Of a stretch of 64,000 nt of DNA, positions 1-64,000 are shown one piece after another (position 1 is the first letter of the stretch; each line of letters begins with the position of its first letter). Below the pieces are notes generated by a model. That model made no database searches. It was not told where the DNA came from and saw only the letters and a program-made list of their open reading frames with translations. The stretch covers positions 310,001 to 374,000 of the forward strand of contig NZ_SBKP01000001.1 of NCBI RefSeq assembly GCF_004122115.1. Reading direction: 5' to 3'. Made by a program: the position numbers and the translations under genes. The stretch comes from Sphingobium fluviale. GTDB taxonomy: Bacteria > Pseudomonadota > Alphaproteobacteria > Sphingomonadales > Sphingomonadaceae.

Positions 1-690
1 CCCTTCCTGAGGTTCAATCGCAGGATATTTTTCCAACACACTGAAATACTTCAGATCAACGCCGTTATCGAGCGCCCTCACATCCGCGCCATGCACCCCG
101 GCGGTGCGCACGAACATATCTGCCTCCGCCGCGCTGACGAAGGTTGAGACATCCGCCCGCAGCGCCGTTTCCGCCTCAAAGCGCATCAGTACGCGCCCCT
201 CGCGCCGGTTGACCCAGCCCATCACGCCGCCCTGCCCCGTCCCATAAGCCGCATATTTCGCGCTGTCGAAATCGACGAAATCCATCACGAAGCGAACGCC
301 CTCTGGCAGATCGCGCGGCACGAAATGCGCCATTTGCGCCGAATACGCGACCACGGCGCGGATCGGGCGCGTTGCCAGCACATGCCGCACCCAGCGGTGC
401 ATCGCCGCGCTCTCGTACATCGCAACCAGCATGGGTTGGCGCCTGAGCAAACCGTTCACGCCCGCCACCGCGCGCGACCGCTCCCGCATCACTACGCACT
501 GGCTGGCCGTCAGCGCCGCCATCTCTTCCGCGAAGCCCATGTCCCGCGCGTCATCGGCGAAGCAGCCGACATGCACCGGCCCGATCTCCCGCAACGCATG
601 AAGGATATGGTGCGAGCGGATCTTGTCGCCCCGGTCCGGCGGGAACGGGATGCGATGCACCAGAAACAATATTTCGCCCCCTGCCGCCAT
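1..690 (-). CDS. XrtA/PEP-CTERM-associated sugar transferase (partial)
   Basis: This is a GT-B type glycosyltransferase of the TIGR03087 kind, which adds a sugar during assembly of the exosortase-associated exopolysaccharide in the cytoplasm. The reading frame is open from an ATG at 690 to the window edge, giving 230 codons, so the C-terminal half lies outside. The N-terminus reads MAAGGEILFLVHRIPFPPDR, followed by GDKIRSHH, a typical start for this family. Near the window edge the motif DNGVDLKYF matches the inter-domain segment of family GT4 enzymes. The ATG lies 6 bp after the stop of the FemAB-like gene, so it is the last visible gene of the minus-strand operon. The family assignment is from recognition of motifs; the exact sugar is unknown. 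Confidence 0.85.
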   Translation of the reverse strand, partial: MAAGGEILFLVHRIPFPPDRGDKIRSHHILHALREIGPVHVGCFADDARDMGFAEEMAALTASQCVVMRERSRAVAGVNGLLRRQPMLVAMYESAAMHRWVRHVLATRPIRAVVAYSAQMAHFVPRDLPEGVRFVMDFVDFDSAKYAAYGTGQGGVMGWVNRREGRVLMRFEAETALRADVSTFVSAAEADMFVRTAGVHGADVRALDNGVDLKYFSVLEKYPAIEPQEG

Positions 691-696
691 GACGCC

Positions 697-1743
697 TCAG
701 CCCAGCCCGCGCGATATGTAGGGGCCGATGAAGCTCGCGATAGGAAGCGGCAACCTTTTCCACAGCTGAACCTTGCGTTGATATTGCGGCGAAAGCGGGT
801 TGATGTCGCGCGCCTCGCGGCCCGGCGCGGCGCGGGTGGCGTATGTCAGCGGTTCGCCCTCCCAGCCCCAGGTCTTTTTCCACGCCGCCGGGCCGGTGCC
901 GACCTTGGAGCGGCCAAAATCGAAGTGGGTGCATCCACGTTGGCGGGCATGGCTCATCAGGTGGAAATAGCCTGACTCGTTGGAACGCAGCTTGCGCGCG
1001 GCGAGCGTCGCGCCCTGCCAATAGGGCATGCAGACGCCATTGTGATAGAGGCTGAAAATGGTGGTGAGCGGCGCGCCGTCCTTGCTCACCAGCACGATGT
1101 CGGCATCCTCGCCAAAGGCAGCTAGCACTTCAGCAAACATCGCTTTGGGGAAAACCGGCGTGCCGAGCCGGTGCACATTCTCGGCATAGAGACGATAGTG
1201 AATATCGAGTAGGCGCTTGCTGCGGCCGAATTCGATAGCGAGGCCATTGTCCAGCCCCTTGCGCACCTCTGCGCGGTGCTTGCGGGGGATGGCGAGCAAT
1301 TGCGCCTCGTCATCCGCCTCCAGTGGCTTGGCGAAATTGAGATAGGCGCCGGTCTTGAGCGCCCAGCCCTCGCGTGGCAGCGCCCCGCCGCGCAGCTCCG
1401 CCGTGGGGCAGCTCATCGCCTCCGCCAATCGCCAGCATTCGGCGGCAAGAGCTTCCGCAACTGGTGCATCCTCTGCGAGGATCCCGCCATCGACAGCAAA
1501 GCCGCTGGATACCAAAGCCCGCCCGAACAGGGGCGAGTGGATGAGATTGAGGGGAAGCACGCCAGCAATGTCTCCGCCGCCATGACGGCACACCAGCATC
1601 ATCGCCTGCTGGCCGGTGCCGCGCGCCACTGCGCTGATCCACGCCGGGCGATGAAAGGGGGTGGAGTCCGAGCGCGCGCCGATCCACGCTTCCAGCGCGG
1701 CGACTTGCGCCGCGTCATCCAGATTGGCGCGCGAGACGATCAT
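697..1743 (-). CDS. FemAB-like protein, XrtA/PEP-CTERM system-associated
   Basis: This 348-residue protein belongs to the FemAB/GNAT-like acyltransferase superfamily found in exosortase-A polysaccharide loci (TIGR03019 type). The C-terminal part contains HFDFGRSKVGTGPAAWKK, the conserved core of that group, and a preceding segment YWQGATLAARKLRSNE. The ATG at 1743 overlaps the stop of the deacetylase gene as ATGA. Another ATG five codons upstream is possible but would overlap more. The family transfers amino-acyl or acyl groups, so a role in decorating the polysaccharide or its lipid carrier is inferred. The substrate has not been defined for the family. Confidence 0.85.
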   Translation of the reverse strand: MIVSRANLDDAAQVAALEAWIGARSDSTPFHRPAWISAVARGTGQQAMMLVCRHGGGDIAGVLPLNLIHSPLFGRALVSSGFAVDGGILAEDAPVAEALAAECWRLAEAMSCPTAELRGGALPREGWALKTGAYLNFAKPLEADDEAQLLAIPRKHRAEVRKGLDNGLAIEFGRSKRLLDIHYRLYAENVHRLGTPVFPKAMFAEVLAAFGEDADIVLVSKDGAPLTTIFSLYHNGVCMPYWQGATLAARKLRSNESGYFHLMSHARQRGCTHFDFGRSKVGTGPAAWKKTWGWEGEPLTYATRAAPGREARDINPLSPQYQRKVQLWKRLPLPIASFIGPYISRGLG

Positions 1744-2609
1744 GCGGCGGGCCAGCATGGCGCATCTTTTGCCTGATCGGCTGCGACCGCGTCCACCCTG
1801 CCCCAGCGAAACGCCGCGATCAGCCGGTCAAGCTTGGCCTCGGTGGTCGCAAGGTTGGTGTAGTGGCGCAGGCGAGACTTGAGCGGCGCGTGCCTCACGC
1901 GAGGCTGATCCGCGTCTATCTCCCACGGGTGAAAGTAAAAGATCGCCGGGCGCTGATCGGTGCGGTTCACCTGCCCCACGGCCCAGCGGGTGAAGCCATA
2001 AGGCATCAGCCGGAAAAACCCGCCGCCGCCCGCCGCAATGGTGCGACCCAGAAGCTGCGCCGTCGTCACTGGCAGTTCGATCAGCGGTGAATCATTGAGT
2101 GGGCGATAGGCAAAGCGCGGCGCTTCCGGCCAGCCATAATGATCGTGGCGCACCGGGGCGACGCTGCTCGAATAGCTATAGCCCTCTTCGGCAAGGACGG
2201 AATGCGCCCATGGGGTGCGTGCGTCGATGGAAAAGCTCGGCGCGCGATAGCCACGCACCGGAACCGCGCCCGCCTGTTCCAGCAGCGTGCGTGATTTGCG
2301 CAGGTCCGCACGGAATTGCTCAGGGCTGAAAGTGAAGACGCGCTGGTGATCATAACCATGGCTCGCCAATTCATGCCCAGCGGCAACGATGCGCCGAATG
2401 AGGTCCGGGTGCCGCTCCGCCACCCAGCCCAGCGTGAAGAACGTCGCCTTCACATCGCGGCGGGCAAACAGATCGAGCAGCCGGTCGGTATTGCCAACCA
2501 CGCGGGATTCGCAGTGGCACCAGTCAGCGCGCGAGAACGTGGTCTCAAAGGCACCAACCTGAAACCAGTCCTCAACATCAATAGATAAAGCATTGATTAT
2601 ATTTGACAT
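1740..2609 (-). CDS. Polysaccharide deacetylase, XrtA-associated (DUF3473)
   Basis: This 289-residue enzyme is a NodB-fold polysaccharide deacetylase with the C-terminal DUF3473 extension found in exosortase loci. It is expected to remove N-acetyl groups from the exopolysaccharide. The N-terminal motif SIDVEDWFQ supplies the catalytic and metal-binding aspartates, and ELASHGYDH holds the metal-binding histidines. RGYRAPSFS is the next conserved motif, and FYFHPWEID lies in the DUF3473 part. I start at the ATG at 2609; a TTG one codon upstream is less likely. It sits 25 bp after the ATPase gene and overlaps the FemAB-like gene by 4 bp, so the three are probably co-transcribed. Confidence 0.9.
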   Translation of the reverse strand: MSNIINALSIDVEDWFQVGAFETTFSRADWCHCESRVVGNTDRLLDLFARRDVKATFFTLGWVAERHPDLIRRIVAAGHELASHGYDHQRVFTFSPEQFRADLRKSRTLLEQAGAVPVRGYRAPSFSIDARTPWAHSVLAEEGYSYSSSVAPVRHDHYGWPEAPRFAYRPLNDSPLIELPVTTAQLLGRTIAAGGGGFFRLMPYGFTRWAVGQVNRTDQRPAIFYFHPWEIDADQPRVRHAPLKSRLRHYTNLATTEAKLDRLIAAFRWGRVDAVAADQAKDAPCWPAA

Positions 2610-2634
2610 CAACGCCCCTGCTCAGAATCCGCCC

Positions 2635-3858
2635 TCAGGCCGCGCGGCTTTCCGGGTTTTCATTTTCCACCCAGTCGACCAGCAGGTTCAGCACCTTGCG
2701 CAGCGCTGCTTCCTGCTCGTCGCCACGCGCCTCAAGGCCGTGGACCCGCGCCTCGATGGCGTCAAGACGCTCGGCCAGCGCCCGCTGCTCCGGCGCGCGA
2801 TCGCCGCTGAGGTTGATGACACGGCGCAGCGCGTCCAGCTCCTCGCGGATGCGGTACAGCTCCAGCGGGGCGGCATCTGGCGCATCGTCCAGATCGACGA
2901 CTGACACATCATCTTCTGTCACATCGGCCATATGCAGCGGCTCGACTTCCTCGGCAAGCGCGTCTGGCGCGGCAACGGGGTCCTCTGTCGCCACGACCTC
3001 GGTCGCCACCGGCTCAGACGCAGATGTAGATGCGGCGACGGCACCGCTATCGTCCAGCCCCATATCGGCAGCGACGGCTTGCACCGCCTGCGCGCCGATC
3101 TCAGTCAAGTGATCGACCGCTCCAAGCAGCATCACCCGGCTCATCAGCGCGTTGATGCGGCGGGGCACGCCGTCAGTCGCCGCATAGATGGCGGCAAAGG
3201 CATCACCCGTGAAATGCGGATTGCCGGTCCAGCCGACAAGCGAAAGCCGGTGACGGATATACGGCTCCACCTCGTTGGCGAGCATCGGCTCAAGGTGATG
3301 CGTCGCGATCACGCGCTGGCGCAGCTGCTCCAGCTCCGGCGCGTTCATCAGATCGCGGAACTCCGGCTGGCCGAGCAGGAAGATCTGCAGCAGCGCCTGC
3401 CCGCCGAGCTGGAAATTGCTGAGCATCCGCAGCTCCTCGATGGCGGAGACCGAAAGCCCCTGCGCCTCATCGACGATCAGGAGCGTGCGAAGCCCCTTGC
3501 GCGCTTGCGCATGCAGAAACGCCTCGATCCTCTGAAGCAGTTGCGCCTTGGGCAGATGCTCTTCGGTGACGCCGAACTGTTGCGCGACAAGGCGGAGCAG
3601 GTCATCCCCCTCCACCTGCGTCGAGACGATCTTGACCGCGGTGAGGCGCTGCGGGTCGATGCTCGACATCACATGGCCGACCAGAGTCGTCTTGCCCGCG
3701 CCGATCTCGCCGGTGATGACGATGAAGCCCTCGCCCTGCGCCAGCCCATAGCCGAGATAGGACAGCGCCTTGCGGTGCGTGCCGCTCTCGAAATAGAAAT
3801 GCGGGTCCGGCGTCAGTTGAAACGGGCGGCCCTTCAGCGCGTAAAACTGGTCATACAT
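2635..3858 (-). CDS. XrtA/PEP-CTERM-associated AAA ATPase
   Basis: This 407-residue protein matches the TIGR03015-type ATPase of exosortase loci, related to the ExeA/GspA AAA group. The N-terminus MYDQFYALKGRPFQLTPDPH is characteristic. The Walker A motif is GEIGAGKTTL near residue 55, and Walker B is LLIVDEAQGL. After the AAA domain there is an acidic, low-complexity linker from about residue 270, then a C-terminal segment with heptad-like leucines that may form a coiled coil. An open frame extends upstream of the chosen ATG, but the conserved family start is at 3858. A 28-bp gap separates it from the outer-membrane gene. The partner of the ATPase is not known; assembly of the export machinery is an inference. 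Confidence 0.9.
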   Translation of the reverse strand: MYDQFYALKGRPFQLTPDPHFYFESGTHRKALSYLGYGLAQGEGFIVITGEIGAGKTTLVGHVMSSIDPQRLTAVKIVSTQVEGDDLLRLVAQQFGVTEEHLPKAQLLQRIEAFLHAQARKGLRTLLIVDEAQGLSVSAIEELRMLSNFQLGGQALLQIFLLGQPEFRDLMNAPELEQLRQRVIATHHLEPMLANEVEPYIRHRLSLVGWTGNPHFTGDAFAAIYAATDGVPRRINALMSRVMLLGAVDHLTEIGAQAVQAVAADMGLDDSGAVAASTSASEPVATEVVATEDPVAAPDALAEEVEPLHMADVTEDDVSVVDLDDAPDAAPLELYRIREELDALRRVINLSGDRAPEQRALAERLDAIEARVHGLEARGDEQEAALRKVLNLLVDWVENENPESRAA

Positions 3859-3886
3859 CGTCGTGTTTCTCCACGGGGCCGCGCCC

Positions 3887-5479
3887 CTAGAATGTATAGC
3901 GCACGCCCACCTGCCCCAGCAGGTTGACGACGGTTTCGATGGCGGTGGTATCGAGCGCATCCAGCCCCAGCGAGGCCTGCGCGCTTAAGTGCCGCCCGAA
4001 TTGCCGGTTGTAAGTGGTGTACGCCCCGTAATTGGTCACATCAATGCCGCCCACCGGCGCATCGAGATAGTTGGCATAGAGGCTGGCGCCCAGGCTCGAC
4101 GCGATGTCGATCTTGTGCCCGCCGAACAGCTGCGCGTAATAATAGTCGCTGTGCGCGCCGCTGACGCCGGTGAAGATCGAGCCGCGTGGGGCGAGGAACT
4201 TGCGCTGGGACCACCCACCGGCGGCGCCCCAGTTCCACCGGCGCCCTGTCCATCCATATTGCGCCGCTATGCCGCGATGACGGAAGTTGGAGCCGTTGAT
4301 CGCGGCCAGCGTATCGTTGAGGCAGGTGCCGCCGTTCTGGCCGCTGACGCATCCGGTCAGGTCGCCGCTGAACGGATTGCGTCCGGCGGTAAAATCCGTC
4401 GGCAGAGCGACGAGATTGCCGTGCAGCGCGCGGCCGAAGCTGTCGATCCGGTCGAAATAGGCAATCTGCAACAGGCTGTGCGGGCTGGCGCGCCAGGTGA
4501 AGCTGCCGATATAGTGCATGCTGTCATAGCGCTCGCCTATGCGCGCCTCCAGCGAAGTGCGGCGGCTGGGGCGCCAGAGTACGCCCGCATCCCAGATGAG
4601 GCCTTCCGTGTCATAGGCGATGAGGCGCGGCACGGACGTATCCGAGATCAACCGCCCTTTGCCATCGAGCACCGGGTTGCCCGCGCCATCCACCAGTGCG
4701 GCGCGCTGATCGATCTTGATGTCCTCATAGCCAACGCCGCCCACCAGTGCGAGCGTGGGAGAGACGGGCACGGTCACATCGCCCCGAATCCACTTATCCT
4801 GATAACGCTGATCGAGCTCGCTCGCGTCCTCGCGGTCATAGCCGACGCCGAGCGCCCAGCCGAAGGGCAGCGGGCCGGGCTGCATGCCGACGGATGCGGT
4901 TGCGCTCTGGTAGACGCTTTCGTCAAACACGCCGAACGCCGGGATGCCGCCTACGCTCAGGTTCACATCATCCTCGATCCGCGTATAGCCGATGCGGTAG
5001 GCCGCGTTGACCGAGAGATCGTTGACGTGGGTGGTGAGCGTCGGCCCGGCATAGAGCGAATAAAGCTGCGACACAGAGTCGCCCGCCGTGATAAGCGTGC
5101 CGCCATTGGCACTCGACAGGCCATCGGTACGCACCCGCGTGGCGAGCGCGCCGCCCTCGATGGACAGTTTGCTGGGGATCACCGCATAGCGGCCACGCAG
5201 CATGCCGGAGAGGATATCGCTGTCGGGTGCGCGTTTGCCCCAGCCGAATTGATGCTCATAGCGGGCGTCGGCACGCACCTCGGTGCGGGCGGTCTGGAAC
5301 GTGGCGTCCACGCCCGCCGCGAGCGAGGTGTAGGTCAGCACATCCTCCGCGCCGCCCTTGAGGTTCGCCACAAAGGTCTGGTTCGCCTCGATATAGGGAT
5401 GCACCTCGGTCCGCGCCAGCACAGGGTGCGAGGAGGCGGTGGCGGCAAGTGCTGTCAGGGCGAGGAGGGAACTGCGCAC
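3887..5479 (-). CDS. TIGR03016-type outer-membrane protein of the XrtA locus
   Basis: This 530-residue protein has an N-terminal signal peptide ending near VLARTE and a body made of alternating amphipathic stretches that end in GQVGVRYTF. A terminal phenylalanine is typical of outer-membrane beta barrels. Its size and position between the kinase and the ATPase match the TIGR03016 family of PEP-CTERM system-associated proteins. It is likely part of the outer-membrane route for the polysaccharide. The start is a GTG at 5479 with a GGGAGGG sequence upstream, 6 bp after the kinase stop. The barrel role is inferred from composition and from related loci. Confidence 0.8.
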   Translation of the reverse strand: MRSSLLALTALAATASSHPVLARTEVHPYIEANQTFVANLKGGAEDVLTYTSLAAGVDATFQTARTEVRADARYEHQFGWGKRAPDSDILSGMLRGRYAVIPSKLSIEGGALATRVRTDGLSSANGGTLITAGDSVSQLYSLYAGPTLTTHVNDLSVNAAYRIGYTRIEDDVNLSVGGIPAFGVFDESVYQSATASVGMQPGPLPFGWALGVGYDREDASELDQRYQDKWIRGDVTVPVSPTLALVGGVGYEDIKIDQRAALVDGAGNPVLDGKGRLISDTSVPRLIAYDTEGLIWDAGVLWRPSRRTSLEARIGERYDSMHYIGSFTWRASPHSLLQIAYFDRIDSFGRALHGNLVALPTDFTAGRNPFSGDLTGCVSGQNGGTCLNDTLAAINGSNFRHRGIAAQYGWTGRRWNWGAAGGWSQRKFLAPRGSIFTGVSGAHSDYYYAQLFGGHKIDIASSLGASLYANYLDAPVGGIDVTNYGAYTTYNRQFGRHLSAQASLGLDALDTTAIETVVNLLGQVGVRYTF

Positions 5480-5485
5480 GGCGTA

Positions 5486-6448
5486 TCAGCCCTCCCGGCC
5501 ATAATAGGTGCCGAAGCGGCGTCCGCTGGCGGAGAATTTGACGCCATTGAGCATCAGTTGCACGTTGCGGCAGCCGTTCAGAAGCTCTGCCGCATCGCGC
5601 AGCGCCGTCTCGCTGGTGCGATCTGCGCGGACAACCAGAAGCGTCAGGTCAACATGCGCGGCGAGGATAGAGGCAGCGGAAGCGGCCAGCAAGGGCGCGG
5701 AATCGATGATGACAATCCGCTCTGGCCGGCCTGAAACCAGCGCCGCAATCACAGAGTCCATCTGCGCCGAGGCAAGAAACTCGCCATCGCGCGTCGTGCC
5801 GGTTCCAGCCGGCAGGACGGAAAGGCCGGGCACATCGGTGCGGATCACATAATCCTCAACGCGCAGCGCCGGATCGGCCAGCACGTCGAGCAAACCCTTA
5901 TGTACTTCCAGCCCCAACACGCGCGGCGCATCGGGCTTGGCGACATCGCCATCGACCAGCAGCACCTCGATATTGCTCTCGGCAGCGAGCGAGAGCGCGA
6001 GGTTGACCGCGCAAAAGGTCTTGCCATCACCGGGATGCGCAGACGCAACGAGCACGACGCGCCCATCCTCATGAGGGCTGCCCTCTGACCGCAAACCCGC
6101 CTGCAATTCGCGCTTGATGATGCGGAACTCCTCGGCCAAGCCGGTGATCGGCGCGCCGGGGACGATGAAGCCGTTCTCGCCAAGCACATCGCGGTCAAGC
6201 TTTTGCACCGGGCCGGTCCAGTCTGCCGCGCGCGGCCTGGGCGCGATGCCGGGCGCGCTCGTCTGCGCAACAGGCGCGGGTGTATAAACCGGCGGCGGCG
6301 GAATCAGCTCCTGCGGCACCGCGAGTGGCGGCAGCCCCTGCCCTTTCAGCGCGCCGCCGAAATCGAATATGTCAGACGCGCGCTCCAGCAGCCCCTTGGC
6401 CGGGGTGGCAGCGTCGCGGTCGCTATGCGGAAAATCCTGTTTGCCCAT
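5486..6448 (-). CDS. XrtA-associated tyrosine autokinase (BY-kinase, CpsD/CapB-like)
   Basis: This 320-residue protein is the cytoplasmic kinase half of a polysaccharide co-polymerase pair. The Walker A motif is HPGDGKTFCAVNLA, the A' motif is VLLVDGDVAKPD and the Walker B is RIVIIDSAPLLA. The family controls chain length through tyrosine phosphorylation. The C-terminus FGTYYGREG has only two tyrosines, so the usual tyrosine-rich tail is very short. I chose the ATG at 6448 because AAGGAG lies 9 bp upstream. Another ATG at 6466 overlaps the upstream stop as ATGA and adds six residues. The gene follows the chain-length determinant by 14 bp, so kinase and membrane activator are separate proteins. 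Confidence 0.88.
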   Translation of the reverse strand: MGKQDFPHSDRDAATPAKGLLERASDIFDFGGALKGQGLPPLAVPQELIPPPPVYTPAPVAQTSAPGIAPRPRAADWTGPVQKLDRDVLGENGFIVPGAPITGLAEEFRIIKRELQAGLRSEGSPHEDGRVVLVASAHPGDGKTFCAVNLALSLAAESNIEVLLVDGDVAKPDAPRVLGLEVHKGLLDVLADPALRVEDYVIRTDVPGLSVLPAGTGTTRDGEFLASAQMDSVIAALVSGRPERIVIIDSAPLLAASAASILAAHVDLTLLVVRADRTSETALRDAAELLNGCRNVQLMLNGVKFSASGRRFGTYYGREG

Positions 6449-6462
6449 GTCTGGCGGCTCCT

Positions 6463-7983
6463 TCATGCCATGCCGCGCTGGATGAACTCGACGACGATGA
6501 GCAGCATGCACGCCGCGCCCAACGCGCCGCTCGCGCCTGCAAACAGCTTCATCTTGTGCTTGCGCTCCGCAATCTGCGTGGCGTTCAGCGTCTCTGTGAT
6601 CGTGCCGATAACCGGCAGGCCAGCCGCTTTCGCCAGCCGCGCCGCCGTCGGGAAGGTGGGATGCACCTGCCCCAGCATGAACGCGGTGCCAACGCCCGCG
6701 CCAATACCGACGATCAGCACACCAACGAGCAGCAACGGCCGGTTGGGCGAGGCAGGCGCGGTCGGCATGCTCGGCGGGTCGATGATGCGGAAGCTCGCGC
6801 CCTTGGTCTCGCTCTGCACGTCGCCACGCAGGCGGACTTCGCCCCGGTCAGAGAGCAGCTTGTCATATTGGGCCTTCAGGACGTCATAATCCCTGTCCAG
6901 CCGCTCGCCTTCGGAAGCGAGGCCGGGGTCGGCGATCTGCCGCGCGGTGATCGCCGCAAGATCGGCCTCGATCTGGCTCTTGCGCGCCGAAAGCGCATTT
7001 ACCGCCGCCGCGCGCTCTGCCTGCATCGAACGGATCGAGAGATAGGCCGGGTTGGGCGCGCTGCTGCCTGCGTTCGCCGCGCCACCGCCCGCCGCCTTGA
7101 TCGCGGCAATCTGGCGCTTCATCGCGATCACGTCAGGGTGATTGTCGGTCCAGCCACGCGCCTTGGCAGACGCCAGTTCTCCTTGCGCCTGAGCCAAGGC
7201 CGAGGGGCTGCCGCCGCCAACGCTGCCGCCCGGAATCGTCGCGGGCGTTCCCGCAAGCTGGCCGTTCATCGCCGCCAATGCGCTCTGCGCGCCCATGAGC
7301 TGAGACTCGATCTGGTTCAGTTCGGTCTGCGCCGCTGCCATGCGGTCAAAGATCGAGCCTGCGCCGGGCAAAATCCCCGCAAACTGCTGGTTGAACTCCA
7401 CCCGCTTCTTTTCCGCGTCGGCCAGCGCCTTGCCGGTCTGCGCGATCTGCTGATCGAGGAAGGCGAGGCCTTGTTTCGTCTCATCGCGGTTGCCGGTGAT
7501 GTTCTCTTCCTGAAAGATGTCGAGCAGCTTCTGCGTGATCTGGTTGGCAAGGCGCGCATTGGCACGGTCAGAATTGCCGCTGTCCGCGATTGTGGTGGTG
7601 ATCTCGAACAGGTTGTTCTCGCTGGAGACGATGGCGATCTTGTCTTTCAGCGACCCGGCGCGCGCGGCAATATCCGCCTCTGACGCCACCGTGCCTGCCA
7701 GATCGGTGCCGCGCACCACCTTTTCCAGATTGGCCGCGCTGCCCAAAGTCTGGCGGATGGCATCGAGGTTTTTCTGCTGTTCAACCGCCGAAATGCCGAT
7801 CTTGTCCTGAATCACCGACTGCGTGGCGACAAAGACTTTCGCCTTCGATTCATAGGCATTGGGGATCAGCGAGACGGCCAGCCACCCCGCGACACACACG
7901 CCCCATGCCACCGCCAGCGCCAGCCAGCGCCGGTTCCAGACGCCGTGGAGCGCGATCAGCAGTTCGTCATAGAGGCTGGGCAT
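6463..7983 (-). CDS. Chain-length determinant (Wzz/GumC-type) of the XrtA locus
   Basis: This 506-residue inner-membrane protein sets polysaccharide chain length and activates the neighbouring kinase. A first membrane segment lies near residues 19-40 (ALAVAWGVCVAGWLAVSLIP). A long periplasmic coiled-coil region follows, with many Q, A and K residues. A proline-rich segment SMPTAPASPNRPLLL leads into the second membrane helix near residue 410, and a last hydrophobic stretch lies near the C-terminus. This layout fits PEP-CTERM locus chain-length proteins. The ATG at 7983 is 27 bp after the export lipoprotein gene. The start has only a weak ribosome binding site. Confidence 0.9.
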   Translation of the reverse strand: MPSLYDELLIALHGVWNRRWLALAVAWGVCVAGWLAVSLIPNAYESKAKVFVATQSVIQDKIGISAVEQQKNLDAIRQTLGSAANLEKVVRGTDLAGTVASEADIAARAGSLKDKIAIVSSENNLFEITTTIADSGNSDRANARLANQITQKLLDIFQEENITGNRDETKQGLAFLDQQIAQTGKALADAEKKRVEFNQQFAGILPGAGSIFDRMAAAQTELNQIESQLMGAQSALAAMNGQLAGTPATIPGGSVGGGSPSALAQAQGELASAKARGWTDNHPDVIAMKRQIAAIKAAGGGAANAGSSAPNPAYLSIRSMQAERAAAVNALSARKSQIEADLAAITARQIADPGLASEGERLDRDYDVLKAQYDKLLSDRGEVRLRGDVQSETKGASFRIIDPPSMPTAPASPNRPLLLVGVLIVGIGAGVGTAFMLGQVHPTFPTAARLAKAAGLPVIGTITETLNATQIAERKHKMKLFAGASGALGAACMLLIVVEFIQRGMA

Positions 7984-8010
7984 AATAGGTCGTCCGGTCT
8001 TTCTCGCGGG

Positions 8011-8661
8011 TCAGAACATGCTCTCTGGGATGATGATCACATCGCCGGGCGAGAGCTGAACATTGGCCTTGATGTCGCCCTGCTTGATGAGGTCGTTGAT
8101 CCGCACCTTATATTCCTTCTGTTTGCCGCTAGTCTTGTCATAGCGGACGAGGCGCGCACGGTTGCCGGCGGCATATTCGGAAAGGCCGCCGACCGCGATC
8201 ATCGCGTCAAGCAGGGTCATGTTCGCGCGATAGGGCAGCGAGGCGGGCTTTTCTGTCGCGCCGACGATGCGGATCTGCTGGCTGTAAGTGCCGGAGAAGT
8301 TGTTGACGATCACCGATACCAGCGGATTCTGGATATAGTTGGACAGCGCCAGCTTGATGTCTTCGGACAGCATCTTGGGCGTCTTGCCCACGGCGGGCAT
8401 ATCCGCAATCAGCGGCGTTGTAATCCGGCCATCGGGGCGCACCTGCACCTTCGATCCCAGCTCCGGGTTACGCCAGACGAAGATCGTCAGCTCATCCAGC
8501 GGGCCGATGATATATTCCTCGCCCGGCGCTTCCTGCGTGCCGACGAAGCTTGCGGGCGGAAGCTGCGCGTTCGTCGAGGGTCCGCCGCCGGAGCAGCCCG
8601 CCAGCATCGTCGCGGATGCCGCCAACCCCATGACTAATCTGGAAAATCCCGCTCGCTTCAT
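8011..8661 (-). CDS. Polysaccharide export lipoprotein, Wza/EpsE-like, XrtA-associated
   Basis: This 216-residue protein is an outer-membrane polysaccharide export auxiliary protein. The signal peptide ends in a lipobox (SATMLAGC), so the mature cysteine should be lipidated. The poly-export domain includes GPLDELTIFVWRNPEL and VRPDGRITTPLI, and an SLBB-like segment follows with GDVIIIPESMF at the end. It is expected to form the outer-membrane exit channel with the neighbouring TIGR03016 protein. I start at the ATG at 8661 because the lipoprotein signal begins there; an open frame of 19 codons lies upstream. It is the first gene of the operon, and the 152 bp before it probably contain the promoter, although no clear boxes were recognised. 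Confidence 0.9.
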   Translation of the reverse strand: MKRAGFSRLVMGLAASATMLAGCSGGGPSTNAQLPPASFVGTQEAPGEEYIIGPLDELTIFVWRNPELGSKVQVRPDGRITTPLIADMPAVGKTPKMLSEDIKLALSNYIQNPLVSVIVNNFSGTYSQQIRIVGATEKPASLPYRANMTLLDAMIAVGGLSEYAAGNRARLVRYDKTSGKQKEYKVRINDLIKQGDIKANVQLSPGDVIIIPESMF

Positions 8662-8813
8662 ACCATCCATCCCACGTTCAACACCGTGCTTCCGGGCGTC
8701 TTCACTGAAAACGGCCAAAACACACAGGTCAGCAATATTAGCTGCTATTGCCCGGAAACGGTGAACATTGCGTTAGGATTGGCTGTAAAATCTCGTATGC
8801 CCGGCGGAATTCC

Positions 8814-10058
8814 TCATTCCGAGACTAAAATCTCGCGCGCGGGCGCATGACCGAGGAAGGCGGCGGGCGATGCGGTGGCGCCATAGGCTCCGGCGCAGAA
8901 GATGGCGACGAGGTCTCCTGCCTCCACCGCGGGAAGCTGCACGCGCTCTCCCAGCCGGTCAAGCGGGGTACACAGGCAGCCCACGATACTCACCGGCTCT
9001 TCCACCCCATCTGCCAGCCCATATTTGTTGGCGATGGCAACGGGATAATTGCGCCGAACCACGGTGCCGAAATTGCCGCTCGCCGCAAGCTGATGATGCA
9101 GGCCGCCGTCGACCACGGCAAACCGCTCACCGTGGCTCTCCTTCACATCGATCACGCGGGTGAGATAAACGCCCGCCTCGGCCACCAGATACCGCCCCAG
9201 CTCCAGCGCGAAGGCGGCTCCTTCCAGCGCAGCGGGCACCAGCGTCAGCCCCTCCTCCAGCGCGAGGCCGACCGCGCGGATATCGAGCGGCAGATCGCCG
9301 GGGAAATAGGGCACACCAAATCCGCCACCCAGGTTAACAAGTGGCGGAACCGCGCCCACCTCCTCCGACAGCCGCGCCGCCAGCCCCACAGTTGCCGCCT
9401 GCGCCTCTATGATCGCCACGGCATCTAGCGCCTGGCTGCCCGCGAAGATATGCCAGCCGCGCCAGTCCGCCCCGGCGGCGATCACCCGCCGCGCCAGCGC
9501 CGCGGCGCGATCCGCATCGACACCGAACGGCTTTGCTCCGCCGCCCATCTTCATGCCGGAGCCTTTGAGGTCAAAATCCGGGTTTACGCGCACGGCAAGG
9601 CGCGGAGCAACGCCCACCGCCTCCCCGATCCGCAAGGCCCGCGCCGCTTCGCCCTCCGACTCCAGATTGATCGTTACCCCTGCCTGGATCGCGGCGCGCA
9701 GCTCGTCATCCCGCTTGCCCGGCCCCGCGAAGCTGATCGCTTCCGCCTTCATGCCCGCATCAAGAGCATGCTTGAGCTCCCCGCCAGAGGCGATGTCGAA
9801 CCCGTCGACCAGCTCCGTCATGGCGGCAAGCAGCGGCGGGAAAGGGTTGGCCTTGATCGCATAATGCAGGTGCAGCCCATCGGGCATCGCCGCGCGCAGC
9901 ATCGTTATACGCGCGCGCACCAGCGCCATGTCATAGACGAAGAGCGGGGTATCCCCCGCTTCATCAGCCAGCGCAGCCGCGCCGCAGCCGCCGATCAAGA
10001 GCATGCCGTCTTCTGCTTCGTAACCGGGCGGGATCGGCCCCATCGGCTTCATGCTCAT
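8814..10058 (-). CDS. PLP-dependent decarboxylase, exosortase A system-associated
   Basis: This 414-residue enzyme belongs to fold-type III PLP decarboxylases related to diaminopimelate and ornithine decarboxylases (TIGR03099 type in exosortase loci). The PLP lysine lies in LHYAIKANPFPPLL near residue 68. GGGFGVPYFPG binds the cofactor phosphate, and ELGRYLVAEAG is a further family motif. The ATG overlaps the stop of the ligase as ATGA, so the two are translationally coupled. Together with the ligase and carrier protein it may make a small amine or acyl group attached to the polysaccharide or sorted protein. The true substrate is unknown. Annotation as lysA would be misleading here because of the context. 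Confidence 0.87.
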   Translation of the reverse strand: MSMKPMGPIPPGYEAEDGMLLIGGCGAAALADEAGDTPLFVYDMALVRARITMLRAAMPDGLHLHYAIKANPFPPLLAAMTELVDGFDIASGGELKHALDAGMKAEAISFAGPGKRDDELRAAIQAGVTINLESEGEAARALRIGEAVGVAPRLAVRVNPDFDLKGSGMKMGGGAKPFGVDADRAAALARRVIAAGADWRGWHIFAGSQALDAVAIIEAQAATVGLAARLSEEVGAVPPLVNLGGGFGVPYFPGDLPLDIRAVGLALEEGLTLVPAALEGAAFALELGRYLVAEAGVYLTRVIDVKESHGERFAVVDGGLHHQLAASGNFGTVVRRNYPVAIANKYGLADGVEEPVSIVGCLCTPLDRLGERVQLPAVEAGDLVAIFCAGAYGATASPAAFLGHAPAREILVSE

Positions 10059-11602
10059 GCTACGCTCTCCCCGGCCAGCATGCGCCAGTCCTGCGCCACC
10101 AGCACACGATCGATCTTGCCATTGGCGTTGCGCGGGAAGGCCTCGACCACGCGGATATCAGACGGTATCATGAAATTGGGCAGCTCCTTCTTCAAACTTT
10201 CCCGCAGCGCATCCAGCGCTCCCTCCTGTGTTACCCGTACCAAAAGCACCACCGCCTGCCCCAGACGCGCGTCCGAGACACCCAAGGCCACTGCCTCGGC
10301 GACACCCGCCACAGACTGCGCCGCTTCCTCAACCTCCGTGGGGCTGATGCGGTTGCCTGCTGATTTGATCATCGCATCCTCGCGCCCCACGAAATAGAGC
10401 AAGCCTTCGCTATCCCGCCGCACCGTATCGCCGGACCACACCGCCACTCCGTCATAGCTTGATGAGGGCGGCGCGGGGCGAAACCGCTCCGCCGTGCGCA
10501 CGGGATCGTTCCAATAGCCTTGCGCCACCAGCGGCCCGCAGTGGACAAGCTCGCCCGGCTCGTCATCTGCCGTCAGGCTGCCGTCAGGGCGGCAGACGAG
10601 GATCTCCGCATGGGGTATCGCGCGGCCCATGCTCTCTGGGTGGGTCGCCACCAGTTCCGGCGGCAGATAGGTGGAGCGAAACGCTTCCGTCAGGCCATAC
10701 ATGGGGTAGATGTCGGCGTTGGGAAACAGTGCGGCCAGCCGCCCGATCAGGGCTTTGGTCAATGCCCCGCCGCTGTTGGTGATCCGCCGTAGCCGCCCCG
10801 CTGTTTCGGCAGGCCAGTCCGCCTCGGTGAGCTGCACCCAGAGCGGCGGCACTCCGGCGAGCGTGGTAATCTCCTCCCGCTCCACCGCCTTCACCACATC
10901 GCGCGCGGTCAGGTAATCGAGCGGAACCACCGTGCCGCCAGCGGCCCAGGTGGACAGGAGCTGGTTCTGCCCATAGTCGAAGCTGAACGGCAGCACGCCA
11001 AGCACACGGTCTGCGGGTGTCAGGCGCAGATACTCCGCGACAGAAACCGCGCCGAGCCAGAGGTTCGCATGGCTCAGCATCACGCCCTTGGGCCTGCCTG
11101 TCGAACCAGAGGTATAGAGAATGGCGGCGAGCGTATCCGGCCCGGCGCCAGAGGGTGGTAAGGCAGCGCTGGCTTGCGCTCCGGCCAGCGCCGCGTCATC
11201 GGCAATTGTCCGGCACTCATGCGGCACATCGCCCGGCTCCAGCGCCGCAAGCCGCGCGCCCGTGCCGATCAATAGTGCGGCACCGCTGTCGGAAAGGATA
11301 TGCGCCACTTGCGCGCGCTTGAGCAGGGGGTTGATCGGCACATGGATCAGCCCGGCGCGCGGCGCGGCAAGCGGCAGGATGCAGGCGAGCTTTCCCTTCG
11401 CGAGCCAACTTGCAATCCGGCTGCCCGGCGCAAAGCCCATTGAACCGAGCCAGCCCGCCGTCCGGCCCACCGCTTCCTCCAGCGCCGCGTAGCTCAGCGC
11501 GCCTGCCTTGCCCGCTATCGCCTGCCCCTCTGCGCCAACAGTGGCCATGCCAGCGAGCGGCAGATGGTCTATCGGGTTCAGGGACAAATCACTTAACTCC
11601 AT
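10055..11602 (-). CDS. Acyl-CoA ligase (AMP-forming), exosortase A system-associated
   Basis: This 515-residue enzyme is an adenylate-forming ligase (TIGR03098 type). The P-loop-like motif is ILYTSGSTGRPKGVMLSH, the adenylate-binding motif is YPMYGLTE, and NGKIDR near the C-terminus carries the catalytic lysine. It should activate a carboxylic acid with ATP and load it on CoA or on the nearby acyl carrier protein. The ATG at 11602 is used; a GTG two codons upstream is possible. Its start faces the divergent acyltransferase gene across about 30 bp, so both promoters must lie in or near that short region. The acid substrate is unknown. Confidence 0.88.
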   Translation of the reverse strand: MELSDLSLNPIDHLPLAGMATVGAEGQAIAGKAGALSYAALEEAVGRTAGWLGSMGFAPGSRIASWLAKGKLACILPLAAPRAGLIHVPINPLLKRAQVAHILSDSGAALLIGTGARLAALEPGDVPHECRTIADDAALAGAQASAALPPSGAGPDTLAAILYTSGSTGRPKGVMLSHANLWLGAVSVAEYLRLTPADRVLGVLPFSFDYGQNQLLSTWAAGGTVVPLDYLTARDVVKAVEREEITTLAGVPPLWVQLTEADWPAETAGRLRRITNSGGALTKALIGRLAALFPNADIYPMYGLTEAFRSTYLPPELVATHPESMGRAIPHAEILVCRPDGSLTADDEPGELVHCGPLVAQGYWNDPVRTAERFRPAPPSSSYDGVAVWSGDTVRRDSEGLLYFVGREDAMIKSAGNRISPTEVEEAAQSVAGVAEAVALGVSDARLGQAVVLLVRVTQEGALDALRESLKKELPNFMIPSDIRVVEAFPRNANGKIDRVLVAQDWRMLAGESVA

Positions 11603-11632
11603 GTGCACGACTATACGCTATGCAGACGCATC

Positions 11633-12637
11633 ATGAACCGGGATAGAGACATTTCCCCGCCACGGAAAGACGATAGCACCGCAAACGGCTTTCACCGGCG
11701 CGCGTGGTTCGACATGCTGGCGCGACACTGCTTTGCCGGGAGCGACGTCATGATGCCGCAGGCGCGGATCGGCGATGCGTCCGCGGTTCTGCCGCTGGTG
11801 CGCGATGCCGACGATGGCCGTCTGACTGCGCTCGCTAACTACTACAGCTTTTCCTATTCGCCGATGTTCGAAAGGGCGAAGGATGTGGGCGAACGCGAGG
11901 CGTTGGTCCGCCAGATAGCGGTGGGGTTGCGTGGGTCCGCCGGGCGGGTGAGCCTTTATCCGCTTATCGACAATGATGGCGATGCCATGCCGGAGCTGCT
12001 GCGCCGCGCCTTTGCCGCTGCGGGGTGGATCGCGTTGCTGACCGATCAGAACAGCAACCATATCGTTGACATCAATGGGCGATCCTTTGACGCCTATTGG
12101 CGCAAACGGCCCGGCGCGCTCCGCACCTCCGTCAGACGCAAAAGCCGTGCCGCGCGATATGAATTTCATATCCACCGGCAGATCGATGAGCGCCTGTGGC
12201 AGGAATATTGCTCGGTCTATGGTGCGAGCTGGAAAAATGCCGAGCCATACCCCGACATGATCCGCGCGATCGCGGCCGAGGCCGCACAACGCGATGCGCT
12301 GCGCCTCGGAATCGCGCGCAGGGGGGAGAGCGCCATCGCCGCGCAGCTCTGGACATTAGAGGGCACTACCGCCTGCATCCACAAGATAGCGCATGACAAT
12401 GCGGAGGACATCCATTCCCCCGGCACGCTTCTCAGCCACCACATGTTCGCCCACATGATCGGCAACGAGAAAGTCGCCCGCATCGATTACGGCACGGGCG
12501 GCAACGCCTATAAGCGGGACTGGATGGAGCAGGAGCGACCAATGCTGAGGCTCGATTGCTTTGATCCCCGCAGCGCGCGCCAATGGCTGCCCGCGCTCAG
12601 AACCCGCATTTCTCAGCTTGTCCGACGCCCATCTTGA
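11633..12637 (+). CDS. GNAT/FemAB-fold acyltransferase (BioF2-like domain)
   Basis: This 334-residue protein has the layout of the Acetyltransf_6 (BioF2-like) group. A central segment DINGRSFDAYWRKRPGALR precedes a basic stretch SVRRKSRAARY. The C-terminal part holds a conserved GTLLSHHMFAHMI helix and IDYGTGGNAYKRDWM. It is transcribed away from the ligase and followed at once by an acyl carrier protein, which suggests it transfers the group loaded by the ligase. An ATG at 11633 is chosen; a GTG at 11603 is also in frame but overlaps the ligase start. The family is recognised; the acceptor is unknown. Confidence 0.75.
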   Translation: MNRDRDISPPRKDDSTANGFHRRAWFDMLARHCFAGSDVMMPQARIGDASAVLPLVRDADDGRLTALANYYSFSYSPMFERAKDVGEREALVRQIAVGLRGSAGRVSLYPLIDNDGDAMPELLRRAFAAAGWIALLTDQNSNHIVDINGRSFDAYWRKRPGALRTSVRRKSRAARYEFHIHRQIDERLWQEYCSVYGASWKNAEPYPDMIRAIAAEAAQRDALRLGIARRGESAIAAQLWTLEGTTACIHKIAHDNAEDIHSPGTLLSHHMFAHMIGNEKVARIDYGTGGNAYKRDWMEQERPMLRLDCFDPRSARQWLPALRTRISQLVRRPS

Positions 12638-12653
12638 GGTTAGAGGCGCGCGG

Positions 12654-12950
12654 ATGCGCAAGAAATCTCAGGAAAAGAACGCGATGCCGCTGCCCGTCAA
12701 AGCGCTTCTAAGTGATACATTGCGGGACGTGCTCGCGCTCGCGGAGAGCACAGCGGCGGGGCTGGAGGCCGATACGCCGCTGTTCGGCGCGATGCCGGAA
12801 CTCGATTCGATGGCGGTCGCGACTCTGCTTACCGAGATAGAGGATCGGTTTGGCATCGTTATCGATGATGACGATGTGGACGGCGAAACCTTCGAAACAT
12901 TTGGCACACTGGCCGCGTTCGTCGAAAGCAAACTCGCCGCCCGACGCTGA
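12654..12950 (+). CDS. Acyl carrier protein of the XrtA locus
   Basis: This small acidic protein of 98 residues is an acyl carrier protein. The motif PELDSMAVATLL contains the serine that receives 4'-phosphopantetheine, and the following stretch FGIVIDDDDVDGETF is the acidic helix region. Similar carriers occur beside the exosortase-associated AMP ligase, so it is probably the acceptor for that enzyme and the donor for the acyltransferase upstream. AGAGG lies 7 bp before the ATG at 12654. An ATG at 12684 giving 88 residues is an alternative with AGGA further away. Confidence 0.85.
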   Translation: MRKKSQEKNAMPLPVKALLSDTLRDVLALAESTAAGLEADTPLFGAMPELDSMAVATLLTEIEDRFGIVIDDDDVDGETFETFGTLAAFVESKLAARR

Positions 12951-12962
12951 GCGGCGACTGCC

Positions 12963-13928
12963 TTACTCTGCCGCCTGCGCCGCCTCGAACTCAGCTTCCG
13001 CGAGGAACCGCTCGGCATCCAGCGCGGCCATGCAGCCCATTCCCGCCGCCGTCACCGCCTGACGATAGACCTGATCGGCGACGTCGCCTGCAGCGAACAC
13101 ACCCGGTATCGCGGTTTTTGATCCGCCCTTTTCCACGACAAGATAGCCATTATCGAGCGGCAGCTTACCCGCGAACAACTCGGTCGAGGGCTTGTGGCCA
13201 ATCGCGACGAATGCGCCATCAATCCCCACATAAGACGCCTCGCCCGTCACAGTATCGACAAGATCGACGCCGACCAGTCCCTCCGGGTTGCCACCGCCGA
13301 CAAACCGCTCGACCCGCTTGTTCCACAGCACCTTGATGTGCGGGTGGGCGAACAGGCGCTCCTGCAATATCTTTTCGGCGCGCAGGCTGTCGCGCCGGTG
13401 AATCAGCGTCACGTCCGTGGAATGGTTGGTGAGGTAAAGCGCCTCCTCCACCGCCGTGTTGCCGCCGCCGATCACCACAACCTTCTTGCCGCGATAAAAG
13501 AAGCCATCGCAGGTTGCGCATGCGGAGACGCCCTTGCCAGACAGCGCCTCTTCCCCCTCGACATGGAGCCACTGCGCCTGCGCCCCGGTGGAAATGATCA
13601 GCGTGTCCGCCGTATAGACGCTGCCGCCGTCACCCGTGAGACGGAACGGTCGGCGGGACAGATCGACATCGACGATCTGGTCCCACACCATTTCCGCGCC
13701 GACATGCTCGGCCTGTGCCTGCATCTCCTGCATCAGCCACGGCCCCTGGATCACGTCACGAAAGCCGGGATAATTCTCTACGTCGGTGGTGATGGTCAGC
13801 TGGCCGCCGGGCTGCATCCCCTGCACCACCAGCGGCTTCATGCCCGCCCGCGCGCCATAGATGGCGGCAGATAAGCCCGCCGGGCCAGAGCCGAGGATGA
13901 GCATGCGGGTATGGCGAGATGTGGTCAT
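12963..13928 (-). CDS. trxB: Thioredoxin reductase
   Basis: This 321-residue flavoprotein transfers electrons from NADPH to thioredoxin in the cytoplasm. The FAD-binding motif is GSGPAGLSAAIYGARAG at the N-terminus. The redox-active disulfide is CATCDGFFYRGK near residue 137, and the NADPH motif is VIGGGNTAVEEALYL. A second FAD motif ends the protein (GVFAAGDVAD). The length is normal for low-molecular-weight bacterial TrxR. An upstream in-frame extension of 45 codons lacks conservation, so I start at MTTSRHTRM at 13928. It converges with the acyl carrier protein gene, 12 bp apart. Confidence 0.96.
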   Translation of the reverse strand: MTTSRHTRMLILGSGPAGLSAAIYGARAGMKPLVVQGMQPGGQLTITTDVENYPGFRDVIQGPWLMQEMQAQAEHVGAEMVWDQIVDVDLSRRPFRLTGDGGSVYTADTLIISTGAQAQWLHVEGEEALSGKGVSACATCDGFFYRGKKVVVIGGGNTAVEEALYLTNHSTDVTLIHRRDSLRAEKILQERLFAHPHIKVLWNKRVERFVGGGNPEGLVGVDLVDTVTGEASYVGIDGAFVAIGHKPSTELFAGKLPLDNGYLVVEKGGSKTAIPGVFAAGDVADQVYRQAVTAAGMGCMAALDAERFLAEAEFEAAQAAE

Positions 13929-14078
13929 GCGGGCGCCTTTTTGCGTGTCTTGATCTTCGCCTGAGATAGGCGCCAGCGGTCCGAACGCAAGGGGAAATTG
14001 CCGGTCCATGCGCAGCGGCAACACCCGACCACCCGCACCGCCTGCAAGCAGAGCGGAAAGCAAAACTCCTGCCCCCTC

Positions 14079-14107
14079 TTGATTTCTTTATTGTCTACTT
14101 ATATGAT
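14079..14107 (+). promoter_or_regulatory. Predicted sigma-70 promoter of the YezD-like gene
   Basis: TTGATT at 14079-14084 and TATGAT at 14102-14107 are separated by 17 bp, a good match to a housekeeping promoter. The segment 14079-14120 is strikingly AT-rich against its surroundings. A short inverted repeat, TCTA (14094-14097) and TAGA (14107-14110), overlaps the spacer and -10 box and could be an operator. This is a sequence-based prediction without experimental support. Confidence 0.5.
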
Positions 14108-14142
14108 AGATTATAAACATGTCATTCAGGAAGGAGATTTCT

Positions 14143-14319
14143 ATGGATTCGCTGCCCGAAAAGCCGCCGCCGACTGCGCTCACCGGGCTGGACGAAAGTC
14201 TTCAGTCGATCCACGAGGCGCTTGCCCGGATGCAGTTCGGCACTGTGCTCGTGACGGTCCATGATGGCCGCGTCGTCCAGATAGACGTAACCGAGAAGAA
14301 ACGGCTCAAACCGAGCTAA
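14143..14319 (+). CDS. YezD-like small protein (DUF2292)
   Basis: This 58-residue protein resembles the YezD/DUF2292 family. The family core is visible as IHEALARMQFGTVLVTVHDG followed by RVVQIDVTEKKR. AAGGAG lies about 8 bp before the ATG at 14143; an in-frame ATG eight codons upstream lacks such a site. In many bacteria members of this family sit beside sulfur-assimilation genes, but their molecular role is unknown. Here the gene precedes a TonB-dependent receptor by 83 bp and could be co-transcribed with it. A link to a sulfur source is therefore an inference. Confidence 0.7.
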   Translation: MDSLPEKPPPTALTGLDESLQSIHEALARMQFGTVLVTVHDGRVVQIDVTEKKRLKPS

Positions 14320-14402
14320 ACACACAAGCTCCAAACTCATTTTTCAACCACAAGCCGACCGGACCACCGGAGGCATCGTGACCCTCATCCAAAGGACATA
14401 CG

Positions 14403-16814
14403 ATGACCTCCCGTTCATATTTTCTCGCAGGCGCGGCATTGCTGACGCTCATAGCCACTCCCGCTTTCGCTGCCGAAGCCCCGGCTGCCGCAGCAGAAGA
14501 TCCCGCATTCGCTCCCGAAGACCAGACATCCATCGGCACCGGCCAGCGCGATGATGAGGTTATCACTGTAACCGCCCGCCGCCGCCAGGAAACCTCGCAG
14601 GATGTTCCGCTCGCCATCTCCGTCGTGGGCGGCGAACATATCGACAGCACCGGCAGCTTCAATGTGGGCCGCCTTCAGCAGCTGACGCCGACGCTGCAAT
14701 TCTACTCATCGAACCCGCGCAACACCGCCGTGAACATTCGCGGCCTCGGCGTGCCGTTTGGCCTCACCAACGATGGCATCGAGCAGGGCGTCGGCATTTA
14801 TGTGGACGATGTGTATAATTCGCGCGTGGCGTCCGCGACCTTCGATTTTCTCGATGTCGCACAGGTCGAGGTGCTGCGCGGGCCGCAGGGCACGCTCTAT
14901 GGCAAGAACACGACCGCAGGCGCCATCAACATCACGACCCGCCAGCCGACCTTTGATTTCGAGGGTCGCGCTGAGATCTCACTCGGCAATTATGGGTTCA
15001 AGCAGGCCAAGGCGGCAGTCTCCGGTCCGCTGACCGAAACGCTGGCGGCGCGCGTCGCCCTGTCTACTACCAGCCGTCGCGGCACGATCTATAATGTCAC
15101 CACCAACCGCTGGATTCAGAGCCAGGACAATCTCGGACTGCGCGGCCAGCTGTTGTTCAAGCCCAGCGAGGCGTTCAACCTGACGCTTGCTGCCGACTTT
15201 TCCGAGCAGGATGCCGTCTGCTGCGGCTCTGTGTTCGTGCGCACCGGCACAACCCAGCGCGCCACCAACCGCCAGTTCGCGGCGCTTGCAGCCGCGCAGG
15301 GCTATGCCGTTCCCAGCCTCAACCCCTTCGCTCGCGTGACCGATCTCGATGCCGCACTTCAGGCGGGCAACAAGATCGGTGGCGTATCGCTGAAGGCAAA
15401 CTGGGATGTCGGGCCGGGCACGCTCACCTCCGTTACCGCGTGGCGCTTCTGGGATTGGAGGCCGCAGAATGACCGCGATTTCACCGGGCTGCCCATCGTC
15501 ACCCGATCCCAGAACCCTTCGCAGCAGGACCAGTATACCCAGGAGTTGCGCTTTAACTATAGCGGCGACGGGCTGGATTTCGTGGTCGGGGCGTTCGGCT
15601 TTCATCAGCGCATCGATACACAGGGGACCGAAGCGCATGGCAGCGCATCAACCAGGTGGAACCTGGCTCCCACGAACGCGCTGTATAATTCGAACGTGCT
15701 CGATGGCCTGACCGCCCGCAACACCCAGTATCTCAAGAACACCAGCCTCGCGCTGTTCGGTCAGGCGAGCTGGAAGGTCACTCCGGAGATCACATTGCAA
15801 CCCGGCGTTCGCCTCAACTATGACAAGAAGGACGGCTTTTATCAGCGGCGTGTCTTCACCGGCACGGGCACGGAGATAGTTATCGGCGGTCCATCCAGCG
15901 CTGTCACAACCGCGCAACTTGCCATCTTCACGCCGCAGACGATCGCGCCCAAGTTCAGCGACTGGAACTTCAGCTATGATTTCACCGCGAGCTATAAGGC
16001 CACCCGCGACGTGCTGCTTTACGCAACCTATGCCAAGACCTTCAAGTCTGGCGGCATCAATCAGAACGGCGTGCCTGTCGATGCGGCCAACAACCCGATC
16101 CTGGCCGCGGCTACCGTGAAGCCGGAATCGGTGGATCATTACGAGCTGGGCGTGAAGACGGAGTTTTTGGATCGCCGCGCGATCCTCAACGTCTCGCTCT
16201 TCCGCACCGACATCAAGGACTATCAGGCCAACGTGAACAACGGCCAGTTCGGTGTGCTGCGCGGCTATCTCGCCAATGCGGGGGCGGTGCGTTCGCAGGG
16301 GCTGGAGTGGGACTTCTCGGTGCGGCCGAGCGAGCGCTTCAACGCATTCGTCAATGGCGCTTACACTGACGCGACCTATCGCAAGTTCACTGACGCTCCC
16401 TGCCCGCCAGAGCTTTCCGGCGGAACCAGCAGCCCGGCGAACTGCGACATTTCGGGTCAGCGGCTTCCGGGCGTATCCAAATGGTCGTTCTCGTTCGGGG
16501 CAGAGGGCAATGTGCCAGCCCAGCTGCTCGGCAAGAGTGGCGAGGTCTATCTCGGTTATGACGGCAGCTATCGCTCCAACTTTTCTTCGAACCCCACGCC
16601 CTCACGCTATACATGGGTCGATGGCTATTCGCTCTCGAACTTCCGCGTGGGCTTCCGGACCGAGGAAGGGTTCGACATCTATGGATGGGTGCGCAACGCC
16701 TTCAAGAAGGATTATTTCGAACAGCTGTTCGTTGGCCCCGGCAACACGGGCCTGATCGCCGGCCTGCCGGGCGACCCACGCACCTGGGGCGCAACCGTGA
16801 GGGCCGTTTTCTAG
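14403..16814 (+). CDS. TonB-dependent receptor
   Basis: This 803-residue outer-membrane receptor imports a ligand using TonB energy. A signal peptide covers about residues 1-23 (ending TPAFA). The TonB box is DEVITVTA near residue 51, and the plug domain contains VNIRGLGVPF and VEVLRGPQGTLYGKN. The remainder is a 22-strand type barrel ending in the aromatic residue F (ATVRAVF). The type is the one common in sphingomonads (TIGR01782/PF07715-like). The ligand cannot be read from the sequence; the YezD-like gene upstream hints at a sulfur compound. The TAG stop codon is formed at the junction with the fold-back element described next. Confidence 0.92.
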   Translation: MTSRSYFLAGAALLTLIATPAFAAEAPAAAAEDPAFAPEDQTSIGTGQRDDEVITVTARRRQETSQDVPLAISVVGGEHIDSTGSFNVGRLQQLTPTLQFYSSNPRNTAVNIRGLGVPFGLTNDGIEQGVGIYVDDVYNSRVASATFDFLDVAQVEVLRGPQGTLYGKNTTAGAINITTRQPTFDFEGRAEISLGNYGFKQAKAAVSGPLTETLAARVALSTTSRRGTIYNVTTNRWIQSQDNLGLRGQLLFKPSEAFNLTLAADFSEQDAVCCGSVFVRTGTTQRATNRQFAALAAAQGYAVPSLNPFARVTDLDAALQAGNKIGGVSLKANWDVGPGTLTSVTAWRFWDWRPQNDRDFTGLPIVTRSQNPSQQDQYTQELRFNYSGDGLDFVVGAFGFHQRIDTQGTEAHGSASTRWNLAPTNALYNSNVLDGLTARNTQYLKNTSLALFGQASWKVTPEITLQPGVRLNYDKKDGFYQRRVFTGTGTEIVIGGPSSAVTTAQLAIFTPQTIAPKFSDWNFSYDFTASYKATRDVLLYATYAKTFKSGGINQNGVPVDAANNPILAAATVKPESVDHYELGVKTEFLDRRAILNVSLFRTDIKDYQANVNNGQFGVLRGYLANAGAVRSQGLEWDFSVRPSERFNAFVNGAYTDATYRKFTDAPCPPELSGGTSSPANCDISGQRLPGVSKWSFSFGAEGNVPAQLLGKSGEVYLGYDGSYRSNFSSNPTPSRYTWVDGYSLSNFRVGFRTEEGFDIYGWVRNAFKKDYFEQLFVGPGNTGLIAGLPGDPRTWGATVRAVF

Positions 16815-16957
16815 GGCCGATCGACATTCAGCCCTGACGGCCTGCAAATGGCGATTTTCCGAGCTTCCGGTGCTCACGTACCTGTAGTACGCTGCGCTCC
16901 GGGTCACGCAAAACCACCATTTTCGTCACGTCATCATCTGAATGTCGATCGGCCCTA
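16812..16957. mobile_element. 146-bp fold-back element (MITE-like), copy 1
   Basis: The element has perfect terminal inverted repeats: AGGGCCGATCGACATTCAG at 16813-16831 and its reverse complement at 16938-16956. It is bounded by TA on both sides. The inner part is also self-complementary with mismatches, so a transcript would fold into one long hairpin. A second copy at 60700-60845 differs at only two positions (16862 A against T, and 16884 G against A). No transposase is encoded, so a miniature inverted-repeat element mobilised by a TA-targeting transposase elsewhere is inferred. It lies between the receptor gene and glmS and may act as a terminator. Confidence 0.75.
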
Positions 16958-17000
16958 GCACCCCTGAGCCGGGTGTGGGGCCGGGCGATGGCCGGCCCCG

Positions 17001-18824
17001 CTACTCCACCGTCACGGATTTGGCGAGGTTGCGCGGCTGGTCGACATCCGTGCCCTTCGCCACCGCGACATGATAGGCAAGCAGCTGGACCGGCACGGCA
17101 TAGACCAGGGGCGCTATCAAGGGGTGGACCTTGGGCATCTCGATCGTCGCCATGCAGCCTTCGCCCGCCTGCGCAATGCCTTCCGCGTCCGAGATCAGCA
17201 CAACCTTGCCGCCGCGCGCCTGCACCTCCTGCATGTTGGAGACGGTTTTCTCGAACAGCGGACCGGACGGCGCAATGACGATCACAGGCACATTGTCATC
17301 GATCAGCGCGATCGGGCCATGCTTCATCTCTCCGGCCGCATAGCCCTCGGCATGGATGTAGCTGATCTCCTTGAGCTTTAATGCGCCTTCGAGCGCCATC
17401 GGATAGTCCGGCCCGCGCCCAAGATAGAGTACGTCCCGCGCATGCGCGACCAGATGCGCCATCGCCTCGATCTCCGCATCGTGAGAGAGCGCCTGATTCA
17501 TCGCGGCGGGCGCTTCGGACAGGTGCCAGACGATTTCAGCTTCTTCTTCCGCGCTCAACCGGCCGTTCGCCCGCGCCAGATTGGCGGCGAGCGCAGCCAG
17601 CACGGCCAACTGGCAGGTGAACGCCTTGGTCGAGGCAACACCAATCTCCGGCCCGGCATGGGTAGGCAGCAGCAAGTCGGCCTCGCGCGCCATGCTGCTG
17701 GTCGGCACGTTGACGACGACGGCGATGATCTGGCTCTGCGCCTTGGCATGACGCAGCGCGGCCAGCGTATCCGCCGTCTCGCCAGACTGGCTGATGAACA
17801 GCGCCAACCCGCCCGGCTCCAGCACCGGGTCGCGATAGCGGAACTCGCTCGCCACATCGATGTCGACCGGTACGCGCGCGAACTTCTCGAACCAATATTT
17901 CGCGACCAACCCCGCATAAAAGCTCGTGCCGCACGCCACGATCGTCACGCGCTTCACCTGCCCCAGGTCGAAATCCATATCGGGCAGCGACACCTGATTT
18001 TCCATGCGCCGCAGATAGGAGCGCAGCGTCTGCGCGACGACGACGGGCTGCTCGTAAATCTCCTTCGCCATGAAGTGGCGGTGGTTGCCCTTGTCGATCA
18101 TCGCGCCCGACACGCCGGAGACGGTGACGGGGCGTTCGACAGGGTTGTTGTCACGGTCGAAGATCTGCGCGCTTGTCCGGGTGATGACCACCCAGTCGCC
18201 TTCTTCCAGATACGCGATTTTCTGCGTCAATGGCGCGAGCGCCAGCGCGTCGGAGCCCAGATAGGTCTCGCCATCGCCATAGCCCACCACCAGAGGGGAA
18301 CCCAATCGCGCGCCGATGAGCAAATCCGGGTGCGCGCGAAACAGGATGGCGAGCGCGAAGGCACCATGCAGGCGGGGCAGCACATCGCGCACAGCCTCCT
18401 CCGGCGAGGCGCCCTGCTCGATCCGCTCGCTCACCAGATGCGCGACAACCTCCGTATCCGTCTGGCTATCGAAATGCCGTCCGCGCGCGATCAGCTCCTC
18501 GCGCAGCTGCTTGAAATTCTCGATGATGCCGTTGTGGACCAGCGCCACCTCGCGCGTGGCGTGGGGATGGGCGTTGGCGGTCGTCGGCGCGCCGTGCGTC
18601 GCCCAGCGGGTGTGCGCGATGCCGATGGTGCCGGGCAGCGGCTCGTCGCGCAGTTCTCTGGCCAGATTGCCCAGCTTGCCCTCTGCCCGCCGCCGCTCAA
18701 TCGCGCCGTCAAACACGGTGGCGATGCCCGCGCTGTCATATCCGCGATATTCGAGGCGCTTCAGACCATCCAGCAGCCGCTCCGCGACATCTTCCTTCCC
18801 CACAATTCCGATAATGCCGCACAT
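17001..18824 (-). CDS. glmS: Glutamine-fructose-6-phosphate aminotransferase (isomerizing)
   Basis: This 607-residue enzyme makes glucosamine-6-phosphate, the first step toward UDP-GlcNAc for peptidoglycan and lipopolysaccharide. The N-terminal glutaminase domain starts MCGIIGIVG, with Cys2 as nucleophile. Two SIS domains follow (for example CGTSFYAG and SQSGETADTLAALR). The C-terminus ends PRNLAKSVTVE, the usual family end. The length is normal. It is 35 bp after the AIM24-type gene, downstream of glmU on the same strand, so two enzymes of one pathway are probably co-transcribed. No glmS ribozyme was seen, as expected outside Firmicutes. Confidence 0.97.
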   Translation of the reverse strand: MCGIIGIVGKEDVAERLLDGLKRLEYRGYDSAGIATVFDGAIERRRAEGKLGNLARELRDEPLPGTIGIAHTRWATHGAPTTANAHPHATREVALVHNGIIENFKQLREELIARGRHFDSQTDTEVVAHLVSERIEQGASPEEAVRDVLPRLHGAFALAILFRAHPDLLIGARLGSPLVVGYGDGETYLGSDALALAPLTQKIAYLEEGDWVVITRTSAQIFDRDNNPVERPVTVSGVSGAMIDKGNHRHFMAKEIYEQPVVVAQTLRSYLRRMENQVSLPDMDFDLGQVKRVTIVACGTSFYAGLVAKYWFEKFARVPVDIDVASEFRYRDPVLEPGGLALFISQSGETADTLAALRHAKAQSQIIAVVVNVPTSSMAREADLLLPTHAGPEIGVASTKAFTCQLAVLAALAANLARANGRLSAEEEAEIVWHLSEAPAAMNQALSHDAEIEAMAHLVAHARDVLYLGRGPDYPMALEGALKLKEISYIHAEGYAAGEMKHGPIALIDDNVPVIVIAPSGPLFEKTVSNMQEVQARGGKVVLISDAEGIAQAGEGCMATIEMPKVHPLIAPLVYAVPVQLLAYHVAVAKGTDVDQPRNLAKSVTVE

Positions 18825-18859
18825 CGTCTCAAGCCTTCGATTTCAAGTGTTCGTTTTGT

Positions 18860-19690
18860 TCAGTTGCCGCTGATAAGATCGCCCAGGCTGCCGAGCGCCG
18901 ATCCCTCACCGCGGTTCTGACCGCCCCGGCTGCCCGCCGCCGCCAGCATCCGCCCGGCAAGCCGCGCGAAGGGAAGCGACTGAACCCAGACATGCCCCGG
19001 CCCGCGCAGGCGCGCGAAGAACACGCCTTCGCCGCCGAACAGCATGGACTTGATGCCACCCGCCGCGACCAGATCGAAGTCGACATTGGCGGTATAGGCG
19101 GCAAGGCAGCCGGTATCGACATGAATTTCCTCGCCGGGCGCCAGCTCCCGCTCCACCACCGTACCGCCCATCTGCACGAACACCCAGCCATCGCCGGTCA
19201 GCTGCTGCATGATGAAGCCCTCGCCGCCGAACAGGCCGGTCATCACCCGCCGCTGAAAAGCTATGCCGATGGAAACGCCTTTCGCCGCCGCCAGGAAACT
19301 GTCTTTCTGGCAAATCAGCGTGCCACCATATTGATCAAGCTTGAGCGGAAGGATCGCGCCCGGCGTGGGCGCCGAAAAGGCGACGCGCGCCTTGCCTTGC
19401 CCCTGATGGGTGAAGACGGTGGTGAACAGACTCTCGCCCGTCACCAGCCTCTTGCCCGCGCCGAGCAGCTTGCCCATGAAGCCCTGGTCGGCGCCGCCGC
19501 TGCCATCGCCGAACACGGTGCTCATTGTGATGGCCGCGTCTTTCCACACCATCGCGCCCGCCTCGGATATGGCGCTTTCGCCTGGATCCAGCTCTACCTC
19601 AAGGAACTGAAGCTCCTGCCCCTTGATCTCGAAGTCGATATCGTCGGCCACGCCGGGTTTGCGTTGATGGCTCCACGGGCTGTTCTGCAT
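18860..19690 (-). CDS. AIM24/TIGR00266-family protein
   Basis: This 276-residue protein belongs to the AIM24 (TRAP-like beta fold, TIGR00266) family of unknown function. Visible family features are the glycine-rich repeats SMLFGGEGVFFARLRGPG and GLFGGEGFIMQQLTGDGWVF. The C-terminal tail is glycine- and serine-rich (SRGGQNRGEGSALGSLG). No signal peptide or membrane segment is present. The ATG at 19690 is chosen; an upstream in-frame start at 19777 overlaps glmU and is not conserved. It is placed between glmU and glmS with gaps of 32 and 35 bp. A role in envelope biogenesis would be only a guess from context. Confidence 0.85.
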   Translation of the reverse strand: MQNSPWSHQRKPGVADDIDFEIKGQELQFLEVELDPGESAISEAGAMVWKDAAITMSTVFGDGSGGADQGFMGKLLGAGKRLVTGESLFTTVFTHQGQGKARVAFSAPTPGAILPLKLDQYGGTLICQKDSFLAAAKGVSIGIAFQRRVMTGLFGGEGFIMQQLTGDGWVFVQMGGTVVERELAPGEEIHVDTGCLAAYTANVDFDLVAAGGIKSMLFGGEGVFFARLRGPGHVWVQSLPFARLAGRMLAAAGSRGGQNRGEGSALGSLGDLISGN

Positions 19691-19722
19691 CACATGCTCC
19701 TCGAAACGAATGAGACTGGGGG

Positions 19723-21084
19723 TTAGGACTTTGTGGCCTTGCGAGCCGTCATGATCTGGCGGAACCTGGCGGCCCAACCCGGTTTCTCCTGTTGCGGCGC
19801 GCGGACGAGCGCCAGCGCATCCGCCGCCACGTCCTGCGTTACCACGCTGCCCGCGCCGATAATCGCGCCGTCGCCGATCTTCACCGGGGCAACCAATGCG
19901 CTGTTGGAGCCGATGAAAGCGCCCGCGCCGATCTCGGTCTTGTATTTGAGGAAGCCGTCATAGTTGCAGGTGATCGTGCCCGCGCCGATATTCGCCCCCG
20001 CACCCACGGACGCATCGCCGATATAGGAGAGGTGATTGGCTTTCGCGCCCTCGCCAAGGCTCGCCTTCTTGATCTCGACGAAATTGCCCACCCGCGCCTT
20101 CTTGCCGATATCCGCGCCGGGCCGCAGCCGCGCATAAGGGCCGATCTGCGCGCCCATATGCACCACCGCGCCCTCCAAATGCGAGAAGCTGTGGATCGTC
20201 ACGCCATCTTCAATCACCACGCCCGGCCCGAACACGACATGGGGTTCCACCACCACATCACGCCCCAGCACGGTATCGTGCGCGAAAAACACCGTTTCCG
20301 GCGCGATCAGCGTGGCGCCTTCGCGCATCGCCTCATCGCGCCGCCGCGCCTGCCAGCGCGCCTCGACCGCCGCCAGCTCGATCCGGCTGTTGACGCCCGC
20401 CACCTCGTCAGCGTCCGTCTCGATCACCGCGCTCTGGCTGCCGGGCAGCATCACGATATCCGGCAGATAATATTCCCCGGCGGCGTTATCGTTGTTGATC
20501 TGATCGAGCAAAATGAACAGATCGGTCGCGCGCACCGCCATCAGCCCGCTGTTGCATAAAGTCACCGCGCGTTCTTCTGCGCAAGCGTCCTTAAACTCCA
20601 CCATCTTGCCAATAAGCCCCTGCGCATCGGCAATGATCCGGCCATAAGCGGCGGCGTCATCGGGCCGGAAGCCCAGCACCACGCTGCGCGGGGCATCGCC
20701 CATGTTCAGCCGCTCGATCATCGCGCGCATCGTTTCGGCGCGCACCAGCGGCACATCGCCATAGAGGATCAGCACATCGCCCGCAAAGCCGGCCAGTGCA
20801 TCATGCGCCTGCGCGACGGCATGGCCGGTGCCGAGCTGCGGCGCCTGCACCACGATATCGACGCCATGCCCAGCGACGGCTGCCTCGACCTGCTCACGCC
20901 CTGCGCCCACGACCACAACCTTGCGCTCCACCCCCAGCGCCTCGACCGTGGCAAGGAGGTGCATCAGCATCGGCCGCCCGGCAATGGTGTGCAGCACCTT
21001 GTGCAGGCCGGATTTCATCCGCGTGCCCTGCCCGGCCGCCAATATGATGACCGCCAGCGGCCGTTCGTTCGATGCGCTATTCAC
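19723..21084 (-). CDS. glmU: Bifunctional UDP-N-acetylglucosamine pyrophosphorylase / glucosamine-1-P N-acetyltransferase
   Basis: This 453-residue enzyme performs the last two steps of UDP-GlcNAc synthesis. The N-terminal uridyltransferase domain has the signature IILAAGQGTRMKSGLHKVLH. The C-terminal half is a left-handed beta helix with hexapeptide repeats, including the catalytic region NHLSYIGDASVGAGANIGAG and ITCNYDG. The length matches the family. The start appears to be a GTG at 21084. The start region is divergent from gph, with about 84 bp between the two. It heads a likely glmU-AIM24-glmS operon. Confidence 0.96.
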   Translation of the reverse strand: MNSASNERPLAVIILAAGQGTRMKSGLHKVLHTIAGRPMLMHLLATVEALGVERKVVVVGAGREQVEAAVAGHGVDIVVQAPQLGTGHAVAQAHDALAGFAGDVLILYGDVPLVRAETMRAMIERLNMGDAPRSVVLGFRPDDAAAYGRIIADAQGLIGKMVEFKDACAEERAVTLCNSGLMAVRATDLFILLDQINNDNAAGEYYLPDIVMLPGSQSAVIETDADEVAGVNSRIELAAVEARWQARRRDEAMREGATLIAPETVFFAHDTVLGRDVVVEPHVVFGPGVVIEDGVTIHSFSHLEGAVVHMGAQIGPYARLRPGADIGKKARVGNFVEIKKASLGEGAKANHLSYIGDASVGAGANIGAGTITCNYDGFLKYKTEIGAGAFIGSNSALVAPVKIGDGAIIGAGSVVTQDVAADALALVRAPQQEKPGWAARFRQIMTARKATKS

Positions 21085-21168
21085 GATTCAGTCCCGTGCC
21101 TGTATGAAATATGCCCTCTGCCATGTTTGGCTTGCCTTTTCCACATGCGAGAAGGCATGGGCGCGCCT

Positions 21169-21834
21169 ATGGCACAAATTCCTTTCGACATTGTTGGCTT
21201 TGACCTTGATGGCACCTTGGTGGACAGCAGCCTCGATCTGGCCGCCGCCGTGAACCACACGCTCTCCACCGTCGGCTTGCCGCTGCACGAGGTAGACGAG
21301 ATCAAGCGCTTCGTCGGCAAGGGTACGCGCGTGATGCTGGAGCGCGCATTGAAGGCTTCGGGCGATTATACGCCAGAGCTGCTGGACGAACTGACGCCCG
21401 TGCTCATGGCGTGGTATCAGGAGCATCTCCATGACCATACCCGGCTCTATCCCGGCGCGGCAGAGGCTATGGCGGAGCTGCGCGGGCGCGGGATCAGGCT
21501 CGCCATCTGCACCAACAAGTTCGAGCGGTTCACGCTGCCGCTGTTGAGGGCGCTGGAGCTGGAGCCGCATTTCGATGCGATCATCGGCGGCGATACCGTC
21601 GGCAAGGCCAAGCCGCATGCGGAGCCGCTGCACGAGATGGTGCGGCGCGCGGGCGGCGGGCGCTGTGTGTTTCTGGGCGATACATCGAACGACATAGACG
21701 GCGCGAAAAATGCCGGGCTGGCGAGCGTTGCGGTGAGCTTTGGCTTTGTGGATGTGAGCCACGAACTGGGCGCGGACGCGATTTTGCATCGGTTCGAGGA
21801 TCTGGTGACGCTGCTGGAGGGATGGGAGCGTTAG
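21169..21834 (+). CDS. gph: Phosphoglycolate phosphatase (HAD family)
   Basis: This 221-residue enzyme dephosphorylates 2-phosphoglycolate. HAD motif I is VGFDLDGTLVDSS, with the nucleophile aspartate. Motif II is ICTNK, motif III includes the lysine in GKAKPHAEPL, and motif IV is VFLGDTSNDIDGAKNAG. The length fits the Gph group. ATGs at 21145, 21157 and 21169 are all in frame. I use 21169 because the conserved protein begins there, but a GAAGG sequence does not discriminate well between them. Other HAD phosphatase activities are possible. Confidence 0.88.
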   Translation: MAQIPFDIVGFDLDGTLVDSSLDLAAAVNHTLSTVGLPLHEVDEIKRFVGKGTRVMLERALKASGDYTPELLDELTPVLMAWYQEHLHDHTRLYPGAAEAMAELRGRGIRLAICTNKFERFTLPLLRALELEPHFDAIIGGDTVGKAKPHAEPLHEMVRRAGGGRCVFLGDTSNDIDGAKNAGLASVAVSFGFVDVSHELGADAILHRFEDLVTLLEGWER

Positions 21835-21844
21835 ATTCCCGCAC

Positions 21845-21968
21845 CGTCATCCCGGAAGCCGATTTTCTCCAAATCCATTGGGATTTGGTCAGAAAATCGC
21901 GCTATCCGGGATCCAAAATCGAAGCCCCGACTACAGAAGCGGGATCCCGGATCAAGTCCGGGATGACG
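21845..21968. repeat. REP-like palindromic repeat between convergent genes
   Basis: CGTCATCCCGG at 21845-21855 is the reverse complement of CCGGGATGACG at 21958-21968. Inside lies a second hairpin: GATTTTCT and CCAAATCC (21861-21876) pair with GGATTTGG and AGAAAATC (21881-21898). A further inverted pair around CCGGGATCC occurs in the right half. The structure starts 10 bp after the gph stop and ends 6 bp before the stop of the convergent nucleotidyltransferase gene. It resembles the dispersed palindromes common in alphaproteobacteria and could stop transcription from both sides. Confidence 0.7.
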
Positions 21969-21974
21969 TTGGGG

Positions 21975-22970
21975 CTAAACCGGCCGATGGCCCTTGCGCC
22001 ATTTCGTCCACAAATGCCGGATCAGCATCAGCGGCGGCATACGCAACAGGTGCGAGCGGATATAGAAGGCAAGGCCCAGCCATTTGCGGCTGTCTCGCCC
22101 CCACGCGTCACGGGATAGCAGGCGGCGGAGGAACACGCGGTCGGCCAAAGTGACGCGCGTTTCGCCCTGCCCATAAACATGATCGGCCAGTCGCCGCGCG
22201 CGGGCGAGATGCGCAGTCAGGCCATGGCGCGCGGCCCGACGCTCTAATTCAGATTTATCCTCAATTTCTGCAAACAAGCATTTAATATCCCATAGGTTTC
22301 TTAGACCGCCGGATAAATCTCCATCGGCCAGCATATGCGCGACCGCATGGATTATCCTGTCCGCTGGCGACAGCACACGCAGCCCCCCGCCAATCTCCAC
22401 ACTCTGCGCGATCAGCGCCGCTGCGTCTGGCCGGGGCCGCGCAGTGAGGGGAAGGATCGTGTGATGGACGTCGATCATCCGGTCCCGCTCGCGGTGGATA
22501 AGCGGCGGCAGCTCGTGCATCCAGCGGCGGTAATAGGCGTCGTCATAGGGGTCCGGCTTCACCCACTCCCATCCTGCGGCCAGCAGCGCGCCCTCAGCCT
22601 CCTCCAGCCGATCTCGCGGCACGAGGATATCGAGGTCCCCGATCATGCGCCCTCGCGCTGCGTTCAGACCCGCCGCCGCATAGGCCGCGCCTTTCAGCAA
22701 TATCGGCTCCAGCCCTAGCGGCGCGAGGGCTTCCACCGCGCGGTTCGCCTCCCACAGGGCGATGCGTTGTTCCCGCTCGGCATCGCGGCGCGCATCGGCA
22801 AGGATTGCCCGCACCGCATCGGGCACCGCCACATACTCCAGCAGCGCCGCCAGCGTACCGAGCAGCCGCTCTGCACGCGCGGCAGAAAGGATGCCGTTCC
22901 ACTGATCCGCGCGCAATGCAGCGGCGGATTCCGGTGTGCGCATCAACTGAACCAGCGCCGCCGCGCTCAT
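21975..22970 (-). CDS. Nucleotidyltransferase family protein (NTP_transf_5-like)
   Basis: This 331-residue protein resembles uncharacterised nucleotidyltransferases of the PF14907 type. The core is LEPILLKGAAYAAAGLN followed by RGRMIGDLDILVPRDRLEEA, where G-D-L-D-I is the metal-binding motif. DRMIDVHHTILP and SPADRIIHAVAHML are further conserved parts. Its ATG overlaps the stop of the HprK-like gene by 4 bp (ATGA), so they are translationally coupled. Such enzymes occur with HPr-kinase-like proteins in some lasso-peptide clusters, where they act on phosphorylated peptides. Here the substrate is unknown. Confidence 0.75.
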   Translation of the reverse strand: MSAAALVQLMRTPESAAALRADQWNGILSAARAERLLGTLAALLEYVAVPDAVRAILADARRDAEREQRIALWEANRAVEALAPLGLEPILLKGAAYAAAGLNAARGRMIGDLDILVPRDRLEEAEGALLAAGWEWVKPDPYDDAYYRRWMHELPPLIHRERDRMIDVHHTILPLTARPRPDAAALIAQSVEIGGGLRVLSPADRIIHAVAHMLADGDLSGGLRNLWDIKCLFAEIEDKSELERRAARHGLTAHLARARRLADHVYGQGETRVTLADRVFLRRLLSRDAWGRDSRKWLGLAFYIRSHLLRMPPLMLIRHLWTKWRKGHRPV

Positions 22971-23833
22971 GCTACCTCACCCCACAACGCGTCGATGATG
23001 TCCAGCGCCGCCGCGCCGCTCTCATAGTCCACGGCCAGCGCCGGAACACCGGTCACGAAACGATGCAGCGCGTCAAATCCTGCCTCGCCCAGCGCGACAT
23101 AGTTGGTGGACGCCTGCGTCAGGCGCATAAACGCCTCGCCCTGCCCCACCGGCCGCACATCGCGCGCGAAGCCATAGCGCGGGAAAAGCAACAACGCCGG
23201 GCGGGCGGGTTCGCGCATCCGCGCAATCGAATCCTGAGGCGGGATGAGGTGAACGATATCGCCCTTCGGCGTCTCGCGCATCATCGGGCCAAAGCGGGTG
23301 GCGTCGTTCACCTCGGCGCGCATCACGCCAATCGCGGCGTTCTTGAGCGACACGAGGCGCGGAAAAGGGTGTACGCGCCCGTCCGCAAGATCCAGAAGTG
23401 CGAACTCATCGCCCATGAAGCGCCAGCCGCGCTCACCCAGCAGCGCCGCCAGCGTGGACTTGCCCGATCCGGACTCGCCCGTCATCACCAGCGCGCGGCC
23501 GCCCTTTTCGACGCTGCTGGCGTGGATCAGCAGATGCCGCCGCCACCCCAGCGCCATTTGCAGGTTCATCCCCATTTCGGCGGCGAGCAGGCCATGCCGC
23601 AGCGCCATCGGCGCGGCATCGGGCAGCATATGGTCCCCCGCGATCCGCACCGAGGGCCGCCACCAACGCCGCAGTGGCCCGGCAGGCTCCAGCCGCACGG
23701 CATAATCGGCTATAGCGGCGGCGTCTTGCGGATAGGCGGCATAGAGCGCGCGCAACTGCGCAATCGGCTGTTCCCATGCCGAGCCGATGCGAAACGTGGC
23801 CGGGCCGATGGCGAGGGTCAGGCTATGGCGCAA
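22967..23833 (-). CDS. HprK-related kinase A
   Basis: This 288-residue protein resembles the C-terminal kinase domain of HPr serine kinase. The P-loop is VMTGESGSGKSTLAALLGER near residue 118, and MGDEFALLDLADG follows where HprK has its second conserved acidic motif. The N-terminal third has no assigned domain. The start seems to be a TTG at 23833, overlapping the PqqD-like gene by 16 bp; no ATG lies early in the frame. No HPr or PTS gene is present nearby, so it is unlikely to act in carbon repression. It probably phosphorylates another protein or peptide, which is an inference. Confidence 0.75.
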   Translation of the reverse strand: MRHSLTLAIGPATFRIGSAWEQPIAQLRALYAAYPQDAAAIADYAVRLEPAGPLRRWWRPSVRIAGDHMLPDAAPMALRHGLLAAEMGMNLQMALGWRRHLLIHASSVEKGGRALVMTGESGSGKSTLAALLGERGWRFMGDEFALLDLADGRVHPFPRLVSLKNAAIGVMRAEVNDATRFGPMMRETPKGDIVHLIPPQDSIARMREPARPALLLFPRYGFARDVRPVGQGEAFMRLTQASTNYVALGEAGFDALHRFVTGVPALAVDYESGAAALDIIDALWGEVA

Positions 23834-24123
23834 GGCTGGCTTCCGATCAGGCCCAGCGCGGCCAGTTCAGCAAGATGCGCCTCCAGCGCCGCCAGTGCAT
23901 CCCCCTCCTCGCCAAGGTCAAAGCGCGCAGACAGGCGCTCCAGCAACGTCGCCGCCGTTACCGGCTGATTATCCAGCGCCGCGCATATTTCGGGCAAGGG
24001 CGAAGTGAGCATGTGGGTAAGGCCGGAGGGACGATGAAAGACAAGGTTCAGCCCGTCCAGCTCCCGCCAGATGCTCTCATCATCAGCGCACCGCACATAG
24101 GCCCGCGCTTCGCCCGCTTTCAT
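23818..24123 (-). CDS. PqqD-like protein of the HPr-rel-A type system
   Basis: This 101-residue protein looks like a PqqD-fold protein, a small winged-helix domain that in peptide-modification systems binds the leader of the substrate. Visible signs are a beta-rich N-terminal part (LDGLNLVFHRPSGLTHML), a middle helix PLPEICAALDNQPVTAATLL, and a C-terminal helix LEAHLAELAALGLIG. The ATG at 24123 lies 5 bp after the stop of the Tat-type gene, and its end overlaps the kinase gene. The pairing of PqqD-like and HprK-like proteins is known as an uncharacterised gene association. Function here is inferred. Confidence 0.65.
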   Translation of the reverse strand: MKAGEARAYVRCADDESIWRELDGLNLVFHRPSGLTHMLTSPLPEICAALDNQPVTAATLLERLSARFDLGEEGDALAALEAHLAELAALGLIGSQPCAIA

Positions 24124-24128
24124 GAGGC

Positions 24129-24608
24129 TCAGCGGGGCATCTGCAAAGAGGCGTAGCAGGTAAAGCCGCTGGTGCCGCTTTGCAGGCGGCGGATATAGTT
24201 GAGATAGGCGCGGCTCTGCTCATAGGTGGTGCCCGGCAGGGTGCGCCCCCGCAGCGCCGCCTTCACCTCCTCGCCGGTGAAGGGCCGCCCGCTGGCCGGA
24301 AAGGCGCCCTGCGTGCCAGCGGGAACCAGCGAGCCATCGGCCGCGATGGCCTGGCCGGAGCGTGAAGGATCGGGGACCGGGATCTGGCAATGGAGCACAG
24401 AGGCCGCTGTTTGCGCCAGCGCGGGCCGGATGGAAACAACCGCAGAGGCCGCCGCAAGTCCGCCGCCGAGCAGAAGCCGACGCCTGCCGACGCCCTTGTT
24501 GGCCGCGTCCGAAGCCTCCTGCCCGTCAACCGATGGGCAGGCATGGGAGCTGCTTGGGTTTCGTTCGTCCATATCCGTGCCACCCGCCCCTTCAAAAACT
24601 GTCATCAT
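24129..24608 (-). CDS. Small Tat-type exported protein of unknown function
   Basis: This protein of up to 159 residues is not recognised. It has a twin-arginine-like segment GRRRLLLGGGLAAASAVV followed by SIRPALAQ, which looks like a Tat signal with a cleavage site after ALAQ. The mature part has about 95 residues, including LPGTTYEQSRAYLNYIRRLQ and an end SGFTCYASLQMPR. The first ATG at 24608 is listed; an ATG at 24572 would place the twin arginines closer to the N-terminus. It is the first gene of the operon with the PqqD-like, kinase and nucleotidyltransferase genes. It could be the substrate of that system, which is speculative. Confidence 0.6.
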   Translation of the reverse strand: MMTVFEGAGGTDMDERNPSSSHACPSVDGQEASDAANKGVGRRRLLLGGGLAAASAVVSIRPALAQTAASVLHCQIPVPDPSRSGQAIAADGSLVPAGTQGAFPASGRPFTGEEVKAALRGRTLPGTTYEQSRAYLNYIRRLQSGTSGFTCYASLQMPR

Positions 24609-24648
24609 TCCATCGCAATTTTTGTGAGATTAATCCAGAGTGCAGATA

Positions 24649-25941
24649 ATGATTCCGGGTAAGAGCCTTCAACTATCCACCGCGCTGACGGTGATTGCCG
24701 TCTCGGTTGGTGCGATGCTGATGGTCGGCGCGGGGCTTGATGTTGTCGCCATCTTGATCGCCACCGCACTGGTGCTGACGTTTCTGATGCTCCATCAGGA
24801 GGATGAGCGGCTGCCTCCGCCTGCGCTTCAGGCTCCAGACACAGAGTCTGACGACTATCTCGATCTGCCCGCCTTCCGACAGATTGTTCACGGATTGAAC
24901 GCGCCAGTGCTGGTGATCGCTGGAGGGCGGGTGATGACGGCCAATGCCCCCGCGCTCAAGCTGCTGGGGCAGCATATTTTGGGCGAGGATGTGCGCATCG
25001 CGATTCGGCACCCTGCCGCCGCCGAGCGCCTGACCAGCGCCGAGCCAATGGATGCGCCGGTGAAGATCGACATTATCGGTCTGGGCACGCGCGCGCAGCG
25101 GTGGGCGATGCGGATCATCCCGCTGGGCCGCGATACGGAGCAGCAGCGCCTCTTCGTCTATCTGGAAGACGAGACGGATATGCACGCCGCAGAGCGTGCG
25201 CGCGGCGATTTTGTCGCCAATGCCAGCCACGAGCTGCGCACGCCGCTGGCCGCAATTCTGGGCTTTATCGAAACCCTGCAGGATCCACATGCCGGAGGAG
25301 ACGCGCAAACACGCGGGCGCTTTCTCTCTATCCTCGAAAGCGAGGCGCGGCGGATGCGCCAGCTGGTCGACGACCTGATGTCGCTCTCGCGCATCGAGGC
25401 GGACAAGCACCGCCTGCCGACAGAGCTGATCGCGATGCCAGAGCTGATTGCAGAAGTGCTGGCGGTATCGCGCCAAAACCTTGGCGAACGCGGCGGCGAC
25501 ATCGTTTCCGCGCTTGGCGACGATCTCCCGCCAGTACAGGGGGACAGGCTCCAGATCGGCCAGCTGCTGCACAACCTCGTGAGCAACAGCGCCAAATATG
25601 GCCGCCCCGGCTCGCCCATCACCGTTCAGGTGCGCGCAGTAGATTCCGCGATGATTAGGCTGGAAGTGAGCGACGAGGGCGAAGGCATCCCGCCTGATCA
25701 TCTGCCCCGCCTCACAGAGCGCTTCTATCGGGTCGATTCGGGGCGCAGCCGGGCTTTGGGCGGCACCGGCCTGGGGCTCGCCATCGTGAAACATATTGTC
25801 GAGCGGCATCGCGGCAGGCTCGACATCAAGAGCAGCATGGGCAAGGGCACCACGGTTTCGGTGCTGTTGCCCCAGGCCGAGAAGAAGACCGAAGCGACCG
25901 AAGTCACTCATGAAATCGACGCATCGGCTCCACTGTCATAA
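24649..25941 (+). CDS. phoR: Phosphate regulon sensor histidine kinase
   Basis: This 430-residue inner-membrane kinase senses phosphate through the Pst system and phosphorylates PhoB. Two hydrophobic segments occupy about residues 7-45, followed by a PAS-like region. The H-box is NASHELRTPLAAILGF with the phospho-accepting histidine. The N-box is LHNLVSNSAKYG, G1 is DEGEGIP and G2 is GGTGLGLAIVKH. An ATG at 24649 is used; GTG at 24640 is also in frame. Divergent from the Tat-type gene by about 40 bp. The Pho box of pstS overlaps the last codons of this gene. Separation of phoR and phoB by the pst genes is usual in alphaproteobacteria. Confidence 0.93.
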   Translation: MIPGKSLQLSTALTVIAVSVGAMLMVGAGLDVVAILIATALVLTFLMLHQEDERLPPPALQAPDTESDDYLDLPAFRQIVHGLNAPVLVIAGGRVMTANAPALKLLGQHILGEDVRIAIRHPAAAERLTSAEPMDAPVKIDIIGLGTRAQRWAMRIIPLGRDTEQQRLFVYLEDETDMHAAERARGDFVANASHELRTPLAAILGFIETLQDPHAGGDAQTRGRFLSILESEARRMRQLVDDLMSLSRIEADKHRLPTELIAMPELIAEVLAVSRQNLGERGGDIVSALGDDLPPVQGDRLQIGQLLHNLVSNSAKYGRPGSPITVQVRAVDSAMIRLEVSDEGEGIPPDHLPRLTERFYRVDSGRSRALGGTGLGLAIVKHIVERHRGRLDIKSSMGKGTTVSVLLPQAEKKTEATEVTHEIDASAPLS

Positions 25942-25961
25942 AACTGTAATCGAACCGTCAC
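25933..25961 (+). promoter_or_regulatory. Pho box (PhoB binding site) upstream of pstS
   Basis: Three half-sites lie at exact 11-bp steps: CTGTCAT at 25933-25939, CTGTAAT at 25944-25950 and CCGTCAC at 25955-25961. The first two form an almost perfect consensus PhoB box with an A-rich 4-bp spacer. The site overlaps the stop codon of phoR and ends 71 bp before the pstS start, on the correct side for activation. Consensus and spacing are established for PhoB; binding here is inferred. Confidence 0.85.
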
Positions 25962-26032
25962 AATGGATGCTTCACGCGCCGCTATGGCCCCATGAATCGG
26001 ACATGGCCCAACGGCTTTTTGAGGAGATTATC

Positions 26033-27094
26033 ATGAGCAAAAGAGCACTGTACGCCATTTCCGCCCTCGCCTGCGCCACGATGCTGGCCGGGTGCGGGGA
26101 TCAGGCCGGCACCAGCGGCGGCGGCAGCGCGCGCGACCAGATTCGCGCGGTCGGTTCATCCACCGTCTATCCCTTCGCCACCGCCGTTGCCGAGCAGTTT
26201 GTCCAGAACAACGCCGGCATGAAGTCTCCCATCATCGAATCGACCGGCACTGGCGCGGGCATGAAGCTGTTTTGCGCAGGGGTTGGCCCGCAGCACCCCG
26301 ATATCGAGAACGCCTCGCGCCGCATGAAAAAGAGCGAGTATGAGAGCTGCCTGGCCAATGGCGTGAAGGAAATCATCGAGATCCAGATCGGTGTCGATGG
26401 CCTCGCCTTTGCCGAATCGAACAAGGGCCCCGGCTTCAAGCTGACGCCTGAGCTGGTATACAAGGCGCTGGCGGCCAATCCGTTCGGCAAGGGCGAGAAC
26501 AAGGCACAGACCTGGGCCGATGTTGACCCAAGCCTGCCCAAGGTCGCTATTTCGGTCTTCGGCCCGCCCTCCACCTCCGGCACGCGCGACTCGCTCTCTG
26601 AGCTGATCCTCGAAAAGGGCTGCCAGAGCGATCCGGCGATGAAGGAGCTGAAGGAAAAGGACGAGAAGGCGTATAAGGAAACCTGCACGCGCGTCCGTGA
26701 AGACGGCAAATATATCGACTCTGGCGAGAACGACAATCTGATCGTTTCCAAGCTGGGCGCAAACCCCAACAGCGTCGGCATCTTCGGCTACAGCTTTTTG
26801 GAAGAAAACCGCGCCACGCTGAAGGATATTCCGCTGAACGGAGTCGAAGCCACATATGACAATGTTGCGAGCGGTAAATATCCCGGCGCGCGTCCGCTCT
26901 ACATTTATGTGAAGAAGGCGCACATGCAGGCCATTCCGGGCCTTCAGCAGTTTGTGGCTGAATTCCCCAAGGCATGGGCGCCCGGTGGCTATCTCACCAA
27001 GCGGGGCATGGTCGCCGCAACGGAAGAGACGCGTGCCAAAAATGCAGAGGTCGCTACATCGCTGACAGTGATGGACGGCGCTGACCTGAAATAA
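26033..27094 (+). CDS. pstS: Phosphate ABC transporter substrate-binding lipoprotein
   Basis: This 353-residue protein binds phosphate in the periplasm and delivers it to PstCA. The signal peptide ends in a lipobox (CATMLAGC), so it is probably membrane-anchored. The early motif AVGSSTVYPF and the later GPPSTSGTRDSLSEL are typical phosphate-contacting segments. GAGGAG (26021-26026) lies 6 bp before the ATG at 26033. The protein belongs to the longer PstS group of proteobacteria with an extra segment rich in K and E (ELKEKDEKAYKETC). A Pho box precedes the gene. Confidence 0.95.
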   Translation: MSKRALYAISALACATMLAGCGDQAGTSGGGSARDQIRAVGSSTVYPFATAVAEQFVQNNAGMKSPIIESTGTGAGMKLFCAGVGPQHPDIENASRRMKKSEYESCLANGVKEIIEIQIGVDGLAFAESNKGPGFKLTPELVYKALAANPFGKGENKAQTWADVDPSLPKVAISVFGPPSTSGTRDSLSELILEKGCQSDPAMKELKEKDEKAYKETCTRVREDGKYIDSGENDNLIVSKLGANPNSVGIFGYSFLEENRATLKDIPLNGVEATYDNVASGKYPGARPLYIYVKKAHMQAIPGLQQFVAEFPKAWAPGGYLTKRGMVAATEETRAKNAEVATSLTVMDGADLK

Positions 27095-27100
27095 TAAGAG

Positions 27101-27118
27101 CCGGGCCAAACAGGCCGG
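27101..27118 (+). promoter_or_regulatory. Intercistronic hairpin between pstS and pstC
   Basis: CCGG-G-CC and GGCCGG form a short stem around AAACA in the 39 bp between the two genes. No T-run follows, so it is more likely a 3' end stabiliser or attenuator that raises pstS message over the permease genes than a full terminator. Such elements are common after binding-protein genes. Confidence 0.4.
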
Positions 27119-27133
27119 AAGGAATCGGGCGAC

Positions 27134-28543
27134 GTGAACGGGGTTGCAATTGTTACGCTGATATTGGGGCTGGGGCTGGTCGCCTGGCTGTCCGCACGTG
27201 CGAAAGCCGTGCGGCTGGCCCCCGCGCCTTCGGGCGGAGCCAGTCGCAACCGCAGCGGCAGGCCGTTGCTCCACTCGCTCCCGGTCTATCATGGCTGGTA
27301 TGCCGCCTTGTGGGTACTGGCCCCTGCCCTGCTGTTTCTCGTGATTTGGGCCAATGTGATGCCCGGCCTCGTAACCGAGCGGGCGTTGCAGGATTCGGCG
27401 GCGGCCGCGCTGCCGATCGATGCCATGAGCCGCTCGGCCATCCTCACCGAGGCGCGCAATGTCGCGCTGGGCAATGCGCAGGCGGCGTTTGACCCAAGAG
27501 CCAACGCCTTGATTGAGCCATACCGCTCCGCCCACCGCTTTTACTCGCTAGGGGGTGCGCTCGCCGCCTTGATGCTGGCTTTTGCGGGCGGCGCCTTTGC
27601 CTTCACCCGTATCCGGCCAGATTTCCGCGCGCGCACCAAGGTGGAGCGGGTGGTGATGTCTGCGCTGCTAGTCGCCTCGCTGATCGCGATCGTCACCACA
27701 GTCGGCATCGTCGGCTCGTTGCTGTGGGAATCGCTGCGTTTCTTCGCGATGGTCAATCCGTTCGATTTTCTGTTCGGCCTCAAATGGTCGCCGCAATCCG
27801 CCGCGATGGGCTATGGCAACGAGGACGCATTCGGCGCGGTGCCGCTGTTCTGGGGCACGATTTTCATCGGCGCGATCATTGCGATGTTCGTAGCCATTCC
27901 ACTGGGGCTGATGAGCGCGATCTACCTCACCCAATATGCCCGCCCCGCCGCACGTGCATGGCTGAAACCGATGCTGGAGGTGCTCGCCGGGGTGCCCACC
28001 GTGGTTTACGGCTATTTCGCAGCTCTGACGATTGCGCCCAATCTGCGGGATTTCGCGGCATGGGTAGGCATCAGCAACGCCTCGTCGGAAAGCGCGCTTG
28101 CGGCGGGCCTCGTGATGGGCGTGATGATTATCCCGTTCGTTTCCTCTATGGCCGACGACAGCATTAACAGTGTGCCGCAATCCATGCGCGACGGCAGCCT
28201 CGCCATGGGCGCAACCACCAGTGAAACCATCAAACAGGTGCTCATTCCCGCTGCATTGCCCGGCGTGGTAGGCGGCGTGTTGCTCGCGGTCAGCCGCGCG
28301 ATCGGCGAGACGATGATCGTCGTCATGGCTGCCGGGCTTGCCGCCAACCTCACGCTCAATCCGTTCGCCAGCGTGACAACGGTGACGACCCAGATCGTGC
28401 AATTGCTGACTGGCGATCAGGAATTCGAGAGCGCCAAGACGCTTGCTGCCTTTGCACTCGGCCTGGTGCTGTTCGTGGTCACGCTGCTGCTCAACATCGT
28501 CGCGCTGCATGTGGTGAAGCGCTATCGCGAGGCCTACGAATGA
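27134..28543 (+). CDS. pstC: Phosphate ABC transporter permease PstC
   Basis: This 469-residue inner-membrane protein is one half of the phosphate channel. It is longer than E. coli PstC by an N-terminal domain with its own membrane segments (VAIVTLILGLGLVAWL and ALWVLAPALLFLVIWANV) and a periplasmic stretch. The permease core includes LEVLAGVPTVVYGYFAALT and SRAIGETMIVVMAAG, the EAA-type loop that contacts PstB. The start is a GTG at 27134 with GGAAGGA upstream. Its end overlaps pstA by 4 bp (ATGA). Confidence 0.93.
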   Translation: MNGVAIVTLILGLGLVAWLSARAKAVRLAPAPSGGASRNRSGRPLLHSLPVYHGWYAALWVLAPALLFLVIWANVMPGLVTERALQDSAAAALPIDAMSRSAILTEARNVALGNAQAAFDPRANALIEPYRSAHRFYSLGGALAALMLAFAGGAFAFTRIRPDFRARTKVERVVMSALLVASLIAIVTTVGIVGSLLWESLRFFAMVNPFDFLFGLKWSPQSAAMGYGNEDAFGAVPLFWGTIFIGAIIAMFVAIPLGLMSAIYLTQYARPAARAWLKPMLEVLAGVPTVVYGYFAALTIAPNLRDFAAWVGISNASSESALAAGLVMGVMIIPFVSSMADDSINSVPQSMRDGSLAMGATTSETIKQVLIPAALPGVVGGVLLAVSRAIGETMIVVMAAGLAANLTLNPFASVTTVTTQIVQLLTGDQEFESAKTLAAFALGLVLFVVTLLLNIVALHVVKRYREAYE

Positions 28544-29814
28544 ACGCGCCCATTCCCTCCACCGAGCGTCGCCGCGCCCCCACTGACTGGAAGGGCGCGG
28601 ATATGCAAAAGCGGATCGCCGCGCGCTATTCCTCGGAGCGCCGGTTTCGCATGATCGGCCTTACCGCGATCCTGATGTCTGCCGGATTTCTGGCGTTCCT
28701 GCTAATTTCCATGCTGCACGAGGGGGCATCGGGCTTTACCCGCACCGAACTGGCTGTGCGCGTCGATTTTCCCAAGGCGCCGATCGTGATCGACCCGGCC
28801 ACCCTGAGGGGCGAAGGCGCCGATGCGGTGCTTGCCAGCGTCAACTGGCAGGCGTTGACCGATCAGGCGGCAACCGGCGCGCTGGGCCAGGATGGCGTAT
28901 GGATCGCGCCGGGCGCGTGGCTTGTCATGCGGGATGCGGTGAAGGCGGACCCTTCGCTGCTGCAAAAAAGCGTGACGCTGTCTCTTCCCGCGTCTGACGA
29001 TCTTGATATCGCCGCAAAATCCGATGGCTCGCCAGAGGCAGAGGCGGCCTATGCGCGGCTCGACAAGGCGGGGATTGCAACGCGCGCCGTCAACTGGGAT
29101 TTCCTCACCTCCAGCGACGCTACGGACCCGACGCAGGTAGGCATCTGGGGTGCATTCAAAGGCTCGTTGCTGACGATGGCGGTCACGCTGCTGCTGAGCT
29201 TTCCGGTAGGTGTGCTGGCCGCGCTTTATCTGGAAGAATATGCGCCGCGCAACCGCTGGACGGACATGATCGAGGTGTCGATCAACAATCTGGCGGCAGT
29301 GCCTTCTATCATCTTTGGCCTGTTGGGCCTCGCCGTGTTCCTCAATGTCATGCACCTGCCGCGCTCTGCCGCGCTGGTCGGCGGCATGACGCTGGCGCTG
29401 ATGACGATGCCCGTCATCGTCATCGCCGGGCGCAACGCGATCAAGGCGGTGCCGCCTTCCATCCGCGACGCCGCGCTTGGCATCGGCGCGTCCCCCATTC
29501 AGGTGGTGTTCCACCATGTGCTGCCGCTTGCGCTGCCGGGCATCATGACCGGCACGATCATCGGCATGGCCCGCGCGCTGGGAGAGACTGCGCCGCTGCT
29601 GATGATCGGCATGCGCGCCTTCATCGCCAGCCCGCCCGGCGGCATCACCGACCCGGCCACCGTGCTGCCGGTGCAGATTTTCCTGTGGTCAGACGAAGTC
29701 AGCAAGGGCTTTGTCGAAAAGACCTCCGCCGCGATCATCGTGTTGCTGCTGTTCCTGCTCAGCATGAACAGCATCGCCATCTACCTCCGCAACAAATTCG
29801 AAAGACGTTGGTAA
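28540..29814 (+). CDS. pstA: Phosphate ABC transporter permease PstA
   Basis: This 424-residue permease pairs with PstC. An N-terminal region resembling DUF3333 comprises one membrane helix ([20 protein letters not shown]) and a periplasmic part of about 120 residues. The permease domain begins near [20 protein letters not shown] and contains [17 protein letters not shown] and [13 protein letters not shown], the coupling loop. The extended form is the one typical of alphaproteobacteria. ATGA overlap with pstC supports the start. pstB follows 7 bp later. Confidence 0.93.
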
Positions 29815-29821
29815 CGCGCTT

Positions 29822-30592
29822 ATGCCCCAATCCTCCACACCCAAGATGAGCGCCCGCAACGTCAACGTCTTTTATGGCGAGAAACAGGCGATCCAGAACG
29901 TGTCGATCGATGTCGATACCGATAATGTGACCGCGTTCATCGGCCCGTCTGGCTGTGGCAAATCGACGTTCCTGCGCACCCTCAACCGCATGAACGACAC
30001 GGTCGCCAGTGCGCGGGTGGAGGGCGAGATTACGCTGGATGGCGAGAATATCTATTCCTCTGGCATGGACGTGGTTCAGCTCCGCGCGCGCGTCGGCATG
30101 GTGTTTCAGAAACCCAATCCGTTCCCCAAGTCGATCTATGACAATATCGCCTATGGCCCGCGAATCCACGGGCTGGCGAGCGCGAAGGCGGACCTTGACG
30201 TGATCGTCGAATCCTCGCTGCGCCGCGCTGGGCTGTGGGACGAGGTGAAGGATCGCCTCAAGGACAGCGGCACCGCACTGTCGGGCGGGCAACAGCAGCG
30301 CCTGTGCATCGGCCGCGCAATTGCAGTGGAGCCGGAGGTCATCCTGATGGACGAGCCATGTTCCGCGCTCGATCCCATTGCCACCGCCAAGATAGAGGAG
30401 CTGATCCACGAGCTGCGCGGCCGCTATGCTATCGTGATCGTGACCCACAATATGCAGCAGGCCGCACGCGTGTCTCAACGCACCGCCTTTTTCCACTTAG
30501 GCACGCTGGTAGAATATGGCTCGACTTCCGAAATATTCACCAATCCGCGCGAAGATCGCACCAAGGATTATATTACCGGCCGCTATGGCTGA
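29822..30592 (+). CDS. pstB: Phosphate ABC transporter ATP-binding protein
   Basis: This 256-residue ATPase powers phosphate import. Walker A is [19 protein letters not shown], the signature motif is [14 protein letters not shown] and Walker B is [13 protein letters not shown]. The H-loop histidine is in [16 protein letters not shown] and the final [10 protein letters not shown] are characteristic of PstB rather than other ABC ATPases. The gene sits 7 bp after pstA and 28 bp before phoU. Confidence 0.97.
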
Positions 30593-30620
30593 CCCTGTTA
30601 TCATGCTGGAGGAGTGAACG

Positions 30621-31310
30621 ATGGCCGAACAGCATACTGTCAAAGCCTTTGACGAAGACATTAACCGCCTGCGCGGCCTGATCGCCGAGATGGGCGGGCG
30701 CGTGGAAACCGCGATAGACGAGGCGATGACCGCCCTTGTCGAGCAAGACCTCAAGAAAGCCAAGGCCGTGGTGCTCGGTGATGAGCGGATCGACGCGCTG
30801 GAGTCTGAAGTCGAGCGGCTGGTGGTGCAGATCATCGCCCTGCGCGCGCCGCTGGCGGACGATCTGCGCGAGGTGATCGCGGCGCTGAAGATTGTCGGCG
30901 TGGTCGAGCGCATCGGCGACTATGCCAAGAACATCGCCAAGCGCGTGCCCAAGATCGGCGATCATCGCACGATCGAGCCGATCTCGCTGCTGCCCTCGAT
31001 GGCCCAGGTCGCGAGTGAGATGGTGGGCGATGCGCTCAATGCCTTCTCGGCGCGTGACGCCCTGTTGGCGGAGGCGGTGATAGCGCGCGATAGTGTTGTC
31101 GACAGCTTCTACAACAGCATTTTCCGTACGCTCGTGACCTATATGGTCGAAAACCCGAAGACCATTTCGGAGTGTGCGCATCTGTTGTTCATCGCCAAGA
31201 ACATCGAGCGCATCGGCGACCATGCCACCAATGTGGCGGAGATGGTCTATTATGCCGCGACCGGGGAATATCTGCCGGAACGCGACAAGGACGTCAAAAT
31301 CGAAAGCTGA
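30621..31310 (+). CDS. phoU: Phosphate signalling protein PhoU
   Basis: This 229-residue helical protein links the state of the Pst transporter to PhoR and represses the Pho regulon when phosphate is plentiful. Two PhoU repeats are visible, each with an ERIGDYAKNIAKR or ERIGDHATNVAEM motif that binds metal. GGAGGAG lies about 7 bp before the ATG. The gene lies between pstB and phoB in the same direction, an arrangement that supports the assignment. Confidence 0.96.
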   Translation: MAEQHTVKAFDEDINRLRGLIAEMGGRVETAIDEAMTALVEQDLKKAKAVVLGDERIDALESEVERLVVQIIALRAPLADDLREVIAALKIVGVVERIGDYAKNIAKRVPKIGDHRTIEPISLLPSMAQVASEMVGDALNAFSARDALLAEAVIARDSVVDSFYNSIFRTLVTYMVENPKTISECAHLLFIAKNIERIGDHATNVAEMVYYAATGEYLPERDKDVKIES

Positions 31311-31323
31311 TCGGAGACCGTCT

Positions 31324-32022
31324 GTGAGCCGCGCCCATATGTTGCTGGTTGAGGATGATGCCGCCCTCGCCGAGCTTGTTACCTGGCACTTCCGCAAGGA
31401 AGATTTTGAGGTTTCGCATACCGTGGATGGCGAGGAGGCGCTGATCATGGCGCAGGAGCGCATCCCCGACATCGTTCTGCTCGACTGGATGGTCGAGAGC
31501 CTGTCGGGCATCGAGGTCTGCCGTCGTCTGCGCCGCAGCCCCAACACTGCGAACGTGCCGATCATCATGCTCACCGCGCGCGGTGAGGAGGAAGACCGGG
31601 TACGCGGGCTTGAAACCGGTGCTGACGATTATGTCACCAAGCCCTTTTCACCGCGCGAGCTGGTGGCGCGGGTCGGCGCGGTGCTGAGGCGGGTGCGCCC
31701 GGCGCTGGCGGGCGAGACGCTCAGCTTTGCCGATATCGAGATGGATACCGTAGGCCACAAGGTGCGCCGCGCCGGCCAGACGATCCCCTTGGGGCCAACA
31801 GAATACAGGCTGCTCAAGCATTTTCTGGAGCATCCGGGCTGGGTATTCTCGCGCGAGCGGCTGTTGGATAGCGTGTGGGGCCATGACAGCGACATCGAGC
31901 TGCGCACGGTCGACGTCCACATCCGCCGCCTGCGCAAGGCGATCAACGCGGGCGGGCTGAGAGACATCATCCGCACCGTGCGCTCGGCTGGCTACGCGCT
32001 GGATTCCGAAGCGGCGCATTAG
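31324..32022 (+). CDS. phoB: Phosphate regulon response regulator
   Basis: This 232-residue regulator binds Pho boxes after phosphorylation by PhoR. The receiver domain contains LLVEDDAAL (acidic pocket), the phospho-acceptor aspartate in IVLLDWMVESLSG and the lysine in VTKPFSPREL. The C-terminal winged helix has the recognition region ELRTVDVHIRRLRKAI. The start is a GTG at 31324 preceded by CGGAGA at a good distance; a longer upstream frame overlaps phoU and is not conserved. It is the last gene of the operon. Confidence 0.95.
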   Translation: MSRAHMLLVEDDAALAELVTWHFRKEDFEVSHTVDGEEALIMAQERIPDIVLLDWMVESLSGIEVCRRLRRSPNTANVPIIMLTARGEEEDRVRGLETGADDYVTKPFSPRELVARVGAVLRRVRPALAGETLSFADIEMDTVGHKVRRAGQTIPLGPTEYRLLKHFLEHPGWVFSRERLLDSVWGHDSDIELRTVDVHIRRLRKAINAGGLRDIIRTVRSAGYALDSEAAH

Positions 32023-32023
32023 A

Positions 32024-32120
32024 GCGATTTCCAGTCAGATAGCATCATCTGACGATTCAGAAATCGCGGTTAAACAAAGCATTAGAGTAGTCGATCTAAC
32101 TCGATCAGATCAACTACTCT
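32024..32120. repeat. Two tandem palindromes after phoB
   Basis: The first palindrome spans 32024-32068, with outer arms GCGATTTC and GAAATCGC and an inner pair TCAGAT and ATCTGA. The second spans 32084-32120, with AGAGTAGT at one end, ACTACTCT at the other and a partly paired GATCT centre. They lie between convergent phoB and porin genes and could act as a two-sided terminator or repeat. No copies of these sequences were noticed elsewhere in the window. Confidence 0.6.
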
Positions 32121-32126
32121 AGGCAA

Positions 32127-32146
32127 GGGCGGCTCACTCGCCGCCC
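32127..32146. terminator. GC-rich hairpin between phoB and the porin gene
   Basis: GGGCGGC (32127-32133) and GCCGCCC (32140-32146) form a perfect 7-bp stem with a 6-nt loop. It lies 14 bp after the stop of the convergent porin gene. A strong T-run is missing on both strands, so it is only a probable terminator. Confidence 0.45.
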
Positions 32147-32160
32147 CGCCTCACCTGATA

Positions 32161-33552
32161 TCAGAAGCTGAGCTGCGCCCGCGCTGCAAGCGTGTCCACA
32201 CCATAGCTGCGGTCGCCGTTGATCGCATTGACGACCGTTGCATTGGTGTAGTCCATATGCGCGTAGTTCAGCATGAAACGGATATGATCAACGGGGGTCC
32301 AGATCAGCGACGCCATATATCCATCTTGCACGCCGCCGATGACCGCACCGTCGCTTAAATCAAGCCTGTCGTAACGCGCGTTGACCTGCACAGCGCCAAT
32401 ACCACCCGATCCGAGAGGATGCTTGACCTTCATGCTTTTGAACATGCCGCCCTTATAGCTGCGCGTGTCGTCGGTCAGAAACCAACCCGCTTCAACGCTA
32501 CCGCCGAAGAAGGTGGGGTCGGCAGCACCTGTGCGGCGCACTGTCTGCCAGAATGCCTCACCTGCGGCATGAAAGCGACCGGCGATAACAGCCGCCTCCG
32601 CACCATAGCCCGTCTCCTTGGTGGCACCGCCTAGCGAATTGGTGTCGATGAACCGCGTATCGGTTGTATGGACCAGAGGCCGCTGACGATAGCGCACATT
32701 CGTGACCGCATCGCCCAGATCGCGCCAGTGCCCGGACACGCCGAAATGTAGCTGGGAATGGCCAAGCATCGGCGCATAGACAAGCCTCAGGTCGCCGCCA
32801 ACGCCGTTATTCTCATCGTTCGAGAGATCAGCGGCATTGTCCGTGAACAGGCCTGCCTGCGCGAGTACCGGCCCTGCCTGATACTGCGCAGAGACGCCTA
32901 GCCGGCGCTCGAACCCAAAGGCGTCGGTAAAGGCCGCTCGCTCAATGAAGCTGGTATCGTTGGAGCTCGACAGTTCCTCCAAGCCTTGAAAGGTGTTGTG
33001 CTGCCCCACTGTAACGGTCAAGCCGCCCCGCTTATAATCCAGAAATGCGTCGGTAAGCTCTGCGTCGCCGGTGGCGATGTCGGCTTCAAACTTGTAGCCG
33101 AAGCCACCTGGGATCGTGCCCTCTACACCCAGGCGCGCCCGGCGGACTTCGTTGGAAAAGCCAAGCCCGCGGTCCACGATGCCACGGGGCGCATCCACCA
33201 CCGCCGCATCGAACAAGAGGCGCCCGCGCGGCTTGAAAGACCAGCCTTTGCCATCGCTGATTTCGGGCGCGCCCTTGAACTTGATTGTCGGCGCGGAGCC
33301 GGCCTTGTTGGCGAGTTCGACCGCCTTCTGCGCGGTGGTGGTGGCGCTTTGCGCACTGGCGGCGGCCGATGCCGCGCCGCTCTCCGCCTTGTCAAGACGC
33401 GCCTGCAACGCCTGCATCTGTGCCTTCAGCGCCTCCAACTCGGAGCGCAGCGCCGCCGCATCCTGAACGCTGAGCGCCTGCGCATGAGCGAGGGATGGAA
33501 CGACTGCGCAACCGGCGAGAAGCGCCGCGCGCAGCATGAGATGAGGCGTCAT
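32161..33552 (-). CDS. Phosphate-type outer-membrane porin (OprP/OprO-like)
   Basis: This 463-residue protein has a signal peptide ending near LAHAQA and an N-terminal coiled coil (residues about 32-60, leucine heptads with LEALKAQMQALQARLDKAE). The rest is a barrel of the Porin_O_P type, with GFGYKFEADIATGDAELTDA and the terminal LAARAQLSF. OprP-like porins let phosphate or polyphosphate cross the outer membrane. GGAG lies 6 bp before the ATG. A four-unit Pho box lies just upstream, which strongly supports a phosphate role. The basic residues that select phosphate were not mapped. Confidence 0.85.
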   Translation of the reverse strand: MTPHLMLRAALLAGCAVVPSLAHAQALSVQDAAALRSELEALKAQMQALQARLDKAESGAASAAASAQSATTTAQKAVELANKAGSAPTIKFKGAPEISDGKGWSFKPRGRLLFDAAVVDAPRGIVDRGLGFSNEVRRARLGVEGTIPGGFGYKFEADIATGDAELTDAFLDYKRGGLTVTVGQHNTFQGLEELSSSNDTSFIERAAFTDAFGFERRLGVSAQYQAGPVLAQAGLFTDNAADLSNDENNGVGGDLRLVYAPMLGHSQLHFGVSGHWRDLGDAVTNVRYRQRPLVHTTDTRFIDTNSLGGATKETGYGAEAAVIAGRFHAAGEAFWQTVRRTGAADPTFFGGSVEAGWFLTDDTRSYKGGMFKSMKVKHPLGSGGIGAVQVNARYDRLDLSDGAVIGGVQDGYMASLIWTPVDHIRFMLNYAHMDYTNATVVNAINGDRSYGVDTLAARAQLSF

Positions 33553-33576
33553 TTATTTCTCCATCATGAAACTTCT

Positions 33577-33616
33577 GTGACGCCGCTATGACGGTTATGT
33601 TACAGAAATATGACGG
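33577..33616 (-). promoter_or_regulatory. Extended Pho box upstream of the porin gene
   Basis: Read on the minus strand, four half-sites follow at exact 11-bp steps: CCGTCAT, CTGTAAC, CCGTCAT and GCGTCAC, at 33616-33610, 33605-33599, 33594-33588 and 33583-33577. The last one ends 24 bp before the porin ATG. Two PhoB dimers could bind side by side. The short distance to the start implies a very short leader or use of only the upstream pair for activation. Confidence 0.8.
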
Positions 33617-33662
33617 TTTGATGTCATTTATGTTTCATGGAAGGGCACTGCGACCCATCAGG

Positions 33663-34004
33663 CTATTTCTCGATCAGCCTCAACAGCTTGCGCTCCACAG
33701 GCGCGAGTACGCCCGCGAGCTCCTGTCCCCGCTTCAACACCGCGCCTGCCTCGCCGATCAGCGCCCACATGCCCTGCCGGTTGCGCAGCGAGGGGCGCTT
33801 CTCGATGCGATATTCCGGCCGTTCCGCCGCCCGGCGAAAGGCGCAAAATATCGCCGCTTCCTTGTCGAAGTTCATCGAATAGTCGCGCCAGTGCCCAGCC
33901 GAGACCATCCGGCCATACAGATCCATGATGCGGGAAAGCTCTTGCCGTTCAAACCCGGTCTGCCCCGGCTGCCTGTGATGCGGGAACGGAGAAACCTCCC
34001 CCAT
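33663..34004 (-). CDS. DUF2794 domain protein
   Basis: This 113-residue protein belongs to the alphaproteobacterial DUF2794 family of unknown function. The family core is RQELSRIMDLYGRMVSAGHW followed by RDYSMNFDKEAAIF, then PEYRIEKRPSLRNRQGMWAL. No signal peptide or membrane helix is seen. Its ATG shares one base with the stop of cysE (TGATG), so it is co-translated with it. It ends 47 bp from the Pho box of the porin gene, which runs in the same direction. Confidence 0.85.
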   Translation of the reverse strand: MGEVSPFPHHRQPGQTGFERQELSRIMDLYGRMVSAGHWRDYSMNFDKEAAIFCAFRRAAERPEYRIEKRPSLRNRQGMWALIGEAGAVLKRGQELAGVLAPVERKLLRLIEK

Positions 34005-34729
34005 CAGGCGCGACCGCGCTCCTTGGGTTCATCCTGATCGGTAAACAGCGCTCCGCCCTCTCGCGCCAGATCGCGCTCTTTCTTCAACTCCGCGATCAGC
34101 TTGGTCAGCCGTTCAACCTCGCATTGCAGGATTTCGAGCTTTTGAGTCGCGGGATCGAACACTTCGCTGCACGGGGTGCCATAGGGCACAAAATCACGCT
34201 GATAGGCTGAGACATCGACCAGCATCTGCCGCGCGGGGATGCCCACCATCGTCGCGCCTTCGGGCACATCCTTGGTGACGACCGCATTGGCCCCCACCCG
34301 CGCCCGCGCACCCACCATAATCGGCCCCAATACTTGTGCGCCAGATCCCACGATCACGCCATCCGCCAGAGTGGGGTGCCTTTTGCCGGCAATGCCGTTG
34401 GCGGGGTCTGTGCCGCCCAGCGTGACATGCTGATAGAGCGTCACATTGTCGCCGATCTCCGCCGTCTCCCCGATGACCGTGAAGCCATGGTCGATAAAGA
34501 GATTGCGGCCGATCTTTGCGCCGGGGTGAATGTCATTCCCGGTCAGAAAGCGAGAGAGATGATTGACCGCACGCGCCAGAAAATAGAGCCGCGCCCGAAA
34601 CAGCCTGTGCGCTACACGATGCCAGAACACCGCCCAGACGCCAGGGTAAAGGAGAATCTCCATGCGCGAACGCGGCGCCGGGTCACGCGCCTTTATCGAA
34701 TCCAGATAGGCTATCAATCCGCCAAGCAT
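34004..34729 (-). CDS. cysE: Serine O-acetyltransferase
   Basis: This 241-residue enzyme makes O-acetylserine, the precursor of cysteine. It has the left-handed beta-helix hexapeptide repeats, with [19 protein letters not shown] and the catalytic region [15 protein letters not shown]. The C-terminus has a coiled-coil-like stretch ([20 protein letters not shown]) not present in E. coli CysE, as in the EpsC-type group. The ATG at 34729 is used rather than a TTG two codons upstream. DUF2794 overlaps its end. Confidence 0.9.
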
Positions 34730-34803
34730 GGCCAAATTCCCTCAATCGAACCGGCTATATAGCGCATTTCCCGTCAATTTTCCAGTCCGGGACGCACGAA
34801 AGC

Positions 34804-35595
34804 CTATTTGGCATCCCTGGGGCAATATTCAAAGGCTTGCTCAGCCAGCGCCACAACAGCCGGATCAGCATCGGGCATGCCCATTGGCACCCGCTTTTCC
34901 AGCGCATCGGCAATGGCGGTAAGCGCGGCGATGCGCCCCGTCTTGCGGTCATTCCCGTCGATCACCGTCCACGGCGCCCAGCGTGTATCGGTGAGGCGGA
35001 ACATATCGTGCATCGCGTCGAGATAGTCCGCGCGACGCGCACGGTTGCGATAGTCCTCAGCGCCGGTCTTCCAGCGCTTCCACGGGTCATCCAGCCGCTC
35101 GGCAAGCTGCTTGTCCTGCTCCTGCTGCGTCACATGCACGAAAATCTTGACGATATTGGTGCCGCCATCGATCTGCTGTGCCTCGAACTCGTTGATCTCG
35201 TCATAGCCGCGCTTCCATTCGCGCTCGGTGCAGAAGCCCTCGACCCGCTCTACCAGCACACGGCCATACCAGCTCCGATCAAAGATGCCGATATTGCCCC
35301 CGGCAGGCAGGCGACGCCAGAAGCGCCAGAGGAAGTGACGATCGCGCTCCTCCTCATTGGGCGCGCCGATCGGCCAGACCTGATAATAGCGCGGATCGAG
35401 CGTGGCGGTGAGGCGCTTGATGATGCCGCCCTTGCCGGAAGCGTCCCACCCCTCGAACAGCACGACGCTGCGCCGGTTATGCACGATATGCGCGACCTGT
35501 ATGCGCTCCAGCCGTTGTTGAAGCACGGCCAGTGCGTCGTCAAAATCGCCCGCGAAACTGTCGCCCTTTTCATAGTCGGAGAGAGATATCGTCAT
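34804..35595 (-). CDS. ppk2: Polyphosphate kinase 2
   Basis: This 263-residue enzyme transfers phosphate between polyphosphate and nucleotides. Walker A is LFEGWDASGKGGIIKRLTAT, Walker B is NIGIFDRSWYGRVLVERVEG and the lid region contains KRWKTGAEDYRNR. The size and motifs fit single-domain class I PPK2. Start at ATG 35595, with a GTG one codon before. It lies near phoB, the phosphate porin, ppx and ppk1, so polyphosphate metabolism is concentrated here. Confidence 0.92.
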   Translation of the reverse strand: MTISLSDYEKGDSFAGDFDDALAVLQQRLERIQVAHIVHNRRSVVLFEGWDASGKGGIIKRLTATLDPRYYQVWPIGAPNEEERDRHFLWRFWRRLPAGGNIGIFDRSWYGRVLVERVEGFCTEREWKRGYDEINEFEAQQIDGGTNIVKIFVHVTQQEQDKQLAERLDDPWKRWKTGAEDYRNRARRADYLDAMHDMFRLTDTRWAPWTVIDGNDRKTGRIAALTAIADALEKRVPMGMPDADPAVVALAEQAFEYCPRDAK

Positions 35596-35671
35596 CACAT
35601 GAACCTAACCCCGCGGGGCGCGCCCTGTCGAGCGGAGCCTGCGCCCTGTGCTGCCCCAAATGGGGACAGGA

Positions 35672-37453
35672 TCAGCCCTTGTTCGGCTCGACCACCCGAA
35701 TATGCAGCTCGCGCAGTTGCTTGAGCGCGGCCGGAGACGGCGCGCTCATCAGCAAATCTTCCGCGCGCTGGTTCATCGGGAACAGCGTGACCTCGCGCAG
35801 GTTTTGCGCGCCACACAGCAGCATCACGATGCGATCCACCCCAGCCGCCATGCCGCCATGAGGGGGCGCGCCATATTGGAACGCGCGGTAAAGGCCGCCA
35901 AAGCGCTCTTCCACATCCGCCTTGCTCAAACCTACCAGCTCGAACGCCTTCACCATCAGGTCAGGGTGCTGGTTGCGGATCGAGCCTGAGGCGATCTCGA
36001 AGCCGTTGCAGACCATGTCATACTGATAGGCCTTGATCGACAGCGGATCATTGCCCTCCAGCGCCTCCATGCCCCCCTGCGGCATCGAGAACGGGTTGTG
36101 CGCGAAGTCGAGCTTTTTTTCATCCTCGTCATATTCGTAGAACGGGAAATCGACGATCCAGCACAGTTCGAACCGGTCTTTGTCGATAAGGTCAAGCTGC
36201 TCGCCCACGCGGATGCGCGCGAGGCCGGCGAGCTTTGCCGCCTGTGCCTCCTTGCCCGCCGCAAAGAATACGCCGTCATTGGGGCCGAGGCCCAGCGCCT
36301 CGATCAGCTTTGCGGTGGCTTCGGGGCCGTGGTTCTTGGCGATGGGGCCGCCCGGCTCGCCATCCTTGATGTTGATATAGCCGAGGCCGGAATAGCCCTC
36401 GCCCCGCGCCCAGACGTTCATGTCGTCAAAGAACTTGCGGCTGCCCGCCCCTGCACCCGGCGCCGGGATCGCGCGGATCACGCCGCCTCCTTCGACGATC
36501 CCCGCAAAAATGCCGAAGCCCGAACCGACGAAATGCTCGGTCACATCGGTGATCAGGATCGGATTGCGCAAATCAGGCTTGTCGGAGCCATATTTGAGCA
36601 TCGCCTCGGCATGGGGAATACGCGGAAAGCTGCCCGCAGGCGTCACCGGCTTGCCGTCGGCAAACGCCTCGAACACTTGCGCGATCACCGGCTCCATCGT
36701 GTTCCACACGTCTTCCTGCGTGACGAAGCTCATTTCGAGGTCGAGCTGGTAGAATTCGCCCGGCAGACGGTCTGCGCGCGGGTCTTCATCGCGGAAGCAG
36801 GGCGCGATCTGGAAATAGCGGTCGAACCCGGCGACCATCAGCAATTGCTTGTACTGCTGCGGCGCTTGCGGGAGGGCGTAGAACTTGCCCGCATGGATGC
36901 GGCTGGGCACCAGAAAGTCGCGCGCCCCCTCAGGCGAGGAAGCGGTCAGGATCGGCGTCGAATATTCGGTAAAGCCCGCGCCTTCCATCCGGCGGCGCAT
37001 GTCGGAAATGATTTTGGTGCGCTTGACGATGTTGGCATGGAGCGTCTCTCGCCGCAGATCGAGGAAGCGATAGCGCAGGCGCACGTCCTCAGGATATTCC
37101 TGCTCGCCCGCAACGGGAAGAGGCAGCTCGGCAGCAGCGGAGAGCAGCACGGCATCGTCGGCCCTGATCTCAACCTCGCCCGTGGGGAGATTGGGGTTTA
37201 TCGCCTCCTTGGCGCGGGCCACCACCCTGCCGGTGATCGTCACCACGCTTTCGGGTTTCAGGCTCTCGATCACCTTGAACACCGGCCCGTCCACCTCGGT
37301 CACGATCTGCACCATGCCATAATGATCGCGCAGATCGATGAACACCAGATCGCCATGATCGCGCTTGCGGTGGACCCAGCCGGACACCCGGATCGTCTCC
37401 CCGGCGTGAGTGAGGCGCGGCTCGGCGCAGGTATGAGTGCGATATGCGTGCAT
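35672..37453 (-). CDS. aspS: Aspartate-tRNA ligase
   Basis: This 593-residue class II synthetase charges tRNA with aspartate. The N-terminal OB domain binds the anticodon ([20 protein letters not shown]). Class II motif 2 is [19 protein letters not shown], and motif 3 appears near the end as [20 protein letters not shown] with DRIVMLL. A GAD insertion domain, typical of bacterial AspRS, lies between. The ATG at 37453 matches the family start MHAYRTHTC; an upstream TTG is unlikely. Many alphaproteobacterial AspRS also charge tRNA-Asn, which I could not test. Confidence 0.97.
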
Positions 37454-37566
37454 GAGGCTCGTTTCTGAATATGACAAATGAATGTAACCGGGCTATGCGC
37501 ACCACAACTCTTGTGTAAGAACCGCAGCGCACCCGCGCGCCTGCCCATAATGTGATCGAAGACCAT

Positions 37567-38730
37567 ATGCAAATTCATCCGCTGATTACCGACAGCAAAG
37601 ACCTCGCCGCCCTATGTGAACGCCTTGCCCGCTCCGCCTGGGTCGCGATTGATACCGAATTCATGCGCGAGAACACCTATTGGCCCGAACTCTGCCTCGT
37701 CCAGATCGCAGATCAGCATGAGGCCGCCGCAATCGACCCCAAAGCGCCGGGGCTGGACCTCACGCCTCTGCTCGACTTGATGGTCAACAACGAGGATGTG
37801 CTGAAGGTATTTCACGCGGGCGGGCAGGATCTGGAGATCATCTACAACCTCACCGGCAAGACACCGCATCCGCTGTTTGATACCCAGATCGCCGCCATGG
37901 CTCTGGGGCTGGGTGAACAGATCGGTTATGGCAATCTGGTCGATGCCTGGATGGGCGTAACGCTGGATAAGGGCGCGCGCTTTACCGATTGGGCCCGCAG
38001 GCCGCTCGACAAGCGCCAGATCGATTATGCCATCGGCGATGTGACCTATCTGATCCAGATCTTTCCGATGATGCTGGAAAAGCTGAGGGCCACCGGGCGC
38101 GGCGACTGGCTCGACGATGAGATGGAGCGCATCGGGGAACCGTCCAACTATGAAAACCTGCCCGAAGAGGCGTGGAAGCGGGTGCGCATCTCCAGCCGCA
38201 AGCCCGATGTGCTGGGCAGGCTGAAGGCGCTGGCCGCATGGCGCGAAACCGAGGCGCGCGACAAGAACATACCACGCGGACGCATTGTGAAAGACGAGAC
38301 GCTGGCGGATATGGCCTCGCATCCGCCACGTCATCAGGATGATCTGGGCAAGGTGCGCGGTTTATCCGCCTCTTGGAAGAGCAACGACATCGGCAGGCGC
38401 CTGATGCAGGCGCTGGAGCAGGCCCAACCCCTCTCGCGCGAGGAAATGCCAGAGCGCGATCCCAAGCGCCCCGGCCTTGGCAAGGACGGCGCGCTGGTGG
38501 CGGATTTGCTCAAGCTGCTGCTCAAGATCAGGGCGAAGGAGATCGACGTTGCGGCCCGGCTCATCGCCCGCACGGACGATGTAGAGATGCTGGCGGCGGG
38601 CGTCCGCGAAGGTTTGTGCATCCTCGAAGGCTGGCGCTTCGAACAGTTCGGGCGCGATGCGCTCGATCTGGTCGAGGGCCGCCTTGCCTTCACCGTGGTT
38701 GAAGGCAAGCTGCTGATGACGCGAACCTAA
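37567..38730 (+). CDS. rnd: Ribonuclease D
   Basis: This 387-residue 3'-to-5' exonuclease trims tRNA precursors. The DEDD catalytic residues appear in AIDTEFMRENTYWPELCLVQ and in KVFHAGGQDLEIIYNL, and the last conserved aspartate is in YAIGDVTYLIQI. An HRDC-type domain follows from about residue 210 (RLKALAAWRETEARDKNIPR). ATG at 37567 is used; a GTG at 37552 is also in frame. Divergent from aspS. Confidence 0.93.
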   Translation: MQIHPLITDSKDLAALCERLARSAWVAIDTEFMRENTYWPELCLVQIADQHEAAAIDPKAPGLDLTPLLDLMVNNEDVLKVFHAGGQDLEIIYNLTGKTPHPLFDTQIAAMALGLGEQIGYGNLVDAWMGVTLDKGARFTDWARRPLDKRQIDYAIGDVTYLIQIFPMMLEKLRATGRGDWLDDEMERIGEPSNYENLPEEAWKRVRISSRKPDVLGRLKALAAWRETEARDKNIPRGRIVKDETLADMASHPPRHQDDLGKVRGLSASWKSNDIGRRLMQALEQAQPLSREEMPERDPKRPGLGKDGALVADLLKLLLKIRAKEIDVAARLIARTDDVEMLAAGVREGLCILEGWRFEQFGRDALDLVEGRLAFTVVEGKLLMTRT

Positions 38731-38731
38731 A

Positions 38732-38832
38732 AGCATCGTGCCAAAAAGTGGGAACCGGTTTTTGGCAAAAAACGATGCGACAACAAAAAGATAGAGCGCG
38801 CGTCTTGCGTCAGATTTAACGTAGCGCGCTCT
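38732..38832 (-). repeat. Dispersed double-hairpin repeat, copy A
   Basis: This is the reverse-oriented copy of a roughly 100-bp repeat also found at 46468-46567 and 55432-55533. One stem forms between AGAGCGCGCT and AGCGCGTCT-like arms. The other joins the ends around GGGAACCGGTTTTTGGC. It lies between convergent rnd and ppx and overlaps the last codons of ppx. Repeats with the GGAACCGG core are widespread in alphaproteobacteria. Confidence 0.7.
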
Positions 38833-40345
38833 AATTTGCAGAGCTGATCCGCCACTCCAGCCCCATCGCCTGCCCCAGATTCTTGAGGCGGCGGTTCACG
38901 GTTTCGCCTGCGAGGCCGGCGTGGTTGCTGGGCAGGATCAAACTGATTGCCCTTTCATCGACTTTCAGTCTGGCGGTCTCCAGCGGGCCAGCGACACCGC
39001 CGGACAGCCGCTGCGCCAGCCGGATCGCCAGCCCCCATTGGCAAGCACGGTTCAGATCCTCAAGGCTTGCCAATAGCTCAAGCCCCGGAGCCAGGCTCCC
39101 GCCGCCGCCGAAATTGCTATACAGCGCCTGCGCCAGCATTGCCCGGCCCCAGCCGTCTATGCCGACCCAGTTGCCATGTAGCGCGATTTCAAGCCCGCGT
39201 TCGGCCCGAAAATCCGGGTTCGCGCGCCAGCCGACATCGCCCAGCAGGCAGGCTGCACGGCGGATTCGGGCATAATCCGCCGCATCTTCCACAAATAACG
39301 GCGCAATCCACTGATCGATCAAGGCGCCATGGCCGGAGAAACGCCCCTGCGCTTCGCCTTCCGCCTCCGCCGCGACCAGCAGCGGATCCAGCGCCCTCTC
39401 CTCATCGCTAAGGCGCTCATAAAGCAGGCCTTCGCGCAGGCCATGGGCAGAGACGATCATGCCGCTGCAGCCCAGTTGCCGCACCAGCACCCGCAGCAGC
39501 GCCGCCGCCGGAGCCAGCGCCGAGATGCGCGAGCCGGAGATCGCCGGAATCTTCTTCACCCGCGCCTTACCTATCGATGCGGTGACGCGGGCGAGCGTTG
39601 CGGCGCGCTCTGGCGCCATTGTGTAATGATGGATGACAGGCAGCGGAAAATGAACAAGTTGCATGTCGAGATGCGCCAGCGCGCGCCACGATCCGCCGAC
39701 GAGATAAAGCGGCAGGCCTTGCTCCAGCCCGGCCCAGCCTGTCTCTTTCAGCGCTTTTGCCACATATTTCGTCAGCGCCATCTTGCCACCCGCACGGATG
39801 GCAGCGAGGCGCAGCACGCCCAGCGGCAAGGACACGACCTGATGCACCGTGCCGCCTCTGACCCGCGCGAGTTCAAGGCTCCCTCCACCCAGATCGGCGA
39901 CAATGCCATCTGCCTCTGGCATAGCGGAAATCACGCCCAGCCCGGCGGCGCGCCCTTCCGCCTCGCCTGACAATATCTCTATGTCCAGCCCGGTTTGCGC
40001 GCGCGCTTTTGCCACAAACTCCGGCCCGTTAGTGGCCTCGCGCACCGCCGCCGTGGCGATGCAGCGCATTTCGGCCACATCCATCTCCCGCGCCAGAATG
40101 GCGAAGCGTTCGAGCGCCTCCAGCCCACGCTCCATCGCCGCCGGATCGATCCGCCCGGTCTCGGACAGCGCCGCACCCAACCCGGCCGCAACTTTTTCGT
40201 TAAACAACAGAAACGGCGCGCGCGCCGGGCCGTCATAAATGACCAGACGCACGCTGTTGGAGCCGATGTCGATTATCGCACGGCGGCGCGGCGGTTTTCC
40301 CGTCAAAGCCACTGAGACGCGGCCAAATTTCTCAAGGAGTGTCAT
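38831..40345 (-). CDS. ppx: Exopolyphosphatase / guanosine pentaphosphate phosphatase (Ppx/GppA)
   Basis: This 504-residue enzyme removes terminal phosphate from polyphosphate. Its actin-like ATPase fold is shown by IIDIGSNSVRLVIYD near residue 25 and GIVADLGGGSLELARVRGG near residue 150. A helical HD-like C-terminal region follows. The ATG is 4 bp after the ppk1 stop, so the making and the breaking enzyme are co-transcribed. Activity on pppGpp cannot be excluded. Confidence 0.93.
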   Translation of the reverse strand: MTLLEKFGRVSVALTGKPPRRRAIIDIGSNSVRLVIYDGPARAPFLLFNEKVAAGLGAALSETGRIDPAAMERGLEALERFAILAREMDVAEMRCIATAAVREATNGPEFVAKARAQTGLDIEILSGEAEGRAAGLGVISAMPEADGIVADLGGGSLELARVRGGTVHQVVSLPLGVLRLAAIRAGGKMALTKYVAKALKETGWAGLEQGLPLYLVGGSWRALAHLDMQLVHFPLPVIHHYTMAPERAATLARVTASIGKARVKKIPAISGSRISALAPAAALLRVLVRQLGCSGMIVSAHGLREGLLYERLSDEERALDPLLVAAEAEGEAQGRFSGHGALIDQWIAPLFVEDAADYARIRRAACLLGDVGWRANPDFRAERGLEIALHGNWVGIDGWGRAMLAQALYSNFGGGGSLAPGLELLASLEDLNRACQWGLAIRLAQRLSGGVAGPLETARLKVDERAISLILPSNHAGLAGETVNRRLKNLGQAMGLEWRISSAN

Positions 40346-40349
40346 GGGG

Positions 40350-42488
40350 TTATACGCGATAGCGCAGGCTGAGCTTGGGTGCGGAGCCGCCTTGCTCCTG
40401 CGCCGCTCCGCGCCCGGAAAGCGACGGGTTGGTCATGAAATAGCGGTGCAGGTTGAAGGGCTTCTCACCAGGATCGAGCCGCATATACCGCCCGTCCGGC
40501 CCCAGTTCCCAGCTCTGCTCCGTGTCGATCAGGTTCGCGACCATCACCTGATCGAGCACCTGATCATGCACCGTGGGATTGAGGATGGGGAGCATATATT
40601 CCACCCGCCGGTCGAAATTGCGCGGCATCCAGTCTGCCGAGCTGATGAACACCTTCGCGCCGTTGTGCGGCAGCTTCTTGCCATTGCCGAACACCGCGAT
40701 GCGGCTATGCTCCAGAAAGCGGCCGATGACCGATTTGACCCGGATATTCTCTGACATGCCCGCAACGCCGGGCCGCAGACAGCAGATGCCGCGCACGACA
40801 AGATCAATCTCCACACCCGCATTGCTCGCCTGATACAGCTTTTCAATGATGGCTGGATCAACGAGGCTGTTCATCTTCGCCCAGATGCTTGCCGGGCGCC
40901 CGGCGCGGGCATGAGCGATCTCGTCGTCTATCAATGTGCAGAGCGTGGGCCGCAGGTCGCGTGGCGACATGGTGAGCAGCTCCAGCTCGCCCGGCTCGAC
41001 ATAGCCCGTGATGTAGTTGAACACCGAGGCGGCATCGCGCCCAATGCGCGGATCGGCGGTAAAGAAGCTGAGGTCCGTATAGATTCGCGCGGTGATCGGG
41101 TGATAATTGCCGGTGCCGAAGTGGCAATAGGTGCGGAAGGTATCGCCTTCACGCCGCACGACCATCGAGATTTTGGCGTGGGTTTTCCAGTCGATGAAAC
41201 CATAGACGACCTGAACCCCTGCCCGCTCCAGCGCGCTGGCCCACAGCAGGTTCTGCTCCTCGTCAAAGCGCGCTTTCAGCTCTACTACAGCGGTAACAGA
41301 CTTGCCCGCCTCCGCCGCATCGATCAGCGCGCGGATGACCGCGGATTGCTTGCCTGCGCGATAGAGCGTCTGCTTGATCGCCACCACATCCGGGTCCGCC
41401 GCCGCCTGTTTAAGAAAGGCGACGACGACATCGAAGCTCTCATAGGGGTGGTGGACAACGATATCCTTGGCGCGAATCGCGGCGAAGCAATCTCCGCCAT
41501 ATTCGCGGATGCGCTCAGGGAAGCGTGGTGCAAACGGCTCGAACTTCAGGTCCGGCCGGTCCTCCTCCACCACAGCGGAGAGATCCCCAATGCCGATGAA
41601 GCCGTCAATATCCGCGATCAGCGCATCCTGCCCGTGCATCAGGTTCTGCAACATATCCTCGACCGAATCGGGGATCGCCGCCTCGATCTCCAGCCGGATA
41701 ACGCGCCCACGCCGCCGCCGCTTGATCGCGCTCTTGAAATAGCGAACGAGGTCTTCGGCCTCTTCCTCGATTTCGATATCGCTATCGCGGATCACGCGGA
41801 AGATGCCGCTCTCGCGCACCTTATAGCCGGGGAACAGCCGGTGGCTGAACCGCCGCACCGCGCTCTCCAGCGCCATATAGCGCGCCGGGTGGCCGGGAAT
41901 ACGGAAAAAGCGCGGCAGGGACGACGGGATCATCACCAACTCGCGCACATTTTCGCCATCCGAATTGCGGATGAGATCAAACAACAACGACAGGCCGAGA
42001 TTGGGTATGAACGGGAATGGGTGTGCCGGGTCGAGCGCCTGCGGCGTGAGGATCGGGAAGATCTGCGTGAGGAAATGTTCCTCCAGCCACGACTCCACAT
42101 CGGCGCTCAGCGGCTGTGTATCGATCACCTCGACTCCGCTCTGCGCCAGATCTCCGCGCAGGCCGTGCCACACACGCTGTTGCTCGCGCATCAGGTGGTC
42201 TGCCTCCACTGCGATGGCTGCGAGCTGCTGGGCGGGCGTCAGCCCATCGGCAGAGCGCAGGTCGACATTGTCGAGCTGTTGCCCCTTGAGGCCCGCCACG
42301 CGCACCATGAAGAACTCATCGAGGTTGTTGCCGCTGATCGAGAGGAAGCGCAGTCGCTCCAGCAAAGGATGCGCCGGGTTGCTCGCTTCCTCCAGCACGC
42401 GGCGGTTGAACGCCAGCCACGAAAGCTCGCGGTTGAAATAGCGTTCGCCGCTGCCCGAAAAGGCGATGACCGTATCGGCCTCAGACAT
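40350..42488 (-). CDS. ppk1: Polyphosphate kinase 1
   Basis: This 712-residue enzyme makes polyphosphate from ATP. The autophosphorylated histidine is in [20 protein letters not shown]. The N-terminal domain begins [20 protein letters not shown], and [20 protein letters not shown] is another conserved segment. The second active-site histidine region is [12 protein letters not shown]. The length is normal. ATG at 42488 is used; a TTG two codons upstream is less likely. HdaA lies 47 bp upstream on the same strand. Confidence 0.96.
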
Positions 42489-42535
42489 GTTCAACGATTT
42501 TCCTGTCCCGTTGGTGACACCGCATAGGGCAGCAC

Positions 42536-43156
42536 TTAACCATCTTTGTCCTCTATAGAAAAAAGATGACTGTTTTGCAGCGCCTCTTTTGCACTGGCGA
42601 TGGAAATCTTGCGCGCGGCAGCCAATGAGGCGCGGTTGAGCTGATCCAGCGCAGCAGCAAGCGCGGCATAGCTGCGTTCAATTCGTCGGGACAGCCATTC
42701 CGGCACATCGGGCGCATAGGCCGATCCTGCCTGCGCCAGCCCTGTCTCGATCAACGCCAGCATCAGCGCATCGTCTGGCTCCTCGATCCGCACATGCGGC
42801 GCGGCGGCAAGGCGTGAGCGCAGGTCGGGCAGCGCCACCGTCCACAGCTCAGGCGCCTCCCGTGCAATGAGCAGCAGCGGCACACCGGAGTCCCGCGCGA
42901 TGTTCCACTGGTGAAAAAGAGCTTCGTTGGGCTGGCGGTTGGCTTCGTCGATCACGACACCGCCCGAAATCGTTGCGAAATGGCGGGCCAGCGCCGTCTT
43001 GCCAGAGCGTGGCGGGCCGGAAAGAATCGATATCGGGATCGGCCAGCTGCGCCATGACTCTATATGCGCCAGCGCGATGCGATTGGCCTCCCCCGCGATA
43101 AACTGTCCCTGCCCGCCTTGCTCCTGCCAGTCAAACGGCAGGCCGATCTGGCTCAT
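42536..43156 (-). CDS. hdaA: DnaA-related regulator of replication initiation (HdaA-like)
   Basis: This 206-residue protein resembles the AAA domain of DnaA. The P-loop-like segment is [19 protein letters not shown], and the B motif is [11 protein letters not shown]. The C-terminal helical part has [13 protein letters not shown]. The N-terminus QIGLPFDWQ recalls the beta-clamp binding motif QLSLPL found in Hda. In alphaproteobacteria HdaA promotes DnaA-ATP hydrolysis after replication starts. The ATG overlaps the upstream gene stop as ATGA. The Walker B region is divergent, as in other HdaA proteins. Confidence 0.85.
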
Positions 43157-44415
43157 GGCGTGCTGGCCGAAACGCCGCCCGACGCGCGGCGGCTGATGCG
43201 CAGCGTGGTGCCGTTGGCATTCACTGTGTATCCGCGCGCCTGCAGCCCCGCGCGCAGCATCTCGAAGCTGCCTTCATAGCTGACCTGCATGACCGAGACG
43301 CCGCCCAGCGCAAGACTGCTGGTGTTGGCAGAGCGCACACCCGGAATGGCGCGCACAGCCGCCTCCCCCAGCGCCACAGAGGCGACATCAGGCGTATCGA
43401 ACTGGACGCTATAGCCCGTGACCCCGGCCACCGGCGCGCCGCCTGCGATCTCTACCGGCAGATCGCTCAAGTTGCCCAGGTCCAGCTCGCTGGCGTTAAG
43501 CGCTTCCTCGATCACCAGAGAGGGGTCTGGCCGCAATCGCCCATCAAGAAGCGCCCGCGTATATATATCATTCAGCTTCTCGATCGCCTGATCGAGCATT
43601 TTCGGCACCGCTGCTTCGCTGTCAGCACGGAGCGAAACCTCGCCTAGCAGACGGTTATCCGGGCCATAGCGCGCGGCAAAGCGCCCGATCACCGGGCCGC
43701 CGGGCCATTGCCGCTCCAGCCGCGCGATGGGGAAAACGACATCCGCAGCGCCATATTGATCAAGGATATTGCGCCACCAGTTGCGCCCGCGCCGATCTAT
43801 CTGACCGGCATTGAGAAGCAGGGCATCCGGGCCGGAACCGCTGGTGCGCACATAATCAATCGCGCTGTTGCCGGTGTGATAGCGCGCCCACGCCTTCTGC
43901 CACTCGTTGATCGTCTCAAACACGGTCGAGGTGCCGCCCTGTCGCAGGATCGGGATGACGAGCAGCGGCGGAGAGCGCATCGCCGTGCTGGTCACACCCA
44001 GTATCTGCCCGGCGCGGGCGCGATCGAACAATACGCGCAGGTCCGCGATATAGCGATTGGGGCCGATCTGCTCAGACTCGACCTCGATGCCGGATACGAT
44101 CTGGTCTAGCTGCCCGTCTGACAAGCCCAGCGCGCCGCCATTGGTCTGCGCCCACAGTTTTTTCCAGGCCAGCCTTTGCGCCAACCGCCAGCCCGCCGTG
44201 CGCGCGGCATCCGCGCTGGAGGCATAAACATCGACATGAATACCGCTTACCTCGAAATCGCCGCTGCTGGCGATGGGGGGCACGCCGCGCTCGCCCTCCA
44301 TCTGCGCCACCAGATGCGCCGCCGCCAGCCCCAGCGCGATCACTAGCGGGATAGCAAGCAGACGCAACAGCCCCGGAAAACGCAAGGGAAGGAAAAGGCG
44401 TTCAGCAATAGTCAC
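43153..44415 (-). CDS. Membrane-anchored DUF2066-like protein
   Basis: This protein of about 420 residues has one N-terminal membrane segment (RLLAIPLVIALGLAAAHLVA) and a long exported part. It includes GIHVDVYASSADAARTAGWR, RRGRNWWRNILDQYGAADVV and a C-terminal half with two repeat-like GVxSVQF/GVSVMQVSY segments. The position between purM and hdaA matches that of DUF2066 proteins in gammaproteobacteria. I take a GTG at 44415; the frame extends further upstream but would overlap the divergent purM. Function is unknown. The family call is moderate. Confidence 0.6.
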   Translation of the reverse strand: MTIAERLFLPLRFPGLLRLLAIPLVIALGLAAAHLVAQMEGERGVPPIASSGDFEVSGIHVDVYASSADAARTAGWRLAQRLAWKKLWAQTNGGALGLSDGQLDQIVSGIEVESEQIGPNRYIADLRVLFDRARAGQILGVTSTAMRSPPLLVIPILRQGGTSTVFETINEWQKAWARYHTGNSAIDYVRTSGSGPDALLLNAGQIDRRGRNWWRNILDQYGAADVVFPIARLERQWPGGPVIGRFAARYGPDNRLLGEVSLRADSEAAVPKMLDQAIEKLNDIYTRALLDGRLRPDPSLVIEEALNASELDLGNLSDLPVEIAGGAPVAGVTGYSVQFDTPDVASVALGEAAVRAIPGVRSANTSSLALGGVSVMQVSYEGSFEMLRAGLQARGYTVNANGTTLRISRRASGGVSASTP

Positions 44416-44522
44416 GGCGCTCTTTTGGCGGCAAATGACGCGAAATCCAACAGGCAAATGCAGCCGATCCTCATTTCGCCGCACCTTGATAAAATCCGTA
44501 AATGGGCTAGGCGCTGAATCCC

Positions 44523-45644
44523 ATGACCAAGCCAACCGACTCCGCCGCGCCTGAGCAGCCGCATAGCTACACCTATTCGCAGGCGGGCGTGAACATCGCC
44601 GCGGGCAATGCGCTGGTCCGCGCCATCGCCCCGCTCGCCAAATCGACGCGCCGCCCCGGCGCCAACGCCGATCTGGGCGGCTTTGGCGGCTTTTTCGATT
44701 TGAAGGCGGCGGGTTTCAAAGACCCGCTGCTGGTCGCCGCCAATGATGGAGTCGGCACCAAGTTGAAGCTCGCGATCGACAGCGGCAGGCACGACACCGT
44801 GGGCATAGACCTTGTCGCCATGTGCGCCAACGACCTGATCGTGCAGGGCGCGGAGCCTTTGTTCTTCCTCGATTATTTCGCCACCGGGCGGCTTGAAAAC
44901 GGCATTGCCGAGCGCGTGATCGCCGGGATCGCCGAGGGATGCAAACAGGCGGGATGCGCGCTCATCGGCGGTGAAACGGCGGAAATGCCCGGCATGTATG
45001 CCGATGGCGACTATGATCTCGCGGGCTTCTGCGTGGGCGCGGTGGAACGCAGCGAAGCATTGACCGGCAATCGGGTGCGGGTGGGCGATGTGCTGCTCGG
45101 CCTAGCTTCGACCGGCATCCACTCCAACGGCTATTCGCTGGTGCGCCGCCTCGCGGCCGACAAGGGCTGGAAGCTCGATCGTCCGGCAGTGTTCGATCAG
45201 GACACCCTGCTGATCGATGCGCTGATGGCGCCGACCCGCATTTACGTGAAGTCGCTCCTGCCCGAAATCCGCAATGGCCGCATCCGCGCCCTTGCCCACA
45301 TCACCGGCGGCGGGCTGCTGGAGAATATCCCGCGCGTGCTGCCAGAGGGCTGCCGCGCCTTCGTTGACGCAGACGCATGGCCGCAGCCGCGCCTGATGGC
45401 CTTCCTTCAGGCGCAGGGGAATATTGAGCCGGACGAGATGGCGCGCACCTTCAACTGCGGCATCGGCATGGTGCTGGTGGTGGCCGAGGATCAGGCTGCA
45501 ACCGTGATCAAGGCGCTGGAGCATGCGGGCGAGCGCGTGGAGCGCATCGGCTGCATCGAGAAGGGGCCGAAAGGGTGCACCGTCGCCGGATCGCGCGAGG
45601 CATGGTCCGCCCGTGCGGCCTGGGAAGCACAGCATGACGGCTGA
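44523..45644 (+). CDS. purM: Phosphoribosylformylglycinamidine cyclo-ligase
   Basis: This 373-residue enzyme forms 5-aminoimidazole ribotide in purine synthesis. Family motifs are [29 protein letters not shown] and the ATP-binding [27 protein letters not shown] and [15 protein letters not shown] follow. The ATG at 44523 is supported by the family start. purN overlaps its end by 11 bp, a usual arrangement. Confidence 0.96.
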
Positions 45645-46227
45645 ACCGGCGCGGGGCGCCAAGGCCCGCGTTGCAGTTCTCATTTCCGGGCGCGGCTCCA
45701 ACATGGCGGCGCTGGTTTATGCCGCCAAGGCGCTGGATTGCCCGTTCGAGATTGTGCTGGTTGCCTCGAACGACCCTGAAGCCGCCGGGCTGGAACTGGC
45801 GCGCGCGGAGGGGATCCCCACGTTCGCTCACAGCCACAAAGGCCTGAAGCGCGCGGAGTTTGACGCGATCCTCGATGCGCAGATTCGCGGTGCTGGAGCG
45901 CAGTTCGTTGCGCTGGCGGGCTATATGCGGCTGCTCAGCCCTGAGTTCGTGACTGGCTGGGCAGACAAGATGCTCAATATCCACCCGTCGCTGCTGCCAA
46001 AATACAAGGGGCTGCACACGCATGAGCGCGCGCTGGAGGCCGGAGACAGTCATGGCGGCTGCTCGGTGCATATCGTGACGGCAGAGCTGGATGACGGCCC
46101 GGTGCTGGGCCAGACGGAGGTGGCGATCTTGCCCGACGACACGCCCGATACGCTGGCCGCGCGGGTGCTGATTGCCGAACACCAGCTCTATTCCCGCACG
46201 CTGGCGGACTATGTGCGGCGGAATTGA
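45634..46227 (+). CDS. purN: Phosphoribosylglycinamide formyltransferase
   Basis: This 197-residue enzyme formylates GAR using 10-formyl-tetrahydrofolate. The N-terminal substrate site is [16 protein letters not shown], and the catalytic stretch is [20 protein letters not shown], with the histidine following [18 protein letters not shown]. The ATG at 45634 overlaps the purM end; the frame extends upstream but the conserved start is here. The tRNA-Val gene lies 121 bp downstream. Confidence 0.95.
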
Positions 46228-46265
46228 CGGCCAACAAGCCTGCGCGTTTTTCGATAATCTCCCCC

Positions 46266-46294
46266 TTGCACTTGGCCTTCAAGGCGGCTAACAG
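46266..46294 (+). promoter_or_regulatory. Possible promoter upstream of tRNA-Val
   Basis: TTGCAC at 46266-46271 and TAACAG at 46289-46294 are spaced by 17 bp and resemble a sigma-70 promoter. The start of transcription would lie about 50 bp before the tRNA. Evidence is a pattern match only. Confidence 0.3.
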
Positions 46295-46348
46295 CGCGTC
46301 TCCTGCTGCGGATGGCATTGCCACTTCGTCAGCCCAAGGAAACAGCGT

Positions 46349-46423
46349 GGGCGTGTAGCTCAGTGGTAGAGCACTGTGTTGACATCGCAGGGGTCGCAAG
46401 TTCAATCCTTGCCACGCCCACCA
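46349..46423 (+). tRNA. tRNA-Val (GAC)
   Basis: The 75-nt sequence folds as a cloverleaf. The acceptor stem is GGGCGTG paired with CACGCCC, followed by A and an encoded CCA. The D-arm is GCTC AGTGGTA GAGC. The anticodon stem CTGTG/CGCAG encloses the loop TTGACAT, giving anticodon GAC. The T-arm contains TTCAATC. It reads GUC valine codons. It stands alone, with a spacer on each side. Confidence 0.95.
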
Positions 46424-46467
46424 TTCCTTCCCCCTATCCAGAGAGATAGATTGTCACAGCCAGAGCT

Positions 46468-46567
46468 AGAGCGCTGCGTTAAATCTGGATCAGTCAGCGC
46501 GCTCTCAGTTTTTGTTGCCGCATCGTTTTGGCGCAAAACCAGTTCCCACTTTTGCGCACGATGCTCT
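46468..46567 (+). repeat. Dispersed double-hairpin repeat, copy B
   Basis: This copy begins AGAGCGCTGCG and ends GATGCTCT, with the core CCAGTTCCCACTTTTGCGC. The first stem joins AGAGCGC and GCGCTCT, and the second joins GCATCG-like arms. It follows tRNA-Val by 44 bp. Related copies are at 38732-38832 and 55432-55533. Point changes show it is the most diverged of the three. Confidence 0.7.
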
Positions 46568-46585
46568 AAAACCTTCATGCAACGA

Positions 46586-46617
46586 AAAAGGGCGGCTCCC
46601 TGAGGAACCGCCCCTTA
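46586..46617 (-). terminator. Rho-independent terminator after petC
   Basis: On the minus strand, a GGGGCGGTTCC arm pairs with GGAGCCGCCC around a CTCA/AG loop. It is followed by TTTTTCGTT. It lies 27 bp beyond the petC stop and should end the petABC message. The plus-strand reading has AAAAAGGGCGG before the stem and only a short T-run after it. Confidence 0.75.
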
Positions 46618-46643
46618 TTCTATCTGCCCTTTCGATCAGGCGA

Positions 46644-47489
46644 TCAGTGCTTGGTCTCGGCCCAGACATTCCGGTAAGACATATAGGCCAGCGCGGTGGC
46701 GACAAGCAGGAAGAACAGCACGGCGATACCGGCCGACTTGCGGTTCTCCATCTTCGGTTCCGCCGTCCAGGTGAGAAACGCGGCGACGTCCTGCGCCATC
46801 TGGTCGACCGTCGGCTTGGGCTGCCCTTCGCCATATGTCACCTGGCCCTCGGCCGTCAGCGGCGGCGCCATCGCGAGATTGAGGTTCGCGAAATACGGAT
46901 TGTAGTGCAGGCCAGCGGGAGTTTTCACGTCCGGGAATTTCTGGAGCAGCTCCGCAGGCTGGGCCTGATAGCCGGTCAGCAGCGAATAGACATAGTTGCT
47001 GCCGTCATGCCGCGCCTTGGTCATCAGCGAAAGATCTGGCGGAATGGCGTTGTTGTTCGCCGCAGCCGCCGCCACATTGTTGGCGAAGGGCTTGGGGAAC
47101 TTGTCTGACGGAACCGGCACGCGGCCTGCCATCTCACCCGTCTTGGGGTCGATATCCGGTGTCTTGATCTTCCAGTTCTTGGCGATCGCCTTCACCTCTG
47201 CCTCGTTATAGCCAAGGTCGGCCAGATCACGGAACGACACGAACTTCAGGCTGTGGCAGGCCGCGCAGACCTCGCTGAATACCTGAAAGCCGCGCTGAAG
47301 CTGCGCCTTGTCATAATGGCCCAGCGGGCCGTTGAAGCTGAACGCCACCTGTTTCGGGTGTTCGTGAAACTCTTTCTCCGCAGTCGGGGCGGGCGGCTCG
47401 CTCACATACGCGACCGCACCCATGATGAAGGAGACGAGAAGCCAGCCGGAAAAGAACAGGCCGACGAGAAATGCACCAATGCGAACCAT
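46644..47489 (-). CDS. petC: Cytochrome c1 of the bc1 complex
   Basis: This 281-residue protein carries the c-type heme of complex III. The heme-binding motif is VCAACHSLKF near residue 75, and the methionine ligand is in LNLAMAPPL. An N-terminal signal-anchor (AFLVGLFFSGWLLVSFIMG) and a C-terminal anchor helix (AGIAVLFFLLVATALAYM) are visible. It is the last gene of petABC, 14 bp after petB. Confidence 0.95.
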   Translation of the reverse strand: MVRIGAFLVGLFFSGWLLVSFIMGAVAYVSEPPAPTAEKEFHEHPKQVAFSFNGPLGHYDKAQLQRGFQVFSEVCAACHSLKFVSFRDLADLGYNEAEVKAIAKNWKIKTPDIDPKTGEMAGRVPVPSDKFPKPFANNVAAAAANNNAIPPDLSLMTKARHDGSNYVYSLLTGYQAQPAELLQKFPDVKTPAGLHYNPYFANLNLAMAPPLTAEGQVTYGEGQPKPTVDQMAQDVAAFLTWTAEPKMENRKSAGIAVLFFLLVATALAYMSYRNVWAETKH

Positions 47490-47503
47490 TTTCGTATGCC
47501 CCC

Positions 47504-48772
47504 TTATTCGGCTGCTTGGCCGTGCTTCGCCAGAACTGCCTCGGTAATCGAACCGGGCAGCGGCAACGGCTTCTCAAACGCCGCGATCAGCGGCAGGATG
47601 ATGAGGAAATGCGCGAAATAATAGGCCGACGCGACTTGGCTGATCATCACGAACGGCTCTTCCGCCGGTGCGCCACCACAATAGCCAAGCACCAGCACAT
47701 CCGCGATCAGGATCCAGAAGAACTTCTTGAACATTGGGCGATAATTGCCCGACCGCACCGGCGAATTATCCAGCCAGGGCAGGAAGAACAGCAGCAGGAT
47801 CGACGCGAACATCGCCAACACGCCGAGCAGCTTCGCCGGGATGAAGAAGAAGTCGAAGGTAAAGGCGCGCAGAATCGCGTAGAACGGCCAGAAATACCAT
47901 TCAGGGACGATATGCGCCGGGGTCGAGAGCGGGTTGGCCTCGATATAGTTATCGGGGTGGCCGAGGAAGTTCGGGCCGAAATAGACCGCAATCGCCAGCA
48001 GGATGAAGAAGATGCCCGCGCCGAAGCCGTCCTTCGCGGTGTAATAGGGATGGAACGGCACCGTATCCTGCGGTCCCTTCACCTCAACACCAGTCGGGTT
48101 GGAAGAACCCGGAATATGCAGCGCCCAGATGTGCAGGATGATGACACCCGCAATCACGAACGGCAGCAGATAGTGCAGCGAGAAGAAGCGGTTGAGCGCG
48201 GCATTGCCAGGCGCAAAGCCACCCAGCAGCCAGGTCTGGATCGGCTCGCCCACCACAGGAATCGCGCCGAACAGGCCGGTAATCACCTTGGCGCCCCAGT
48301 AAGACATCTGGCCCCACGGCAGCACATAGCCCATGAACGCCGTCGCCATCATCAGCAGGAAGATGACGAGGCCCAAGAGCCACACCATCTCGCGCGGAGC
48401 CTTATACGAACTGTAATAGAGGCCGCGGAAAATATGGAGATAAACCACGATGAAGAAGAAGCTCGCGCCGTTGGCATGCGCATAGCGCATCAGCCAGCCG
48501 CCGTTCACGTCGCGCATCACATGCTCGACCGTGCCAAACGCAACAAGCTCATTGGCGCCATAATGCATCGCCATCACGATGCCGGTGACGATCTGGATCA
48601 TCAGCGCAAGGCCCGAAAGCACACCGAAGTTCCAGAAGAAATTCAGGTTGCGCGGCACGGGATATCCCGCACCAACAGCATTATAGACAAAGCGCGGCAG
48701 AGGCAGCCTCGCGTCGATCCACTGCATCAGTGGAGCCTTGGGGGTATATTCATTTGCCCAGGGAAAACTCAT
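47504..48772 (-). CDS. petB: Cytochrome b of the bc1 complex
   Basis: This 422-residue integral membrane protein binds two b hemes and the quinol. It contains the heme ligands in [21 protein letters not shown] and in [12 protein letters not shown], with [20 protein letters not shown] (Qo region) and the PEWYF motif. At least eight membrane segments can be seen. It lies 11 bp after the Rieske gene. Confidence 0.97.
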
Positions 48773-48783
48773 GGATCTGTTCC

Positions 48784-49353
48784 TCAGCCTACGAGAATGG
48801 CGGTGTCAGAAGTGAACGTGTAAGGCGGCACTTCGAGGTTCTTCGGCGCCGGGCCTTTGCGAATACGGCCGGCAGTGTCGTAGTGCGAGCCGTGGCACGG
48901 GCAGAAATAACCGCCAAACTCGCCCTTGTTCTCACCCTCGCCCGCGCCTAGCGGCACACAGCCCAGATGGGTGCAGACGCCCATGGTGACGAGCCACTGG
49001 GTCTTGCCATCGACTACGCGGTCGGCCAGCGTCTGCGGATCACGCAGGGTTGCAGCGTCGGTCGCATCGGCCTTGGCGATTTCTTCAGGAGTAAGGTGGC
49101 GCACAAACAGGGGCTGGCTGCGGAATGTGGTCTTGATCGCCTGGCCCGGCTTGATTCCCGAAAGATCAACTTCGGATGACGCCATCGCCAGCACGTCCGC
49201 GCTGGGGTTCATCTGGTTGACCAGAGGCAGCACCGCCACCACGCCGCCCACGCCAGCGAAGCTGACAGCGGCAATATTGATGAAATCGCGCCGACGGACA
49301 CCGCCGCCCTCTGCCGAAACCCCTTCGTCTGCGGTATTTTCTAGCGTCGCCAT
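48784..49353 (-). CDS. petA: Rieske iron-sulfur subunit of the bc1 complex
   Basis: This 189-residue protein carries the 2Fe-2S cluster. The ligands are in [11 protein letters not shown] and [10 protein letters not shown]. The N-terminus has a twin-arginine signal [17 protein letters not shown], which acts as an uncleaved anchor. It is the first gene of the petABC operon. The palindrome at 49382-49398 lies 29 bp upstream. Confidence 0.97.
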
Positions 49354-49381
49354 GCACTCAACCCTTGTCGTTCAACCCCGA

Positions 49382-49398
49382 TTCACGGAAGCCGTGAA
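49382..49398. promoter_or_regulatory. Perfect 7-bp inverted repeat upstream of petA
   Basis: TTCACGG and CCGTGAA flank AAG in the intergenic region between petA and trmL. It could be an operator or a hairpin in the petA leader. No matching regulator is known to me for this sequence. Confidence 0.3.
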
Positions 49399-49586
49399 GC
49401 CTGTAATGCGCGCTGCATTGCCCGGTCGCCCAGGCTTTTTCAAGAGATTTGACGCGCTTACCCACCGGTTTATCGCGCAAGCCCCCTTGCCGCATCCGCG
49501 CGCCTGATAGCGCCCAAAACGCCCTTTTGCCAACTGCAATTTGACGCAACGGTGACAAAGGGGTTCCGGATGGTTAATCAGCCGCC

Positions 49587-50045
49587 ATGCGAATTGCCCT
49601 TTATCAGCCAGACATAGCGGGAAATGTCGGCGCGATCATCAGACTCGCGGCCTGTTTTTCGATCCCGCTCGATATCATCATGCCCTGCGGCTTTCCGGCA
49701 TCCGACAAGCAATTGAAGCGCGTAGCGATGGATTATGGCGGTCATGCCGACATCACCCGCCATGCCAATGCAGATGTCTTTTTCGATACGCGCACGCACG
49801 AGGCATCGCGAACCGTGCTGCTGACATCTAAAGGCGAGGACATGCTCCATCAGGTTCATTTCGAGCCGGAGGACACCCTGTTGCTTGGCAGCGAAAGCGC
49901 AGGTGTGCCCCCAGATATACATGCACGCGTCGCAAAACGGGTCAGAATCCCGATGGCAGAGGGATTTCGATCCTTGAATATTGCCGTATCCGCAGGCATC
50001 GCCCTCTATGAAGCCATGCGCCAGACAGGAACCCTGCCCGAATGA
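49587..50045 (+). CDS. trmL: tRNA (cytidine(34)-2'-O)-methyltransferase
   Basis: This 152-residue SPOUT-class enzyme methylates the wobble base of some leucine tRNAs. Motif 1 is LYQPDIAGNVGAIIRLAACF, motif 2 is LLLGSESAGVPPDIHA and motif 3 is IPMAEGFRSLNIAVSAGIAL, forming the knot. The length matches TrmL. Its stop overlaps hemF by 4 bp, so both are probably on one message. Confidence 0.93.
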   Translation: MRIALYQPDIAGNVGAIIRLAACFSIPLDIIMPCGFPASDKQLKRVAMDYGGHADITRHANADVFFDTRTHEASRTVLLTSKGEDMLHQVHFEPEDTLLLGSESAGVPPDIHARVAKRVRIPMAEGFRSLNIAVSAGIALYEAMRQTGTLPE

Positions 50046-50905
50046 CCCCGCTTGACCCGCAGCAACAGGCCGCAAAAGACTGGTTCGAAGCCCTGAGAGA
50101 CCGCATCTGCGCCGAGTTCGAGGCGATTGAGCGCGAAGCAGGCAGCGACGCGGGCTTTGTCTATACGCCGTGGGATCGGGAGGCCGATGGCATCGCGCCG
50201 GGCGAAGGTGGCGGCGGCGTGCGCGGCGTCATGAAGGGTAAGGTGTTCGAAAAGGTCGGCGTTAACGTCTCGACCGTGGGCGGCGCCTTCGCCCCGGAAT
50301 TCGCCAAGACGATCAATGGCGCAACCGAGGACGCGCCCGATTTCTTCGCCACCGGCATCAGCCTTGTCGCGCACATGGCAAACCCGCATGTGCCCGCCGT
50401 GCATATGAACACGCGGTTGCTGGTGACGACGAAGCGCTGGTTCGGCGGTGGGGCAGACCTTAATCCGCCGATCCCCTACGATCAGGACACGTCGGATTTT
50501 CATAGCGAGATGCGCTCTGCCTGCGATGCGCATGGTGCCACTTATTACGACCGCTTCAAGAAATGGGCGGACGACTATTTCTACATCCCGCACCGCAAGG
50601 TGCATCGCGGCGTGGGCGGCATCTTCTATGACCATCTGGAATGTGGGGATGACGCCGCGTTCGAGGCCAACTTTGCCTTCACCCGCGCTGTGGGCGAAGC
50701 GTTCCTCGCTGCTTTTCCGCCGATCGTGCGACGGCGCATGAGGCATGAGGTTACAGACGCGGACATGGCGCGCATGCTCGAATGGCGCGGCCGCTATGCG
50801 GAGTTCAACCTGGTCTATGATCGCGGTACGCTGTTTGGCCTCAAGACTGGCGGTAATATCGATGCAATCCTGATGAGCCTGCCGCCTATGGCGAGCTGGA
50901 GCTGA
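50042..50905 (+). CDS. hemF: Oxygen-dependent coproporphyrinogen III oxidase
   Basis: This 287-residue enzyme converts coproporphyrinogen III to protoporphyrinogen IX using oxygen. Conserved segments are KRWFGGGADLNPPIPYDQD, PHRKVHRGVGGIFYDHLE and RGRYAEFNLVYDRGTLFGLK. The length is normal for bacterial HemF. ATGA overlap with trmL supports the start. It indicates aerobic growth. Confidence 0.97.
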   Translation: MTPLDPQQQAAKDWFEALRDRICAEFEAIEREAGSDAGFVYTPWDREADGIAPGEGGGGVRGVMKGKVFEKVGVNVSTVGGAFAPEFAKTINGATEDAPDFFATGISLVAHMANPHVPAVHMNTRLLVTTKRWFGGGADLNPPIPYDQDTSDFHSEMRSACDAHGATYYDRFKKWADDYFYIPHRKVHRGVGGIFYDHLECGDDAAFEANFAFTRAVGEAFLAAFPPIVRRRMRHEVTDADMARMLEWRGRYAEFNLVYDRGTLFGLKTGGNIDAILMSLPPMASWS

Positions 50906-50912
50906 ACCAGGA

Positions 50913-51497
50913 ATGGCGCTGATCCCGGTCAAGGCGGGCGAGGTAGCCACCATCGTCACCCGGTTCGAGATGACTCAGCGGCCCAAGCCCGCGCCCCTGC
51001 TCAGCAGCCCGCTGCGCCTTGTCCAATGGAAAGAGCCGGACCCGGAGAAATACCGCATCCTTTTCCGTCGGGTGGGCGAACATTGGCTGTGGCATTCCCG
51101 GCTTGTCATCAGCGATCATGAACTCAAGGCGACGATTCATGATTCACAGGTGAACGTACACGCTGTGCTTGATCCGCGCGGCATTGAAGTGGGCCTGCTT
51201 GAGCTGGATTTTCGAGAGCCGGAACACTGTATCATCGCTTTTCTGGGGCTTGTACCGCAACTGACCGGGCAAGGACTGGGGCAATGGCTGATGTCTCAGA
51301 CCATGGCGCTCAGCTGGCGGAAGGGCGTGACGAAGCTTTTGGTGCAGACAAGCTCCATCGATGACCCACGCGCACAGTCGCTCTATGTAAAGGCTGGCTT
51401 CGTACCCGTACACAGGGGAGTAGACGTATTCCCAGACCCACGGCTCAGCGGGCTATTTCCAGCCAACACCGCGCCGCATGTGCCCATCGTACGATAA
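50913..51497 (+). CDS. GNAT-family N-acetyltransferase
   Basis: This 194-residue protein has the acetyl-CoA binding pattern of the GNAT fold. The central part is GLLELDFREPEHCIIAFLGL, and the P-loop-like motif is QLTGQGLGQWLMSQTM. QTSSIDDPRAQSLYVKAGF is the usual C-terminal segment. Substrate is unknown. It follows hemF by 7 bp, and its stop directly abuts the stop of a convergent gene. Confidence 0.85.
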   Translation: MALIPVKAGEVATIVTRFEMTQRPKPAPLLSSPLRLVQWKEPDPEKYRILFRRVGEHWLWHSRLVISDHELKATIHDSQVNVHAVLDPRGIEVGLLELDFREPEHCIIAFLGLVPQLTGQGLGQWLMSQTMALSWRKGVTKLLVQTSSIDDPRAQSLYVKAGFVPVHRGVDVFPDPRLSGLFPANTAPHVPIVR

Positions 51498-52250
51498 TCA
51501 GGACATCGCGATCTGACGATAGACACGCACGGTCAGCACGATCATGAAAAGCTGGCCCAGCGCGAGCGCAACCGCCGTGGCAAGATCGCTCAACTGCTTG
51601 CCCACTTCTGCCCCGCCCAGAGCATAGCCCACCAGCCCCAGCAATATGCCCGCCACGATCTGCACCAGCATTATGGGCAGAGTAATCACCACAATGAGCA
51701 GCAATATCCGCCCAGCATTGCCGCGCGTCATGGCCCAGGATCGCCTGATTGCGCTGATCGGCCCATCCAGACGATCCACAATCACGACGTTGAGCAACAG
51801 GAACCGCACCGAGAAAAACAGGCTGGCGCCCACCATATACAGGCTTCCCACCTGCGGGGACACCATCGTCAGCAGCATGAGCGGCAAGGCGAGCGCGATC
51901 CCTATCAGAAAGGCAGCGGCAAAGGCATACGGCACCCTGCGAAAGCCCAAAGCCAGCGCCTCGCGCAGGCTGACGCCCGGTTTCACGGCCAGCGCATAGC
52001 AACTCAGCGCGCCGCCCAATATCACCATCGCCGCGGCCGCGATGGCTGCTGTCGCCCCGCCTGAAAGCGCCGGCGGGGTCGGTGGAGGCGCACCGGGCGT
52101 CATCTCACGCAGCTGATCGGGCAAAATCTGGAGGATGAGCGCGAGCGGTATGGCGATAAAGAGCAGGGCAACAGGAAAAATCAGCGCGCCCTCGCGCTTC
52201 ATGAACGCCAGCGTCTCTTCCCACGCAAGACTCAAGGAAACCGGCTTCAT
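51498..52250 (-). CDS. Polytopic membrane protein of unknown function
   Basis: This 250-residue protein has about six hydrophobic segments, such as GALIFPVALLFIAIPLALIL, ATAAIAAAAMVILGG and RILLLIVVITLPIMLVQIVA. The segment DGPISAIRRSWAMTRGN resembles the glycerophosphoryldiester phosphodiesterase membrane-domain family. It is oriented opposite to lipB upstream. The first clear start is the ATG at 52250; an earlier in-frame ATG at 52295 is less likely. Function is not known. Confidence 0.7.
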   Translation of the reverse strand: MKPVSLSLAWEETLAFMKREGALIFPVALLFIAIPLALILQILPDQLREMTPGAPPPTPPALSGGATAAIAAAAMVILGGALSCYALAVKPGVSLREALALGFRRVPYAFAAAFLIGIALALPLMLLTMVSPQVGSLYMVGASLFFSVRFLLLNVVIVDRLDGPISAIRRSWAMTRGNAGRILLLIVVITLPIMLVQIVAGILLGLVGYALGGAEVGKQLSDLATAVALALGQLFMIVLTVRVYRQIAMS

Positions 52251-52339
52251 AACAGCTTTTATTCTCCATCGCGGCCCAATGCCCGCGTCCGCCACCCATA
52301 TCCTCTTGATGGGTGCGTCAATTCAAGTCAAGAAAAGCC

Positions 52340-53023
52340 ATGACCATGCTTGCCGATGCAGAGACTGTCGAATGGAGGATCGAGCGCGATCCTGTCCCCT
52401 ACCCCCAGGCATTGGAGGACATGGAAGCGCGCGCCGCCGCCATCGCCGCTGGAGAGGCGGGAGAGCGCATCTGGCTGATCGAGCATCCGCCGCTCTATAC
52501 AGCAGGCACAAGCGCCGACCGGGCGGAGCTGCTCGATCCGCGCTTTCCGGTATATGACGCCGGACGCGGCGGGCGCTATACCTATCACGGGCCGGGGCAG
52601 CGTGTCGGCTATCTCAGCATCAATCTGGGGCAGCGTGGCAAAGACATCCGCAATTTCGTCCACACTCTCGAAGGCTGGGTGATCGCGGCGCTGGCCGATT
52701 TTGGTGTGAGTGCGCGCCGCGCAGAGGGACGCATCGGCATCTGGACGGATGACCGGGATGGGCGCGAAGCGAAGATCGGCGCAATCGGCGTGCGTGTGCG
52801 CCGCTGGGTGACGCTGCATGGCTTCTCAGTAAATATAAACCCCGATTTGTCGCACTTCGAGGGCATCGTGCCCTGCGGCATCGCCGAATTCCCTGTCACC
52901 AGCTTCAGTGCGCTGGGGGTGAAGGCCAGCATGGCCGATTTCGACGAAGCGCTGCGCGCGCATTTCCCCGCTTTCCTTGCCTCCCTGCGCAAATGCCCCG
53001 AAACACCGGCCTGTTCCGCTTGA
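52340..53023 (+). CDS. lipB: Lipoyl(octanoyl) transferase
   Basis: This 227-residue enzyme moves octanoate from acyl carrier protein to lipoate-dependent enzymes. The substrate loop is [20 protein letters not shown]. The catalytic lysine is in [12 protein letters not shown] and the catalytic cysteine in [11 protein letters not shown]. The ATG at 52340 is chosen; the frame is open nine codons further. The length is normal. Confidence 0.95.
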
Positions 53024-53078
53024 GCATCGGCCCCGGCGCGGCTAGGGAGTGGAGCGCGAAACCCGTGAGGAGACGATG

Positions 53079-53381
53079 ATGCCCTTCCCCCCTGCCCGCC
53101 TGCGCCTTGTTCCTTTCGCGGCTGGACTGGCGGCTTGCCTGATGCTGGCGGCATGCGGTGGTGGCGAGCAGAGCAATACCACGCAGGCCCAACTCTCTGA
53201 CCTTGAGAAGGCGGACGGGACCATTTCCGACGCGATGACCGATCTGGACGGGGTGCAGACCGAAACGCCCGTCGCCGCGCTGGACAACAGCGCCGCATCA
53301 ACCCCCGCGCCTTCCTCCAACGCTGCCGCCGCGGATAATGCCGCCGCGCCAGCGGATGAAGAAGTCGTCGCCGATCAATAA
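53079..53381 (+). CDS. Small hypothetical lipoprotein
   Basis: This 100-residue protein has a signal peptide with lipobox (AACLMLAAC), then a short polar domain and an alanine- and proline-rich tail (SAASTPAPSSNAAAADNAA). GAGGAG at 53067-53072 is 6 bp before the ATG at 53079; the ATG at 53076 is too close. No family is recognised. It lies between lipB and the convergent queE. Confidence 0.7.
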   Translation: MPFPPARLRLVPFAAGLAACLMLAACGGGEQSNTTQAQLSDLEKADGTISDAMTDLDGVQTETPVAALDNSAASTPAPSSNAAAADNAAAPADEEVVADQ

Positions 53382-53395
53382 GCGCCCTGCCGCGT

Positions 53396-54043
53396 TTATT
53401 TCAGCCCCAGCAGCTTGTGATTTTGCAAGCTCAATCGCCACTTGGGCCGGTCCATCACCACATCGATGCAGGCGCGGGTGTTGGCTTCCTGTTGCGGATC
53501 GTCGAGCGGCTGGAGCAGGAAGTTTGCAAACCCCCAGTCTTCCATCTCGTCCATCCCCTGCCCCGGCAGGAAAGCTGCGGGTTGTGGCCAGACCAGCTTC
53601 AACTCGTCGCCTGACCGCTGCACCACATCGCTGCCCGCCTTGGGGCTGACGCACACCCAGTCTATGCCGGGATGCACCGGGATAGTGCCGTTCGTCTCGA
53701 TGGCGATGACAAAGCCTGCTCCATGCAGCGCATCAACCAGCGCATCATCCACCTGAAGCATCGGTTCACCGCCGGTCAGCACGATATAGCGATGCGCCGG
53801 GTCCGCCCCCCACAGCGCTTCCGCTGCGCCCGCCAGCCCAGCCGCATCGGCAAACTTTCCGCCGCCGGGGCCAGCAACTCCAACAAAATCCGTATCGCAA
53901 AACCGGCAGATCGCGCTGGCGCGATCCTGTTCCCGCCCGGACCACAAATTGCACCCGGCAAAGCGCAGGAACACTGCGCGCCGCCCGGCCTGCGCGCCCT
54001 CGCCTTGCAGCGTGAGGAACATTTCTTTGACGGCGTACGTCAT
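53396..54043 (-). CDS. queE: 7-carboxy-7-deazaguanine synthase
   Basis: This 215-residue radical SAM enzyme makes CDG in queuosine synthesis. The iron-sulfur ligands are C31, C46 and C49 in a CX14CX2C pattern typical of QueE. Other motifs are LQGEG near residue 12 and [10 protein letters not shown]. The ATG overlaps the queC stop as ATGA, so both are coupled. Confidence 0.95.
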
Positions 54044-54738
54044 GCGTAGATCGTGGGGTCTGGCAGGCCCGCCTCGACAAAACCGCGCGCGCGCAAGCGG
54101 CAGCTGTCACACTGCCCGCAATGTTTGCCATCGGGCGTGGGATCATAGCAGGACCAGCTCAAGCCAGCATCCAGCCCCAATCGTGCGGCCTCGCGCGCGA
54201 TATCCGCCTTGCTCATGAACTGAAGCGGTGTGTTGATCCGCACCGGCGCGCCCTCGACCCCGGCCTTGGTGGCCAGCGCCGCCATATGGGCAAACGCCTC
54301 GATGAACTCGGCCCGGCAATCGGGATAGCCCGAATAATCCAGCGCATTGACACCGATGAAGATATCCTGCGCGCCAACGACCTCGGCAAAGCCCAAAGTC
54401 AACGAAAGAAAAATCGTGTTGCGCGCAGGCACATAAGTGACCGGGATACCCTCTGCGCCGCTCGCGCCGAGGCCATCCTTTGGCACCGCGATGTCGGACG
54501 ATGTCAGTGCCGATCCGCCAAACGCCGTCAGATCGAGCGGCAGCACCACATGCCGCTCCACCCCCAGATAGGCCGCTATGCGCCGTGCGCTCTCCAGCTC
54601 CACCCGGTGCCGCTGATTATAGTCGATCGTCAGCGCATAGAGGCGCATCCCCGCCTCCCGCGCCAAAGCGGCGGCGACGAAGCTGTCCAGCCCGCCAGAC
54701 AGCAAGACAACGGCCTTTGGAGTTTCTCTCTCGATCAT
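54040..54738 (-). CDS. queC: 7-cyano-7-deazaguanine synthase
   Basis: This 232-residue enzyme converts CDG to preQ0 with ATP and ammonia. The ATP loop is [17 protein letters not shown]. The zinc site near the C-terminus is formed by cysteines in [17 protein letters not shown]. Length is normal. A large inverted-repeat structure lies 61-191 bp upstream of the start. No preQ1 riboswitch pattern was recognised. Confidence 0.96.
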
Positions 54739-54798
54739 CGCTGGGCGCTATAGTCGCAAGAGCGGGCCTTGCAAGCCCATAGCCGCGCCTTACTGTCC

Positions 54799-54929
54799 GT
54801 TTGGAAATTGGCTTCTCAGCCAATTTCCTGTTTCGGTTCCAGCCCTCTCCCCCGCCCAACCACCCGATATTCTGCGGCATACTATCGGGTGGTTGGGCGG
54901 GGGAGTGGGCTGGAACCGCATTTCCAAAC
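54799..54929. repeat. Large composite inverted repeat upstream of queC
   Basis: A perfect 11-bp hairpin (GGAAATTGGCT at 54803-54813 and AGCCAATTTCC at 54818-54828) is followed by a stem of two 36-nt arms, 54834-54869 and 54883-54918, with one T-T mismatch (54846/54906). GTTTGGAAAT at 54799-54808 can also pair with ATTTCCAAAC at 54920-54929, competing with the small hairpin. It lies between a minus-strand DUF3617-like gene and queC. It may be a mobile fold-back element or part of the leader; no second copy is in the window. Confidence 0.7.
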
Positions 54930-54935
54930 AGCCTC

Positions 54936-55364
54936 TTAGCGGCAGTCGCCGGTCCTGCGTCCTTCGAGCGAGACGGCAAAGGGCGCGCCATCGGCCACGC
55001 CCTGCGAGTCGATCTGGATGAGGCGCGGGGTTTCCACGCGCAGGTCGGTGCGGCCATTGCCCCTGCCATTGCACTGATAGGTCACTACCGCGTGATCATT
55101 GGTATCGGCAACGACAAAGCGGCTGCATCCACCATTGCCATGCTTCACCTGCAGGAGCTGGGCAGGATCGCTCACGCAGACGCGCTGGGGCGGGGCGGCC
55201 TGCTTTGCGCCGCGCTCGCGCAGTTCCCATTGGCCCGCCTCTAGCTGGCGCAACGCCGTCATGCGGCCTCCCGATGGCGCTGTGCCGCCCGGAGAGACGG
55301 CAAACGCCCCCGTCGCCCCGAAAGACAGGGCAGCAGCTACACTCAGGCGCACCCACTTACTCAT
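54936..55364 (-). CDS. Small exported DUF3617-like protein
   Basis: This 142-residue protein has a signal peptide ending near GAFAVSP and one domain. The domain begins LEAGQWELRERG and contains the cysteines QRVCVSD, GCSRFV, TYQCNGRG and the terminal GDCR, which fits DUF3617. Members are periplasmic and of unknown function. The ATG at 55364 is used, with a GTG one codon before. The fold is inferred from pattern only. Confidence 0.65.
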   Translation of the reverse strand: MSKWVRLSVAAALSFGATGAFAVSPGGTAPSGGRMTALRQLEAGQWELRERGAKQAAPPQRVCVSDPAQLLQVKHGNGGCSRFVVADTNDHAVVTYQCNGRGNGRTDLRVETPRLIQIDSQGVADGAPFAVSLEGRRTGDCR

Positions 55365-55431
55365 CACCTTGCCAATCTTGCACTATGCTCCGCCAGGATA
55401 ATCCCTGCAAAACCTCGTACCCATCCTTCTT

Positions 55432-55533
55432 AGAGCGCGCTGCGTTTATCTGACGCATGATGCGCGCTCTAACTTTTTGTTGTCGCATCGTTTTTCGCCA
55501 AAAACCGGTTCCCACTTTTTGGCACGATGCTCT
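55432..55533 (+). repeat. Dispersed double-hairpin repeat, copy C
   Basis: The copy starts AGAGCGCGCTGCG and ends GCACGATGCTCT. The first hairpin pairs AGAGCGCGC with GCGCGCTCT around TGCGTTTATCTGACGCATGAT. The second has GCATCG and CGATGC-type arms and a CCGGTTCCCAC core. It is in the gap between the DUF3617-like gene and hslO. It is the best-preserved copy. Confidence 0.75.
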
Positions 55534-55591
55534 AGATAATGCCAAATTAAGGCAAAAACAGGGACAGGCCGTCAAGGAAGCTGGTTAACGC

Positions 55592-56524
55592 TCAATTATT
55601 CAGGCTGGCGAGCGAGATCGGGAAGATTTTCGAGCAGAACGCGCAGTCGACATTGATCGAGCCGGCCGCGTCCGCCATCTGTGTGCGTTCTTCCGCCGGG
55701 AACTGTGCAATGACGCTGCGGATATGCGCCTCGTCACACCGGCATCCGCGCGACAGGGCGTTGATGCCCTGGACCCGCACCTCCGGCTCCTCATGAAACA
55801 GCCGCCAGACGATGTCATCCAGCCCCAGCGAGCGGTCGGTCAGCTCCGCGGCGTTGATCGTGTGCGCCAGCGCCTGCACATGCTCCCACTCCGGGTGATC
55901 GTGGCGTACATGGAGCCGCTCACGCCCCACTTCGCCTTCAGGCAGATGCTGCACCAATATGCCCCCGGCGAACCGGCCTCCGCCCTGCCCATGCCGCACG
56001 TCAATCTGCACAAAGCTGGGGATCTGCTCGGATTGGAAGAAATAATGCTCCGCCGCCTTGGCAAGGCTCGCTCCCTCCAGCGGCACGATGCCCTGATAGC
56101 GGTGCGCCTCTATGCCCTCGGTCGCCGCCTGATCGACAGTGATCGCCAGATAGCCCTTGCCGAACAAGCCGAACAGGCTCGGCTCTGCGCCCTGCATCGC
56201 CAGCTTTTCAGCATCGAACTGCACATAGCCGCGCAAAGCCCCACCGCCACCGGGCGCCGCCATATAATCCGCCACCAGCAGGCTGACAACGCCCGCCTCG
56301 GTCTGTGCCTGAAGGGTAAGCTGGCCCGCATCGTTCTTCAATGTGCTGCCCAGCAGCGCGGCAAGCACCAGCGCCTCGGCCAGCAGCCGCTCGATCACCG
56401 GCGGATAAGCGTGGGCGGAGAGGATTTCCTCCAGCACACCTCCCAGCCGAGCCACCCGCCCGCGCGCATGGCGCGAAGGGATGGTAAAGCCCAGCGCGCT
56501 GTCTATCGCGGCTATATCGTTCAC
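55592..56524 (-). CDS. hslO: Redox-regulated chaperone Hsp33
   Basis: This 310-residue chaperone is activated by oxidation in the cytoplasm. The zinc cysteines are C261 and C263 in CRCDEAH and C294 and C297 in CAFCSKIF. The N-terminal domain begins DSALGFTIPSRHARGRVARL. The start is probably GTG at 56524, 10 bp after the argF stop. A longer frame would overlap argF. The C-terminal SKIFPISLASLNN is short. Confidence 0.92.
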   Translation of the reverse strand: MNDIAAIDSALGFTIPSRHARGRVARLGGVLEEILSAHAYPPVIERLLAEALVLAALLGSTLKNDAGQLTLQAQTEAGVVSLLVADYMAAPGGGGALRGYVQFDAEKLAMQGAEPSLFGLFGKGYLAITVDQAATEGIEAHRYQGIVPLEGASLAKAAEHYFFQSEQIPSFVQIDVRHGQGGGRFAGGILVQHLPEGEVGRERLHVRHDHPEWEHVQALAHTINAAELTDRSLGLDDIVWRLFHEEPEVRVQGINALSRGCRCDEAHIRSVIAQFPAEERTQMADAAGSINVDCAFCSKIFPISLASLNN

Positions 56525-56534
56525 ACCTGCATGC

Positions 56535-57461
56535 TCACAGCTTGCCCAATGCCCAGAGCAGCACCGACTTTTGGGCGTGGATACGATTTTCCGCCTCATC
56601 CCAGATCAGCGACTGAGGCCCGTCGATCACGGCATCGACCACTTCCTCGCCGCGATGCGCGGGCAGGCAGTGCAGGAACTTCGCCTCCGGCTTCGCCTGC
56701 GCCATAAGCGCTTCTGTCACCTGATAGGGCATCATGGCGGCGAGCTTTTCCTCGGCATGCGCCTGGCCCATCGAGACCCATGTATCGGTCACGACGACAT
56801 CCGCACCCCGAACGACCTCGGCGGGATCTTGCGAGAGCGCAATCTTCGCACCAAACTTCACGGCCTCTGCGATGAACAACGGGCTGGGTTCATACCCCTC
56901 CGGGCAGCCGATCCGCACATCGAACTTCATCAGGCCCGCTGCCTCGATAATCGAGTGCAGCACATTATTGCCATCGCCCAGCCACGCCCACTGGCTGCCC
57001 GGCAGCGCAAGGCCATGCTCGATCACGGTCAGCAGATCCGCCATGATCTGGCACGGGTGAGACAAGTCCGTGAGGCCATTGATGACCGGCACCGTGGCAT
57101 GGGCCGCCATCTCCTCGATCTTGGCATGATCATCTGTGCGGATCATGATCGCGTCGGCCATGCGCGAGAGGACACGGGCGGTATCCGCCACCGTCTCGCC
57201 GCGGCCAAGCTGCGACGTGCCGCCATCGAGGATGAGCGACGTGCCGCCCAGCTGCCGCATCGCCATATCGAAGCTCACACGGGTGCGTGTGGAGTTCTTC
57301 TCGAAGATCATCGCAAGCGTATGGCCGGCGAGCGGCGCGTCAGCATCCGCCGTGCCCTTGGGCTTGGCCGCCCGCGCTGCCTTGCGGTCGAGCGCGTCAT
57401 TCAGCATTGCGGCGATAGCGTCTCCGCCTGCGTCGGAGAGGTTGAGAAAATGCCGTGTCAT
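56535..57461 (-). CDS. argF: Ornithine carbamoyltransferase
   Basis: This 308-residue enzyme makes citrulline from ornithine and carbamoyl phosphate. The carbamoyl-phosphate motif is [11 protein letters not shown], the active-site motif is [13 protein letters not shown], and [14 protein letters not shown] also binds substrate. The ATG at 57461 matches the family start TRHFLNLSD. It lies 13 bp after argD. Confidence 0.96.
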
Positions 57462-57474
57462 ATCCACAACTCCA

Positions 57475-58662
57475 TCAGGCAGCGGGCGGGGTATAATCCC
57501 GCGCACCTGCAGACAGCTTTTCGATACATTCCGCTATATGGGCCTCGTTGATGACGAGCGGGGGCAGGATGCGGACCACATTGTCTCCCGCCGCAACCGT
57601 AAGCAGGCCGTGCCTATCCCGCAGATGCGCCACAAACGCCCGGCTGTCGCTCTTGAGCTTCAGCCCCAGCATCAGGCCCATTCCGCGCACGGAGTCGAAC
57701 AGCGCGTCGTGATTGGGGATAAGCTGCTCCAATGCGCCACGCAGCCGCTCGCCCATGGCGTTGACATGGCCGAGGAACTCAGGCTGGCTGATGATGCCCC
57801 AGACCGTGCTGCCCACCGCCATGCCAAGCGGATTGCCGCCATAGGTGGAGCCATGCGTTCCGGCGACCATGCCCTTGGCCGCTTCCTCGGTGGCGAGACA
57901 GGCACCCAGCGGAAAGCCCGCGCCGATGCCCTTCGCCACCGACATGATATCGGGCTTCACGCCATAATGCTCATGCGCAAACAGCGCGCCAGTCCGCCCG
58001 ACGCCGCACTGCACCTCATCGAGGATCAGCAGCAAGCCATGCTCGTCACATAATGCGCGCAGGCCGGACAGGAACTCAGGCGTCGCGGGCAGTATACCCC
58101 CCTCGCCCTGTATTGGCTCCAGCATGAAGCCTGCGGTGCTATCGTCTATCGCTGTCTTGGCAGCTTCCAGATCATTGAACGGCAGCACAGTGAAACCGGG
58201 CAACAGCGGCTCAAACCCGTCGCGCATCTTGGGCTGGTTGGTCGCCGAGATCGTGCCGAGCGTCCGCCCGTGAAAGGCGTTGGAGAAGCTGATGATCGTG
58301 TGCCGCTCCGGCTGGCCATTGGCGAAATGATAGCGCCGCGCCGTCTTGATCGCGCACTCCACCGCCTCCGCCCCGGAATTGGTGAAAAACACTGTATCCG
58401 CAAAGGTCGAATCCACAATCTGCTGGGCGAATTTCTCTCCCTGCGGGCTGCCATAGAGGTTCGAGACATGCATCAGCGTCGCCGCCTGATCGGCAATCGC
58501 CTTCACCAGCCGCGCATCGCCATGGCCGAGCGCGTTGACCGCGATACCACTGGCAAAATCAAGATAGCGCTCGCCGCGCTCGCCAAAAAGGTAACAGCCC
58601 TCGCCACGCACCGGACGCACGCCGCACCGGGGGTATACTGGCATGAGCGGCGTGATCGACAT
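57475..58662 (-). CDS. argD: Acetylornithine / succinyldiaminopimelate aminotransferase
   Basis: This 395-residue class III aminotransferase uses PLP. Key motifs are [34 protein letters not shown] and [15 protein letters not shown] with the PLP lysine. The ATG at 58662 has AAGGAAAGGGAAG upstream. It forms an operon with argF and hslO. It may also serve lysine synthesis. Confidence 0.95.
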
Positions 58663-58724
58663 GGTCTTCCCTTTCCTTATGCGGGCCGTGTGGCCGGTTG
58701 AGGCGGCGCATATGCGCCAAACGC

Positions 58725-58752
58725 AAAAAGGCGACCCCCGCCGGGCCGCCCT
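58725..58752 (-). terminator. Probable terminator after fliS
   Basis: On the minus strand, GGGCGGCCC pairs with GGGTCGCC around a short GC-rich loop, followed by TTTTTGCG. It lies about 50 bp beyond the fliS stop and before argD, so it should separate the flagellar and arginine units. Confidence 0.6.
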
Positions 58753-58800
58753 TGTTCGCGAGATGCGCCTATATCGTGGCGCACCTGATTTCGTCAACCT

Positions 58801-59193
58801 TTACCCGATCTTGTTCCAGGCGTCGGCGATTTCGGAGATGATGGCATGCGCCTTGCGCACGTCCGCCGCGTTGCCGCTCTGGTACGCGGAGATCATCAGG
58901 CGGCGGCTTTCGCGATAGATTTGCGCAAGTCCAATCGCGATGTCTCCGCCACGATCCATATCGAGGCTGGAATCGAGCGCATGGATGATCGAGAGGGCAC
59001 GGATATATTTGTCGTTCGCCTTCAGGCGATCACCTTTGTCCATCGCCAGCGCGCAGGCGTCCATTGCCAGCAGCAGTTCATCGAACAAAATCTTGACCAG
59101 CCCATGCGGCGTGGCGCTTTCCACGCGGCTGCCCGCGTGAACGGCGGCGTAACGGCGGCTGGCATTTCCTGCAAATCCGGGGGAATAATACAT
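58801..59193 (-). CDS. fliS: Flagellar export chaperone FliS
   Basis: This 130-residue helical protein protects flagellin before export. The sequence HGLVKILFDELLLAMDACAL and ANDKYIRALSIIHALDSSLD are typical. It lies 47 bp after fliD, the usual partner. The length fits the family. Confidence 0.93.
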   Translation of the reverse strand: MYYSPGFAGNASRRYAAVHAGSRVESATPHGLVKILFDELLLAMDACALAMDKGDRLKANDKYIRALSIIHALDSSLDMDRGGDIAIGLAQIYRESRRLMISAYQSGNAADVRKAHAIISEIADAWNKIG

Positions 59194-59240
59194 TGAGGGT
59201 CGGTCCTGTTATTCTCTTTATGGGTTGGTGCTAATTAGGC

Positions 59241-60653
59241 TCAGTTGTTGTTGCCGCCGGTCCAGGCGTCAATTTGCTGCGTAAGATAGCTCTGCGTCGC
59301 TCTCAACGCCGCCAGCTTGGTGCCCATGGCTGAATAGACCTTGCTGAGCTGCTCCTCATAGTCGGTCATGTCTTCGTTGAGCTTTTCCATCTGCTTGGCG
59401 TAGTCCGCCGCCAGCTTGTCATATTTGCTCTTCGATGCAGCGATGGACCCGCCGCTCGCCTCGACCGAAGTCTTGAGATCCGCCACCACCTTGGCGATGC
59501 CGGGGGTGGACGCGGTGCTGACCGAGGGGTTGAGCATCTGTGTCACGCCTGCCGGATCGGCCGCGATGGCGGCGTCGAGGCGCGTGGTGTCCAGCGCCAG
59601 CGTACCATCCTGATTAGTTTTGACGCCGATGTCGCTCAGCGAACGATAGGCACCGCTGGTCGCGAGGCCGGTAGTGGTAAGGGCAGACAGTTTGCGCATC
59701 ATATCCCGCACGCCACTGTCACCCGCCAGCGTTCCCGCCGAACTTGTGTCTGTTCCCGGAGCTGTCGCGGTATTGAGCGCGGAACGGAGCGAGTTGTAGG
59801 CGCTGACGAACTCGTTCACCAGATCCTTGACCGTGGAGGTCGGCTGGTTGGTGGCGAGCGTCACCAGTGTGCCGGGGGCTGCCTTGTTAAGGTCAATCCG
59901 CACATAGGGCAGCGCGGTGTCAACCGTGTTGGTGTTGTTGCGATACTCGATGCCATCGATCTTGATGATGCTGTCCAGCGCTGACTGCGGGCGTATCATG
60001 CCGCCAGTGGTGCCGTTAAAGGTGAAGCGGGCAAGGTTGGTGTCCGCTGTGTCGGTCACTTCCTTCGTCAGCGTAAAGCTGTTCGCCGCGCCAGTTGCGC
60101 CTTTCAGCACAAGGCGCGCACCGCGATTGTCAACCGCCACGCTGGCGGTAACGCCCGAATTCGCGCCGTTGATCGCTGCTGCCAGACCATCGAGCGTGTT
60201 GTTGCTGCTATCGATCGTGATCGTGCTGGCCCCGGATGCGGTGGTCAGCGTCAGCGTGCCCAGGCCAACAGGATCGGTGCGGGCGGGAAGATTGACCGAC
60301 TCCAGCACCTGCGCGGCGGCGAGCTGTTGCACCTCGATCTGCGCGGGCAGACCTTGCGGCTTGCCGCCTGGCAGAGTGCTCAACGAAACAATTGTCGGAT
60401 CATTGGAAACGGGCTGGCCAGCGAGGTTCGCATTCTGCATCGCAGCGGTGAGGGCAGCCGAGAAGGTTGCGAGCGAACCGGTGGCAGACGCAAGCGCCGA
60501 AACACGGGTGCTGTTGAGCGATTGCTTGCTGGTGATGACCTGCTCACGCGGGCCGCGCGTGGCGCTGACGAGCTGGCTCACCAGTGCACCGGTATCGATG
60601 CTGTTGGTGCCGCCAAGAATGGCCGCGATGCTTGACCCTATGTTCGTAGGCAT
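59241..60653 (-). CDS. fliD: Flagellar filament cap protein FliD
   Basis: This 470-residue exported protein caps the flagellar filament and guides flagellin assembly. The N-terminus (GTNSIDTGALVSQLVSATRG) and the C-terminal coiled-coil region (LAADYAKQMEKLNEDMTDYE followed by AALRATQSYLTQQIDAW) are family features. GGAGG lies 8 bp before the ATG at 60653. The fold-back element copy 2 starts 46 bp upstream. Confidence 0.93.
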   Translation of the reverse strand: MPTNIGSSIAAILGGTNSIDTGALVSQLVSATRGPREQVITSKQSLNSTRVSALASATGSLATFSAALTAAMQNANLAGQPVSNDPTIVSLSTLPGGKPQGLPAQIEVQQLAAAQVLESVNLPARTDPVGLGTLTLTTASGASTITIDSSNNTLDGLAAAINGANSGVTASVAVDNRGARLVLKGATGAANSFTLTKEVTDTADTNLARFTFNGTTGGMIRPQSALDSIIKIDGIEYRNNTNTVDTALPYVRIDLNKAAPGTLVTLATNQPTSTVKDLVNEFVSAYNSLRSALNTATAPGTDTSSAGTLAGDSGVRDMMRKLSALTTTGLATSGAYRSLSDIGVKTNQDGTLALDTTRLDAAIAADPAGVTQMLNPSVSTASTPGIAKVVADLKTSVEASGGSIAASKSKYDKLAADYAKQMEKLNEDMTDYEEQLSKVYSAMGTKLAALRATQSYLTQQIDAWTGGNNN

Positions 60654-60699
60654 GATCGTTCCCTCCAAGGGGATAGAACGGACAGACGCGACGGAATTT

Positions 60700-60845
60700 T
60701 AGGGCCGATCGACATTCAGCCCTGACGGCCTGCAAATGGCGATTTTCCGTGCTTCCGGTGCTCACGTACCTATAGTACGCTGCGCTCCGGGTCACGCAAA
60801 ACCACCATTTTCGTCACGTCATCATCTGAATGTCGATCGGCCCTA
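60700..60845. mobile_element. 146-bp fold-back element (MITE-like), copy 2
   Basis: This copy is identical to the one at 16812-16957 except for T at 60750 and A at 60772. It has the same 19-bp perfect terminal inverted repeats and TA at both ends. It lies between the unknown flagellar-locus gene and fliD, both on the minus strand. It therefore sits in the leader or promoter region of fliD. Two near-identical copies 44 kb apart suggest recent spread. Confidence 0.75.
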
Positions 60846-60862
60846 GAGGAAACAAGCAGTTT

Positions 60863-61321
60863 TCACGCGTGGGTGAGCAGAATTTGATCCACCGTGTTCC
60901 TGTTCACATGGGCCTGCGCCGCGAGCGCGAGTTCTGCCTGCCGGGCGACAGCGCGCGCCACTTCGACTGCATGTTCCACCACCTCGACACTGGCAGGCAG
61001 CATCGGGATGATAACAGTCGGTATGGGCTTCAGCGCATCCAGCTTGGTTTCAGCGGTGGACCGCGCCTGCGCTGGCGGCTCGCTGCTGCCTGCTATGTCG
61101 GCAAGAATATCTGCTACCCGCGCCTGTACCCGCGCATAATCAAACGCGCTGGCCATCTGCTCGCGCCGGGCCTGATCGCCCCCATCGGGATTGACGCCAG
61201 AGCCATTGGGCGCATTGGCGGCAGACGCGCTTGGCTGCACCAGCGGAACTGCCGGGGCCGGGCGCGATGCCACGAGGCGCTCTGGCGCTATCGCATCTAT
61301 CCGAGGCACAAATTCATTCAT
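60863..61321 (-). CDS. Hypothetical protein of the flagellar locus
   Basis: This 152-residue protein is not recognised. It has no signal peptide or membrane helix. The first half is rich in A, P and S (SRPAPAVPLVQPSASAANAP), and the second half is predicted helical, including SVEVVEHAVEVARAVARQAE. Its ATG lies 59 bp after the flhB stop and it points the same way. A flagellar role is inferred from place only. Confidence 0.6.
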   Translation of the reverse strand: MNEFVPRIDAIAPERLVASRPAPAVPLVQPSASAANAPNGSGVNPDGGDQARREQMASAFDYARVQARVADILADIAGSSEPPAQARSTAETKLDALKPIPTVIIPMLPASVEVVEHAVEVARAVARQAELALAAQAHVNRNTVDQILLTHA

Positions 61322-61380
61322 GGCACCACCATTATAGGGTGCGTGTAAAGTCTGGGTAACGGAATCCGTTTAAGCCGAAT

Positions 61381-62523
61381 TTAACCCTGTTTCCGCCCAT
61401 CAGCATCGAACAGCATCGTTTCCGGTACATCGATCGGTGGCAAATCGCTCTGCGCTGACATGCGGTGTTCAACGCGATAGAGGAAGGCGAGGATGGTGGC
61501 GACGGCCACGAAGAGCGCCTCGTCAACCACCTGCCCCGCGCGCGAGGTAAAGTAGATGGCGCGGGCAAGCGCCGGATATTGCAGCACCGGTACCTTGTTG
61601 GCTTCGGCCAGATCCTTGATCGCGAACGCAATGGCATCGCATCCGCGCGCCACAACCACCGGCGCAAAGTCCTTGCCCGGCCGATAGCGCAGCGCGACGG
61701 CAAAGTGGGTCGGGTTCATCAGCACGACGTTGGCCTCGCTCACAGCCTTGCGGGTGCTGCCAGACAGCACCTCCATCTGCTTCCTCCGGATATGGCCTTT
61801 CAGCTCCGGCGAGCCTTCGGATTCCTTGTGCTCATCGCGCAAGTCCTGCTTGCTCATCGCGAGGCGCTTGAACCGCTGAAACATCTGCCACGGCACATCG
61901 ACCCCCGCGATCAGCATCAGCCCGCCGCCCATCACCAGACAGGCAGTGATGAATATGTCGCCAATCTCGCCCGCCGCGCTTTGCAGGCCGCCCGCACCCA
62001 TGACCGTGATCTCCGCGAGGCGGCTCCAGATCAGCCAGATACCGATCGAACCGAGCACGATCGTTTTGAGGAAGGATTTTCCCAGCTCGACCAATCCGTT
62101 CATGCCGAACATGCGTTTGAGGCCGGCGGCAGGGTTGAGTTTTGATGGCTTGGGCATGAAGGCCTTGGTGCGGAACCCCAGCGAGCCAAGCATTGCGGGC
62201 GCGGCAATCGCGGCGATGATCGTCGCCAGCATGATCCCGCCCACCGGAAGGGCAAGGCCAGACAACAGGCTGGCCCCGCGCTCCGCCGGGCTGAAATCCA
62301 TCACATCCCCAGGCCCGAAACGCAGCGCCTGGGTCAGCATATCCTCCATGGCCGTCATGATCATCGGCCCGGCCATCGCGAACCAGCCCGCGCCCGCCAT
62401 CACTACCAGAGCCGTCGCCAGCTCGCGCGACTGGAGAAGATCACCCTCCTTGGCTGCATCGGCCAGTTTCTTGGCTGTCGGCTTTTCTGTCCGTTCGCCG
62501 CCACCATTGGATTGCTCTGCCAT
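61381..62523 (-). CDS. flhB: Flagellar export gate protein FlhB
   Basis: This 380-residue membrane protein controls switching of export substrates. The N-terminus has ERTEKPTAKKLADAAKEGD, four membrane segments follow, and the self-cleavage motif is NPTH in VVLMNPTHFAVALRYRPG. The cytoplasmic C-terminal domain ends in a short tail. It lies 3 bp after fliR. Confidence 0.96.
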   Translation of the reverse strand: MAEQSNGGGERTEKPTAKKLADAAKEGDLLQSRELATALVVMAGAGWFAMAGPMIMTAMEDMLTQALRFGPGDVMDFSPAERGASLLSGLALPVGGIMLATIIAAIAAPAMLGSLGFRTKAFMPKPSKLNPAAGLKRMFGMNGLVELGKSFLKTIVLGSIGIWLIWSRLAEITVMGAGGLQSAAGEIGDIFITACLVMGGGLMLIAGVDVPWQMFQRFKRLAMSKQDLRDEHKESEGSPELKGHIRRKQMEVLSGSTRKAVSEANVVLMNPTHFAVALRYRPGKDFAPVVVARGCDAIAFAIKDLAEANKVPVLQYPALARAIYFTSRAGQVVDEALFVAVATILAFLYRVEHRMSAQSDLPPIDVPETMLFDADGRKQG

Positions 62524-62526
62524 GGG

Positions 62527-63309
62527 CTAATTTCCCTCGGCAATCGACAAAGCCTGATCCAGCCCAGCCTGCAACGAGTCGGCAATCCCCTGCCCCATGA
62601 TCGGCGCGGTAATGGCGAGCAGGATCAGCCCGCCGATGATCGCCACCGGCATGCCCACGGCAAAGAGGTTGAGCGAGGGGGCGGAGCGCGCCAGCATGCC
62701 CATGATCAGCTGGATCATCACCAGCGCAAACGTCACGGGCAGCGCAATCGTCAGCCCGGCGCCCAGCAGTGTGCCCCCAAAGATCACCAGCGAATAGAGC
62801 GCGTCGTTGGAAAGCATCGCCCCGCCGGGCGGCATCGCCTGATAGCTCTTGACCACATAGCTGGCGAGCAGCAGATGCCCATCCATCGCCAGCAGGATGA
62901 ACGTCGCTAGGATCGAGAGAAACTGCCCGATGGCCTGCGTCGACTGGCCGGATTGCGGATCGACCATCGCGGCAAAGCCAAGGCCCATCGCGTTGCCAAT
63001 CGTCTCGCCCGCCACGAATGCCGATCCATAGCCGATCTGAAGCGCGAAGCCCATTGCCAGCCCGGCAAGAACCTCGCCCATCACCAGCAGCACACCGTCA
63101 AAGCTCGCGACGCCACCAGCGGGCATCTCGAACACCACGCTGTTCATCGCTGCCATGCCGATGGCGAGGCTGAGGATGAGCCGCAGCTGCACCGGCACCG
63201 CCCGCGCGCCAAAGATCGGGGCGGCGAGAAAGGCCGCGCCAGGGCGGATCATCGCGACCAGCCAGATCCAGAGCTGGTTCTCTACGCCGATGAAGCCTGC
63301 GGGGAACAT
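62527..63309 (-). CDS. fliR: Flagellar export apparatus protein FliR
   Basis: This 260-residue membrane protein is part of the export gate. The segments LWIWLVAMIRPGAAFLAAPI, GEVLAGLAMGFALQIGYG and ETIGNAMGLGFAAMVDPQSG are typical. The ATG at 63309 is 22 bp after the fliQ stop; a longer frame overlaps fliQ. Order fliP-fliQ-fliR-flhB is conserved. Confidence 0.95.
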   Translation of the reverse strand: MFPAGFIGVENQLWIWLVAMIRPGAAFLAAPIFGARAVPVQLRLILSLAIGMAAMNSVVFEMPAGGVASFDGVLLVMGEVLAGLAMGFALQIGYGSAFVAGETIGNAMGLGFAAMVDPQSGQSTQAIGQFLSILATFILLAMDGHLLLASYVVKSYQAMPPGGAMLSNDALYSLVIFGGTLLGAGLTIALPVTFALVMIQLIMGMLARSAPSLNLFAVGMPVAIIGGLILLAITAPIMGQGIADSLQAGLDQALSIAEGN

Positions 63310-63331
63310 GGGTGCGCCTCTGCCGCCCGGC

Positions 63332-63607
63332 TCAGGTGCCGAGGACTTCGGGGATGCGCTCAAACACCTCGCGCGTGAAATCCGCGATCAGCATCAATAT
63401 CGACCCGCCGAATATCGCCAGCATAGCCGCCACGACGATGAGCTTGGGCACGAAGGTGAGCGTCTGTTCGTTGATCGAGGTCGCCGCCTGAATCATGCCG
63501 AGCAGCAGGCCCGCCACCAGCGCGGGGATCAGGATCGGCGCGCTGGCGAGCGCCGTTACCCAGAGCGCCTGCTGGGCTATGCCGACGAAGAAATCAGAGT
63601 TTTCCAT
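63332..63607 (-). CDS. fliQ: Flagellar export apparatus protein FliQ
   Basis: This 91-residue protein has two membrane helices (VTALASAPILIPALVAGLLL and LIVVAAMLAIFGGSILMLIA) with the loop IQAATSINEQTLTFVPK typical of FliQ. It forms part of the FliPQR gate. It lies 13 bp after fliP. Confidence 0.96.
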   Translation of the reverse strand: MENSDFFVGIAQQALWVTALASAPILIPALVAGLLLGMIQAATSINEQTLTFVPKLIVVAAMLAIFGGSILMLIADFTREVFERIPEVLGT

Positions 63608-63620
63608 GGTCTCGTTCTGC

Positions 63621-64000
63621 CTATGTCGCGAACGAGCCAGCGAGCGACCCCATGGTCAGCGCCCAGCCATCCACCATCACGAACAACAGCAGCTTGAACG
63701 GCATCGATATGATCGAGGGCGACAGCATCATCATGCCGAGCGACATCAGCGTCGACGCCACCACAAGGTCGATAATGAGGAACGGCAGGAAAATCATGAA
63801 GCCGATCTGAAACGCGGTTTTCAGCTCGCTCGTCACAAACGCGGGCAGCAGGATCGAGAAGGGCACCTCCTCCACGCTGCGATATTGCGGCGCTTCGGCG
63901 AGGCTGGAGAACATCTTGAGATCGCTTTGGCGCGTCTGCTTCGCCATGAAGACATGAAACACCTTGGCGGAGCGGCTCACAGCCTCCTCGATGGAAATCT
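63621..64000 (-). CDS. fliP: Flagellar export apparatus protein FliP (partial)
   Basis: The C-terminal 126 residues are present, and the 5' end lies beyond the window. The frame continues to the edge as [20 protein letters not shown]. The segments [19 protein letters not shown] and [19 protein letters not shown] match FliP. The first gene of the visible fliPQR-flhB order, so the remainder of the flagellar cluster is likely outside. Confidence 0.95.

Follow-up and report, generated by a model that had tools for sequence, protein, structure and literature searches.

What do a PqqD-like protein, an HPr-kinase-like protein and a nucleotidyltransferase do in one operon with a protein carrying a Tat-type export signal? 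The question is raised by positions 21975-24608 of the window, i.e. the whole stretch of 64,000 nucleotides from Sphingobium fluviale analysed here, and the operon points to a so far uncharacterised mode of protein modification prior to export. The interpretation offered in a preliminary description of the locus—marking of an exported protein by phosphorylation and nucleotide transfer—is partly supported by the results given below.

The operon and its enzymes

The four genes are located on the (-) strand in the 5'->3' order RR-signal protein, PqqD-like RRE, HprK-related kinase A and PF14907 nucleotidyltransferase (Table 1). According to the ORF list, each of them overlaps the next one or lies 5 bp from it—the gap separates the exported gene from the PqqD-like gene, the latter overlapping the kinase gene by 16 bp and the kinase gene overlapping the nucleotidyltransferase gene by 4 bp—which confirms the single unit described previously. 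The convergent flank is occupied by a gph-like gene, matched by phosphoglycolate phosphatase models slightly under their cut-offs, and the divergent one by a histidine kinase frame, phoR-like as judged by eye. A single inverted pair makes up the repeat at 21839-21974, and there is no second copy of its right half within the window.

Table 1 Features of the operon and its context in the window
Feature	Position	Strand	Basis and remarks
Exported partner 'Tat4', probable substrate	ORF 24129-24608; likely gene 24129..24572	(-)	Co-occurrence and alignment
RR signal GRRRLLLGGGLAAASAVVSIRPALA, Tat-like	24414..24488	(-)	Read from sequence
S-V-L-H-C past the signal	24387..24401	(-)	Conserved Ser (residue 70 of the 159-aa reading) located four positions ahead of the first invariant Cys; may be the acceptor
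T-C-Y-A-S near the C-terminus	24147..24161	(-)	[ST]CxxS motif common to several families; candidate acceptor Ser (residue 154 of the 159-aa reading)
PqqD_rel_X, RRE-like peptide chaperone	23818..24123	(-)	TIGR04353
HprK_rel_A, HPr-kinase-related kinase	22967..23833	(-)	TIGR04352; TTG start
Kinase P-loop GSGKST, residues 122-127	23453..23470	(-)	Conservation
NTP_transf_5 nucleotidyltransferase	21975..22970	(-)	PF14907
Nucleotidyltransferase DxD pair D112, D114	22629..22637	(-)	Invariant across 35 sequences
XrtA/PEP-CTERM exopolysaccharide genes (context)	1..11608	(-)	Profile scan

The identities proposed earlier for the three enzymes hold, all of them exceeding the cut-offs of their models. The kinase scores 241.8 bits with TIGR04352 (HprK_rel_A, cut-off 200), the profile of its relatives matches the HPr kinases 1ko7 and 1jb1, and G122, G124, K125, S126 and T127 are each kept in at least 90% of 113 alignment rows. 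The PqqD-like protein reaches 65.4 bits with TIGR04353 (PqqD_rel_X, cut-off 35) and the nucleotidyltransferase 175.4 bits with PF14907 (NTP_transf_5, cut-off 31.2), the latter adopting a nucleotidyltransferase-like fold by model and Foldseek, with a DxD pair presumed to be catalytic. As also observed previously, the four genes include no macrolactam cyclase, leader protease or B2 protease. The open-access literature searched contained no description of an HPr-rel-A system or an HprK-related kinase, and nothing joining an exosortase with PqqD or with an HPr kinase.

The exported partner and its conservation

Concerning the partner, the start at 24608 was rejected, the alignment of relatives favouring the ATG at 24572 (147 aa). 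The Tat-type signal assigned earlier to this product is present as a Tat-like sequence with twin-arginine, hydrophobic segment and AxA, and the genome encodes TatC (244.6 bits). No named family of NCBIfam or Pfam matches the partner over its cut-off; the sole NCBIfam match at E <= 1 is the Tat-target model TIGR02811 (13.4 bits, cut-off 48.45). The same holds for ten diverse partners compared with both collections, none being over a family cut-off (best E 0.025); that of L170 scores 13.3 with TIGR01409 (cut-off 16.7), and most of the other scanned partners lack a Tat-model match. There is no PEP-CTERM match in NCBIfam at E <= 1 and, therefore, the partner is not a standard exosortase substrate; its C-terminus, GFTCYASLQMPR, is not a hydrophobic anchor. 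The structure model is of low confidence (mean pLDDT 67.5); with it, nothing was found in the PDB by Foldseek at E <= 0.001 or by VIA-align at Z >= 2, and the partner profile against PDB sequences reached a best E of 0.17. Within the window's family, the partner is conserved over its entire mature length, and the Cys of its C-terminal T-C-Y-A-S is probably engaged in a disulfide.

The kinase is over its cut-off in 88/196 sampled genomes of the order and in 51/299 of the phylum sample. Co-occurrence of the four families, proposed in the preliminary description as a check, is indeed found: among the 80 best named loci obtained by searching with the kinase (the top 80 of 299 relatives), 79 have all four genes co-directional inside the segment compared, which is more than chance, the exception being L102, whose segment stops 125 nt short of the PqqD frame. 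In the window's family, the partner—a match at E < 1e-30, tallied by hand—is present in 31/32 kinase-positive and 0/81 kinase-negative genomes; weak matches to the partner profile (E 0.007 to 0.1) occur in genomes without the kinase, and a single-sequence partner search gave further matches at E 0.001 to 0.01. Five genomes of genus g6 retain both the partner gene and the enzyme genes, the former located far from the latter, and some genomes possess tandem or second partner copies. It should be noted that the genomes are related, and the counts thus overstate the independent evidence. The exported gene accompanies the three enzymes at other loci too, as homologues in near relatives and as RR-signal proteins of like layout in other families, contrary to the absence that the preliminary description named as refuting its interpretation.

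A new finding is that, in these other families, the RRE gene is usually preceded by one for an RR-signal protein. Apart from [ST]CxxS near the C-terminus and a Ser shortly ahead of the first Cys, the partners have little in common: their middles diverge between families, the RR signal, this Ser and CxxS being kept. With the ORF preceding PqqD picked blind to the motif, [ST]CxxS is present in 54/54 loci belonging to the order's other families and in 20/28 loci with PqqD of the class/phylum sample, against a background of 179/2931 ORFs, partners included. Since [ST]CxxS is missing from the picked ORF in 8/28 class/phylum loci, the motif cannot serve as acceptor in all cases. Six of these loci (L229, L231, L236, L242, L243 and L247) have another RR-signal protein instead, L249 shows NCYLS in an RR frame, and L248 is truncated by the end of its contig. 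The family loci L031, L036 and L288 were scored as lacking the motif because a longer overlapping frame had been picked, the true partner with the motif being recovered by the RR rule.

Few clear TAT cases (12/55, 17/23 and 10/34) emerged with a strict hydropathy criterion for the RR signal, and the rule was loosened before counting; the loose rule, passed by 8% of control ORFs, is satisfied in 103/111 loci versus 215/2543 control ORFs, and RR and CxxS occur jointly in 91/111 versus 8/2543. An even number of Cys residues was found in 89/91 partners, suggesting a disulfide-paired protein. The 111 loci comprise 54/58 non-f1 kinase genomes of the order (G113 and G023 being without enough flank), 23/32 of the family (five unlinked g6 genomes as well as G188, G172, G044 and G071 left out) and 34/49 of the wide class/phylum set; also left out were L304 (contig end), L258-L262 (kinase below cut-off) and L266/G032, despite an RR frame with SCVSS in the last. 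The loose rule misses L291 and L305, where the signal is present on reading, and chooses a wrong spot in L298. No PqqD neighbour was recognised in 6/34 class/phylum loci and in the family locus L172; among these loci, a convincing RR partner is seen only in L245, the RR match of L237 looking spurious.

Exosortase A, a possible modification pathway and its rivals

The kinase is linked to exosortase A both statistically and positionally; neither this link to exopolysaccharide loci nor the conserved [ST]CxxS figured in the preliminary description. Exosortase A is found at E <= 1e-20 in 84/90 kinase-positive versus 64/106 kinase-negative genomes, and over its own cut-off in 75 and 52, respectively; 64 genomes thus have exosortase A without the kinase. 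In 35/52 non-f1 genomes with both, the two genes are on one contig within 15 kb, the distance often being 4-15 kb; in family f1 they are not necessarily close (2.5 Mb apart in G005). The XrtA gene sits immediately left of the window, and the genes at 1..11608 encode glycosyltransferase, FemAB, deacetylase, ATPase, tyrosine autokinase, chain length, export, decarboxylase and ligase functions. Matches were obtained for 9/10 scanned frames there, those of the cut frame 1-690 and the tyrosine kinase lying under the cut-off, and frame 3887-5479 had no profile match. At L065, the cluster encloses a GT4-like gene that scores 82 bits with TIGR03088 (cut-off 409), and 21 other named loci have a comparably sized gap.

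We consider it fairly probable that the operon is a protein-modification module carrying its own exported substrate, acting in the order RRE, kinase, nucleotidyltransferase and Tat, and serving the exosortase A/exopolysaccharide system. In favour are the gene partnership, the conservation of active-site residues and of the partner's layout, the TatC gene and the link to exosortase A. The PqqD-like RRE would recruit and bind the precursor in the cytoplasm, where the HprK-like kinase would phosphorylate a conserved Ser, either that of the C-terminal [ST]CxxS or the one just past the signal; this step is supported by a precedent, LppK phosphorylating one Ser of an RRE-bound precursor (PMC13381572). 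The nucleotidyltransferase may then work on the phosphorylated protein by nucleotide or sugar transfer, and the folded, modified protein would be exported via Tat with removal of its signal, the two conserved Cys perhaps pairing as a disulfide and the mature product presumably acting in the exosortase A/exopolysaccharide surface system, with a role in the matrix.

The linkage to XrtA and exopolysaccharide, as well as the GT4-like gene and the similar gaps just mentioned, would also fit enzymes acting on an exopolysaccharide precursor, either polysaccharide or lipid, the exported protein being a separate periplasmic helper and not the substrate. This is unlikely: a PqqD-family protein indicates a peptide substrate, the HprK-like kinases of known target described in PMC8498205 and PMC13381572 act on Ser of a protein or peptide, and the partner middles diverge, yet the RR signal, the Ser ahead of the first Cys and CxxS persist. 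A leader-like conserved N-terminus, a short conserved C-terminus and a middle variable across families, along with the tandem or second copies, could be expected if a short modified peptide (RiPP) were excised from the exported protein; with no dedicated protease in the operon, the whole mature length conserved in the window's family as in a folded domain, and an even Cys count pointing to a disulfide-paired protein, such a role seems quite improbable.

Chance adjacency of the enzymes to an exported protein functionally tied to the phoR-like gene, and thus to the phosphate response, has in its favour the divergent position of that gene next to the operon in the window and at the split g6 locus L319 (identity by eye); it is made very improbable by the four-gene set lying near XrtA in 35/52 genomes of the order's other families and by the partner tracking the kinase within the window's family. 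Finally, unrelated genes can share an operon, and an exported gene of unrelated function might merely precede the three enzymes; this hitchhiking is hardly credible against the 31/32 versus 0/81 co-occurrence, the retention when unlinked and the like layout in other families.

A bolder version of the module with its own exported substrate would have the Pseudomonadota RRE-kinase-nucleotidyltransferase set make, in the cytoplasm, a phospho- or phosphoglyco-protein that is exported folded by Tat and anchors or primes the exosortase A exopolysaccharide, i.e. a protein-linked exopolysaccharide, which is a speculative and rather doubtful proposal. A candidate substrate and candidate residues can now be offered for a kinase family without a described function in the open-access literature searched, and RiPP-type tailoring enzymes are tied to a Tat-like export signal and the exosortase A polysaccharide. 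If the modification is true, folded exported proteins join small peptides as targets of RRE-guided kinases, and the unexplained siting of such modules by polysaccharide genes, seen in two phyla, can be put to the test.

Comparison with known systems

With regard to HPr-rel-A (NCBIfam TIGR04352 and TIGR04353), both models are exceeded here and the PF14907 gene lies alongside; we take the nucleotidyltransferase gene beside the kinase to belong to that set. The exported partner, by contrast, is outside all NCBIfam/Pfam models, as judged from the ten diverse partners scanned. The operon co-occurs with, and is often physically close to, the XrtA/PEP-CTERM system, which likewise involves an exported protein (PMC1569441), the difference being that the partner has no PEP-CTERM signal.

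Phosphorylated lasso peptides—paeninodin, pseudomycoidin and that of S. yanoikuyae—share with the operon the HprK-like kinase, which targets a precursor Ser, and the nucleotidyltransferase, which adds one or two hexoses onto the phosphate in pseudomycoidin; their clusters contain a macrolactam cyclase and a B2 protease, both lacking in this operon, and their acceptor is the C-terminal Ser, whereas the motif Ser here is a few residues internal (PMC8498205).

The closest characterised system is that of the linear polyphosphorylated peptides (LPP) of Bacillota, published in 2026 for Paenibacillus lppA-K-B-S-D-N (PMC13381572, for all that follows on LPP). The statement in the preliminary description that such a marking system would be new is too strong if unqualified, because a cyclase-free module of RRE, HprK kinase and NTP transferase has already been published there. 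Both systems have a discrete RRE, an HprK-like kinase and an NTP transferase without a cyclase—a likeness resting on family assignment, not on comparison with LppB, LppK and LppN—as well as a precursor whose N-terminus is conserved and whose C-terminus varies, and LPP clusters, too, are frequently within polysaccharide loci. In LPP, one Ser shortly past the leader cleavage site is phosphorylated, and deletion of the NTP transferase altered no detectable product. LPP, stated to be restricted to Bacillota, employ a SipW-like leader peptidase, an MsbA-like exporter and a YxxP leader motif; neither of the two proteins is encoded in the operon or the adjoining gph-like and histidine kinase genes, and [YW]xxP occurs in 1/91 partner leaders, the window's partner being without it. 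The present system is instead distinguished by a Tat-like signal, a larger Cys-paired protein and its occurrence in Pseudomonadota.

Operon organization and its enzymes

The operon is formed by four co-directional genes encoding, in the order of transcription, an exported protein with a twin-arginine (RR) signal, a PqqD-like peptide-binding protein (RRE), an HprK-like kinase and a nucleotidyltransferase, the intergenic spacing being +5, -16 and -4 bp. The ORF of the exported protein opens at 24608, with the start probably at 24572. The kinase scores above the curated cut-off of TIGR04352, the PqqD-like protein above that of TIGR04353, whose NCBI title names an 'HPr-rel-A system', and the nucleotidyltransferase above that of PF14907; the exported protein is without a named family. 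Its RR signal reads GRRRLLLGGGLAAASAVVSIRPALA, the two cysteines downstream of the signal do not vary across the 32 aligned family sequences and the C-terminal end, GFTCYASLQMPR, shows little variation within the family. An inverted repeat with imperfectly matching 18-nt arms, separated by 100 nt, is located between the gph-like and nucleotidyltransferase genes.

Concerning the kinase, His104, G122-x-G-K-S-T127, Asp142-Glu143 and Lys190-Gly191 are conserved at at least 90% (113-row alignment, the window's genome being entered twice). Its profile matched the HPr kinases 1ko7 (E 8e-05) and 1jb1 (E 3e-04), the single sequence reaching only E 0.035 with 1jb1. Conserved in the nucleotidyltransferase (82-row alignment) are Lys93-Gly94, Asp112 and Asp114 together with a Y-D...H-E...P-P patch. 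Since its confident model (pLDDT 93.4) gave two Foldseek matches at E <= 0.001, both MenT1 entries, with ANT(2'')-Ia next, the protein is predicted to adopt a nucleotidyltransferase fold.

Coordinates of the features described (L numbers, fetched loci)
Feature	Locus	Coordinates	Strand	Remark
Four-gene operon	window	21975-24608	minus
XrtA/PEP-CTERM exopolysaccharide genes	window	1-11608	minus	~10 kb from operon
Inverted repeat	window	21839-21974
Glycosyltransferase gene in gap	L065	4450-5649
Exported gene of g6	L319	3073-3492
Partner with insert	L184	5745-6569
Partner with insert	L185	6310-7146
Partner with insert	L189	3783-4544
RR partner without CxxS	L229	6488-7210		xYLN
RR partner without CxxS	L231	7460-8203		xYLN
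RR partner without CxxS	L236	7157-7834
RR partner without CxxS	L242	7382-7984		GYWK
RR partner without CxxS	L243	4374-4862
RR partner without CxxS	L247	2319-2876		GYWK
Short RR frame before PqqD	L249	5073-5354		94 aa
Second partner gene	L267	2806-3450		off kinase locus
Second partner gene	L268	2738-3340		off kinase locus

The exported partner and its co-occurrence with the kinase

All four genes are present on one strand in 79 of the 80 near-relative loci (the best 80 of 299 relatives, found with the kinase); the sequence of the exception, L102, stops 125 nt short of the PqqD frame. A gene-sized gap separates the exported gene from PqqD in 23 of the 79; it harbours a GT4-type glycosyltransferase gene in L065 (82 bits to TIGR03088 versus a cut-off of 409), is similar in size in 21 further loci and shorter in L119.

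Within the order Sphingomonadales, the kinase scores above the cut-off in 88 of 196 genomes, near-full-length matches slightly below it in G093 and G006 raising the kinase-positive total to 90. Strong matches of the exported protein (E < 1e-30) were obtained in 31 of the 196 genomes, every one from the window's family. In the 113 genomes of that family (hand tally), the partner accompanies 31/32 kinase-positive genomes versus 0/81 kinase-negative ones, the tally covering only matches with E < 1e-30 and the Fisher test disregarding the kinship among genomes. The kinase-positive exception, G053, has a sole, weak partner match on a different contig. In five genomes of the genus g6, the exported gene lies 164-685 kb away from the enzymes or on a separate contig, with no enzyme gene in 1.5 kb on either side. 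At the one such partner site read (L319), it still adjoins a phoR-like gene, and in the three enzyme loci read (L314, L317 and L318), the enzymes adjoin genes resembling gph and glmU (named by eye), and no frame upstream of PqqD is a credible alternative partner. The locus seems to be split in g6, the partner lying by the phoR-like gene and the enzymes by the gph/glmU-like genes. A 79-aa frame nested in a longer gene of L317 matches the partner pattern; it was judged spurious. In the genus g11, the kinase, exported protein and exosortase A (XrtA) are all present in three genomes (G071, G152 and G180) and, at the thresholds used, all absent from three others (G083, G131 and G181).

In other families, the profile of the exported protein yields weak matches adjoining the kinase, mostly in the signal region but spanning almost the full length in G002, as well as matches elsewhere. 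The partners in the loci read exhibit an RR signal, divergent middles and a common C-terminal [ST]CxxS motif (CxxS), some with long Asp-rich runs. The 111 loci examined cover 54/58 kinase genomes of the order outside the window's family, 23/32 of the family and 34/49 of the class/phylum samples. The RR rule gave a hit in 52/54, 22/23 and 29/34 of them, respectively, and RR together with CxxS in the last 45 residues did so in 49/54, 22/23 and 20/34; of the controls, 2543 further ORFs (90-400 aa) from the same loci, 215 had RR, 75 CxxS and 8 both. An RR-type signal is evident on reading in the two order loci failing the rule (L291 and L305). With a motif-blind choice—the longest ORF before PqqD, CxxS being sought in the last 80 residues—the motif was found in 54/54, 19/22 (the three misses being wrong frames) and 20/28, the background being 179/2931 ORFs, partners included. 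As judged from sequence, the RR-signal partner is a feature of the whole kinase system, beyond the window's family.

Six class/phylum loci encode, at the same gene position, a second partner type that has an RR signal and lacks CxxS; some of these partners share short patches seen by eye. The short L249 frame carries NCYLS and an Asp/Gly-rich end, close to the [ST]CxxS rule, not matching it. In three partners, the conserved ends are separated by long inserts, Asp-rich or of low complexity, and two genomes have second partner genes with the same signal and a PG[IV]SC..S end.

Of the 91 partners chosen for RR and CxxS, 89 have an even number of cysteines downstream of the signal, as disulfide-paired exported proteins would show. 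A serine precedes the first cysteine by 3 or 4 residues in 84/91 (order 49/49, family 22/22, wider class/phylum set 13/20). The signal signature P-x-hydrophobic-[TS]-hydrophobic is present in 48/49 order and 20/20 wider-set partners, only 1/22 from the family, and 46/237 control RR ORFs.

Exopolysaccharide context

The XrtA gene itself is situated 0.55 kb beyond the left edge of the window and ~23.5 kb away from the kinase. At a threshold of E <= 1e-20, exosortase A was matched in 84/90 kinase-positive versus 64/106 kinase-negative genomes, or 75/90 versus 52/106 above the family cut-off (hand tally). Outside the window's family, 52 genomes possess both genes, on the same contig in 35, every time within 15 kb, and on separate contigs in 17, many assemblies being fragmented; in G005, a single-contig genome of the family, the distance is 2.5 Mb. 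In four distant loci, the partner or kinase adjoins genes for an XrtA export protein (L229), PrsT (L231), an XrtA glycosyltransferase (L238) and an EpsB-type transferase (L242). An exopolysaccharide role of the module is a guess, this context being its support.

Putative mode of action and known systems

ATP and other NTPs are cytoplasmic and Tat carries folded proteins; since the nucleotides are cytoplasmic, the kinase and nucleotidyltransferase would have to act before export. The PqqD-like RRE would deliver the precursor to the kinase. The partner has two conserved serine positions, one in CxxS and one shortly before the first cysteine; RRE binding and serine phosphorylation of the precursor are likely, and a second transfer, by the nucleotidyltransferase, is plausible.

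In the pathway of the linear polyphosphorylated peptides (LPP) of Paenibacillus, LppK adds several phosphates to core Ser3, the leader is removed by a SipW-like signal peptidase with the help of the RRE, deletion of the NTP transferase left the detectable product unchanged in the test host, and capsular polysaccharide loci often adjoin the clusters (PMC13381572). In pseudomycoidin, hexoses are placed on the phosphate by a nucleotidyltransferase, according to a review (PMC8498205). A search of the open-access literature, preprints aside, returned no description of the four-gene system or its partner. Unlike in LPP, the YxxP leader was not found in the partner leaders, nor a dedicated peptidase and exporter in the operon, and, unlike in phospho-lasso modules, no cyclase was found there; the operon therefore belongs to neither. 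Its mode of action should be like that of the LPP and phospho-lasso modules.
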